This document shows, piece by piece, positions 1-64,000 of a DNA stretch of 64,000 bases. The stretch spans positions 6,462,935-6,526,934 of the forward strand of contig NC_058338.1 in assembly GCF_905475395.1 (NCBI RefSeq), read 5' to 3'. The position numbers were made by a program, and so were the translations under genes. The stretch comes from Chrysoperla carnea (lineage: Eukaryota; Arthropoda; Insecta; Neuroptera; Chrysopidae). How positions within the stretch are numbered: the stretch's first letter is position 1; the number at the start of each line of letters is the position of its first letter. The notes beneath the pieces are model-generated. The model was not told the DNA's origin and did not search any database. It saw nothing but the letters and a program-made list of their open reading frames with translations.

Positions 1-3000
1 TAATTAAAATTAAAAGAAAACCCGTATTCATTAGCTGTAATTTCGACTACCAGATGGCAATACTTGTACTTTAAAGGCCAATTAAAATATTCGAATTTAA
101 ATCAGATAAATCCCGCCAACTGGCGATCAAAATCTATACTATTAAACAAGAAATGAACCGCTTTTTCAGTGGTTCCAATTTAGACCAACGAAAGTACACG
201 AACTTGCTCGAAAAGTTATATTTTTTTGCTTATACCTTTACTCTCGTGATGAGAAAAATTCTCACAATTTCTGAAGGACTTGAAAAAAATATATTTTTTA
301 AAACTTTAGATAGGTTGAACAAAATCTAAAAAATTAATAATTTGAAAAAAGATAAAGTTGCATGAAGAAAGAAAAAGTTGCAATCACATATACAATTTGA
401 AAAATAAAAGTTCTTTGAGTATGATTTAAGCCGACCGTGAGCAAAATGCTCATAACGTGAGTGCTGACCTGTAATTATACTTCGTCTAGTAACATTGATT
501 ATAAATCTATTCCGTGTTTTTTTTTTTTTTTTTTTTTTTTTTATAAGCGAGCTCATTTAGTTTTATAAATAAAACTTAATAAAAAAAAAATTTTAATATG
601 CCTTCTTTTAAAATTAAAATTAAAACAGATAATAAACGAAAAATTTAATAAAATATAAATTTAAAAACACTTTTAAAATATTAAAATAAAAAAATTTAAT
701 TCTTTCCAATCTAAATTTATAAGAATTTAATAATTATTATTGATAATAATAATAACAATTAATAAAAAAAATTTTCTATACAACAATTAGATATTAAAAT
801 ATTAATTAAAATATTTTTTAATAAAATATTTAGATAAATAAATAAATTAAAATATATTACCAAAAAAAAAAATCAATTTATTACTATCCTTAAAATATAT
901 ATATATTTCATTTGTTTATATAACAGTTCAATTATTTCAACAACAAAAAAACGAAAAAGTAAAAAGTGATTTAAAAATAAGTGATTAAATTTTAAAAAAC
1001 TGACAGAAAATCAAATATGTAGCCAAAACATTGTGTACTGTTACCTAAAAAAAAACCACAATAGTTAACATACCTAATTAATTAAAATTAATTAATAAAT
1101 AATATTAATGTTTATTAAATTAAAAAATAAATGTATTTGTTAAGTATATTCATAACATTTATGTGAAACACACTTAAAATTATAATATTGGTATCTACTT
1201 TATCGATCTCATTTTCTTTTTAATATTATTTTTAATTTATTTGTTACTTTAAAAAAAAATAAATAAACATTAACTAAAAATATTTCCAAAAAAAATATAT
1301 TTCTCTTTTTATAAATTAAAATTTTTTTTAATTAATTTTATTTTAATTAAAAATATCTATTATTGCAGATGTCTGTTTTATCTACATTAAATTTTATTGT
1401 ATTTTTAGACATCTAGCATGTAAAATAATTGGTTTTCGTATTGAGTACAAGTGGTATTATGGGATTTTAATCTATCTAGCGATATAAAAAGGACTATAGG
1501 TGTTAGTTCGCATAGATTTATAATATTTAACGGAAATGCATCGCAATTTTATAACAGACTAAGGGAGCAATGACTATGGCACAGCATATTACAATGTATA
1601 ATAAAATGTAAAAAAAGGCATCTTTTGTCTTTTCATTCAATGAAAAAATCAGTCTAACAAGTATGGATGACTTCTTTTTCGTGGCGCTTACATTTTAGGA
1701 GTTAAAATCGAATAATTCTTTTTCCAAACAAAAGTGATCATATTTATTGTTTATTGTTTAATTTTTAATTAAAGTGGAAAATTTCTATAAATTTTCTTAA
1801 CTAATTTAGAGTTTATAACGCTTAGACATATTCATGATAGAAACAAAATTTTGTAATAGATAGTAGTTAGTCTATTTTCATCTGTCTGTCCATCTACATG
1901 AGCTCACAAACTCCAAAACAAGAACGGATATCGAGCAAAAATTTTTAAAGCATGTTTTAAAAAATTGAATAAAATCAGTTAATTAGAATGTTTAAAATTT
2001 TTGCAAACTACAAATTTCAGCCCGACTCGCACATAATACCACTTTTACACGTACCATTTTTGAATTCTATTTGTTTAAATCGAACTATAAAAATGAATGT
2101 CATAAATTAACGAATATGTGTATATGTTATTTATGTGCGAACAAAAAAAAATTGTTTAAAAGATATTTAAAGTCGATACAGATAATCAATAAAATCATAA
2201 TTAATATTTATTTATTTAAAACAAGAACAAATAAAATTAAAATATTCATAATTAATATAGGTTTGATGAACTGATAAAACACATCAAAAATGTCACACAC
2301 ACCTATACTACACTGCCAATGTTATTAAATCAATTTCACATAATTTTAATTAATGCATTTAACAGAAAAAATAAATAAAAAATAGTGAAATAAAATTGAA
2401 TTTTAAACATATTTATTTAATTATTTTTAATATTTATTTTATAAATTATTACTTTTCATTAATTTATAAGTGATTTTTTCTTAATACAGAATTTAGAAAT
2501 AGGTCAGTCATAGTGTTTAGAATCATTGATAAATAAGTGGTGCTGAATAAAGTGTCTTGGGTTCAAATCCCAGTGATGGCATTTCTTCAATAATATGTTT
2601 TTTTTTTTAATTTATTTATTTTTTGTTAAAATATTTAAAATTATGATGTGAATCTAAATCTATGCGAAATGTTATCTTTGAATGATTCATTTTTAATCGA
2701 ATTTTAAACGAACAGTGAAAACTTGCAGAGAAATCGTAATATGTGGCAAAATTTTGTTAAATGCTTGATTATTCCTATGTTTTTGAGGTTGTTGCTCACA
2801 TATCTGGAGCACAAAGACAAAAGTTGTAATTGAATAACTGTCTTCTACATAAAAATAAACCTTTCTAATTTTATTTTGTTTAAAACTGGCTGGAACTGGC
2901 TTCGAATCTGAAACAATCTTAATATTATTTTTTAATTATATCCTTCTAAGATTAAATATCAATATTTATAATTTTCAAAATAATTCAGAAAAAAAAATTC

Positions 3001-4760
3001 GAATTAATTAACTCTCATACATTTAGAAAGCATCCTCGAAACATAGATCAATTAAAAAATTGTAAAAAATCGAAATAATTACAATAAGCAAAGCACTCTG
3101 TCACAGATTATTTAAAAAAAAGAAAAACAAAAACCCATTTGAAAAAGTTATTAATTATTATATATCTCATTTACAATTAGATATTTATATAAAAAAAAAA
3201 TTATAAAAATTACTAAAAAAAAATAATTACAAAAAAATATTACACCTGCTTTAATAGAAATGTTTAATTAATTACTAATTGTTATTTAAAAACTCGACGT
3301 TATACGAAAATTCTATATATTATTATTTATTAAATTATATAAAAATGTATAAAAAAAAATTTATTGAAAAAAATATTGACGGACGCACAGACTTATTGAG
3401 ACGAATTGTTTAACGCAGAAATATTTCATTGATAATAATACAAAAAACTTCTTGTCATTTTAGAATTCGGTGAGAAGTATGATAGGCTTCAATGCAATAT
3501 GGCGTTTTTTTAGTGTTAAAGCCACTCCAAATATACGAGTTCATAGTTTTTCGCACTTCCAATCTCGGTATTTTACAACACATTTAGGTACTAGGGAAAA
3601 CCGAATCCATGTAGTTTCGTAAATATTCGATTATTCGATTTTGACCTTCTCCTTTCTCTAAATATTCAGCTTACAGTTTTCTCAAACAATAGGGGTTGAA
3701 TTATAATAGAGAAGTTGCATTGTTTTTTATTTTTTTTTTTTTTTTTTTCGAAATTTTTTCTAAACTATAAATTCAAATGGCAGTGACGCCATCACCTCGT
3801 TTTCGTAACGCCATCGCACGGAGAAATGATAATATAATATGAATAATGATAAATGGTTTGTTTCTCAGCTGAAGTTCACTATATTATAATGCAAATTTCC
3901 ATTGAAACCGATTGGCTCGCAGCCTCAACGGAGGTTAATACGTCAATACTGTTTTATTTATTCAAACATGTAACTATTTTTTTTATTAATAATTAGTAAA
4001 AAAATGGAATTATTCATTTTTTCAGCCAACTTTGAACGATAAATAATAATAAAAAGCTCGATAGCCTAGGAATTTTGTGTGATTTTTGGACTTATACGTT
4101 AATGGTGTCCGTAAACGGCCCGGTCGTTATAAAATTTGGGGTCGCTATATAGGTAATATCGAAAGTTACCTCTGTCCACATCGAATTTTAAAAAGACAAG
4201 GTTATTTGAATTATTTCTCTTTCATTATTGCCAATATTAATAAACTACTTGTATAAAAAAATTTATTTAAAAAAAAAAATATTGGCGGACAAATAGACAC
4301 TCATCAGACGAACTGTTTATAACGCATAAAAAAAGCCACACACAATAGTTAATATTATAAATTATATAGAGCTCAGTGGGGTCCAAATACGGATATTTCC
4401 GATGTAATCACGATTGTTTTCAAATAAAAAATAAAAAAAAAACTTTCATTATTATTAATATGAAAAAAAAATGATTGATAATAATATAAGAATAATAAAT
4501 GAAAAAAAAAATATATATATATATATAAATTTAAAATAAAAAAATTGTTTATAAAAATATTGTTTTTGTTATTATTTGTATATTGAGAGCATCCATTCAT
4601 CTATGAAATTCAACCTAGACAAATCTGTGTAGATCACACATAGGGAAAACTACGAGTTGTGGCTTGTTGCAAATAAATCCAAAAAAATATTCACTGGCCT
4701 TACACCTATAAGAAATTTCTCGGCGATGATCGCAGTAAGCATGATCGTCTAATTTATGAC
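1..4760. other. AT-rich gene-free stretch
   Basis: No coding region was found. The sequence is long A/T runs, including a poly-T tract near 518-542, with short non-conserved reading frames. Two stretches, about 3350-3425 and 4250-4335, are similar to each other: both have an A-rich lead-in, a GACGGAC or GGCGGAC core, then a GACGAA-CTGTTT-ACGCA string. They look like two copies of a small dispersed repeat. The tRNA-like relic is the only other feature. Confidence 0.5.
2507..2581 (+). pseudogene. tRNA-like relic (pseudo-tRNA or SINE head)
   Basis: The 3' half is a good T-arm: a five-base stem around the loop TTCAAAT, followed by TGATGGC. That end pairs with GTCATAG at the start of the interval to give a mostly paired seven-base acceptor stem with one mismatch. 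The D-arm is shortened and no clear anticodon stem can be drawn, so this is probably a degenerate tRNA or the RNA polymerase III promoter region of a tRNA-derived SINE. No second copy was recognised in the window. Confidence 0.4.
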
Positions 4761-4767
4761 ATGTAAA

Positions 4768-5071
4768 AAAAAAAACTTGTAACAAAAAAAAAAACCGACC
4801 TTAAAAGAAAAATTTTTCCAAAACAAATTAATATGCATTAAAAAGTAAAAAAATAACGATAATATAATGCAGTTAAAGTTTTTGTTATTTTTGGATTCGG
4901 TGTAAGCCAAGGAAATAACTCTGACAGAACAGTTTTGCTGACACCGACTCCAAAAATAACAATAATTTTAACTATATTATATTATCGATATTTTTTTACT
5001 TTGTAGTGCATATTGATTTATTTTGGAAAAGTTTTCTTTTGAAGTCGATTTTCTTTTTGTTAAAAGTTTTT
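4768..5071. mobile_element. Foldback (MITE-like) element, about 300 bp
   Basis: Almost the whole interval is one imperfect inverted repeat. The left arm (about 4768-4912) and the right arm (about 4930-5071) are complementary over roughly 140 bases with scattered mismatches; both contain GATAATATAAT and GTTATTTTTGGA cores near the centre. There is no coding capacity. A related end, recognisable by AAGTCGGTTTTCTTTTTG, occurs near 55199-55225. The structure fits a non-autonomous DNA transposon of foldback type. Target-site duplications could not be fixed because the ends lie in A/T runs. Confidence 0.7.
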
Positions 5072-5400
5072 TTTTTATTAGTGATTTTAAGTGAATTTGA
5101 AGTACCCTAACTAATTTGTCACTAAAAAAAGAATCATCGAAATGGGTTGGCGTGATATTGAATTATTCGTCCTCTTGTCGTGCATACTTATTGCAAATTT
5201 AAGACTTTTATGGTTTTCTCACGGATGCCATTGTCAGAACTGGACCAAATGAGACAATACAAGAAGCACCAGCTTTCAAATAAAAAAAGAATCATAAAAA
5301 TCGTTCACCCAGTCGAAAGTTCTCCTTTTTGAAGTCGGTTAAAAAATATAGTCGAATTGAGAACCTTCTCCTTTTTTGAAGCCGATTAATAATCGAAATC
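5072..5400 (+). repeat. Dispersed repeat next to the foldback element
   Basis: The segment about 5095-5205 recurs in reverse complement at about 55035-55170; shared strings include CGTGCATACTTATTGCAAAT and GATATTGAATTATTCGT (with small changes). In both places it lies beside the AAGTCGG...TTTTTGTTAAAAG end of the foldback family, so the two parts probably belong to one larger transposable element. A short motif resembling TTCTCCTTTTTTGAAG-CGATTAA occurs twice (about 5320 and 5365). Confidence 0.5.
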
Positions 5401-5514
5401 CATGTCTTTTAATGTAAAATTTTTTTAACTTTTTATTATCTTTTGGAAAATGAAAAATCCAATTGTATAAAATCATCAATATATTTAAATATATTTCAAA
5501 TCAAGACAAGAAAA

Positions 5515-8500
5515 ATGTCGTCGAAACAATTATTAATGAATAATACCATTTTAATATTAATTTTTGTGTTAATAATTAATATACAATTGAATGAAACACA
5601 TTTTAATTATAATAATTTAAATAACTATCGACGTACAACAATTAAACCAAATATTAATAATAATAATCAACAAATTGATAATACAAGACCCATAATTGGT
5701 TAGTACTCAGCAATCAATCGATCAATTTCATTTTTTTATCATGGTTAAAGAGAGAATTTAATGCGTATTTCAAAAGAGGAATCGCAAAGTATTTAAATAG
5801 TTAATTCATTTTGTTATATTTCATATTTTATTAATTTTTTACCATATCTAGGTGTTTTAAGTCAAGAATTAAATTCACAAATCTATCGATTATGTACGCT
5901 AGCAACGTATAAATCATATATCGCAGCATCTTATGTGAAATATATCGAATCAGCTGGAGCGCGTGTTGTTCCTATTAAGTAAGTATAGAAATTTATTCAA
6001 AATTTTCCAGTGAAATATGAATCATAAAATATATCATAGTATTACACACAATTATTTAAAAAATTGTTGAAAAAAGGCTTTACAATTAGAATCTAGACAA
6101 AAATGGAAGTTATACTTTTATGAAGCCTGGTTTTTCATCAAACAGCTCATATTATTGCTTTTGAGGAAAATGTCTCGGGAAATTAGGACCCTGTATAATT
6201 GAATGTTTTAGAATTGGTCAACCGGATTCTTATTATGAAGAAATTGTTAATTCTGTAAATGGGTAAGTAACTGTTAAATAGTTATACCTTTAAAAGTTTT
6301 CCAAAAAAATATTTATTTTTACCCGCAACAAATTCCTACATAAAAGATCTCTATAATAGTCAATAGCCTTTCTTATGTGACATTTACAGTATAAAATCAA
6401 TAACTTCTAGAAATTTTAAACTTCTATCATTAGCGATTTAGGCTGGGCGTCGATATATCAGTCGCGACATGCTTACCCCCCAACCGGATTATTTCCCCCC
6501 TCTGAAATGTTTCTGATTTTAAATAATAAAAAAAAGAATCATTATGAAAAAAAAATCATCAAAATCGGAGCAGTTATTGAGGATTTCCGAGTAAAAACAT
6601 TCATTGCTGCGACTAAATATTAAATATTCATTTTTTACAAATAATTTAATGCAAATAATATCCTTATATGTAGTATTTTATTACCTGGTGATAATGCATT
6701 ACTAAATGAAACACATGGTTATGGTGAAGCTGCACATAAAATTTATAAATTAATAATCAATAAAAATAAAAATAATCAACAACCAATACCATTATTTGGT
6801 ATATGTTTAGGATTTCAAGCAATCATCTATAATGCATTAAAACAACAAGATATTCGAACACGATGTCATATAAGTGGTATATCGTTACCATTAATTTTCC
6901 AATATGGTACGTATTTTTCTAGAATATGATGGGCGTATTTGTTAGCTGGATAACTCAAAAAATAAGTTTCATTTGATAAGTAAAAGTGATTGAGTTTTTG
7001 GGCAAGAGTGACAAAATATGTACTTTTTAAAATTTTGGCAAATGATAGTCGTTCTAAAGAAAAGTTTCCATGGTCACAAGTCATGAAAATGACAGGATTT
7101 CATGTTATAGCTAAATTAAAGTTGGAAAATGTACTCATTTGTATAATATATGCCTATGTGTGTATAGGCAAATACATATACAGATATGTATAACTACATG
7201 AATAAGTGTGTTTTTTAATGTAAGGGTGTTGTTTTTTAATTATTGTTTTTTTGAAGAATATGTTACAAAATTCAAAGAAGAAACAGTGTTAAATGTTCAA
7301 TGGATCAATAATATGAATTTTTAAGATCAATATTTTCAGCTACATTAAATTACAATAATTTTTTTTCTATATAAATGAGTACTTTTTCCAATTTTAATTT
7401 AGCGATAACTTGAAATCCTGTCATTTTCATGACTTGTGACCATGGAAACTTTTATTCAGAATTTCTTAAACTATCATTCCCGAAAATTTGAAAAAGTTTG
7501 ACCGAAATGCAGATAACATATAATTTTTGCGAGTTCTATAGAGTTGTTTTCAATAACATTGAGCCTTTGGTTATTGAGAAAAAAAGGTACGAAAATCTGG
7601 TTCATTTCGCGATTCAATGACAAGTGCTTGTATGGTCAACTGAAATTGCTTCGGAATGTCACCTTCCATAAATGATTTTAAGCAACATATCTGACATTCA
7701 ATCCCATATCGTCAAATAGATCTGATTTTGAAAGGACCAATTGTTCCACGATAGCCCCTTTCTAGATTCGATCTCTCTAGATACAGTAAAACTTATTTTT
7801 GGAGCTACTATTGTCAAGATTAAAAAAATAATAATTAACTTAAGTGAATTAAATAGATTATACAAAAAGTCGTTTATTCAAAACAGCTCCATATGAGATT
7901 ATAAATATATTAAAATCACAATCCGTAACAGCAAATAGTCATTCATATTGTATTACATCGAAGGTAAGCAAATAATTTGGTTAATATCATATAGGAAGGC
8001 TTTCGAAAACTATCGCATTGAAATAGTAAAGTGAGATGGAGGATTAACTGTTTTTCTATCTTAAACGGTTTCCAAGATAGATCCTTTTCCATTTGATGGA
8101 ATGAGCAAAAAATGCTCCATTTTAAAAATAGGCATATCTCGATCAATTTTGAAGCTAGAAAGTTAAATTGTAAAAAACTTCAAACCTGCTAAAAATTTCG
8201 CATTTATTTTGCTCCTTAAGTTATATAAGTACACCTCCTGGGATTGGACAAACTTGGATTACACGCATTAAGGACCAAATGAAACTATTAAAACCATTTC
8301 CAACTTACTTTCGAAATTTTAATTTGATTAGCCTAGCCTATTATACCCATGATTAAAATTTTGTTTTTATTACCGTTCATAGTTCATAATCATTTTCAAA
8401 TTTTATGTCAAAAGCCATCTATGAACAGTAATAAGAAGTTACCAAAGATCAGAATCAGAATTAAAAGTTATTTAAATTAAAACTGTAATTATTGAATTCT

Positions 8501-8969
8501 GCACTTTTCTTCTCAGAATTTTATCCTCTATCTTCCAGTCTTCTTCCAATGCCATAGTTTAAAAGTCACCTCCCCCTCCCGCCTTCGGTATACTATATTA
8601 ATGTCCAATATATTTTGATAGGATGCAATAAAATATAAATTAAATAAAAAATGGTTAATATTATCAACGAATAAAATCCGTAATCTATTATATATCTCAT
8701 CAATTGAATCTAAACATTATCCAATATGGGGTATACAATTTCATCCAGAGAAAACAATGTTTGAATGGAGTAAAGAACATTATGATCATACTATACATGG
8801 TATATTAGTATCACAATATTTAATGAATTTCTTTGTAAATGAATGTCGTAAAAATAATCAAACATTTCATTCTAAACAAATGGAATTATCATCATTAATA
8901 TATAATTTTAATTTATTATATACAGCTAAAAATGGTTGTCAATATGAACAATGTTATGTTATATCATAA
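5515..8969 (+). CDS. Gamma-glutamyl hydrolase, copy 1
   Basis: Predicted peptidase of family C26 (class I glutamine amidotransferase fold) that cleaves gamma-glutamyl tails from folylpolyglutamates and antifolates in lysosomes or after secretion. Six exons fit: 5515-5698, 5852-5978, 6212-6262, 6674-6906, 7857-7963 and 8622-8969, giving 349 residues, slightly longer than the human enzyme. The start at 5515 (AAAAATG) opens a hydrophobic N-terminus (NNTILILIFVLIINI) typical of a signal peptide; an in-frame ATG at 5443 would put a charged leader before it and is less likely. The mature domain begins near RPIIGVLSQE. The nucleophile lies in GICLGFQ (family form GTCLGFE) and the His/Glu pair in GIQFHPEK, so the active site looks complete. 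Intron 4 holds a foldback repeat. It is the upstream member of a tandem pair, and the frame is open throughout. Family call is firm; exon edges come from splice signals and comparison with copy 2. Confidence 0.9.
6985..7510. repeat. Inverted repeat inside intron 4 of hydrolase copy 1
   Basis: About 6990-7135 and 7374-7505 are reverse complements of each other: the string CCATGGTCACAAGTCATGAA in the left arm is matched by TTCATGACTTGTGACCATGG in the right. The arms are about 130-145 bases and the spacer about 240 bases, without coding potential. It is best read as a non-autonomous foldback element that landed in the intron. If transcribed with the gene it would form a long stem. Confidence 0.7.
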
Positions 8970-8997
8970 ATTGTGCATTTTATATTTCATTTATTTA

Positions 8998-9003
8998 AAT
9001 AAA
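8998..9003 (+). promoter_or_regulatory. Poly(A) signal of hydrolase copy 1
   Basis: A canonical AATAAA lies 29 bases after the stop codon, the first such hexamer downstream. Confidence 0.5.
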
Positions 9004-9396
9004 CCGCGGACTGAAGAATTGTGTTTATTTTTGTTCAATAACTGAAGGCCAGGACAAAATAATACACCAAAAGGTGAAACAAGATGTAATTTTGCAAAAA
9101 ATCGTGTAACTTGAAAAAATAGACAAATTTTGAAAAGCTGCATCTCCGAAACTATCGGTTGTATAAAAACTGGTCTCAAATTGTTGCAAATACGAAATAA
9201 AACTACGATATGCACTAATAGATGTCAGGAAGCGTCATGTTTTGCAGTTTGTGTTTCAGTATTTCTTGAAACCACAAGTAAAACGAGGGTTTTTAAAAAT
9301 GAAACCTAGCTAGATCGACTTTTCCCCCCAAAAAACCTCTATATACTCAATTTCATGAAAATCCTTCGAGTCATTTCCGAGATTGTTGATATATTA

Positions 9397-9877
9397 TCAC
9401 TACATATTATAAAACAAAGTCGCTTTTTCTGTCCCTATGTCCCTATGTACGCTTAAATCTTTGAAACTACGCAACGGATTTTGATGCGGTTTTTTTTAAT
9501 AGATAGAGTAATTCAAGAGGAAGGTTTTTATGTATAATACATCCATATTATAGTAGAGTAAGGGGTTGAAATAGGGGTTGAAAGGGATATGCTTCAAAAA
9601 CTAAAAAAGTTGTGCATCGATTAAGCTAAAATATTGACACGATATACAACCAGCTTCAAAGATCTATTGTTTTTATCTACTTTTAACATTCGGAGGGTAG
9701 AAAGGTGTAGCGAGAAAGTGGGAAGGAATTATCGAATATTTACAAATATACCTAAGTGGGGTATCAAATAAAAGAGCATGACGTGTACATTACAAAACTG
9801 TTATCCAACGCAAGGAAATGTGGAGGGAGGGGTGCAAGTGGGGATGTTGCCCAGCAAAGCGGGTAGTTCACAGCTAG
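9397..9877 (+). mobile_element. Non-autonomous Helitron-like element, 481 bp
   Basis: The element starts with TC (after an A) and ends with CTAG (before a T), the Helitron termini and host A/T target. About ten bases before the end is a short GC hairpin (GCCC-AGCAAA-GCGGG), as Helitrons have. There is no terminal inverted repeat and no Rep/helicase reading frame, so it is a passenger copy. A second, slightly shorter copy in opposite orientation lies at 59601-60052 and shares almost all of the sequence. It sits between the two hydrolase genes. Confidence 0.75.
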
Positions 9878-10058
9878 TATATATATACAATGATTGCTCG
9901 TTTGAATATATAAGATTTTAAGTATAAAATTTGTAAATTATTGCTATGGAAATAAAATTTTGATTTGCAAGGCACGACAAATAATTATTTACCATAAGTA
10001 AACTTTCGAAATGATTTTTGGAATAAATTAAAATATAACTAACAAAATTATAAAAATA

Positions 10059-13000
10059 ATGTTTAAATATTTTATAATAATTTATTTTTTAATATTAATA
10101 ATAATCCCGTTAAATGATACATTTCATCAAATCAATAAAAAAACGAAAACGATTAAACGTAAAGCTCAAATTGCTCAACATATTAACGAATTACATCAGC
10201 ATGGTCATGGAGAATGGCCACCATTCATGGGTCCACATAATTCACGACCAATAATTGGTATATTAAGTCAAGAAATTAGTCCACCATTAGTTAATTGTGT
10301 TCCATTTTACCTGTCGATATCCAAGTATAAATCGTACATTTCTGCATCTTATGTAAAATATATTGAAATGGCTGGTGCCCGTGTTGTACCTATCAGGTGG
10401 GTGATTTTCGAGTTTCATTTAAGGCATTTCTAACTATAAATGCGACTAAAAATAGTTTGATCATAAATTTGAAAAGTATGACCCAAATTTAGTAGGATTA
10501 CATACTTTGTTCATCAAAATTGGATAAAATTTGGATGTGATAGAGGAAAATTAAATTTTTTGGATTTTGATGACGTCATAAAGTTAAAAAATTTCAATTT
10601 TTTGATAACACAGGCAAATTTGATCCGATCTTAATGGAATTTTTTTTGAATCCCACTAATTTTGGGTCAGTCTTTATATATGTGATGTCAATTTTTCGCT
10701 AGCTATCACTAATGTGCTTAATTCAAGGACCAGGACTCCATATTCTTGAAACCTCATAAAGCTAGGTTAATTTTTATCACAAATTTGAAAAGTATGACCC
10801 AAATTTAGTAGGATTACATCCTTTGTTCATCAAAATTGGATAAAATTTGGATGAGATAGAGCAAAATTAAATTTTTTGGGTTTTGATGACGTCATAAAGT
10901 TAAAAAATTTCAATTTTTTGATAACACAGGCAAATTTGATCCGATCTTAATGGAATTTTTTTTGAAACCCACTAATTTTGGGTCAGTCTTTTTATCTGTG
11001 ATGTCAATTTTTCGCTAGCTATCACTTGTGTGCTTCATTCCGGTACCAGGACTCCATATTTTTGAAACCTCATAAAGCTAGGTTAATTTTGACCACAAAT
11101 TTGAAAAGTATGACCCAAATTTAGTAGGATTACATACTTGGTTTATCAAAATTGGATAAAATTTGGATGTGATAGAGCAAAATTAAATTTTTTGGATTTT
11201 GATGACAATTTTTTGCATAATATGGGCAAATTTGATCCAATCTAATTGAAATTTTTTTTTGAAACCCACTAATTGTGGGTTATTCTTTCCAACTGTGATT
11301 TTTGCTAAATTTCCAAATTTCGTTTTTAGACTTTAATTGCTCGTAAACTATGGAACATTTAAATTTGAACTATTATTGAGCTTAAAACTTAAATATATGG
11401 ATGTGAATAGGCTGTTTTATGATTTTTTGTTTCAGAATTGGACAATCAACACAGTATTATCAATTGATGGCGTCCTCATTAAATGGGTAAATTATTTATA
11501 TCCCTAGGATAACTATTTCCGAAAATAGACAATAAACATATTTGATTTGAACTTATACAAATTTTTAGAGTTGTTTTTCCTGGTGGAGCCGCCATGTTAA
11601 CAGCAAATGATGGATATGCAGATGTTGCAAAAATATTTTACTCGTATGCAATCAATCAAAATTTACCAATATGGGGTACATGTTTAGGTTTTGAAATAAT
11701 TCTTGTATTAAGTGCTGGAACAGATCTTCGAACACGATGTAATGTAATTAATAGTATAACAAGACCGTTAAGATTAAGAAAAGGTAAAATTATAGCTAGA
11801 AAAATTTTTTTCTTTGACAATCTGAAATGTTTTAAATTTTTCTCTTACGATTAATTCTGAATAAGTCATACACTTACTTTAGCCAGATTTTCATAAAATT
11901 TATTATTAATTCTGAAAAATTCTTCAAGAAGAGTCCAAAAATGTGTAATAATGCTTCAAACAGCTTCATAGTATTCTCATTCTTCTAGAATTGTTTTTCA
12001 GGAAACTGCAAGACTAAATAAGACTATTGGCAGAAAATATTTCCATCAGGGTAAGATAAGGTGTGGGTATGATTGTGGCTTGCGTTCAGCCAAGCATACG
12101 CCATTGCAATTCTTTTTGTGCGATTTTCTTAAGGATGTATGAGCATGGTAGTGGGGGCACAAATTTAAAAATAGATATTTTCAATTTTGATGATAAATTT
12201 ATATTATCTCTTGACGATATAAGACGAAAAGTAAGAATAAAATTTTTCGATATTTGGCTTAATTTTCAAAATATCGAAAATTGAAAATTTTGTTTAATTA
12301 TTCAGCTTTCGATATTTCGAAAACCAAGACACATATTGAATTTCATTTTTATTTTTCGTCTACATTCATGAAGTTATAACAAAATTCATCATCAAAGTTG
12401 AAAATAAGATAAAAATAATTTCAACCCTTAATCTACCCTGCTCTTACATCCCTTATATGGACGGTGACACTTAGCTTTTTTCTTTTCTAATTCATTGCTA
12501 ATATGTTTATTTTCTATTAAAAAGTTTTTTTTTAATTTGTTTTCATTCATTCCAAATGAAAATTATCAAAAACTTCCAAAATATGTCGTTTTTTTGAGAT
12601 TCCTCCATAAGAGCCAATGTATTTTATATCGATTTTTAAAGACTTTTTTCTTAAAAATTTGCACGGATATCTAAGCTGAAATTTTAACCACATATTCTTT
12701 GAGTAAAAGGCTACCTATAAACAAATTTTTAGCCTTTAAATCAAACATTGTTGTCATGCTCATACATCCTTAAGAATCGCGTCTATAACAAGAAACTGCA
12801 ACGATGTAGCACCCAAAAGCTAACATTCGTCAAGTTATAGCCGACCCTGGTGGAAAAAATATTTGAAAAAAGAATAAGTCTTAGTAAGTCTTAGGAAACT
12901 CTGAAAAAGTCTTAGAAACTTTAAAAAAGTATTAAAAACTCTGAATAACTATGAATTAGACTAGTCCGAAAACGTTGAGAAATTCAAAGTTTATAAGACT

Positions 13001-14627
13001 TTTTCAGAATTTCTTCTTCAAATATTTTTTCCATCAGGGATAGCCGAAATAATCCCCCGAAAGAGTCACTACAGATTACTAACAAATTTTAGCAACTTAT
13101 ATCACTGATTCAGTGACTACTTCAGCGATTAGAATTGTTCAAGAAGAGTAGGCAGTAAAATTTTGGTTTTCCTTTTGATTTTAGAGTATAAAGCAAGTCG
13201 AATATTTAAATTGATGCCATTAAACATATTAAATATCGTACAAAAACAATCAGTGATGACATACATGCATAGTCATTGTGTGACCATGAAGGTAATTGGA
13301 GTTCATCAATATTGATTATTATTTATTTGATTTTGCCATATGTGTTTATTCACACGCTAGCAAAAATTCTTTCCATACATATACTGGCAATTATAGCTCG
13401 TTTGAATTAATTATAACTAGTTTGAAAACTTGTAATTTTTTAGTTTTGAAATCAATTGCTCAAAAAGAGATAACAAAATTTTAAAAATTTACAGATTCCA
13501 AAACTAGAAAGTACAAGTTTGCTAATGAGTATGAGAAGATTTTAGATAAAGCCTTTTTCTTTCATAAAATGGGGGCTAAGTGAAAAAACGCATAAAATAT
13601 GGAAAATATCTTGTTATTGGCATGCTTTAAAAACAAAATTGGAAGAGTGGTAAAAAAAAATATGCAAAGGCTTACAAGAAGGTAGTTTAGGTTTTCGAAT
13701 GATATCAGAAAAATTTCAGTGTGATGATTATTTCAGATGATAAAGGATTTTAAATCCAGAAGTGTCAAATAAGTGCGATATCAAGCTGAAATTTGTATAG
13801 CTTAATCAAGACGTAAAAAGTGAGATTGGGTCTAGTAGAACAAAAGTTTAAGAGTAAATAATGTTCCTTATAAAAAAAGAAACAACTTTTGTTTGAAAAA
13901 TGTTTTCGTAAGCATCACTCTTTACCCGTGAGGTCGCAAATTAGGACAAAACTTTTGCGTCGTTTTTCTTCCAAACTATAAAAGATAGGGTATTGAAAAT
14001 CTGCAGCTAGCTTCAGCTAGTGGTCTTGTGAAACGTTCTCGATAAACGAAAATAAGTTTAGAAAGTATACTTTCGAAAAGTACCTAATACTTTTGGTGTA
14101 ATCTTAATCTTGGGCTTCAAAAACAAGATTTAATTTTGTTTATCACTTAATGCATTAAACTAATTACTACGTTAGCATGTGACTGGACACAATTTATTAA
14201 AATCTATTTATAAAGTTTAAAATATATCCGCCATTCTTAAAATTGTTAAATAATTAATTAAAACTCGACTTTGTAGAATTTCACACATCATAACATGACA
14301 AAAGATTGGTTTATTTTAACAACATCAACCACACCGAACAACTTAACATTTATATCCACAATTGAATCGAAAAAATATCCAATCTGGGGTGTACAATATC
14401 ACCCAGAAAAAGCACTATTCGATTGGACCCACACATCAATTGTACATACATTTAATGCAATTAAAGTATCACAATATTTAATGAATTTCTTTGTAAATGA
14501 ATGCCGGAAAAATCATAATCGTTTTCCATCGATGAAAAAAGAGCAAAGTGCTCTGATCTATAATTATAAATCGATGTATATTGGAAAATTCGGTTGTAAA
14601 ATTGAACAATGTTATTTTTTAAATTAA
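10059..14627 (+). CDS. Gamma-glutamyl hydrolase, copy 2
   Basis: Paralogue of the gene just upstream with the same predicted folate gamma-glutamyl hydrolase activity. Five exons fit: 10059-10396, 11436-11486, 11569-11783, 13185-13291 and 14277-14627, encoding 353 residues. The N-terminus (MFKYFIIIYFLILIIIPL) is a signal peptide, followed by a Lys/His-rich linker and the domain start RPIIGILSQE. The nucleophile motif is WGTCLGFE, the canonical family form, and the His/Glu motif is GVQYHPEK. Exons of 51 and 107 bases are identical in length in both copies, and the last exons keep SQYLMNFFVNECRKN. The first exon corresponds to exons 1 and 2 of copy 1 joined, so one intron was gained or lost after duplication. 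Intron 1 is filled by three 316-bp repeats. The frame is open; AATAAA follows the stop. Family call is firm. Confidence 0.9.
10465..11335 (+). repeat. Three tandem copies of a 316-bp repeat
   Basis: Units begin at 10465, 10781 and 11097, each with AAATTTGAAAAGTATGACCC, so the spacing is exactly 316 bases twice; the third unit is incomplete. Each unit carries TTTTGATGACGTCATAAAG (a TGACGTCA palindrome, lost by deletion in the third), TTCGCTAGCTATCACT and a GACCAGGACTCCATA-type string. The array fills most of intron 1 of hydrolase copy 2. A further one and a half units in opposite orientation lie at 41335-41797. Confidence 0.85.
12120..12780. repeat. Inverted repeat bounded element in intron 3 of hydrolase copy 2
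   Basis: A string built on CTTAAGGATGTATGAGCATG at 12120-12147 recurs as its reverse complement at 12755-12780, both preceded (outside) by GCGATT. The 600 bases between show no coding sequence. This looks like a small element with terminal inverted repeats of about 27 bases, or an intronic foldback. Confidence 0.5.
13785..13965 (+). repeat. Dispersed repeat family B, copy 1
   Basis: Contains GACGTAAAAAGTGAG, AACAAAAGTT, TGTTCCTTATAAAAAAA-AAACAACTTTTGTTT and TCACT-TTTACCCGTGAGG in that order. The same order occurs at about 44010-44170 and 48480-48710. It lies in intron 4 of hydrolase copy 2. The element type is unknown; a stretch of its interior is a weak inverted repeat around AAACAACTTTTGTTT. 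Confidence 0.6.
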
Positions 14628-14652
14628 TTTTGGTGTTTTTTTTTTTATTCAA

Positions 14653-14658
14653 AATAAA
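14653..14658 (+). promoter_or_regulatory. Poly(A) signal of hydrolase copy 2
   Basis: AATAAA 26 bases after the stop codon, within an A-rich run. Confidence 0.45.
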
Positions 14659-14989
14659 AAAAGGTTTTTTTGGGGGTTTTTATTTAAAAAAAGAGTTTGT
14701 TTGCTTTGAAGAAATCAATCTAGTGCGAGTCGGAAGTTCCCTACCATCGTACAAGATATAACACTATGTACTTTTTAATCAATTTTTTAAAAGAAACAAG
14801 ACAGGCGCTATAATAATATATAAAAATTTGTAAAGGAAATTGTACGATGGCACGGAACCCTTCATGTACAAATTTGAGTCGCACTTGACTGGTTTTTATT
14901 TAGTAGGTATCAAATCTAAAATACTATTATATAGCTCCCAATCTGAAGCTGGATTCAATGATTTATACAAATAGAAAGATATGACATTC

Positions 14990-15420
14990 GACGCGAAATT
15001 GCTTAAAATCTACAGGAAAAATCAAAAATCTGAAAATTTTTCATTGCAACCCCTGATAATTCGAAAAAAATTCCCCAAAATTACGTTTTTCTCTTCTATA
15101 CATGCTAAAAAGATGGAATTTTTACCAATCGACTCAAAATAGTATCAAATTACCAGTATAGTTTGAAAAATTTTATTACACACATCGCAACCCCTCAGCA
15201 AATCGGAATCGCCCCTTCAAAATCAAGTTTATCAGTTCTATACATGATAGAAAATTGTAATTTTCACCAGTCGACTAGAAAAAAAATCAAATAACATAAT
15301 ACTTAGAAAAGTATTATTATATACCACGCAAAACCGCCGAAAATTTGGAAAAACGACCCCTCCCTCTAAGCTACCTCTTTTCTTTTATATATGCCAGAGA
15401 GATGAGGCAACATTTCTCCC
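14990..15420 (+). repeat. Degenerate tandem repeat, about 3 units of 130-150 bp
   Basis: Units share the order C-TTCTATACATG-TA-AAA, then ATTTT(C/T)ACCA(A/G)TCGACT, then a CGCAACCCCT or similar C-rich stretch. The units begin near 15095, 15232 and 15383 and are strongly diverged from one another. No coding region is seen between 14.63 and 17.5 kb apart from short unsupported frames. Confidence 0.5.
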
Positions 15421-17520
15421 CCCTTAAAGTATCTATGACGCGGAACAAAGGCCGATAGCCGCTACGGATAGATTACCGTCGGTTTCGATACTAGAAAAAG
15501 TGCAAAAAATTTGTGACGTATGGTATGAGAGTTGGCTCGTGCAACGGTGAAACTGGCAATAACACGTAATTTATATTGCTAAAATGGCAGGAAAATGATT
15601 TTAAAAATTGTCTTAAATGATTTTAAAATCAACAATTTTCGCAGCTTTTTTCAGGAAGGCGTGCTAGTATACAAAGCCAAAAATCCTTCATCTCTTTTTA
15701 ATTCCCAATAAGGAAAGAAATATCTACAATTCAACCATCTTGAAATCAACTTTTTCTAGCTCTGTGACGTTTTTACGACGTTTCTAGCTCTTATAAATAT
15801 TTAAGAATGAAATTTTCCAGGAATTAAGAATTCTGACTGACTTTCGAGGAATTAAAAATTCTGATAGTTCAAGCATATTTTATATGGCTTGTTTGATTGA
15901 AAGCCAAAGTGGGTTATTTCAAGAATTTCATTAGAAATATATTAATGTTAAATTTTTTACATAGTCGACGAATGACGATAATTCTTGGAACGATTGCATG
16001 TAAAAATAATTTCATAAAAACAATATTTTTTTTAAATATTTTATTTGTTTATTTTATAAATAACATTTTTTTATATACAAATATAAATAAATATATTTTA
16101 ATGTTTATAAAAAATAATAATAATAATAATATTAATAATATTTATTGTACACGAGTCAATTATTCTTCTAAAGCTTCAATTTTTCCATTTTTCATTTTTA
16201 TTCGTAAGCAAATTACATGAAATTTAACGAAATTTTTTTAGTAATTTGATTTATTCAAAACATGAACGAATTTCTTTTAAAAAACAATCATTTATTTCCA
16301 AAATACTTTTTAAAAAAAAGTAACCCATTATTTTAGTAAATAATACATTTTTAATTACTGAAAATTAATTAATAAAAGTACAAATTCAGTGAGAGATATA
16401 CAAATTACTAAAACTGACGTGACGTCATAGTATATGGCTTGTCAGACATGTTGACATACAGTATGGTATTAATTACTTATATTTTGTATGGTATTACCAT
16501 GGATATATACCATAATTACTACATACGTAGGTAATACACCTGTAAGAAACAGTACATTGAATTTGTCAGTCGCAGATTTCATCAAAACCAACGCATAAAC
16601 TGCCTATCGACAGAAGTGAAAACTTAAAACTATGGAATAACAGTTTATAAAAAATTTAAAAAAATTTCTTCGCTGGGTCGGGTTTCAAACATAGGTTTTA
16701 TGAAGGGCAGTCCAGCATCGATATCACAAATCCATCAGGCAAGTAGAATTCACATTGATTTTTCAGCGTTTAGTTTCGACGGTCACGGGAATTAAGTGCG
16801 TTTTTACGATTCAAGCAATTTTTTCCGGAAAATTTAATTATGGGGAAAAGAAACTCGCAAAATTCATGTAAATTGCTTAGAAAATAAGATTTTTTCCAAT
16901 AAATCTCTTAAAATTCTTAAATTATATTCATCTTTTTAAATAAAAACATACCAATATAGTCATAATACAGGGTATATCAAAAAGTTGGTTAATTGTAAAA
17001 AAATAATAGGACCATAATACTGAGACACCCTGTAAAACAAGTATATAATATTTACTTACACATTAATTAAATGAAGTTAATTAATGATTTGATAAATTAT
17101 TCTGATTTGAATTTATAAAATTCTTTCATAATTCTTCTCCAACACCATTTTTAAAATTTATCTTTTTGAACTTTTAACTTTGTAATTAATTTTTTTTGTT
17201 TTTAAAAACTTGGCATATAAAAATTTGTATAAAAACTTAAAAATAAAAAATAAATAATCTGTAAAAATACTTGTTTAAAAAAAAAAAACATTTGTAAGTA
17301 AAAAAAATAATGGCAGCAAGGCAAGAGTGTTTGCGCGGAACTATGTACAAGAAAATGTATAAAAATTTGTGTAATTATCAGTCTATTTTATATTCATTGA
17401 TGTCTATAGGAAAATCTAGATCGCTATCAAAGGTGAAAAAAATTTTTGAGGAGATGAATTGCGGAAATTTCTGCGTAAAAAATTAAATTATTTTCTTTAA
17501 CTATAAAACTAAATCATATT
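15421..17520. other. Gene-free stretch between hydrolase copy 2 and retrotransposon debris
   Basis: No gene was recognised. A short segment at about 16970-17036 is bounded by ACAGGGT and ACCCTGT, the type of end seen on many small insect Tc1/mariner-like MITEs, but it is only about 65 bases long. The remainder is AT-rich with no similarity I can name. Confidence 0.4.
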
Positions 17521-17524
17521 GAAA

Positions 17525-18145
17525 TTACAGTCACTTTAAGCAACCCTTAAATCCTTCAGCTCAGTCTATTTAACCTCAAAGGTAGCAACAGCACTGCCGT
17601 ACGTCCTTAAATGCGATGGCGGAACAAATGAATGTAAACCTAATATGGGAACCGGGACACAGAGACATTGCAAGAAACTGTGAAGCCGACGAATTTACTA
17701 GAAATGGCATTCGGAAGTTCTATTCGCGAACTGCATCCTGCTCCTAAAAGAGAATACAATTGTAGGCGCGCCGAAGATCTTATATCCCTTCCAAAAGCCT
17801 CTATTAGAAAGTTATTGCGGCTATTACAGGACACTGGTTGGGAGACAGGCATGCTAAACTCGTGGGCCTGACAGTGTATCACGACTACTGCAGAAGCTGT
17901 CACAGTAGGGAGGAGAAGGTGGCAATGCCTCGTTTTCTCTGTCACTGTCCAGATCTTGCCATAAAGAGATGGACTTACTTGAGCCAGCCTCTCTTTGACA
18001 ACCTCTCCGACCTTCGTCGACGTCAAAGCACTGCCGCTGTTCTTAAATAGCTCCAAATAGTTCATGGAGTAGTAGCCGTGGATGAGCCAACCCTTTTTCG
18101 GTATCACGACGGATTCTATGGTCTAAGTGTGTCCCACCCCAAGCT
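17525..18145 (+). mobile_element. Dead non-LTR retrotransposon fragment: RNase H and 3' end
   Basis: Read on the + strand, the frames give the RNase H motif PGHRDIARNCEADEF, then GHWLGDRHAKLVGL, then a cysteine-rich tail CRSC...FLCHC that suggests a zinc-binding motif. This order is known from the C-terminus of ORF2 in RNase H-bearing insect LINEs of the I/R1/LOA groups. The reading is broken by frameshifts and stops, so the copy is dead. A conserved noncoding end, with CTAAGTGTGTCCCACC, follows. Related fragments are at 56765, 58802 and 61527. Confidence 0.8.
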
Positions 18146-18558
18146 CAAATGATTTGAAAACACTTTTTAAGTGAAATTTTTTTATTTTAAACGATCTAAG
18201 ATTCTTATAGACATCTATGATATTTTATATATGTGTATAAAATTATATACAAAAAGTTCAAATAAAAATTGAAATCAAATATTTAAGTAGTGTATCGATT
18301 ATTTATTGAATTCATAAATATTTTAAAATATGTCAATCGATTTTAATTTCATCGTGAATTTAATATAATTTTAATTTTTAATTATTTATTTAAAATTCGT
18401 ATGCGATTTCTCGAAACACTTAAGCAAGCGATATCATAAGATAACATCTGCTAACAAATAGAGACCACTTTTTTTTATATTTAAGCTCCAAGTGTCATGC
18501 TCGGAGACCAATATTTAAAATAATCGGTTTTCAATAATCAAAAATTTCCCAAAAAAGA

Positions 18559-18564
18559 TTTATT
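18559..18564 (-). promoter_or_regulatory. Poly(A) signal of the TMEM221-like gene
   Basis: TTTATT on the + strand (AATAAA on the - strand) lies 11 bases beyond the stop codon. Confidence 0.35.
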
Positions 18565-18574
18565 TACAATTATT

Positions 18575-21500
18575 TTAAACTAGTGTCGATAGCTCATGCG
18601 GTGAAATCCCACTTGTATTATTATTTAAACCCCCATTTGGACTGATACTACAACTACTCGCATCTCGTCGATGTATATTATTATAATGTCCAACACCACC
18701 CCCCGTTGTACCCCGTTCACCCAAACCTCCCCCCACTCCAGCTGCAGCACCGCCAACAGCCACTGTTAATTTACCAATAACACTATTACTACTTGTCAAA
18801 CCACCATTATTCATTAAGGACGGTGACGCAAGCATTCCACCCCCAGTGCCTCCCAATGTTGACAAGTGTGAACTATTTATCAACACACTATTATTGTTAT
18901 AATGATCATTATTATTGTTATTGGCTATTGACGAAGCATTCAATAAATTTGGATTTGTAATACTAATATTTTGGGATGTTCCATTAAAGATTTGGGTCGA
19001 TGATGCAATAGCATTTGTTTGATTATGTTGTGATTGTTGTAAGATGAATGAATTGTCATATTGTTCACGTAGCTCACGTGATTGTTCACGTAAGATTTGT
19101 GCACGTAACTTGCATGCATTGGTTTTTTCACGTTGCCATATGAACACGTTATGGACCATTGCACAACCGCAGAAGACAATACCTAAACCAATGAAACCGC
19201 TTGTCACGATTGCTGGCGTTGAATGGAATTGAATGAATGTGTACAAGATTATACCTGGAAAATGAATAAATTTTTTGTTTCAGAAAATGTAGTATATTAG
19301 GACCCTCTAGGCCAGGAAATCCAACATTTTGGCAATGGGTTTTATACTATTTTTCTGGATTTCCTAGCCGAAAGTACGGTTTATAATTTCTCAATCGTTT
19401 AAAAAATGATTGAAATTTTGTATACAAATGATTTTAAACTCCATACAAAATTACCACCTATGCTGTAATAGCAATGCTACTATGGATTGTAAAAATATGA
19501 GATTGATTTTAAAAAAAAAATACAAATTCAAGTTCTCACTTGCAGTATGTTGTGACTATTTTATTTAAATTATAATAGATAAGTGTTCAAATGATATTTA
19601 AGTTAATCGGGTACTTTTGGTAAAATTTTAGAAATTTTATCAAATTTGATTTGTTGAATTGTTTAAAAAATAAGTAATAACATTTTTTACCTGTTAAAAA
19701 TACTGGTATTGATATAAAAAATCCAGCAACTGCACAAACTCGACTTATTGATGATTTTTGTAAATATTTATTTGTCCTAAAATTAAATAAAAATGGATAA
19801 ATATTAGTAATCGCGACATTGTCTTAAACATGGCAGAACTAGACACTTAATTTAACGAAAAATGGAATAGTATTTAAAAACTTATGCAGGAAAATTTTGA
19901 CAAAATGCTTTGTGCTTATTACCCAAAATTTAGCCAAAGACATTTTTATGCCCGCCCTAAAATTCGAGAATTTTACTTCATATTTGCCATTATTTTTAAC
20001 GCCAGAATGAAAACATCAAAGTTTTATTAACCCATCTGCAATCGCGTTCTTTAATTTTAAACCTGCGTGATATTTAAATTATGTATCGAATTTGGAACAA
20101 AAATTCTTTGAAATCAAAGTTGTGATATCATCAATTCTTTTTCAGAAATTGTAATTTTAATCGATAAATTTGTACAAGGTACAGCTCAGTCAAGTTTCGA
20201 AAGTAGAGAGCCTAATATATTGCTCACTCAACGAAATGAATCATTGCTAGAGTGGAGAGTGAATTGTTGACATGAAATTACCTAACTTTTCTCTGGCTCT
20301 GACTTGATTGTTTTAGAATTTTTTTTTTATTTGCTTCCTCTCCAAAGGGGCGTAGAATACATATCGTTTTATAATACATATCGTTTTATAGTGAAACTTC
20401 TTTACGCGCACCATTAATGGCATATTACACACCTGGGGAGCAAAGAACGGCTTGGCCTCGATCCACAACTAGCATGACCGTTCGCTTAAAATCATATTTT
20501 GTGATATTTGATCCCGTCTTTCTTTTGTAGCGCCATACGGATCGACGGGTCCTTTGGAATTTTGTTTAGAACCACAAATAGAAGATTCATGCAAAAATTC
20601 TGCTTTCCGGAAATTTTTCCCAAGTTTTTAAACAGTATTATTTCGTTTTTCTTTTTGAAAAAGTTGCAATTTTGAAGAACAATCTCAAAAATCTGAGAAA
20701 TTCAAAAACATTTCGATATGTTTACTCGCAGCTTTACCTGATTTTAATCAGCACCGATATACTTTCGAGTCGCCTCCAAAGCAAAAGTAAGAAAATCGGG
20801 CAATTTCTACTTTATATTAAAATATAAATATCACTTACGCCAGTCAAATCTTACATTAAAATCGCAAAGCGTGATATAAAGCTACTTTTTCACGTATTAT
20901 GCAGGAAGCACAACTTTTTTTTGCTTGCAAAACGTCGTTTCACACTCTCCTAAGTCCAAATAACATACCCATTTTACTGGCGTAACTGGCGTTTTTTAAT
21001 AAATGAATATTTTAAATAAAACAAACATGATTACCTATAATTAAGATGAGATGCTGATACCGCAGAATTCGATGCCGATTTCACTAATTTCACAGTAAAT
21101 AAAAATTGTATTGCACAAACTAATAAACAACACAAGTTTAACGAGAGCGTTAACGCACACAATGCCAATGTCACTTCATACACCACCACATATTCTTCGG
21201 CCGTAATTAATGTTAATTGTTCAGCACGTAATATTTCACGTATATCCGCTGCCGTCACTGGTGATATTTTCAATAAAAATATTAACGATAATAAAGCTAA
21301 TAGTAAACTAATTAAACATAGTAAACCTAACGATATTAACATTTCTTTAATACCTAAATCATTTTTTAAATTATTATGATTTGTTTGTGTATTGTTCATT
21401 GTTGTTGTTGCTAATGTTGTTGATTTTAGCGGTGGTGGGGGTATTGGTGGGGATACAGCTGATGGGTGTGGTGATGGTAATGATTGTTTACTTATATTCA

Positions 21501-23769
21501 CTGGACGATCAAAAACTGTTTGGTATTTTGTTGATTGATTATGATGATGATGATTTGATAAATGTACTGAGTCCCCTCGGAGTCCACCACCAACACCGCT
21601 TGTAATACCACTAACACGTGATTGTCTTGAAATGTTTAGGCCACCATTTTTATATGATGATGGATGCACTGGGCTGATACTGCTACTTCCTCCTGAAAGG
21701 TTAAGAAAATTGGTTTTTAAAGCGGAAATTGTAATAAAATATTTTCTGGCGAAACCCAGTTAAAAAATCTTTTTCCAATTCTAAATTTTTCCAGAAACAA
21801 AATGACGGAAGGACACCGCACGATTAGATAAGAAAATGGATTTCTGTGAAACTTTTTCAAACTGTCCCCAAGATATTCTTCGGATCGTTCGGATCAAAAG
21901 CTCTCACGTGGACAAAATTTTGTAATGGATTATTTTCGAGGTACGAGCGATCAAAGTACCTATATGCCTAGGAAAATGGCTTCCTACAAAACTTTTTCAA
22001 ACCACCCCCAAGATGTTCTTCAGATTGTTCTGATCGAAATCTCTCACGGCCACAAAATTTTTTAACGAGTAGATTTCGAGCTACACGTATATTCTAGTTA
22101 TAGTACTTCTATGATTAGGAAAATGGCTTTCTGTGAAACTTTTCAAACCACCCCCAAAATGTTCTTCGAATCGTCCTGATCAAAACATATGTTATCGATT
22201 AGTGAATGTCAATTTTTTATAGCGAGGGGATTGATTTTCAACAGCTGGAGGTGATAATTATACAATTTCCTTCAAATCTTATTTTTATTTTTTGTAAGTT
22301 TTCAATAGATGGCGCTGAATTTCGATATTTCTTTATAAGAAGGAGTTTTAAGTTCGTAAAAGTAATCCGTGGATTCGAATAGTTGTATAAGGTCACATAT
22401 AGCAACCTTTTCCTCTACGAAAATTTTCACAATCGTCCGGAATTTCTCTCTTTCATAGCAAAAATTTTTAATAGTGAAAGCACATGATTTTTTTTCTGTG
22501 AACTCTCAGACCTAAAACATGATTGTGAATTTATGACTCTTAATTATTTAAAACAGTTTTATTTTTGCATGTCGGATTCAATTGATAATGACCTTGTCTA
22601 CGTCATAATGATAATAGAGACCGTTCACACGACATATCGACACCAGTAATTATTAAACCGGTTTAATAATTCCGGCTTTGAGATAGCGTGCAAATATGTC
22701 AATCATAATTCTTACGTCATTTGATAAAATTTGATTTTTATTTTCATTTTTTCGAAATTTATCGCGAATAATAATTTATCCTCTTAGAAAGTTTCAGTAA
22801 CCGACTAGATTGAAAGTAAACTTCTTTAGTAAGGCTCTCAAATTAAATTTTTTGTTTTTTTTTTTTTTGATATATTGTTTGTTATGGAAAGAGCAATGTT
22901 AAATCCAAGTTTTGGACTTCTTCAGACGACCGGGTCATTTTCAAAAATACCTTATTTCAGATTTTATCCATTTTGACCCAGAAGGACAGGTTTCTCGTCT
23001 AAATTACAAATTGTATGCAGTGGCCATAAACCTTTTCCACTCTTTTGTTTCTGGAAAAAATTTTGGATTAGGAGAAACGTGTATTTTGTTCTTTCTCATG
23101 TACAAATATGAGATTCCGTCATAAAATTTCTTTTCTTGATTCCCTAAGAGAAAGTACTGGTTTTTCGACCGCATTTAATTCTGGGAAGAGCGATTTTTTT
23201 TGGGTTGCATTTTTCTGGTTAAATAGCATAACAGCGCTTTTCGGAGTTAAATGCTGCCGGAAATACCAGGACATTAAATAAAATTGTTGGATCGCATCTT
23301 CCTAGAATCGTAATATATCTCTTATTTTTGGAAAAATTTTAATTTTATTACCTAACGAATGTTTCGATGTATTTAAAATGGTTGATATATTTAACGGTTG
23401 CTGAACATGTTGCTGATTACGTGCCGATTGTAGATTACGTTGTGATTGTCCATAACGTGCTGTCGTTGATGTCTGTGACGTATTAAAATCATTACGTGCT
23501 CCAACTAATACATTCTCCATGATTTCATCTGTTGATAACAGATGCTGTTGCTGTTGGCGTGTTAACAATAAACCGTTTCCAATTAGATTTGGTGGACCAA
23601 CATTTTGCTGTGAATGTGATGTATGTGAGGATGATATTGATAATGGTGGTGGACCACCACCACCCACACCCACTGTGGGAATCGATCCTCCACCGCCTTG
23701 TGATGTTGCTGATGTTGCTGAGGGTGTTGTCGTTGTTGTTGTTGTGGTTGTAAATGTATGTTTCAACAT
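18575..23769 (-). CDS. Four-helix membrane protein, TMEM221-like
   Basis: Four exons fit on the - strand: 23352-23769, 21035-21692, 19691-19776 and 18575-19254, giving 613 residues with all junctions in frame. The N-terminal 300 residues are low complexity (poly-Thr, Gly and Pro runs, Gln-rich stretches). Four hydrophobic segments follow: EMLISLGLLCLISLLLALL, VTLALCALTLSLNLCCLLV, VCAVAGFFISIPVFLTGII and VTSGFIGLGIVFCGCAMVH, then a charged KLRAQILREQ segment and an Asn/Gly/Ser-rich tail. The spacing of the helices and the Leu/Cys-rich second helix resemble TMEM221, a vertebrate and insect family of unknown function; this is recall of family pattern, not an alignment. No enzymatic motif is visible. 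The start at 23769 is the first Met in this frame before the poly-Thr run; upstream noncoding exons may exist. The coding assignment is sound, the family is tentative. Confidence 0.75.
21832..22200 (+). repeat. Tandem repeat, about 2.5 units of 140-147 bp
   Basis: GAAAATGG opens units at 21832, 21972 and 22119. Each continues with a CTGTGAAACTTTTTCAAAC-type string, a CCCCAAGATGTTCTTC-type string and GATC(G/A)AAA-CTCTCACG. It lies in the intron between the first two exons of the membrane protein gene. Confidence 0.65.
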
Positions 23770-23819
23770 TATTCATAATGAATTTATCAATCAAATCATT
23801 CATTTATGATAATTATGAT

Positions 23820-24345
23820 TTTAATTAATTTTTTTATTGTTAATTATTTTTCATTCATTTAAATTTCTCTTTGAATTAATTAACTAACCATTCTTGTTGA
23901 TTTTAATTCATTTATTGAGATTTTACTAATCAATTCATTGAGATTTTAATTAATTGTTGATTATTTTAATCCATTTAAATTTAATGATATTTTAATAAAT
24001 TAATTAATCGCATTCTTGTTGATTATTCTTTATTCATTTTAATCAATAATTAATTGCCCATGATAATTGTTGAGATTTTTTGATTATTTTAATTAATTAA
24101 TTGTTCTTGTTGATTATTAAACAATCATTGAGATTTGATAAGTACTTTCAATGTTTATTATTCTTGTATTTGTTGATTATTGAGATTTGATGATAGTTTT
24201 AATCAATTTATGTTGTTGGTTATTGATTTAATTTAAATTTAATGACTTTAATTAATTTTTTTGTTTCGATTCTTGTTGATATTATTGATAATTAATGTGA
24301 TGACAATTTTAATTAGTTCGTGTTTTTGTTTTTTATTTGTTGATA
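23820..24345. repeat. Cryptic simple repeat, TTGTTGATTATT type
   Basis: Motifs such as TTCTTGTTGATTATT, TTAATTAATT and TTGAGATTTT recur in irregular order upstream of the membrane protein start codon. The stretch has no coding content and could be leader or promoter sequence that expanded by slippage. Confidence 0.5.
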
Positions 24346-24675
24346 ATATAATTGTTTATATTAATTAAAAATATAAACAATATTATCATTTTGCATTAAT
24401 TTATATGATAATTTCATTTAATTAATTTTTTACCTAAAACAAACAAAATAAAAATAAATTAGTTAACATTAGCTATATATTATGTTTAATAGACTAGATG
24501 GTATGGGTGTTATCGAACCAAATTAGGATTAGGAATGATTTTCTTTCGATAAAAAGAAGTTAACAAACTAAATGGGAGAATTATAGAGCTCAAAAAAATT
24601 TATCCATTAACGCCTGCGTAGGTGTCGAGAAAACTTAAAAAAATTGAGCGAAACTTGTTTTTAAACAGCTTTCTT

Positions 24676-25106
24676 AAAACCTTTCCTCTTGGTCGAGGGA
24701 TTATGATAGAGTGGTTTTTCGGGACTTAATCTCTTCCCCTAGACTTCTTCTATCAGGATATTTTAGCCACAAGTGAAATTTTTTAATTTTTGATACCTAA
24801 GTCGGGCCTCAAAAAAGTGCGCTTTTTGGGAAGTGTTTTTCTCGGTAAAAAGTAAAAATCGTAGAGCTCTGAAACTTGCACACGTTACTGATAAATACTC
24901 ATTTAAAAATATATTTGCAATTGTTATCTTTCGTGAAACGAGGGCTATGATACCGTTGAAATCGAATGTTTCTGCGTCTCAAACAAATAAACTTTTTCAA
25001 GGCCCGATTTCAGCATCAAAAATTAAAAAATTTCACTTGCTGCTAAATATCCTGATAGAAGAAGTCTGGACCAAGTCATAATCCCTCGACCAAGAGGAAA
25101 GGTTTT
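24676..25106. mobile_element. MITE with long terminal inverted repeats, 431 bp
   Basis: The left end AAAACCTTTCCTCTTGGTCG is matched at the right by CGACCAAGAGGAAAGGTTTT. The inverted similarity extends about 110 bases inward with a few mismatches, through TCTTCTATCAGGATATTT and AAATTTTTTAATTTTTGAT. The interior shows no transposase. A non-autonomous DNA transposon is the simplest reading; the superfamily is not evident and no clear target duplication is seen. Confidence 0.8.
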
Positions 25107-28100
25107 ACAAAACGTGTTTTTTTTTCGAATAAATTCGTTATTATATAACTTTTATCTATTACTCATAACTTCACCAAATATCAGCTTTAAAATCGAAAAA
25201 GAAAAAAAAGTTTGTTTTCTGATAGCAATTTTGTCATTCGTTTCGCAGATTAATTGGATTATAAAGGATAAAAAGAATTTAATAATAACCGCCAAAAAAA
25301 TAACGAACAATTTGAAACGTTATCTATGATGAAAAAAAACAAACAAACATAGATTGTTAGAATATAATATGTATAACAGTTATAATCATACCTATGTTGT
25401 TACATATAACGTCTGTTAGGATATATAAACGGTTATACAATTATAGTTATAGGTATGTTATATATTATATACTACACCTGTTTATTTATTTTTATATACA
25501 GGTTGGACTCTTTTTAAAAACACATGTTGGTTCCTTTTATTGTTCAATTTTATTGTAGATATTATTTAAGGATTATTTTTGTCAAAAACCAATTAGTTAC
25601 GCTACAATAGGTACATTATATATAGGGTGAACCATTTTAATCTATTATAGCTAATAGTTCGTTTTGTAGTTAGTCAATCATAAAATAACTTAAACAAAAG
25701 TTGCAAAGTTTGATGGGGGATATCATGTTCTGACATCAGATTGGACATAATTCTCCGGGTTGCTTTATTAGTCAATTTAGATTCTAAACGGTAAGCAATG
25801 GAATTACACTTTAAATTAGAAAGTTGATCCATATAAAAAAACTATCATTTTTTCGAAAATCGTTAGCTTTCGAAGGAAATGCGACTTAAAAATATGTCAT
25901 TTTTGCTGTTAATCAAAAGAAAACGCTATTGATTTAAAATATGAAGAAAAAAAAACCTGCAAATTTTTCCACAAAAACTTACTATCATTTTTCATGTCTA
26001 GAAACGGATTTTTACTGAGTAATATTAGTAAATTTTATAAATTATCCGACTGATATACGACAAAGCTCGTTAAATGCATAAAATTTCAAAATGCTATAAT
26101 ATCCATAAAAATCATCTGTATTAAAATTTATTGTTATTCCCCGTGAGTTTTCATGATCGATTATCAAATATAATAAACCACTACTTGACTTTGAAAGTAT
26201 TTCCATCGGGGTGAGAGAGAAAGAGAACGCGATATTTTAGAAAGACAAAGGTATACTTATCAAAATAGTAGTTGTATTAATGCAGTAAATCTATCCCACG
26301 ATATACAACGAATACTTTCATTCATTGCTCATTTGTGCAAAAAAATATAGCAAGCAGCACATGGTCATAGCACATAGGAAAATTGAACAACGTTGCCACT
26401 TGTACAATTAACTTCTAGATTTGACTAAACATTCCTCAAAGAGTAATCTTAGTTTAATGTTTCTACGTTAAGTAAACGTCATATATATATAACTATATTT
26501 AAAAGCTTGGGGCGCTCAAAATTATCTTTAGTTTTTAATTTAGTGCGTCAAATTTTTACAAATAGCCGCATACGAGTGACTTAAGAAAAAGTATTATTTT
26601 TAAAAACGTATGAATATTAAAATATGGTGGAAGCGATGTGAAAACAAGGGATACCATACCAAAATTATGCCGGAAGCAATGAAAAGAAAAATCAATCTAA
26701 TTTTACAATGCTTTCACTATATTTTTATTATTTATTATGTCATAATATTGTATTGTTATTCGATTAACACATGTTCTGAAAATTGCAGGTCACTATTTCA
26801 TCGGGAACAATTTCGGAATTTCAAATACAAAGTTTATACCGAACAAACAGACAGCCATGAAAAACGAGTTAATAAAAAGTTCATAATAAAATAGAGGATC
26901 GTTTGTAATAAAAGAAGAATAGAATAGTTTTTATGGCCTAAGGGCGCCAAAGTTATGAATTCCACCCTTTTCAAAACAATTAAAATTCTTTAATCTTGAT
27001 CAATCTAAATTCCCGCCATACACTTTTTTTATTCGATTTATTCAGAAAAAAGTTAATAGTTTATTCAAATAATAATTAATTTTTTTAATTCGGCCTTTTA
27101 AATTTTCTTGAAACTTAAATGTCATCCCTACTTAAATTTAAATTCATGCATCTCACTCACATTCCAAAGTATTTTTTATAATAAATATTTTACGCAACGT
27201 TTCGGAACATTTATTTTTGCATCATCGGGCACACAAAAACGCGTTAACATTTTGTTTATATTTCAATAACACTTTAATAAAAGTCCAACCTGTATTTATA
27301 AATAAATAAATACACTAATTTTTTTAAAATATATATATATTATTTAATTAAATTATTTAAAAATATAATAATATAATTAAATAAATTTTATTTAAAGTCG
27401 ATAAATTAGGGAAATTAAATTTGTACTTTTTTTTATTTTACATTTTATTATAAAAGTAAAGAAAAAATTTGTAAATAAATAAATATTTTCTTACGTGGCT
27501 TTTACACACACAAAATAACTGGTTAGTTAGAGGTACATGAGATGTTTCTTCTCTCATGAGATCTAGGTGAGTTTACTTAAGTTAAGTCACACACAGATAA
27601 AGTTAAGAAATACAAACACTATTTTTTTTTTAAAAAAGTAAATATTTCTCAAGTACAACACAAAATTTGTGTTCTTGAAATCAAATTTAAATATCTCAAA
27701 ATTGATTTCTTATTAATTACGATATTTCAATACTAAGCACAAAAACATTATTTTAAATCTCACAAACGCACACTTTAAGTCACTTTGTTTTAAGACGTAG
27801 TAATTTAGTAAATTTTTATACGCAAATTAAAAAACGTATAAAAAAAATTTTAAGTAAAGTTTTACCTTCAAAATCACAAGATACGTACATATATATGTAT
27901 TGATTGTACGGCAGAGCGCTAAACTCTGCTATAGTAGATAGACTTCAAAACATTTTTACCTACAATCAACAACGGACAGGTAACACAGAGGTAAGTTAAG
28001 GTAATTCAACAACATTATGAAGTAAAGTAAAATGTGTGCTCGTTGGTTTGCTCTAAGTGGTATAAATTCTTGTATATAATCAACTTTTAAAAATAATATA

Positions 28101-29871
28101 AAATACCTTGGAAGGTATGTGTACCTATATCTATGTGTGTATGCTTATTATTATGGAGTTCGTGGCGAACCAAATGGTTCATATGGTTCTTTACCATTTC
28201 ATCTCACAGTAATTACACATAGATTAGTTTTTGGTAGTTTAAAAAAACCGCCAATTTATGACGTATGATACATTTGTGGCGCATTAATCTATTGCGCATG
28301 TTTACGTTTTTTTGTCGCAGCCATAATCGTACTCCATAGCTTTAGAGAGCCAGTATTGGAACTATGTTTCTTATCGCACGTAATCGTTCTGATTTGTTTG
28401 CGGGTTGGGAGATAAAACTTAAAAATGTGTAACATAACAAACGACACCAAAATCTGACCATTTTCACCTAGGTCATCAAAGAAACTAAAATTTTTACAGA
28501 GCTTAGACAAGAAGTAGTCGAAAAATGTTAGTTTTAGTTCATAAAGTCACAAAATTAATTTTGAAATTCAATTCAAAAGTATTTAGTCGCCATGTTATTA
28601 CGTCATACGGCTGTGTAAACTAAAAAATTTAAATTATAAACAATTTTTGTATTACCATACAAAATATCAGCGCATTTATTTACGCCATAACGTCATCACC
28701 ACAGAGTAAAATTTGAAAATGTCAAATTTATTGAGCGCTTTAAATTTCTCTTTTTTAACCACGAAAATATTAATCTGAATCAATCGATACCGATCAAATT
28801 TTTATGGTAAAGACTTGGGTTACCTTAAAATTTCCTCATTTTTGAAATGTTTAAATAAATGGATACTGCAAATCAAAGTGTCTCCTGAAAACTCATAGCA
28901 GAAAATATCTTATTTCACTTACTTTGTGTTCTTATAATGTCAAGGTCTATCAATCGGAAAACGACCTTCACCCATGTATAGGTATTTTATCTGTAAATAG
29001 TATGTATCTTAAGATAGATATAGATGCTGCTGTATTAAAACATGTCTATATAATATTTAATAATATTTATGTAAAATTAATTTAGATAATTACTTAATGG
29101 CCAAAAAAAAAGTTAATCTTATCACTGCTAAAAAGTTTCTTATCCCCGTTAGTCAATAGTTAAATCAATTTTCAAAAAATTTATTCCATATCTCGTACAA
29201 TAAGAAAAATTTCTCTTAAATTTTAAAGAATTTTCATAAATGAGGCAAAAAGAGCAACAAAAATTATAATACGATTTTTAATTTTTTATATAATTCTTTA
29301 TCTGTCAACGGTTTTATCAGAAATAAGACATTATTTCCACAACTGCATTTTACATTTTTATCTGCCGTTAGTCTTTTTCTGTTTTTTTCACGCCAAATCG
29401 ATTAGTTTTCTCAGCACACCTTTATGTTATTATGCAATGATTGGCGCCAATCCGAGATCACTATTAATTCTTATTTAAACAATAAAATAGAAAGTCGATA
29501 TTTACAGATAAAAGTGAAAAAAATAAAAGTAAAAAAAAAAATTTCTTTAAATAAAACAATTTTTATTTAAATACTTAAATATTTAATATAATTATATAAT
29601 AAAAATAATATAATAATGACATATTAAATATTAAATTATTCTTTTTAATCTGAAATAAAATTCAATTATAAAACGGAATAGGCAACTTTATAAACATTAT
29701 TGTAAGTGATATAACCACTGTCTGACGAAATGATGTTTGATTCTCGGTACATTCTCGGTGGGTAGTACACATTTAAAAAATAAGCTAGTGTAGCGCCACT
29801 TTCTCCAAAATTGATTGTGAGCCATTCAGGCTTCCGTACTTATACTATAACTACTACAATTAACTTATCAA
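25107..29871. other. Gene-free stretch upstream of the TMEM221-like gene
   Basis: No coding region is supported. About 26200-26310 resembles about 35690-35795 (shared GATATTTTAGAAAGA, then GTTGTAT-AA-GCAGTAAATCT, then ACAACG-GACGAATACT-like strings), so it belongs to a dispersed repeat. The rest, including 27.3-28.3 kb, is AT-rich. It may include the promoter of the membrane protein gene and the 3' end of the following gene (29.3-29.87 kb), but I see no decisive signal. Confidence 0.4.
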
Positions 29872-32800
29872 TTATTCCATAACATCTGCAGGGGAATGAT
29901 TTAAATAATCACCTTGATTACTAACATGTGGCAACTTTAAATACTTCTTATACTTATTAAACAATTTATCATTCTGATAAATCGTTAAATTCAATAGATA
30001 AGACGGTGTCATTAAATTATCATACGGTTCCAAAATAAAATCTTCTTCTGTGCTCGTCCTATTATTCATACTTTGTATTGCTTTTGGTAATTTTTTATTT
30101 TTCGTTTTATTTATTAATTTTAATAAACGTTTAAATTTATCTAAAATAAAACCAATTTCGCTTATATTATAATTATACAATAAACTATCATTATCGTAAA
30201 CAATTGTTGATAGGGGTCGTAGTGTAGCCATTGGAAGTTCGCTTGTGGTAGAAGTAAGTATTCGCATACTTCCCAAATCACCCCGATGTGCTGGTATCAA
30301 TCGTATATTCTCATTATTATTTAAGAAATCAAATTTAAATGGTGGGGAATCTTTCATAATCGATGAATTTTTATCGAACATCTGATAACGATTACTATTC
30401 TCATTTGCGTTATCACTATATTGAGGTTGCACCATCGATTTTAATTTTAACGGTTTAGTATTAATAAACGGTTCATGGTTATTAATTTCAATCACCGGTG
30501 TATCGGTTGTGGTTTTTACTTCCTGTTCTACATATTGAACCGGTCTTAAGGTCGTCGAGGATGTTAGATGATCGGATTCTTTTATTGATATTTTTAGCAC
30601 AAATGATTTATCGGTTGTTGCCTGTTGTTTACGATTCGCTAAATATGTCCGTAATTCCATACTATTTTTTAAATTACGTATTAGATTTTGCTTATTTATT
30701 TTAGTGTGTCCTACTTGTCGTTTGTCGTGTTGCGTTACTCTCAAACGAACTTTACGTGGAGTCACTGGTCTGGAACTTGTTGATCGTTCGGTTATCGCTA
30801 AATGTTTACGAAACCGTGTTTTACCAAAATGGTTATCACTATCACTGTTTGATATGTTTTCGTCAAGTTTTGTTGTTGTTTTATTTTTGTTAGTCGATGG
30901 TATATTTATTATTGATTTGTTAGTTATCGATTTATCAACAGTTGGTTTGATTGTTGTTGATTTATCAGTAACTGATTTATCAGTTTTCGATTTATCAGTA
31001 GTTGTTGATTTTCTAGCGGTTGATATATTATGGACTGATTTAACAGTAGTTGACCGATGAGTTGTGTATTTATTAATTTTATCACTATTTGATTTGTCAG
31101 TGGTAAATTTATTAATTTTGAATTTATTCTTTCCAATTCTTAATTTATGATGTGATATATCGGTTGCTGATTTAACAGTTGCTAGTTCATCAGTTGTTAA
31201 TTTATCACTTGATTTATGATGTGATTTATCATTACTTAATTTTTTTCCTGATTCGGACGAATTATGATAGAATTTATCCCTGATTGATTGGGAAGTTGTT
31301 AATTTATTTCTTGCTGATTTATCACCAAAAGTATGATTTTTATGATGGCGGGAATATTTTGGAATATTCTTCTTATAATGTAACAATATTTTCTCAGTTG
31401 TTGATTGATCATTCGTGTTATATTCACGGTAACGAAGCTGGCTTGGATCATTATCCCTATCTTCTGTTATAAATTTTATATTATCAGTTGTAAATTTATC
31501 AAGTACCGATTCTAATTCATCAGTTTCGTTTTCTGTTGTTGATTCATCGGTTATTGATTTATCATATTTATAAGTTGTCGATTTATCAGTTGCAGAATTA
31601 TCCGTTGTTGATTTATCAGTTTCAGATTTATCGGTTGATAATTTATCAATTGTTGGCCCTCCAGTAGATGTAATATGTCTACGTAAACGTCCTGTATGTT
31701 CTTTATCATCGATGGTTACAGTTACATTTATCACCAATTGTTTACCATTTTTTAAATTTTCTAGTTGATCAGTTCTATTTATCGTTTTTGGAATAATTGT
31801 GGTAGAGCTTACTCCTTCTTTGCCAATTTTTGGATAAACGTGTTTTACAATATTTTCATCATGCTTTAATAATATGGTATCATTTATTAATTTCTCAGTT
31901 GCCATTGTTGACGTATTAACTGATAATGTTTTTTTAGTTACGCTTTTAGTTGGTTTACGAAAACTAACGTGATTTTGAAAATTATAATAATTATAATTAA
32001 CGTGATCGTAATTACTTTTTAATACATAATAATCACTTGTTGATGAGTTGTTAGTTGTAGGTTTATCAGTTGTGCTAATTTGTTTACGATAACGTACATA
32101 TTGTCGATCATTATTATCACTTAATATATTATCAGTTATCGATTTTTCAGTGGTTGATTTATCAGTTGCACGTTTATTAGTTGTAATTTTTTTACGAGAA
32201 CGTACATCTTTTTTAATATTTCCATAACTTTTAGTATTATCAGTTGCAGAATCATCAATTGTAAATCTATGATTTGATGATGATACATGTTGTGTATTAT
32301 CGAAACTTCTAGTTTTATCAGTTGCAAACTTACCAGTTGTTAATCCATGATTTGTAAGATTAACTATGCGTGAATGAACATGTTGTTTTTTACCATGTTT
32401 TTTAAGATGACCAGTTGCAGATTTATCAGTTGCAGATTCATCAATTGTTCCAATGGATGATGGCGATGGATCAATTGCAATATTTCTTCGTGCATGTTGT
32501 GTATTATCAAAACTTCTAGTGTTATCAGTAGCAGATTTATCATTTGTTAATTCATGATTTGTAAAATGAACTCTACGTGAATGTACATGTTGTTTTTTAC
32601 CATGTTTTTTATTATGACCAGTTACAGATTTATCAATTGTAGTACGTCTACGATAACGTTGATCAACACTACTGTTATTATGATTTAATAAATTATCAGT
32701 TGTTGAATTATCAATCTTATAATTATCAAAATAAATATGCCTTCGTACACGTATATTTTGTTTCGAATCACCGAAATCCTCCAACAAAGTTGTCGGTTGA

Positions 32801-34354
32801 TATAAACTATAAATATTATAAAAATAAAACGATTCAAATGTAATTGTCCACGATGTATGATTAATAAATCCCATCAACGTTTTAAATTTTTGATTATTAA
32901 TCAATAAATTTTTATTCATTGCATGATTACTTGTTGAGAACATTGTATTTGTTTTATTTGAAATGTAATGATTATGATAATTCGTATGAAACCAACCAAA
33001 ATAATTAATCGTTTGTAACGGTATACGTTTTTTAAATAAACACAGATCATTATCCAAAATATATTTCTCCAGCAACATTATCGCATTCTTGATTAATTGC
33101 AACTTGTGATAATCCGATTTTATTTTCGGTATAAATTCATCAAAATGTTGTAAAATATCTTTTGCAATCGTGTAAATATTTCGTGATTTAATGAGATTTT
33201 TATGTAATAATATAAGTGTGATATTTTTATTATTATATAAGACATTTTGATTTTGAACTAATTTCAATTTGACGGCGTAAGACATACTGTAAGTTTCGAG
33301 ATATTCTACTGCTGACTTAAAAAATTGAGTATTATAATTTGTAATTCGTGGAGTGGTCGTTGATACGGCGCTTGAAATCTCAGAACTATCGCTGATTATG
33401 TAATCAACAAACGTATTTGGTGATGTCTTCGGAGTAACAGTTTTAATAGCCGTTAACCATGGATATAACAACGAATGATTTCGATAAAATAATAACGTAC
33501 AATTCACTTGACTAAAATCAATATAATTGTATTCCGGTTCCAATATTTGAATTATATAATCAATTAAAATATTATATTCTTCATTATTTTTATTAAATTG
33601 TTCTTGTTCGAGTTGCTGGAGTTGTTGTTGCTTATTATATTCATCAATATTTTTAATAAAAACCGTTGTGTTTGATTTCGGATTCAATTTTGTTTTTGCA
33701 ATATATGGATAGGTGACCGTTGGTAAGACACCATGACCTTCGTACATTTTATCGTAAAATTCCATTATCGATAGAAAGATATCGTTCATGTCATCATTTT
33801 CATTTTGTTTGAGTAAAATTTGGTTTTGTAACCATTGGTAAATGTGATTACGGACGCGTAACAACGATGCTAATTTTGTTAAGCAATACATTGAATTGAT
33901 ACCTTTATTTTTGGCTGTTTCATTTTTTACTGGTATCACTATATGTTCTTCTTCAAAATCAAATGGGACCTGATAGCTATCGAAATCATTGCTATGATCA
34001 TGCTCACTTTTTCGTTTATCTCTCAAGGTAGAATTGTTTAATTCGGCGATGTGAGAATCTAAAAAAAAAAATGTTGTTTTAACTGAAAACTCCTACCTTC
34101 TTACATACTTAAATAAAAACAAATATTCTAAACTTACGATCTGAATTGGACGATCTAAAATCATGATGATAATTTATTTTTGTATCTTTAATAGATTTGC
34201 TCAACGAATCCCTTAAAAAATGTTTAAAACATATTATATGTTGAAAAAATATAATAATTATCTGAAAAAATAATTATTAAAATTAATTTAAAAAAATTAT
34301 ATTAAAATTAATAAAAAACTATAAACTTACCAATAAATAAATTATTAAATTCAT
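29872..34354 (-). CDS. Large secreted Thr/Asp/Lys/Ser-repeat protein, unknown function
   Basis: Three exons fit on the - strand: 34331-34354, 34138-34261 and 29872-34058, giving 1,444 residues with in-frame junctions. Exon 1 codes for MNLIIYLL and exon 2 continues IIIIFFQH, so together they form a hydrophobic signal peptide split by an intron; this supports the start. Residues about 60-500 are non-repetitive, rich in Asn, Tyr and Leu, with several N-glycosylation sequons and few cysteines. From about residue 480 the chain is dominated by degenerate TDKS, TTDKSAT and TTEKS units for about 600 residues, interspersed with basic clusters (RVRRH, YRRRT, RLRRH) that look like proprotein-convertase sites. 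A long unit with KKHGKKQHVHSR and TRSFDNTQH occurs twice. The last 250 residues return to non-repetitive sequence. No known domain is recognised. Alternatives are a mucin-like, silk-like or cuticle-associated protein. The single open 4.2-kb exon makes a real gene very likely. Confidence 0.8.
30900..32700 (-). repeat. Coding repeat array (TDKS units)
   Basis: On the + strand this appears as GATTTATCAGT(T/A) blocks spaced in multiples of three and dominated by 12- to 30-base periods. Translated on the - strand these are TDKS, TDNS and TDES units. The array is diverged rather than homogenised, which argues for old expansion with purifying selection on the reading frame. The same DNA also keeps other frames open for 60-120 codons, which I regard as a by-product of the repeat. 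Confidence 0.75.
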
Positions 34355-36342
34355 TATTCACAAATTATTTTAAACATAAAGAATAAAATTTATTACAAAT
34401 AGGTATAAATTTTAACACACAATAATTAAAATTTAACAAACTAATCAACAAAATTAATTAAATAATAAATTTTTGATTAATTATATACAAATTACTTAAT
34501 TGATATAAGTAATGGTAATTTGAATGGAATGTCTAAATTGATTGATTTTTAATATAAATATTATTTATAATAAATTAATTGAATTAAATTATTGTTATAA
34601 ACTTTAATTATAATTGTTTGTAAATAATATTAATTTTTAGACCAATCAGTAGGTAATTACTGTTTTTATTGAAATTTGATGAGTAGGTAATCTGCTTTAT
34701 ACTTCCGAATAAAATCAAAAATTAATAATTCGATATACCATAATAGTATGCTATTTATACAGGGTCGTAAGGATCTTAGAGATCCAAGTCGATCGCCTTA
34801 TACAAAATTTGCAATCTGCTATAGAAAATTAGCTAACAAACATTCATTGTACCTATAAAAATATAGGCAGCAAGTCCGTGTGCACGGCGGAATTTGTGGA
34901 GGAGGGGGGTCGATACCCCATTTGGCTACGACCTACCTTACCTTTTGTAGTGGGAATTTGCCCTGATTGTCCCTCTCGAAATTAGCTTTTGATTAACCTC
35001 ACCTAAGCTACTCTAGTAAAACAAAAAACTGCTGACCTTATTCACATCCCAATTTCTTAAATCAAGTTAATAAAAAGTGTTCCATTTTCTATGTTATTTT
35101 TAAACGTGCCGCCATTTTCGACTTAAATTATCTTGTGTTATGGAAAAGTGACAAGTGAGGACATTCCTATTAACAAAAATGACGAAATATTCCATCGATG
35201 AACGTGTATAAATGGTGATAATTTTTTGCTCCCCTCAGGCCGGAAAGTCCAGCACAAATCACGGGAGTATGTACACACCACTGGAGTAAGTAAAGAAAGT
35301 CTCACATCTCATCTCAGACCCTTGGCTTCGCCTTGGGCGACAATGAACATTTACTTTTGCTCCCTAGTTGTGTAATATACTATTAATTAAAAATAACATC
35401 TAAACTAACAAAAGTTTCGACTCATTACTACACCTATCTCTCGCGTGGCATCAAAAATATTTAGTTTCAGATCATCTTTGGTTTGAGGATCATTAGCGTA
35501 GACCTCTGCCTTCAAATATCTCTAAAAAAAAAGTTGACTAGCGTAAAATCACACGGTCTAGGTCAGTGATTCTCAACCACTGTGTCGCGTACACTTTTGT
35601 GTGCCGCCAAATTCTTAAAAAAATTAAAAAGTGTGCTGTGATAAATTTTGAAATAGTTAAACGGAGAGATTATTCAAATGTTCAAAATACAAAAGGACAC
35701 CATATTTTAGAAAGAGAAAAAATATAGTATGTTATATTAAGTTAGAAGTTGTATAAACGCAGTAAATCTGTTAACGCTACAACGCGACGAATACTCTTAT
35801 ACAGGGTGGGTCATTGAAATTATTCCTGGAAAACTACTGTTAGTCGCAGGTCGTTAGAAATACCATAACTGAAAATAATAATAAATAAAATAAAGACGAA
35901 CAGTTGTCCATAATGAATTATGATAATAATTTTTATTTTCAATAATGAATATAATTAATTAATAATAAGATAATAATGAACTTAGTTTTTTTACTTACAT
36001 TACACATTTCATCATATCATCAATTAAAATATAATAAAATGAATTATTTTTTAATTTTTTTTTTTAAGTTTTTACACATTTTTAATAAAGTTTTTATTTT
36101 TAATTCTTCTTAAAAAATAATATATTTATAATAATATATATATTTATTTATTTTTTAATAATATTTTAATAATTTTAAATAAAATTTAAGTAATAAAAAT
36201 TAAAAAATAATTATAATAATTGAATTTAAAATTGTTTTTTTATTTATTTAATTTTATTGTTGGTTTTTGTATTCTTGTTGTTTTGTGTATGGTGTGCAAT
36301 CATTAATATATGCAAATTAATTAATTAACAACACTCGTTTTT
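34355..36342. other. Gene-free stretch between the repeat protein gene and delta-COP
   Basis: Contains no supported gene. It holds the likely promoter of the secreted protein (the first 300 bases upstream of 34354 are over 80 percent A/T). A segment around 35320-35395 (TTGGGCGACAATGAACATTTACTTTTGCTCCC) recurs in diverged form near 50450-50520 and, reversed, near 20405-20460; it is probably one dispersed repeat family. Confidence 0.4.
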
Positions 36343-36348
36343 TTTATT
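36343..36348 (-). promoter_or_regulatory. Poly(A) signal of delta-COP
   Basis: TTTATT on the + strand (AATAAA on the - strand) lies 31 bases beyond the stop codon. Confidence 0.4.
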
Positions 36349-36379
36349 AATTAATTAAATTTGATTTTGATAATAAATT

Positions 36380-39300
36380 TTAAACAATTTCATATTTATC
36401 AGTAAAAAAGACGGTATCAACAGAATGTTTAACAGGGGTCTCATCATCCACTAATAATACTTCACTCACCTGTAAATAAATTAAAAAGAAACAATTAAAA
36501 CTTATTTTAAATTTTATTACCAATTAATTGAGGGCAGGACTGTCTACATGTATATGTCAGCCTCATCCGATCGGAGGAAAATCCAAGACCATCAGATTGA
36601 AAATGTGATATTTAAAGGAGTCTCTTCATTCACCTATCTCGGAGAGCAGGTAAATAACGAAGGAAAAAACTAGCACAGCGATAAAAGAAAGACTCCAGAG
36701 AGGCAATCGAGCATATTTTGCAAATGTGAAGCTCTTGAAAAGCAAGCTGATTACAAGAAGGACAAAGTTGAAAATATACAAGACTTTGGTTCGACCAGTA
36801 ATAACCTATGGGAGTGAAAACTGGACACTCACGGTAGAAGATCAGGAGAAGATAAGAAAGTTCGAACGGAAAATAATCAGAAGAATCTATGGAGCGATAC
36901 AAATCAATGAGACAGAATGGCGTATCCGGAACAACAGCGAGATATTAGAAATCCTGGACGGTGAATTTATTGTTAAGTTCATCAAATCCCAAAGACTCCG
37001 TTGGTTTGGGCACGTCCAGAGAATGGAAGATGCCAGGATGCCGAAGAAGATACTTAACGCCAAGATCTATTCTACCAGGAAAAGAGGAAGACCAAGGCTC
37101 AGATAGATGGACCATGTGCTGGATGATTTGAGGACAATGTGAGTCACTGGATGGGGAACCAAGACCCAGGACCGCAACGTCTGGAGGCGCATTGTGGAGG
37201 AGGCCAAGGCCCACTTATTCCACTACCTTTGACAAAACTAATAAAAACAAGGATGTAATTAGTAATAAGTACTTACTTTAATATCTGTATATAATGTTGT
37301 AGGTGATGTAAATTGAATTTGAATTGGATAGAAATCATTTGGTTGTGAATGCTGACAATTAAATTCCAATGCACCTGATTTATTTGATGAATCAATAATT
37401 GGTATGTTCCATATTAATTGATTTTTACGTCCATCATGGATATATTCACCATCACATTCATTTATTATTGGTGTAACACCATTACTAAAACATAAAACAA
37501 ACAAAAAAACCATTAAATAAATCATATATCAGTAGTTCATAAGATTCTTGATCTTATCACTCGAACTTAGGTTAGTGAATACTTACGGTAATGGTATAAC
37601 AATTGTAACATCAGATAATTCTAATTGTAAGTGTTCTAATTCATATTCTATGTTAACATCACAACTGTTTGTATCTTGTGATTCAGTTGGCCAACAATTA
37701 ATAACTAACGGTAATAACGATTGATAATTATCTGAATCTGTATTTTGTGTGGTATTTGTTAAACGATACTTTAATACACCAACGTCTGTGTTCAATGGAA
37801 ACGGTTTCTGTTGATTTTTTAAACCAATCTGTGATTTTAATTTAAATAATTCTTTATCAACATTTGGATGTGTCTAAAAATCAAAAACAAAAACATTTAT
37901 TATTTACTATTTATTTTATCAAGGATTTGGAACATATAAAAACCGTGTCATGTCGAATAAATTCGGAACAAATTGAATGTAAAATTTGTGTAGCCTTGAA
38001 TTATACAGCACGTAGATAACGATACAAATAGGTTTTTAAAATAAAAAAATGACTTACTTGTAATTGTATGCCCTTGGTATCAGTGTTATTGTTATCAATT
38101 TTGATGCGTACACGTGCATAACGTTCATTTTGTATACGTAATGTTAATAAACCTAATAATTCAATACCAATAATGCCACCATCACGTGTTAATTTTATTA
38201 TCATTCGTTCTTCTTGTCTTAAATGTACACTGAAACACAAACATACACAAATATTTGAATGAATTTTTGTTGACTTTGAGTTGAGATATTATTATTGAAA
38301 TAAATACCATGATACTCGAAATAAAAATGGATTCCTTATTATACTTTTTAATGAAATTTCGTAATATACAATTTTATTTTGAATATATTGTTGGTATTTA
38401 TTTCAATAACTATATAAATATTCAGTAAACACTCTATATATTTTATATTAATATACCAGGTGTTTACTATAAAATGTCACAAGTATAAATAAAAAGGACT
38501 TAAATATCAAAATGTGATTCCGAATTTAATATAATCTGTTCTACAACTTCATTCTAAAAATAAATATAGGTACAATGGAATTACTTACTCTTGCATGTTA
38601 TCAGAATGAATTGTACCAGATCTGGATCCACCAGTTGATATTAACGTTTTGTTATTCTGTTGTTGATTTAATGATGGCTGCGTTGATGATTTATTTAATA
38701 AGTTTGTTGATGTAATGTTCTCACCTTCACTCTTTAATTGTGCAACAAAACTATCAACATCACGTGTTTTACTTCCAAGCTTCATGCCACCACGTGTACC
38801 ACCTGATGTAGCTGTTGGGCCTGTTGTTGATACTTTCCTGAGGAAAAAATTAACATTCATTTAATATTAATACACTTTTTAGTCAATAAAATTAAGGTTC
38901 TAAGGAAAAATCCTCACTTTGGAGGACTTCTGCGCGTGAGTCTGACCTAGATAAAGGTTTAACGACTACACTACTTAAATAAATAATTAATAAATACTAA
39001 CTGTATGGTGAGATAATTATTCTTGTCACTTGAATCGTTGACGTTATTACTAATAATGGTATTATTACCAAATCCACCAGATGAGGATGACGATGTGTAA
39101 TTTGAACGTGGTGTACCTTTTTTAGCTGCTTCAACCCGTGCACGCTGTAATTCTTTTGCTTTTTCACGCATCTTTATTTTAGCTTCACGTTCTTGTGTCT
39201 GTAATAAAATCGATTTTCATTAAAATTAAAAGTTCAATATAAAATTTTATTTTAAAAGAAAATGACACGATTACTACTGACCTGTCTTACAGCTTGATAT

Positions 39301-40939
39301 ACTTTTTCTTCATGCGAATCCATTTCAACGAATGTACGAATTTGTGCTAAATTCACACTTTCACGATAACCAAGTGCAACGATTTCATCAAATGCGAATA
39401 TTAATGAAAATGCATTATCGATTACTTCTGATTCTTCCATAGTATGGCAATATTCTGGAATCTATAGAAAAAAAGACGTTAATTTCTGAGTTAATGGTCT
39501 GGCCAAGGCAAAAACTCCATGCCAGTAGATTCTTATGGGAACCCCATAAAGTGGAACAGAAGTATCCAGGTTCCGGACACCATATTTTCTTTTTTTAACA
39601 TTTGGAAAAAACTATTGGATTTTATATTATGAACATTTGTTAATCCCCGAACCAAAAACAGGGGTGCTATAAGTTTGAAGGTAACAAGGTGGGACTGAAA
39701 ATCAACGAAGGAAAAACCAAAGAGTTGAGAATAAACAACGCCAACAGCGAAGATCTTATCATTAAAAACCAACCCATAGAGCGTGTACGACAGTTCCAAT
39801 ACCTCGGAAGTATTGTTTCTGAAAACGGCAGCCTAGAAGGGTGGGCCGACCTCAACATACCTGGCGAAGAACTCTGGAGCAAGAAATTACCGAAGAAGGC
39901 AAATCCTGGGGAGAAGTCAAGTCCATGGCACAGAATCGAGTTCGTTGGCGAGCATTTGTTGAGGCCTCGGTATCATAGGACATAAATATAAATATAATAT
40001 AAGTTTGACCGCTATGTGTGTCTGTCTGCGGCATCGTAGCGCCTAAACAGATGAACCGATTTGAATTTTTTTTGTTTCGTTTGAAAGATAATTTAATGGA
40101 TTTAATGGTGTTCTTAGCAATGTTTCAAGTGCGAGTTTAGGGTTCTATACCCGGGACAACTAGAAAATAGGCCATGAACCTCAAAGAGGAAAAGGATAAT
40201 TAAGGATACGTTTCTTAAATGCATGCTTGTGTACAAATAACCAATCAACTACTAGCGTAAATCGTACTAATCGAAAACCAATAAAAACGGTACTTACCAC
40301 TCTCGAAAATAACCGTAACGTTTCTAAATCCTCCAAAATATTACTGGCTTTTGTTGTTATCAACAACATATATAATTTTTCTAATGGCTGATATACATAA
40401 CGTACTGAATCGGTTTCAACGAATGTATGTTGTTTACCAGTTGACATTAATTTCGGAAATGCAGCTAATAAACCTTCAATACGAGCTTTGGTCATTTCAA
40501 CAAACTGTCTCGAGACAATTGCTATATATAAACAAAAACGGTATAAATTAACACAGAATTCTACGTGTAGAAATTCGAAGAAAGATTTTTACTTACTTTT
40601 ACCAACTCTGGTGGTAACAGCTGCGGCGATCAACACCTATAAATACAAAAAAATTTTCATTTTTCAAACGTGCCCAAACAAAGTTTCACCACTTGGTAAT
40701 TCGAGAGATATCTTATATTCGTAAAAGGGATTGTTATTCGGGTACGTAATTACAAGGTAAATGGTGAATAAAAATTAAGGGGTAAATAAAATTTGACATA
40801 GGTTGAAGAACACAGACTGGGACGCCCTTACAAAATATTACATATATTATGCATTTTTATAAAGTTAAGAAGCTTCTAAATTTAGTGTAGCATTAATGTA
40901 TGGAATTTAATCTAAAAAATATTGATAGATAATTACCAT
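36380..40939 (-). CDS. deltaCOP: Coatomer subunit delta (delta-COP, archain)
   Basis: Subunit of the COPI coat, which drives retrograde Golgi-to-ER and intra-Golgi transport; the delta subunit has an N-terminal longin domain and a C-terminal mu-homology domain. Ten coding exons fit on the - strand: 40937-40939 (the ATG alone), 40597-40636, 40298-40521, 39282-39461, 39002-39198, 38589-38837, 38058-38229, 37587-37873, 37277-37484 and 36380-36469. They give 549 residues (human about 511), all in frame. The N-terminus [20 protein letters not shown] and the C-terminus TDKYEIV match the family pattern, as do [11 protein letters not shown] and [10 protein letters not shown] in the mu-homology domain. 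The extra length lies in the linker (residues about 150-300), which has Ser and Gly/Asn runs. Two introns carry retrotransposon remnants on the opposite strand. The gene is divergent from mRpL47. Identification is firm; the one-codon first exon is inferred from AAAATG followed by GTAAT. Confidence 0.93.
36535..37240 (+). mobile_element. RTE-like non-LTR retrotransposon fragment in delta-COP intron 9
   Basis: On the + strand the reading [13 protein letters not shown] is followed by [36 protein letters not shown] and IVEEAKAH. This is the known order of motifs at the C-terminus of the endonuclease-reverse transcriptase of RTE-like and related insect LINEs. One frameshift near 36670 and one internal stop at 37105 show it is dead but not very old. 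The 5' part, with endonuclease and most of the polymerase, is missing, as usual for 5'-truncated copies. It lies antisense to the host gene. Confidence 0.85.
39640..40155 (+). repeat. Dispersed repeat family A, copy 1 (interrupted)
   Basis: The family opens with CCCCGAAC-AAAAA-GGGG, a short hairpin, then TGCTATAAGTTTGACCGCTA, a GTCTGTCTG-type run, GGCATCGTAGCGCCTAAAC and GATGAACCGATTT, and ends after AGTGCGAGTTTAGGGTTC. Here it is split by the RTE-like insertion at 39679-39998. Other copies are at 47436 and, reversed, at 49225. Confidence 0.7.
39679..39998 (+). mobile_element. Truncated RTE-like insertion with target duplication in delta-COP intron 3
   Basis: On the + strand [16 protein letters not shown] and [13 protein letters not shown] are reverse transcriptase thumb-region motifs; after a deletion the frame resumes in sequence resembling [11 protein letters not shown], the usual C-terminus. 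The 3' end is a short ATAAAT-type tandem tail. Both sides carry the 10-base direct repeat ATAAGTTTGA (39669-39678 and 39999-40008), a convincing target-site duplication. The insertion splits a copy of dispersed repeat family A. Confidence 0.85.
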
Positions 40940-42123
40940 TTTGATATTATTTGAATGTAACACAAATGAATATACAAAATTTTACTTTATTTCATGCCAC
41001 ATAATATAACAAATTTACAAGATGACGTGTAGTGGTTATCCTTTATGATTTTACACAATGTAGCACCATAGATAAACACCAACACCACTTTTATTAGTTT
41101 TATGGTGTTCAATAGAGAGCGCTGAACAAAGTTTAGCGAATAGTTCATAGGTTCATGCATGGGTTAATGTCACATGATTATTTCATAAATGAAACACATT
41201 GAAGAAATAACGAGGCTATCTTGGATTCTTGGTAAAAGCATAAGATAGGATGTAATCTCAAGATGACGCTTGAATCTGATATGTCCAGATGTAGATACTA
41301 AAAGATGTGACGCTGCTAAATTTTTAAGGAAAATGAATTTTTTAACTTTATGACGTCATCAGATACCAAAAATTTAAATTTTGCTTTATCACATACAAAT
41401 TTTATCCAATTTTGATAAACCAAGTATGTAATCCTACTAATTCTGGGCCATACATTTCAAATTTGTGAACAAAATTAACCTAGTTCTAATTGGTTTCAAG
41501 AAATTGGAGTCCTGGTCCCGGAATTAACCATATCAGTGATAGCTAGCGAAAAACTGACTTCACAGCTGAAAAGAATGACCCAAAATTAGTGGGTTTTAAA
41601 AAAAATTCCATTAAGATCGGATCAAATTTGTATGTGTTATCAAAAAAATCGAATTTTTTAACTTGATGACGTCATCAAAAACCAAAAATTTCAATTTTGC
41701 TCTATCACATCCAAATTTTATCCAATTTCGATAGATCAAGTAATCCTACTAAATCTGGGTCATAAATTTCAAATTTGTGATCAAAATTAACCTAGCCGAA
41801 TGAGAAACTATTATAATTGATTTATTTAACAATATTTGATAAATGTTTTTAAATCATTTTAGCTTAAAATGGCTTTTTGGCCCTTGCGTTCACCCTGTTA
41901 AGATTTATGATGATCCATTTGTGCTTTTTGTTTGTTCAGGCAAAAAATACCGAATCTGTATTCTTTGGTTCAGGCTTTTTGTAGCACTCGGTAAAAAATT
42001 TTACTTTTTCGTGGTTCATTATCACAATAACAGATGGCTGATTTTTTTAAATAACCATTGAAATGATAGCTGTCAAATTTTATAAGTTATATTTTCTAAA
42101 TTTAGTAATATAACCTAAAAAAC
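40940..42123. promoter_or_regulatory. Divergent promoter region of delta-COP and mRpL47
   Basis: The two start codons face away from each other across 1,184 bases, so the region must hold both promoters. No TATA box in a convincing position is visible on either side. Its middle is occupied by the inverted 316-bp repeat copy (41335-41797), leaving about 390 bases on the delta-COP side and about 330 on the mRpL47 side. Confidence 0.5.
41335..41797 (-). repeat. 316-bp repeat family, about 1.5 units, inverted
   Basis: Read on the - strand this contains GCTAGGTTAATTTTGATCAC, AATTTGAAATTTATGACCC, TTTTTGATGACGTCATC-AG and TCGCTAGCTATCACTG in the same order as the array at 10465-11335. The TGACGTCA core is kept twice. 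It lies between two housekeeping gene starts. Confidence 0.8.
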
Positions 42124-43849
42124 ATGTCGTTTATTAAAAGTTGCACACGATTATCAAAACATTTAACACAATTAGTACAAAATAATTATAATTTATTAGG
42201 ATTTTCATTTAAGTAAGAAAATTATACTTCTCTTGGGTTTTATCTGTTTGAATAGTTCTAATTTAATTTTCAGAAATAACCTATTACTCCCGAAAAATGT
42301 TCGAACAATTCATACAACATCAATGAACAATGATTTAATGGAATTTTTCGATGATAAAAAGAATTGGAATCAAAGTGAAGTGAAAGTTGGACGATCATGG
42401 CGTACAGATGAATTACGATTAAAATCAAATTCTGATTTACATAAACTATGGTAAACTCACAGAAAAATTTAAAAGTTAACTCCCAAAATTAATTTGTTTA
42501 AATTTCTAGGTACGTGCTATTAAAAGAACGTAACATGTTATTAACAATGGAATACGAAAGTGCTGAAAAAATGAAATTATTTCCAAATCCTGAACGTTTG
42601 GATAAAGTAAAAGAATCAATGGAGAATTTAGAAACAGTTGTACGAGAACGTAATCAAGCATACTTTTTATTAGAAACAGGAGAAACTGGTGAACGGCCAC
42701 GGAAATTAGCACGAAATGTTTTTGGACTTCATTATAATTATAGGTAAATTTTTAAGGAAAGGGCAATATGTACCCTTTTAATTTCTTTTCTCGCTAGCTG
42801 GAACGTCCATACGTTCGTACGTTCGTGTTGGTTGGGATTAAAATTCATCGAGAGTTATTTTCTGTGACGCCGAGCCAAGACCAATGGCCGCCTTATGAGA
42901 CCCCTTTTGCTAGCTTCGCTGATAAATAAATGCCGAAACGTTCAGTTTATTTAAATTACCAATAGGGAATATTAATGTATTTTTTTTTATATTTTTAATT
43001 CATTGTTTACACCGTTATAACAAAGTAAAAAATATAAATACTGCTTAAAAATGTTGTATTTAAGTGTAAACAAATATTTAAAATACATTATAATTTTGAG
43101 ATATTTAAACGCACTTTTTTGGCGTTCTCTGTTGATGACATATAAGTACGTGATCTGTCAATTGGTGACAGTTCAATGTATAATTTACACTTTAAAAAAA
43201 TGAATTTACAACACAGAATTTACACTCGTTATTATTAAGTTTTCTAATAAAAAGCCGTAGAATAGTATAATTTAATGAAATATCATATAAAATGTAAGTA
43301 ATTAATATCATACAGTATGTCAACAAATTTGACAAGCCCGTACTTTGATGTCACGTCCGTATACAAATTTGAATTTCCGTTTTAGAAATATTTAAATGCC
43401 CTCCTTGAATTTGTAGTTTTATTAATTAATTTTAAGTAATTAAAAAGATATTAATTACTAAAATAATGGTTTAGTTGAAATGTCCAGTCATTAAAGTTGA
43501 TCGACCAAATTTAAATTTCATGAATATTCCCTATTAATTTGTAATATTGAATTGTATTTGTTCTAGGATGAGTGAACATGTCATACCAAAATTTATGAAT
43601 ACATCATGGAAAAAGAAAATGTATTTTTATAAACCAAATATGGCTGTATCGAAATTTTTACGATTGTATCGTGAAAAATTATTTAATGAAAAACGTAAAA
43701 AACGTAATCGTGATTTTAATCATGTCGTACAATTAATTAAACGTTTTCCAAATTTGGATATGAATGCGGTCCGTGAACAATTCCCTAGTGTGGATATCGA
43801 GAAAGCGAAAAACCATAATAGAGCACGAGGCCATTCTGTACCTACTTAA
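42124..43849 (+). CDS. mRpL47: Mitochondrial ribosomal protein L47 (uL29m)
   Basis: Component of the large subunit of the mitochondrial ribosome near the peptide exit tunnel; nuclear-encoded and imported. Four exons fit: 42124-42212, 42274-42450, 42510-42743 and 43567-43849, giving 260 residues with in-frame junctions. The first 45 residues are rich in Lys/Arg/Ser/Thr and lack acidic residues ([18 protein letters not shown]), as expected of a mitochondrial targeting peptide. The family signature [32 protein letters not shown] and [15 protein letters not shown] of the uL29m domain follows, then [11 protein letters not shown] further on. Length agrees with the animal family. The 823-bp third intron is AT-rich with no recognised element. 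AATAAA lies at 43913. The gene is divergent from delta-COP. Confidence 0.95.
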
Positions 43850-43912
43850 GTTCTTTTTAGGTTTTTTTTTTAGGTCCTTTGTATTTTAATGTTTTGTTAA
43901 TATTATTTGTTT

Positions 43913-43918
43913 AATAAA
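43913..43918 (+). promoter_or_regulatory. Poly(A) signal of mRpL47
   Basis: AATAAA 63 bases after the stop codon. Confidence 0.5.
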
Positions 43919-44004
43919 TAATAATTATTATGTAATTTGTATTATTATTCAAACCTAAAAGCTATCCCAAAATTAACGAAAGATTTATGTTGACAATGAA
44001 AAAA

Positions 44005-44175
44005 CAATTGGGACTTGGATTCGTAAGACCCATTTTGTAAACCATTGGCGATAGAACAAAAGTTAAAATGTAAAAAATGTTCCTTATAAAAAAATAAACA
44101 ACTTTTGTTTCTAACATTTTTTCGTAAGTATCACTGTTTACCCGTGACGGTACGCTCAAATGAACCCAAAGTTTT
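44005..44175 (+). repeat. Dispersed repeat family B, copy 2
   Basis: Shares GACCCAT-TTGTAAACC, GATAGAACAAAAGTTAAAAT, TGTTCCTTATAAAAAAATAA and TCACTGTTTACCCGTGA with copy 3 at 48540-48710. It begins about 90 bases after the mRpL47 poly(A) signal. Confidence 0.65.
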
Positions 44176-45219
44176 CTAGGTACCATTTTTAAACTTTCCC
44201 GTCGATACCTAAATCGACATGTTTTCACTCAAAACTATAATCACATCAGGTCAAGAGTTATTTATAGTGGATACTTTTGAAATGATCACACTGTATTTAA
44301 AAATACATTATTTACTTACTGTAATCAAATTCTGAAACCTGTAAGAAAACTGTAAAAAATTGAGAAATTTTGTTCTCTGATTTCGAGTACTTTTGACCAA
44401 ATAAATATAAATTTCGGATTTATTTGAACATTGAACAAGCTTCAACAATATTTTGGATGGATTTCAGAATTTTTTTGTCTAATAAATTGCAGTAACATTA
44501 AAATCGAAGAAGAAATAAAGATTATAAACAAATGTAAAAATGACTATTTTCGCTTATTTTTTCAAGTTATCTCGACACCTACAAATCCAAATCGGACTTA
44601 CCATACGTCGACGTTGATCAATTGAAGTTTTTTGAGATCTATAACTTGCCAATTTAATTTTTTTACATTGGACGACAGCTTTTTTTAATCGCAATAAAAC
44701 CGTTTTTTTGACTTTTGCGAATTTTTTAGCCATTGATTAGCCGTAAAAACAAAAAACGCTATGATTCTGGGCTTGGCTTACTATGTTGAATTGGGCATCC
44801 GTAGATTAATTGGATTAATGCAAAATTTGGTATCAAATACTATTGTCAGCTTTTTTACTACATAAACAAACAATTAAAAATATTTTCATGAAACTAAACC
44901 AGGAAAAGTAGGTATTTCCTTAAAATGTAAGTTAATGTTATGTACAAAACAGAATACTTTTATATTCAAATTTTCGAGTATATAATTTATTTCGAATACA
45001 CTTATTTAAAGATACAGAAAAAAAAGTATACCATCAATCAAAATAACTTTTACACTAGGAGGCAGCCAAATGTAATGAATATGAAAACTAGAGGAGTATA
45101 ATAGTGGTACTGGTACCTACTATAGTGGAAGTAGAGAGAGGTACTTTGTTTGTTTCCTTCGCAACTAACGATGATAATGACGTTCTACATAAGAGAGAAA
45201 TATATATTTTACAAAACTA

Positions 45220-46045
45220 GGTGGAATACACGGAGGATGGGGGAACGTTAAGGAGGATATTGTGAATGGACATCAGAATCTGGATGACTGACTGACCAGT
45301 ATAGGGTGTCGATTTAGCTTCTTATTTATTTCGCTAAATTGCGATTATTCAAAAATCCACGTCAGAAACAAATCGATGTACAGTGTGTTGATTGTAATCC
45401 AGAAATAATCTTCAACTGAATCATACTGTATATTCGAGTTTTGAATCTGTTTTGACGTCCTGTCCGGCAATGCATTTTCTCTAAAATTTAACTTCGCCGA
45501 CTCAAATGTCAGAGAAATCATTGTACAAAATTGAAAAGTACGATTAAAAAAGTTGAGAACAAGAGACTATATTAAAATTTTTCATTTTGTTGAGATACAC
45601 AAACAAAATTTGATAAAATATTGCGATGATTCCAAAATCGATCCTGTAAAATCGATATACGGTATGTAAATTGTAATCCGGAAATAAATTTACTGAATCA
45701 GTCTGTACATTCTAGTGTTGAGTCTGTTTTAACATGAGCTTTGGCTTCCGGAATTCTATGCCGTATTCATTGCATACTTCGATCATGGTTTTGAAAATTT
45801 TTCTGAACTCTTCTCCAGCTTGAACAGCTAACTAGCCAGCGTTTCTTAAGTGACTGCAATTACAGGACTATTGGGCCTGCTTCCACAACAAAGTTGACTT
45901 ATTCCATAAGCACTATACGAGGCAAAGTGTTATAAAGACGTTTTACGGACAACCTTCCTAAACTGGGTGGAATACAGTAGAATGAGGCCGTTAAGGAAGA
46001 TATTGTGAATGGACATCAGAGTCAGAGGGAACAGACTGACCAGTT
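45220..46045 (+). repeat. Paired repeat block with duplicated internal parts
   Basis: A stretch at about 45222-45295 (GGTGGAATACA, GTTAAGGA-GATATTGTGAATG, GACATCAGA, GACTGACCAGT) recurs at about 45967-46043. Between them a second pair is present: a GATTGTAATCCAGAAATAA-type string at about 45390 and 45672, each followed by TGAATC and GA(A/G)TCTGTTTT. No open frame runs through either unit. The arrangement could be two diverged copies of one element; its class is unknown. Confidence 0.5.
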
Positions 46046-46148
46046 ATATGTAGATGTTTTCATTAATAGCTTTACGTTAGATACGTGTATTGAAAATAGA
46101 CGAAGCGACGAGGTGAGGGCACGTGTGCTGGTCAAAGAGGAACCTACA

Positions 46149-46168
46149 TACGTACGTACGTACGTACG
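46149..46168. repeat. (ACGT)n microsatellite
   Basis: Five uninterrupted ACGT tetramers, a self-complementary simple repeat. Confidence 0.8.
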
Positions 46169-46729
46169 AACGATACCAAGAAGAAAGAAAAGTGAGTTTA
46201 GTGCTTAGAGAGCTTGCTCTAAAACTCGAGTAGATTTTAAATCGTCACTCTAAATATTCAAATATCGATCGTATATGTTTATGATTGTATGTATACGCAT
46301 ACATAAGGTAGAGATGTAGAAGCCTAGAAGGGGGTGCCAAAGTCCATCCATGCCAAGGGAATGAGTATTGTAAAGGGTGTTTTTAGATGTGGGTGGGTGG
46401 TGTTGGGTGGGTGATGTTGGTCGGTCACTTACATCATACATATATATATATACAACTTGAAGGATATAGTACTGAATGTGGGAAATGTTTCCGATACTAC
46501 CTAATGTCCATACATGGATGCCGTATACGTAAATAACGCATATAATATATACATATAATAATATACAGGATAGTTTTAAAATTATCCCTAAGGAACATAA
46601 TCTATATGGTAATGGAAAAAATTATTATTGATGTATATTTATCTATATATGTGATCTAATCATACTGACTTCTAATTGAATTCATATGCAGCAAAGTTTT
46701 TACAAAAAGTTCTTTACAACATTTTGGAT

Positions 46730-47120
46730 GCAGAAGGCAAGATTTTGGCGAAATGCTTATTTTGGTTTAAAATTGTCATCTAATAGGTATTTTGGTCGCT
46801 GAATACGAATACGATATGTCAGATAACACGAATTCTGTCACGTATTACAAAAATGGTGCCATTTTTGATTCGAAATTCTATTTTTTGGTCCACAAAAACA
46901 GAAAACTAAGTATTTATCGTACAAATTGTTATCTAACAAGTATTTTTTGACCGCTGCTTACGAATTTGATATCAGATTAACGGATTCTGTCATGTATTCA
47001 AAAAATCGTGACATTTATTTGTATTTATCATCCAAATTTTGTTCTAGGAGTTTTTTTTTGGATTACGAATCCAATATCCGACTACACGGATTGTATGATT
47101 CGTAATCAGCGAACGAAAAA
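46730..47120 (+). repeat. Degenerate tandem repeat, about 150-bp units
   Basis: Units share ATCTAA(T/C)A(G/A)GTATTTT, a GACCGCTG-TACGAAT string, GATAT-AGAT-A-ACG-ATTCTGTCA and a CACAAA or TCAAAA tail; they begin near 46778, 46930 and 47038. Related sequence recurs at about 52760-52990 in both orientations (AACTAAGTATTTACCGTACAA and CTAGGAGGTATTTTGA). Confidence 0.6.
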
Positions 47121-47435
47121 AACCCATATGGCACAGTGTGGACGATAAATACTTAGTTTATCGTTTTTTTTTTTTTTTGCCATAAAATAGAAATTTTTGA
47201 ATACGTGGTATAATTTGATGTCGGACTATACGGAACCATGATAACCATGAAACGTAAGATATGTTGAATATTTCGATTTCGAAAATCGGACTCATTACAA
47301 TAGTGGGAAGTTAATAAAGCCGTATATTCTTTTTTCAATTTATTGAAAAAGGAAGTATTTTCAAAATTTAAACTTTAGGACCGTTCTTTTAGATTTAAGA
47401 AAAAATCTCCAGAAATTATATCTTATTGGATTCGG

Positions 47436-47625
47436 TTTTTCACCCCCGAACTAAAAAAGGGGTGCTCTAAGTTTGACCGCTATGTGTGTGTGTCGGTGTG
47501 TGTGTGCCTATCTGTGCCATCGTAGCGTCTAAACGAATGAACCGATTTTCATTTTTTTGGTTTCGCTTGAAAGATAAATTAACGGGGAGAGTTAAGTGCG
47601 AGTTTAGGGTTCCGTAACTGAAAAA
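47436..47625 (+). repeat. Dispersed repeat family A, copy 2
   Basis: Uninterrupted copy: CCCCCGAACTAAAAAAGGGG, AAGTTTGACCGCTATGTGTG, GCCATCGTAGCGTCTAAACG, ATGAACCGATTTTCATTT and AAGTGCGAGTTTAGGGTTCC in order. Confidence 0.75.
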
Positions 47626-47809
47626 TTTATCTTATATTTTTAAATTTTGTAAATTTAATCGATTTTAGAGTCCTACAAACAGTTTTAAAGGCCAATGGTC
47701 ACTATTTAAAGTCATCCTGTTACAAATGAATGAAGTGAATAGTAGGTAGGTATATATTATGTATAGAGTTTTACGTTACGAAGCGAGTTTCCACTTACAT
47801 GTAGTATAA

Positions 47810-47841
47810 ACGTATATATATATATATATATATATATACGT
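47810..47841. repeat. (TA)n microsatellite within a palindrome
   Basis: About 13 TA dimers flanked by ACG on the left and CGT on the right, so the whole interval is self-complementary. Confidence 0.85.
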
Positions 47842-48043
47842 ATATAAATATATACGAAGTAAAAGAGTCTCTACAGTCTCTCTATACTATACTCTATCTA
47901 GAGAGTCAGAGACGAGAGAGTAACAACGAATAGAAAGTAGAAGCAAGCTAAAGCAATGAACACCACTTAGATATAGATTGGGATGAGAATTTTACTACTA
48001 AATTCTCTCTTCAATTTTCATTTTCTCATATATGTAGTAGGTA

Positions 48044-48048
<5 letters not shown>

Positions 48049-48082
<34 letters not shown>
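48049..48082. repeat. (AT)n microsatellite
   Basis: About 17 uninterrupted AT dimers. Confidence 0.85.
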
Positions 48083-48086
<4 letters not shown>

Positions 48087-48384
48087 TATACGCATATATT
48101 CATTTTACATATACACATGTAATAGCTGTGTATACAGGGTGTTTTTAAAAAAGGGTTTTTAAAAACCACTAAGGTACTTAGGACCACCTAAATGAACAGC
48201 ATATTTTGTAAATTTTGTTCAGGAGCTGCGTTAGCCAAGCGAATTTGCTCAGAGATTGAAAAATAACAAATCGAATATTGTATTATACCATGCATATATG
48301 AAATATACATAGTATATTAAGTTTAGTCCCAAGTTTGTAACGCTTAAAAATAATGATGCTAGGAAAAAAATTTTGTCATAGGTG

Positions 48385-48720
48385 TTCATAAAATCACCTA
48401 ATTAGTCCATTTCGGTTTGTCCGTCCGTCCGTCCGTCTGTGGACACAATAACTCAAAAACGAAAAAAGATATCGAGCTGAAATTTTTACAGCGTACTCAG
48501 GACGTAAAAAGTGAGGTCAAGTTCGTAAATGAGCATCATAGGTCAATTGGGTCTTGGGTCTGTAGGACCCATCTTGTAAACCGTTAGAGATAGAACAAAA
48601 GTTAAAATGTAAAAAATGTTTCTTATAAAAAAATAAACAACTTTTATTTGTAACATTTTTTCGTAAACATCACTGTTTACCCGTGAGGGCGCCAATTAGG
48701 CGGAAATTTTCTGAAATTTT
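48385..48720 (+). repeat. Dispersed repeat family B, copy 3 (longest)
   Basis: Extends the family upstream through CATTTCGGTTTGTCCGTCCG, a run of GTCC tetramers, ACTCAAAAACGAAAAAAGAT, ATCGAGCTGAAATTTTTACA and GACGTAAAAAGTGAGGTCAA before the part shared with copies 1 and 2. There is no open reading frame. Confidence 0.7.
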
Positions 48721-49224
48721 GTACTATACTTGATTATCAGTTATGTATGTGTCACATGTTTGTATGTGTAATGTGATAAAGAAATCAACACTGACTATGC
48801 ATGGTATTTCAACAATTAACTCAATCAATTGTTTGTTTTCACTTGTTTCAATGGTATATTTTAAAATGACCAGCCTGTACATATTTGGTATATACATGGA
48901 ACGACAACGTCATATTCTCAACATTAAGTGAAACAGTATAAGAGTATAGTATAGAGATGTAGAACATTTTACATTTATGTTATACGAGTTACGACTATAA
49001 ATTTTCACTCGTTTTCTCAAATGCTCCAAAAATATTTTACTTAACCGAGTATGGAAAGTTCGAAAAGCATAAAGAAATAACAATACGTTAATTTTTATAG
49101 CACTTATATGGCTTTAATTTGTTTTGAAAGTTTATATAAAACTCACTTTAATTGAAACATGGAAAACATTTGGAAAGTTTTTGAATTAAGAAAAATGTTT
49201 CAATGATTAACCATTAAATTATCT

Positions 49225-49480
49225 GTATCCTTAAAGCCTTTTCCAAACTGAACCAATTTTTTGTTTTTTTTTGGGTACGCAACCCTAAATTCGCACTTAA
49301 AACATAGCTAAGAACACTATCCATTAAATTATCTATCAAACAAAACGAAACAAAAAAAAAACAAAATCGGTACATCCGTTTAGACACTACGATGCCACGG
49401 GCAGACAGACAGACAGACACACATACATAGCGGACAAACTTATAACACCCCCTTTTTTTAGTTCGGGGGTTAAAAAAAGA
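49225..49480 (-). repeat. Dispersed repeat family A, copy 3
   Basis: Read on the - strand: AACCCCCGAACTAAAAAAAG, TATAAGTTTGTCCGCTATGT, a GTCTGTCTGTCTGTC run, TGGCATCGTAGTGTCTAAAC and AGTGCGAATTTAGGGTTGCG. Confidence 0.7.
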
Positions 49481-52198
49481 TTATACTGTGGCAAATTTTT
49501 CGTGTAATTTTTTGAACAACGGAAATTGCAATATTTATTTAATATTAAATTTGCCTCGAAAAAATTAGCTTCTTTTTCTATTCGTGGTCCTTTTGCTTTA
49601 TGGACTTTTCTCGGGATCTGCTTGGCACGTTTTCTTAGGATCATTAAGATCCCTTACGGTGTTAAATTTTTAGATTTGAGCTGTTAAAGTTGTTTTTATT
49701 AAAGTGTTTTTAAAGGTATGGTTTTTGTAAGTTTTAACCGAATAAAGCCTCAAAGTTTGAAACGTAACTCTCAAATATTTTCATACACTCATTTTTTTGG
49801 GGAACATTCTTAAGGAGGCGAGCTATATTTCTTATTAGCTAAATCATTCATAGATTTGGTCAGTAATGTTGTAAATTACTATGGTTTATTAATACACATC
49901 TGTTTATTCACCGCCTACTGAACACCCAGTTTTAGCCTGTAAAATTGGAGTTCTATTTTGAGTTCAAAATGATTGCTGACTATAAAAAAAAATTTGTATT
50001 TGCAGATAAATAAAAATAATGAATTTTGTGTGTATTCATTTGTAATTTCTTCTAAATTTGTATGTGCTTCAAAGGATTGAGCGAGCTTAATTTTTGTTCC
50101 CCCAAAAATTTTTGATATCAAACACAATATTGTTACAATATTTTGTACATAATCAGGATATGGATGATGCTACAAGTAAATATTGCGTAACGAGTTTTTT
50201 ACTTCCATTATTATATAATATTGGAATACATCTGGCAACAAGAATATCCTACAAGTTTCTAAGATAGCGGCAGAAATCGTTTCGGGACGTTGCCCTTCAT
50301 GTACGATTTTGGGTGATCTTTTAAAAAAATAATCCTTATTATCCAATATTCTCGATTTTTTTGGGGTCCAAATTAGTCTAGAAAATGATTTTTCTCCAAA
50401 TCGGATACAAAATAATATATTATACATCTACGGGACAAAAGCTCGGCTACGTCTCGAGCGATAATGAATATGAAATCTGAGAAATTATTTACTTGCTCCC
50501 GTGGTGTGTTTACTATGCTCGACGGAGGCGGAAAGCGGCAACTTTGTTTAGCACAGCGGGTTTTCCGTCTGAAGAGGAGAAAAAATTTTCCCGATTTTTT
50601 GAAAATTTCTTAAAGCATCCTATGGAAAAATTGATGAAACCATTGATGAAATTTTGTATCAAAATTTGATGAAACTTGGTTTGTAAGCTAATTTTGACCC
50701 AAAAATACAATAACCGTGTTTATTTAACGATCGAGTGAATAATTTTTGAGATATAGTCAGAAATCGAGTACAAGCATCAGACTGTATCTGCCTCTTATCG
50801 TAAGGTGAAATGGATTTTTACCTTTTTGAGCCCTACTAAACCTTAATCATCCAAATACAAGCACATTTGGATAGTTTTGCGAAAGAAAAATCGGTTTCTC
50901 AGACATCGATTTTCAACTGAAGAAATCGCTCCAGCATATAGGCATTCGTATAAGATTTCAGTTCATATTTTGGAAACTAACTCGTTCAATCGTCAAAGTG
51001 ATCCGTTTTTTGTATTTTTTGGGTCAAAATTACCCTAGAAAATGAATTTTATCCCAATCGGACATAAAAAATTTTCCCGGAAGTGTGCAGTTTTTGCAAT
51101 ATACTTACCTTTAAGAGAAGAAAATTGTTAAATTATAATCTTGCACGAAGTTAAAAACCTTTACGATCCATTTATTAATTCTAATGTTTCATTTATGTAT
51201 TATGGAAGTAAGTAATGTGATGTATTTGAAATAATATTTTCCTATACAGATTTCAATGTTTATATGTTGTATTATGTAGATTTTGTATATTGTCAAATTT
51301 ACTATACATGTGCTTTTGTACTAGCACACAGCATACACATATAGTAAAACTAGATAGACAAAGATAACAGATCACGAAATACAATGTATTAAACAAAGAT
51401 ATCAATATAAATTTATATATACATACTCAACACACGTACGGTGAATACGAAGTATAATATAGTAAGTAATGTGTGTTGTTGAGAATAAGAGAAGAAAACG
51501 GTCAAGCTTTCTAGTTAGTCTGTCTATCTATATGTCTGTCTGTCTAGATGGTTGAATGTGTATGGTGTCCGTGTGTCTATCGGACTGTTTTTAGTTCTAT
51601 TTAGTTACGTTGTGAAACAGGAATATAGTATGGAACATATAATATAATACTATACTAAAATTGAAGGGTTCTCAGGTGTATGTCTTTATGGGAAAATTAT
51701 GAAAAATATTATTCGAAAATAATGTAAATAAGTCTAATCGTTTGTCTAGAGATATCAGGGATCAACTTTCAGGGAGAAAAATAATCATTTAAACGAAAAT
51801 TGAAAATACCCGGTAAATTAAACTTTTTATTACTTTAATTTAGGTGTCCTCCGACGATTCAGATTTATATAAGTTCAAAAAGATTGTTGGCATAAAACGG
51901 ATTGGAAAAGGAATAGATTGATAGCCTGATGGCGGCTAAGCTATTTCTATCGGAGTGAATATCTAGTTGTACTAGCGTAGTAAATAATTCTTTTCGATAT
52001 CTTTAACCATCTCTGACGCTAGGGAAAGTATTAAGAATCGGCCTAAAATATTAAGAATCGACCCATCAGCCTGCATGACTATGCAAAATTTTAAGTCGAT
52101 ATTCCTATAAATAACGAAAATATCAGGATGTTTTCATCTTAAATGCGAAAAACTGTATATCAGTGGCTGAATAACTATATGAAATTTTAAAATGAAAC
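49481..52198. other. Gene-free stretch before tRNA-Cys
   Basis: No gene was recognised. About 51985-52085 (AACCATCTCTGACGCTAG, AAAGTATTAAGAATCGGC, TGCATGACTA) recurs in diverged form at about 63850-64000, so both belong to one dispersed family. The remainder is AT-rich sequence of unknown nature. Confidence 0.45.
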
Positions 52199-52203
52199 AA
52201 AAA
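52199..52203 (-). terminator. RNA polymerase III terminator of tRNA-Cys
   Basis: On the - strand a run of five T lies 12 bases after the tRNA 3' end, the standard Pol III stop. Confidence 0.7.
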
Positions 52204-52214
52204 TAATATCAACT

Positions 52215-52286
52215 AGGGGACACCCGGGTTTGAACCGGGGACCTCTCGATCTGCAGTCGAATGCTCTACCACTGAGCTATATCCCC
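52215..52286 (-). tRNA. tRNA-Cys (anticodon GCA)
   Basis: The 72-base cloverleaf reads on the - strand from GGGGATATAGCTCAGTGGTA to a terminal T discriminator. The acceptor stem GGGGATA/TGTCCCC is complete with one T-G pair; the D-arm has GTGGTAGAGC; the anticodon loop CTGCAGA places GCA at 52254-52252; the T-arm is CCCGG-TTCAAAC-CCGGG. Both internal promoter boxes (TAGCTCAGTGG and GGTTCAAACC) are canonical and there is no intron. It matches the usual eukaryotic tRNA-Cys closely and should be functional. Confidence 0.97.
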
Positions 52287-55200
52287 TTGTTCATAATTGA
52301 AAGAATCACTCTTTAATTGTTTTCTATTATACTTCGATTTTACGAGATACGTTAGAGCAAACCAATCGTTTAAACCTACGAGAAAAATTTTTAAAATGAA
52401 AACTTTAAAGTGAAAATGAAATTCAACGGATAGTTACCCATGGTGGACATTTTCCTTGATGATGGTCGATGCTCTACATATACTTACATGTGTGTTATGG
52501 TCCAATGTAAGAGATGGACATAGTTGAAACAGTACAAAATAGACGAAGAACAAACTACCTACAAATATATATAAACAAGCAACATAAGAAGATGAAGAAA
52601 ATTGTTAGTAGTAGTGAAAACGCTCTTGCTCTTGGTTACTTGCTTACGATCGATGCAGCATCATCATATGTCCGTTAGTTTGTCCGTCCACCTCCACCAT
52701 GTGTAACTCAGTATAATACTTTGCTTCTTCGTCCATAATAACATCCTGATCGAAAGCATTTGTTTTTATCCAAACTAAGTATTTACCGTACAAACTTTCC
52801 TCTAGGAGGTATTTTGAGCTGCTGATTAGGAATCCGATATCCGATTATATTCGCCGATCTTTCGAAATTCGTGCCATTTTTTGCCACAAATTTAAACTAA
52901 ACTAAGTAAAATAAGTGTTTATATTATATTAGATTATGAATAATAGAATCCGTGTAATCGGACATCGAAGTCGTAATCAACGGTCAAAAATACCTACTAG
53001 ATACAAAAAAAATTTGAGTACATATGCTCCTCGCTGGGACCCTATGCTCCTTTATGACTAGATTAAGTTGGTTGAATGCTCTTTGGGATCCTAATAAACA
53101 AGTTACAAAAAGTTTCATTGAAATCGGTGCTGCTTTCTTACTTTTCCACTTTGGACACTTTTTTCTGACTTATTCATATTATTAATATGTCGTGTAAAAA
53201 CAATGCACTTAATTCAATTTTGTCTCCTTAATTCTAATTATATGCATTTTATAGAATCGTTAATTTAGGTGGACCTTAAATGCCAGAGGTACCTTAGAAA
53301 CATTTACAGAAAGTACGAGAGTATTCGTACTACACTCGGTAAGAACTATGTTCCTTTTGTACCTTCGTAAATTATAAATGTAGCGCTTACTTTTTTATTT
53401 CCAAGATATTATTCTGAAAACTAAAGATACTAATTTAGAAGTCAAATACTTGTTTTATTCTTTAAAGAATTTAATTTTAAAACTACTTTTACTTTGTTAC
53501 TGTATCAATTACTTTTAATATTAATTTAAAAAAGACCTACTTCTGATTTTGTAGTCAACCCAATGTACGTATATTACCAACATTTGGTTTGATCAGGATA
53601 TTTATTATAACATAACATAAAATTTCCTTGTACTTACTTTGCAATTATCCCTATTATCTTTAACTTCTGATAATATTTCCTTTAACTTCTAATAATATTA
53701 ATCTTTAACTTCTATGAAAAAGTTGAATCGTTTAAAAAAGTTTTAGTTTCCAAGGTGACCTAGGTGAAAATGGTCGGTTTTTTTTGTTACACTTTTCTTG
53801 GTTTTACCTCCTAACTAAAACAAATCATATTGTACGATATCGTGCGATAAGGAACAGAATTCCAAAACATTGTTGGTCTGGTACCTAAAGATCATATTTA
53901 TGATAAGTTGTGTGTATATGTAGTCCTGTATAGTCCGTTGTTAACTCACTCAAAGTGACGCCCTCTTACCACCATCACACACTTTACACTTCCCGGAGGA
54001 CTTTCACTCTCCATCCGGACTTTCGCTGCACGCGTCGTTTTCGTCCACCACCATCCTTCACCTTCTAGTTTTCTCCGTTCATGTATATACATACATGTGT
54101 GTTAGTGTTTCTCTTCGACTACCACGAGTTCGACTACATGCTGTATAACCAAGCAGCAGCATGATGCTTCCTCCTCTTCAAAACGTATATCTACGTTAAC
54201 GTATACTACTCTCTACTCTACTCTCAATAGAGAAGAAGTAGTCGTTCCAAGTTTCACGTTTATAATTCAATATACATAAATTTTCAAATAGGAATTTCTC
54301 TCTATCAAAATAGGTGCTCGCACAATGAACGTATTCATTCTATTTCCTATTGTTCTAAATAATTTTTTTTTTAGCTTGTACATTTTGTGTCATTTAATTC
54401 TCCAAATAAGTTTTAATAATTACATATTCATCTGGTCAGTCATTTTATAAAATTTAACAAATGGAAATAAAACCATTGCCTGAGTTAATTGCTGAAATAC
54501 CCTATTCGTTGTGTGCGTAGCCAAGGTAGGGGCAATATGGTCGATCCCAGCGCTTCCAGAGAAAAATTTTGGCGATAAAGAAGGCTGTTATGACTAATTT
54601 GCAATTCTTTACATGTTAATGTTATAGAAAATGTCAAATTAAAATTATTGAAAAACACTAATTATTTAAACTTAATGCATTAAAAATTGTGTAAATAAGA
54701 AATCAAATTGTACAAATATAATTTTTTTAATGTAAATTATCATAATTATTTATTTAAATTTGTGAAACAATAATATTAAATTTTCTATGTAAGTTATAAC
54801 TGCAATCCATAGAATTATATATGCATCCATGGAAACCGCCTCCAATAAAACTCACGCACGGTGCGAATATAGACAGTTTTGAATATCAACGCCAATATTA
54901 TGCGAAAAGCTTGATGTTTTATTATATGAATATATGCCGAAGTCTAAATCAATTCTGAATCCATTTAGGGGGAGTTTGTCGATTATTTTAATAAATAAAT
55001 GACTTCAAAAGTAGGCATATTTAACAGTGTTAAATATAAGTCTTAAATTTGCATTAAGTATGCACGACAAGAGAACGAATAACTAAATATCACGCCAATC
55101 GATTTTGATGATTTTTTTTTAGTGATAAATTAGTTATTGTACTTCAGATTCACTAAAAATTATTTAAAAAAAACTTTAAACTTTTAAGTTTTTCTTTTCA

Positions 55201-56050
55201 AGTCGGTTTTCTTTTTGTTAAAAGTTTTTTCGATTACTATAAAGTATTTGGTGCCATTTTATCAAAATCTATATGTATAGATTTTCGATACTGGTTAAAT
55301 TCTTGCAAACAACGTTTGGGCTATTTTTATTCAAAAGTATTCTACGATTCTAATAGTTTTGATAAACATCTACGCTGTGTGGTTACATAAATTATCCTCT
55401 TTCTTGATTTGCCTGATAAAATAAATACGTTAGATATGATCTTGTATCATTAGAATTATTGAACTAGTCGAAATTTGAGACAAACTCTGTGAAGAGGTAA
55501 TATAAAAAGCATTCTAATTCAGAGCTTTTGTAGTAAACCAATTGATTTGAATTTAAAATACTCATTAATTAGAGGTTTTGTATTGATAAAATTTTATACT
55601 AAATACTCTATTTAATACCAAAATAATTGTGTTATCTCTGTATATGTTATTTATAATAAAATAACTATAGTAAATGTTTAGAGACCAAATTGAAAATTAT
55701 TATCATTAAGTCCATTTCTGTGATTGGTCAACTAAATTTTAAAATTATTATTTTAAAATAATATAATAATATATATATTTATAATACACAGATAATTTAG
55801 TGTATGTTTTAAGAAGAGAGAAATATAGGGAAAATTGAATTCGACCGACCACACTTTCACTCTCTCCTGAAAAACAACATATAACACATACATTCTCTCA
55901 TAAACTTGCCATCGGCGTTGAAAACTTCCACACACAAAACTAAACGAACTATCGTTGCTATTGCTTACCAGCTTTTCCTCATACTCTCACAATGTGTTAT
56001 TACACACGAGTTAAGCATTTCCAGATATTCACTACCAACTCTCTTTATCC
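52287..56050. other. Gene-free stretch after tRNA-Cys
   Basis: No coding sequence is supported. It contains the diverged relatives of the 46.7-kb tandem repeat (52760-52990) and the end of the foldback family (55035-55230). Purine and pyrimidine-rich short repeats are scattered around 53.9-54.3 kb. Confidence 0.45.
55035..55230 (-). repeat. Second copy of the foldback-associated repeat
   Basis: Reverse complement of about 5095-5205 followed by the terminal string of the 4768-5071 element (AAGTCGGTTTTCTTTTTGTT). Confidence 0.6.
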
Positions 56051-56052
56051 CA

Positions 56053-56085
56053 TTCTCTAACGAAACAAATTGTTTCGTTAGAGAA
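56053..56085. repeat. Perfect 33-base palindrome
   Basis: Sixteen bases (TTCTCTAACGAAACAA) are followed after one central A by their exact reverse complement. No gene is near; a polypyrimidine-rich block follows directly on the + strand. Confidence 0.9.
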
Positions 56086-56337
56086 AGTACACCCCCTCCC
56101 CCCTCGTTACCCTCTCCCTCTATCCTCCCCGAAATTCGACGTACTACATACATGGTTCTTTAGAAATGTTGGAATTGGTGGCTCTCTCTAAAATACAACC
56201 AACTTCATCAAAATTTTCTATGTATGCATGCATAGGTAATACATGTATGTATATATATGGAGTGGGAGTATGAGTGGGGGACCTAGGCAATGGGTGAGTT
56301 TAGAGGGTGGTTGTTTTATATCTCGTCCACATACTTG

Positions 56338-56354
56338 TTGTGTGTGTGTGTGTG
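56338..56354. repeat. (TG)n microsatellite
   Basis: About eight TG dimers. Confidence 0.7.
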
Positions 56355-56764
56355 CACAAGTATTTGTGCGTAATAAAATAATGTAAGAGAGTGAGGTTGT
56401 ATATAAGGTTGAAGGTATAAGACAAGGATATGATCAGGTTTCTCTGGAAGTGTGTGTGTGTTGTAAAGGAGGAAGATTTTCCAACATATATGATGGTGTG
56501 TATATATACAGGACGAATTTAAGGATGAAGATATGAGGATCTCATGTATGTATATATTATATATACATATAGGTATATGTAGAAAACAGTGGCGAACGCA
56601 CGCAAATACGCAGAAAAGTGGACACTCGAGAAGGAACATTTTCAAAATTCAAAATATTTGAGTTCATCCGCTTTCTCTTTAAAAGATTTCAACCATATTC
56701 CAAGAGGTATGCGAGCACAAAAGATTAAACACTCTCATGTACTTTGCCATTAATATCCTCACCG

Positions 56765-57355
56765 ACATCCAAGTAGCACTAAAATCCTTCAGCTCGGTCT
56801 CTCTAAACCCAAAAGTGGCACAGGACTACCGAACGTCTTCTCAAAGGAGCTGGACTGGGACACAGGGAAATTTCAGGGAATTGTGACGCCGATAAGTTCT
56901 TGGAGTTTCCTGAATGATGATATCTTAAAAAAGAACAATCTTAGATGGAGGGAGGAATGCACTTGTGGTACTACAAAACAGATATGGTCTAAATAAAATC
57001 GTAGGCGTTACGAAGATCTTATATCGCTTTGAAAGGCTTCTGTAATCAAAATTGTTGCGGCTATTATATGAGCTGTCACAGTGGGAAGTAGGAAGAAACA
57101 ATGTCTTATTTTCTTCACTGTCGAGATCTTGCCATGAGCCGAAGAACTCACTTGAGAAAGCTTTTCTTTAACGATCTTTCCAACCTTAAGTTCGTTGGCG
57201 TTGAATCACTTCTTTTTAAACAGCTTCAAATGGTTCATCAAGTAGTGACCAGGGATTTGCCAACCCTTTCCCGGTATCAAAGCGGACTCTTTCATCAAAA
57301 CGGAAAAAAGGCGAACAGAAAATATTGTGAGGATAGTTTTCATTCTCGATAGTTT
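56765..57355 (+). mobile_element. Dead non-LTR fragment, same family as 17525
   Basis: Aligns by eye with the copy at 17525-18110 from ATCCTTCAGCTC through GGACACAGG, GCGGCTATTA, AGCTGTCACAGT and TTCATCAAGTAGTGACC. It is frameshifted several times and has a short internal deletion. It retains an extra part upstream of the histidine motif that the 17.5-kb copy lacks but the 61.5-kb copy also has (AACAATCTTAGATGGAGGGA). Confidence 0.75.
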
Positions 57356-58800
57356 CTGCTGAAGCTACGAAGTGTTTGGAAAGTTAGTATTGGGCTCTTT
57401 TGATTCTCTAGAAAAATGGTGAAATATTCCAATAGTTGAGATCGACAAAGATAATTCTTTATTTTAGAAAATATATGTAAACGGCACTGTTATGGCACGT
57501 AGAATATAGATGAGTTGTATTGGAGGGTAAGACGATATGTGTATAGTACTATTCTAGTACTGCTTGCTTTGCTGGTAGAAAACTAACTAGATGGACAAAG
57601 CATCTACAACGTACATATAGTGCTACGGTATACGAGAGTATAACTACGAAAATGAAAATATACATACGTATAAGATCTCCATATTAGTACACGACGTCCT
57701 CATAAGTAGAATCTTTTGATCACTTCATTTACGCATCCATAAAACTTGTTGGGAACAGATTATTTTAAATAGGTATATGCCGCAGTTTTGGTTGGAAATT
57801 TGGTCTTGGTGCAAATGTTTTTATTGAACAAGAAGAACTGATTGACAGAGTTGTTGTTCATTCTAAATGTTTCTGCTGACGATCTCATCTTAAGGGTACG
57901 AAATGATTGAAAACCTAGAATGTGCCCTTTTAGGCTATAGTTTAAAATCTGACAGTATAGTATTCAAAATCTGATACAATAGGAAAGAGCAATACTTTTT
58001 TTTTTGCTTTAATAAAAGCTCAATCATGTAAAAAAGCAGAGAAAAACTATAAAAATTGAGATAAAATCCCATCCAAGATTTTTTTGCATCTCTTTCTAAC
58101 AAAATAGAATTCTGCATGGAGTTCATGGAATAGAAGAATGTCCTAGCAATTTATGTAGGTATTTGATTGTGGATTGGCATTTAATATTACGGTACTTTCT
58201 TCGGAGAGTACAATATGCAATTTGATTTTATGAGATAAGTTTTGATATTTATAAAAATTCTTGGTTATTCTAGTATCCTGAACTATGTCAACAAAAATTT
58301 ATTAAAATATTTTGTTTTCTTTTTCCACAAATAAAAATGTCAATGATGTCAGTCAAGGTTACATGAATATGAGTATGACATTAACATATTAAAACTTTTT
58401 CTAACACATATATTATCATAAATACAAAGTCATATCTAACACTATATTTACACGCAAACCGTGGAAAAAAATGTATGAATTGAGATGAGGACATTTTGAC
58501 ACGCTTCGAAATAACAAGTCTGTTGAATTTTTCTATGAAGTAAAGTAAGAAGAAGTAAAGGAAGTCTTTGGATTCTGGTGATTGACTTTCTGATTTTCAT
58601 GATCTATTACTTAGTGCTAAAGAAAACAGTGGCATGACTAAAAGGATTTTCTAATAAGATCCGCCCATATTGTAGCTTTATTTTTCTCCCCCAGCCGCAT
58701 AAAATATTTTGGAATCCAGGAAGGTTGGTCCTTAAGAAAAGTAAATGTAATGTACGAACCCAAAATTTCTTAATTTGTTGCTCGAATCGTTTAACGTACA
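57356..58800. other. Gene-free stretch
   Basis: No gene or recognised repeat seen. Confidence 0.4.
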
Positions 58801-58801
58801 C

Positions 58802-59135
58802 TTAGGTTAGGCTAGATTAAAGTGGCTGTCCTGGAGTGGGACGCACTTAGACTAAAGAGTCCGTTGTGATACCGAAAAAAAGGGTTGCTGCATCTCCAGC
58901 CACTTCTCTATGAAACATTTGGGCTGTTTAAGAAGAGCAAGATTGAAGAAAGGCTGACTCAAATGAGTCATCTCCTCGTGGCAAGAGCTTTAGTTAGCTG
59001 AACAGTGAAAGACAAAATGAGACATCGTTTCCTTACCTTACCCACTGTGATAGCTTCCGCAATAGTCGTGATAAACTGGTAGGTTCAGTCGTTCAGCGTG
59101 CCTAGCACATAGCCAGTGCCTTATATTGGCAGCAA
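58802..59135 (-). mobile_element. Dead non-LTR fragment, 3' end only
   Basis: Read on the - strand it has the histidine and cysteine region (TATCACGACTATTGCGGAAG), the CTCAAATGAG-type spacer, the GTCTAAGTGCGTCCCACTCC end and then CTAGCCTAACCTAA. It is the 3' end of the same family as at 17525, more diverged. Confidence 0.7.
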
Positions 59136-59600
59136 CGATTTTGCTTATAGAGGAGTTATCAATAATCTAACTTAGACTAATCTGACCAAGAAAAAACATT
59201 TGAAGGTTTTGATGACATCCAGTATTTAAATAGATGTGGAGGTAGTGTGTATTGAAGGGTAAGACGCAGTCAGTTTTAGTATATATAGAAAACGTAACTA
59301 GATGGACAAGGAAATTGTACGTACGAATGTTATAGCATTGAACGTAGAATGAACGTAATAGTATAGTGTATACATATTATAATGTAGAGTGTATGTTCTT
59401 CAACATACCTACCTCATACCACATCATTTATGACCATGAACGCCCTCTCACTACTACCATGTATACCATAGGGTAAGATGTAGTACCTATCTTAAATCAG
59501 TCCCTTAGTTTCTATTTGCAGGGAGTATAGCAGATGGAGGGGACACCTAAATTAATCACAGTGCTATTACCTTGAATGACCAAAACAATTATATTAATAA

Positions 59601-60052
59601 CTAGCTGTGAACTATCCGCTATGCTGAGCAACATCCCCACTTGCACCCCTCCCTCCACATTTCCTTGCGTGGAATAACAGTTTTGTAATGTACTCGTCAT
59701 GCTCTTTTATTTGATACCCCACTTAGGTATATTTGTACATATTCGATAATTCCTTCCCACTTTCTCGCTACACCTTTCTACCCTCCGAAGGTTAAAATTA
59801 GATAAAAACAATAGATCTTTGAAGCTGGTTGTATATCGTGTCAATATTTGAGCTTAATCGATGCACAACTTTTTTAGTTTTTTGAAGCATATCCCTTTCA
59901 ACCCCTTACTCTACTATAATATGGATGTATTATACATAAAAACCTTCCTCAAAGCAAAACCGCATCAAAATCCGTTGAGTAGTTTCAAAGATTTAAGCGT
60001 ACAAAGGGACATAGGGACAGAAAAAGCGACTTTGTTTTATACTATGTAGTGA
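59601..60052 (-). mobile_element. Non-autonomous Helitron-like element, second copy
   Basis: Reverse complement of the 9397-9877 element with the CTAG end at 59601-59604 followed (on the - strand) by T, and a TC start at 60052-60051. The 5' flank is T rather than A. A few short deletions separate it from the first copy. Confidence 0.75.
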
Positions 60053-61526
60053 AGTAGTGTGTCGTTACTATGATAACTTTCTGAAATGAAACTCATGGAT
60101 GGAGCGAATACAGATATTAATATTTACTGGGCAGTATTTATATTGGAATGAGGGTATTTTAACAGAATGCGGATAGGCTGAAGATTGATTGTCCATGCAG
60201 TTTTGTAAGACTTATAAATTTGTGATTCTTAGTTCTATTTACAACGTGACCATTTCATATTAGGCTAAATTTTAAAGTGATATGCCTTGAATCTATGAAC
60301 CCAATGTACTATTGATACATGATATGTATGCAATAAATTTTACAATTATATTCTGTTTTTTTACGGATCACTAAGCGAAGTATAAGTGCCAAAAAAGAAG
60401 TAGTATTCAACCCAAGCTACTAAAACTACCAGTCGAATCAATTGAAGAACGTTCATAGGTAGTGGATACTTTTATACGTATACGATTCGATAATATGCAT
60501 GTACAGTATGGGAAGGCGAAGAATAAGTGGGAAAGTTGTGGAACCCACGGAGTAAGGGATGTCTGTAAAGAAACATGGAAGGTTTTCAATGCTTTAAGGA
60601 AACATTATCTATGATGCTGTTCCTTAGAACGAATTGTAACGAGTATATGTTGAAAAGGGTGCCTTCAGGTAAACTCGATGCGGTTGATTCTAGGTATATT
60701 AGGATGTGAACCATGGTACATTCAGATATTATACCATGGTTAATACATCATATTCGCACAGTGTTGAGGAATAACAATATAAATACATGCTATGTCTATT
60801 GTGATATTTTAAAGTATGACTTAAAAAAACTTAAATGTAAATTTTTGACTCTAGGTACAAGACCTTCCCGTACAGATGATGAGATGAGATGTAGAACACG
60901 TGGTGTTACTACACACACACACAGAAAACTTGGTAGAATGGGTGGCTAAGGAGACCCCATGGTTCTGTAAACTTACTATGTATATATATATATACACCAT
61001 ATTTGTACTTCTCAAAGATCAATACCTCGACCAACGTCCAACTGAGAAACGTTGCGAGTGAGAGTGTTTGACCATCATCATCATCATCAGAACAGCAAGC
61101 AAGCAAGCAAGCGTACGTACGTTCTCTACGTACAGTCGGAGTATTCGGAGTATTCTCGTTTCTATGTACCATATACGTATGAAGGTACGGAGAGAAAATC
61201 CTTAGTTTGCTATCTTATGTATATGTGTAGATGTGTGGTGGCCAGCTACAAGCTCTGTACGTGTATGTGTATATATACAGCTCTCTCAGAGAGTGAGCTT
61301 CATATAATAATATTCGTGTTTTTAAGAGCATCACACAGAAACTCACTCCCTCCACCATATTATTTGAATTTTCACTTTTACTAGTTTTTATTTACTGTGT
61401 GTTACAGTCGTCAAATACTTTCGTTTTGTTTGCTGACGTTAGATTAACAGATTTAGTTGCATTGAAAACTCTTGCTGAAAAGAAAAATCCTTGGCGAGAA
61501 TAGCTACTAATAGTAGAAGTAGCTAC
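60053..61526. other. Gene-free stretch with simple repeats
   Basis: No gene was recognised. A CAT-triplet run (about 61072-61088), an AGCA run (about 61094-61112) with adjacent GTACGTAC motifs, and short TA runs (60980-60996) are present. Confidence 0.5.
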
Positions 61527-62060
61527 TATTATTAGGTTAGGTTAGGTTGTGGTGGCAGTCTTGAGGTGGGACACACTTAGGCCATATCCCCTGCCACAAC
61601 TACATGAACCATTTTCAGCTTTTTAAGAACAGCAGGAGTGCTTTGACGTCAACGGACTTTAGGTCAGAGAGGTCGTCAAAGAAAGGCTGGCGCAAAAAAG
61701 TCCATCTCCTCATGGCAAGAGCTGGTAGCAGAGAAGACAAGACATCGTCTCCTTCTCCTCCATACTGTTACAGCTCCGGCAATAGCTGTGAGGCTCAGGC
61801 GTTCAGCATGTCTACCACCTAGCCAGTGTCCTGTAATAGAGACCCTTGCAAGCGATTTAAAATCTTCAGAACGCCTACGATTGCATTTAGACCATATCTG
61901 TCTTGCAGTACCACAAGTATGTTCCTCCCTACATCTAAGATTGGCCCTTTTTAAGATATCCTCTTTAAGGATCAGCTTGCAGCTCACGAACGGAAGTCCC
62001 GGAATATCTCTGTGTCACGGTATCCATACCAGGTTTACATTTATTTGTTCCTCTAGCTTA
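61527..62060 (-). mobile_element. Dead non-LTR fragment with telomere-like 3' tail
   Basis: On the - strand: ACACAGAGATATTCCGGGAC (RNase H region), then GCCAATCTTAGATGTAGGGA, then a frame coding for ITGHWLGGRHAERLSL, then the cysteine region, then CTAAGTGTGTCCCACCTCAA and finally AACCTAACCTAACCTAA. It is the best preserved member of the family in the window over the histidine motif, but still frameshifted and truncated at the 5' side. Confidence 0.8.
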
Positions 62061-64000
62061 TTTAACTATTATTGGGAGAATAGAAAAAATTTGTGAAATA
62101 TGTCCGAAAAGCCTAGTAGTGTTGAAAAAACAAACCATAAAGCCATAAAGGCCATTAAAAGTAAATCGACATTTTCGATATAAATTTTGAATATCGCGTT
62201 ACAAAAATAATGATTGGTCAATTCTCGTATCATTCTTGAAGCACATTGTAGTTAATATAAAATGTATATAGATATCAAGAAATGTGCATATCTGCGGAAT
62301 ATTTTGCTCGAATGGACATTTTTCGATTATATTGACAGATGTGAAATCGTAATGAATTGGTTATCGAGAAGACGAGTTGAGAGTTGAGTTTTTGTGTATT
62401 GTATGAAATCTGTGTGAAGCATATACATAAAGCACAAAGTATTAAAGCACAAACGAGCAAGCAAGCTATTTAATACCTCAGCATTTCTCATTTCAATTTC
62501 GTTTTGTGTTCGTTACGTTTGCACTTCATATATTTATTATTATTATTATTATTATGATTTGAATCGCTTCAATAACTTTTATTTGTTTGGGATCGCATTG
62601 CCACCAAACGCGCCCACTCATCATCGCGTCCATAAGGTATCCCTTACGTCCAATATATTATTTAGCTTTGTGATTTAATATTTATTCTCCAGAAAACGTT
62701 TACAGGTATTTTGTTGGATAAAAAAAATTTAAATTCATGTCCAATTAAGTTGTTAATTTGTAATATAATATAAAAACCTATCTATGGTGAGTATGACTTT
62801 TACAGACAGGTATAACTTTCTGATTTAGAAAAGAAATGTATTCATTACGAGTATAAAATGGCACGCAATGATCATGACATGCGACGTATTAACGAAATGT
62901 AATATTCTTATATTCTTCTATAATTATTTTGTTATTTCCATTTCTATCATAAATGCTTCTTGGTAATTTACGAAGGAAGAACTTTCTTGGTAGTTTACAA
63001 CGAATTGACTCGCTAAAAGGAAGCCAATCACGAAGCTTCAAGTATGTATTTATCATTTAAAACTTCCGTGATGACCCACGGTCTCTTGAACGAGTCTCTG
63101 ACCCACGAGTGAAAATATATATCAGAATATCTTGTGAAAATGATATATCAGAATAAAATATTTCTAAAAACTTTTCTAGATTTCATGAAACTTATTATCT
63201 AAGAAGTAATCAAATCTTGATTTGAGTATAAAAATAATTTATATTTATTGTTGGTATCGACATTGTTTTTCATTTCTATATGATGGGCAACATTTTCATG
63301 TTTAATATTACATACAGGAAAGAAAAATCAAATTATCCATCTTTATTTACTGCTTTTTCTATTCTTTTTTCACCCGCACACTTGGGCTGTAGGTAGATAT
63401 ATATGTACTAAAGCTTTCAACGGATTTTCATCTTGACTTATACTGACTGGTACAACTATTTGTAATACCTACTTACGGAAATAATACAGGTGAATTAGAC
63501 GAATTGATAGTTATAAGTTTTACCCCTATTTTAATTTTATTCCAAAACTTTAGTGCCCCAAAAAAAGATCCCATAACTCTCAGAGCCAGTGGCGATCCAA
63601 AACTGAAATTTTTTGCAAAAATTTTTCACTTAACAGATAGAAGAGTGTACATAAATGGTTCCCTGTAATCGGTTTACGAGTGTAAATATTAAAATAATTT
63701 TATAACTAGTGTGATATGGAATGTAAAAACTGGACAGATTGATAATTTAATAGTGTTATATATTGAAATATTTCAATAAATTTCAAAAATTTAAAATACG
63801 AATATTGCCATGAAAATCGGTAGATTCTAAAGCAACTTCTTCTAATAACTTTTTTCGATTCCTCTAACCATCTCTGGCGCTAGACAAAATATTAAGAATC
63901 GGCTCTATTTGTCAATATGTAGTAGGTAGGCTGACTTTAAAGTTCAGATTTGGGTTAAGTATCTTTAAAATAGTAACCCATCATCCTGTATGACTAAGCA
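62061..64000. other. Gene-free right edge
   Basis: No gene was recognised. A (TTA)n run lies at about 62532-62553. Two near-identical strings ATATATCAGAATA occur 34 bases apart near 63120 and 63150. About 63850-64000 is a diverged copy of the 51985-52085 repeat and runs off the window. Confidence 0.45.

Follow-up and report, generated by a model that had tools for sequence, protein, structure and literature searches.

The window, by which we mean the whole 64,000-nucleotide stretch of DNA that was analysed, carries on its minus strand a gene of three exons with GTAAGT donors and CAG/TAG acceptors; spliced together, they encode 1,444 residues and a TAA stop. This model agrees in its coordinates with the preliminary description of the locus, which had proposed three exons, a last exon of 4.2 kb and a product of 1,444 residues. 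Its parts are as follows:

34331..34354, minus strand: exon 1, encoding MNLIIYLL, the first part of the putative signal peptide; donor GTAAGT in phase 0, with an A at position -3 of the ATG
34262..34330, minus strand: intron 1, 69 bases, GT-AG, interrupting the putative signal peptide
34138..34261, minus strand: exon 2, 124 bases, encoding the remainder of the putative signal peptide and the first residues of the mature protein
34059..34137, minus strand: intron 2, 79 bases, GT-AG, with an 11-T tract
29872..34058, minus strand: exon 3, from the last two bases of codon 50 through residue 1444 and the stop
29562..29567, minus strand: AATAAA, about 300 bases downstream of the stop and possibly a polyadenylation signal, weak as evidence since the word is common in the AT-rich DNA here

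The last exon sits within a stop-to-stop frame of 1,406 codons, an open run with a chance of about 1e-54 at the local base composition, and the other five frames contain 85 to 260 stops each. A codon-use score trained on nine neighbouring open reading frames—seven with a Pfam match and two chosen by eye—was best in the gene's frame for all four parts scored, namely exon 2 and the N-terminal, middle and C-terminal parts. For the latter three it was positive in that frame alone; for exon 2 it was negative in every frame (-0.14 in frame versus -0.34 to -0.54 elsewhere). Judged from its sequence, the locus is an intact gene, probably from an insect, whose protein product is large and looks secreted. 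A tblastn search for a second copy elsewhere in the window returned three rows outside the locus (best E 2.6). Antisense to part of the gene, an open frame of 162 codons lies on the plus strand at 30572-31060, probably as a by-product of repeat composition.

Residues 1-19 form a hydrophobic leader, which intron 1 divides. A splice scan of the 5' end, which applied fixed simple rules on donors, acceptors and intron length, yielded exactly one model, and its leader is signal-like. Among control sites from non-coding parts of the window, a signal-like model was found in 34 of 1017 acceptor-by-frame cases, a figure that counts cases without any model; per case with a model the support weakens, to 34 of 313 controls with any model and 10 of 196 with exactly one. 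Hydrophobic N-termini thus arise easily in this AT-rich DNA, and we consider a signal peptide likely, short of certain, at about the 5-11% level. The proposal that a signal peptide is assembled across an intron therefore stands as regards a hydrophobic N-terminus, divided by intron 1 in the sole 5' model, and falls short of proof as regards its function, given that 10 of 196 single-model controls look equal.

Downstream of the leader, the protein was divided into regions whose bounds we drew ourselves, with the borders between head and tail placed at matches to the furin-type motif RX[RK]R:

Residues 20-65, minus strand: segment from the end of the leader through RDKR, bounds likewise drawn by us
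34012..34023, minus strand: RDKR, residues 62-65, candidate pro-peptide cleavage site
32740..34011, minus strand: residues 66-489, non-repetitive, 38.9% ILVFMYW, taken as a predicted folded domain
32740..32751, minus strand: RVRR, residues 486-489, candidate furin site at the start of the repeats
30562..32739, minus strand: residues 490-1215, low complexity, with 25.3% S+T, 18.5% K+R, 11.6% D+E and a net charge of +50
32647..32658, minus strand: RYRR, residues 517-520, candidate furin site
32494..32634, minus strand: first copy of a 47-residue block, residues 525-571
32287..32427, minus strand: second copy of this block, residues 594-640, identical to the first at 37 of 47 positions
31678..31689, minus strand: RLRR, residues 840-843, candidate furin site immediately before the strongest TDKS array
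30877..31659, minus strand: five-residue TDKSx array, residues 850-1110, period 5 (z 9.4), seen by TRF as 15-base periods in the DNA
29875..30561, minus strand: residues 1216-1444, C-terminal region, without a TDKS array

The head (residues 66-489) and the tail (residues 490-1215) differ in composition: hydrophobic residues (ILVFMYW) fall from 38.9% to 21.3%, and all three cysteines outside the leader (residues 108, 236 and 389) lie in the head. Tail residues include no cysteine and little glycine (2.6%), alanine (2.3%) or proline (1.8%). A repeat between the two halves of the head was unsupported (197 of 300 shuffles were as good), as were similarities of the head to the C-terminal part (147 of 300) and to the first half of the tail (25 of 200), and of the C-terminal part to the second half of the tail (134 of 200). 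A non-repetitive N-terminal region and a distinct C-terminus, both previously described, are thus borne out, the former by the lack of a repeat between its halves and the latter by the lack of both a TDKS array and similarity to the head. Structure prediction of the two ends, which the preliminary description had recommended, was uninformative on fold: AlphaFold, run on the single sequence without an alignment, gave a mean pLDDT of 34.5 for residues 51-545 and 34.9 for residues 1128-1444, so that no fold is established for the head.

Exact TDKS occurs ten times in the protein, always between residues 593 and 1198, compared with 0.1 occurrences in shuffled sequences. The repeats are real, as had been claimed, but they do not amount to some 600 residues of TDKS units: strong periodicity is confined to approximately residues 850-1110, and across residues 490-850 period 5 is weaker (z 4.0) and longer periods of 69, 95 and 26 score higher. 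Self-BLASTP of the protein returned no off-diagonal rows, and repeats were detected by diagonal scoring, in which the two copies of the 47-residue block reached 194, whereas none of 60 shuffles scored above 87 (the highest value among them). Sequence is also shared between both halves of the tail, at a level that no shuffle out of 200 equalled. Around the 47-residue block, dN and dS were 0.18 and 0.20 over 49 codons and 0.15 and 0.18 in an overlapping comparison of 38 codons, and a 21-codon pair at offset 95 gave 0.45 and 0.55; in these blocks, which are short (21 to 49 codons), the two rates nearly agree, which argues for little protein-level constraint within the repeats. For eleven basic boxes, leave-one-out scores of the flanks exceeded all 1000 flank shuffles; with the recent duplicate removed, the sum (-40.1) was barely above the best of 1000 shuffles (-40.3). 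It is suggestive that basic boxes and TDKS words may form the two halves of one composite unit, a grading that reflects the choice of the eleven anchors by eye and the overlap of adjacent segments.

Candidate processing sites gave a divided result. Plain dibasic pairs, on which the preliminary description had based a general argument for cleavage, occur at chance (31 observed versus 31.7 expected, sd 4.5), and with them that argument falls. The stricter motif RX[RK]R is instead in excess, with four observed versus 0.36 expected, although four was also the maximum over 500 shuffles; RxR is found ten times versus 2.8 expected, with a largest shuffled count of eight. Starting at residues 62, 486, 517 and 840, the four strict sites bound stretches of 424, 31, 323 and 601 residues; since the domain bounds were themselves drawn at these sites, the coincidence of sites and borders is no independent evidence. 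N-glycosylation sequons were near expectation (33 versus 27.1, sd 4.4).

Searches for relatives returned no significant match in Pfam for the whole exon 3 frame or for three parts of it, the best rows, PF23220 (E 0.024, 15.0 of 27 bits) and PF15428 (E 0.086, 13.6 of 23.3 bits), lying below their curated cut-offs. PHROGs likewise gave no significant match for the N- and C-terminal parts (best E 0.043). Among PDB sequences, the whole exon 3 frame produced no row at E 1 or less, and neither the N-terminal part (best E 0.92) nor the C-terminal part (best E 0.12, a kinesin) matched significantly. Pattern scans of viral contigs found two stretches with the N-terminal part and six with the C-terminal part, and a scan of prokaryote genome contigs with the N-terminal part found 13, none of which was confirmed in either case. 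These searches speak against known domains and not against insect orthologues. A literature search for a TDKS repeat in insects found none. The search of the unique ends that had been suggested earlier was thus negative in Pfam, PHROGs and PDB sequences, and the wider picture of a secreted, repeat-built, possibly processed protein that matches nothing in these family libraries is consistent with our results.

Two of the affiliations offered in the preliminary description found no support. Silk fibroins have Gly/Ala-rich crystalline repeats, whereas residues 490-1215 contain 2.6% Gly and 2.3% Ala, and the label silk-like has no basis in composition. The silks of caddisflies and midges are secreted proteins with Ser-rich charged repeats, including the phosphoserine silk of caddisflies, and the gene shares with them the predicted secretion and the charged, S/T-rich repeats; it differs in a tail without cysteine and with little Gly or Ala, in the lack by eye of long (SX)n arrays, and in its long non-repetitive head. 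As for a cuticular protein, no cuticle or chitin-binding family was among the Pfam rows returned. Mucin or PTS domains are rich in Ser and Thr with substantial Pro, whereas the highest S+T of the seven stretches measured, 30.3%, comes with 1.7% Pro; with sequons near chance and 1.8% Pro overall, the tail is not a typical mucin domain.

Similar in layout are the Drosophila glue proteins, in which low-complexity repeats that evolve fast lie between a signal peptide and a distinct C-terminus (PMC6352337). According to the same source, the signal peptide of Sgs1, Sgs3, Sgs7, Sgs8 and Eig71Ee is interrupted by a phase 1 intron, and the proteins reach 2245 amino acids, with a conserved C-terminus and rapidly diverging repeats that are often Thr-rich, Sgs1 having 12-18% Pro (PMC6352337). 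The gene resembles Sgs1, Sgs3, Sgs4 and Eig71Ee in its internal repeats and its putative signal peptide, which is split by an intron as in Sgs1, Sgs3 and Eig71Ee. It departs from the Sgs family in that intron 1 follows 24 coding bases in phase 0, and in a tail of 25.3% S+T, 1.8% Pro and 18.5% K+R in place of Thr/Pro-rich repeats; a long non-repetitive N-terminal domain also appears to be absent from the glue proteins as that source describes them (PMC6352337). Baramicin, a less close parallel in layout, is described as a secreted precursor with repeats between RXRR furin sites, which part related peptides, three of 23 residues among them (PMC8423362). Unlike Baramicin A and other tandem-peptide precursors, the protein considered here has four strict sites that delimit mostly long and dissimilar segments rather than similar short peptides. 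The statement that no family has this layout was accordingly too strong, given the similar layouts of glue proteins and Baramicin, although the tested features of both were lacking. The gene fits a familiar kind, that of repeat-built secreted proteins without recognisable domains.

The best explanation, to which we give a probability of roughly 0.4, is that the protein is secreted and processed by furin, that it combines a folded head with a charged, disordered tail, and that it works in a secretion or in the extracellular matrix. The predicted signal peptide would direct the protein into the secretory pathway, where a furin-type convertase probably cleaves after RDKR (residue 65) and RVRR (residue 489), separating a head of about 424 residues, the putative folded domain, from the long S/T-rich tail with its net positive charge; further cuts in the tail may follow at RYRR (520) and RLRR (843). 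Duplication of the composite unit, in which TDKS-like words follow a basic box, may have lengthened the tail, which would be constrained little beyond its composition and open frame. Most likely the tail would serve as a spacer or a sticky segment, hydrated and charged, which might also be glycosylated or phosphorylated, acting perhaps in a gland secretion, saliva, glue, an egg coat or the extracellular matrix. Should the fold of the 424-residue head turn out to be conserved and the tail be cut at its basic boxes, the gene would offer a useful example of a structured domain gaining a self-duplicating disordered tail. It is among large secreted proteins with fast-changing repeats, which homology searches tend to overlook, that insects have evolved new glues, egg coats, salivary factors and peptide precursors.

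That tendency bears on a second reading, possible but doubtful, under which the gene belongs to a known insect family but has diverged too far for domain libraries to recognise it; salivary, glue or reproductive-tract proteins carrying a rapidly evolving repeat insert would be examples. A search of Pfam by itself is coarse, and many lineage-specific genes are claimed to be explicable by failure of homology detection (PMC7660931). Among the weak Pfam rows are Drosophila ACP53EA (E 2.7) and DUF4820 (E 0.66), neither anywhere near significance. Against it stands the lack of any significant match in Pfam or among PDB sequences for the parts searched.

An unlikely reading makes the product a polyprotein from which many small bioactive peptides are cut, with a basic cleavage box per composite unit, as in Baramicin, apidaecin and neuropeptide precursors. 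The design is already known in insects (PMC8423362), and the excess of RX[RK]R and RxR, together with the common flanks of the basic boxes, would suit it; yet only four strict sites occur in 1,444 residues and plain dibasic pairs are at chance, the segments between boxes vary in length and sequence (one recent duplication excepted), and dN is close to dS between copies. A more far-reaching version, which we consider quite improbable, is a new kind of insect polyprotein in which a folded head is joined to a tail cut at the composite basic boxes into charged, S/T-rich peptides with a role in defence, signalling or host manipulation, evolving by unit duplication. Finally, that repeats and AT-rich composition merely keep the frame open, with no expressed gene, is scarcely credible: the lack of a homologue in the libraries searched and the open frame antisense to the repeats would agree with it, but the frame also stays open through the non-repetitive ends, over more than 400 and more than 200 codons, the codon-use score singles out the gene's frame in the N-terminal, middle and C-terminal parts, and GT-AG introns link that frame to a start codon and a hydrophobic leader.

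The surroundings of the gene resemble nuclear DNA, which we read as insect from its gene content; GC is 21-38% in 2-kb steps across the window, which also contains a tRNA-Cys and, on the plus strand at 42502-42747, MRP-L47. On the minus strand, an adaptor-complex medium-subunit domain (37583-37873) belongs to what we take to be a delta-COP gene. Two plus-strand open frames, at 36654-37106 and 39644-39985, look retroelement-like by eye and gave no significant Pfam match; the latter lies near opposite-strand pieces of the delta-COP-like gene and is perhaps intronic. Pieces of a Jiraiya-family gene lie on the minus strand at 21031-21759 and 18575-19279, and a 140-base tandem repeat at 21832-22185 (2.5 copies, 76% match) adjoins one of its exons. 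Glutamine-amidotransferase-like open reading frames, presumably gamma-glutamyl hydrolase-like, lie on the plus strand at 8622-8969, above the Pfam GATase cut-off, and at 11546-11854 and 14277-14627, below it. They apparently represent two tandem copies of one gene (5413-8969 and 10032-14627), each with a hydrophobic N-terminus by eye, and a 316-base tandem repeat at 10456-11206 (2.4 copies, 94% match) appears by eye to lie in an intron of the second.
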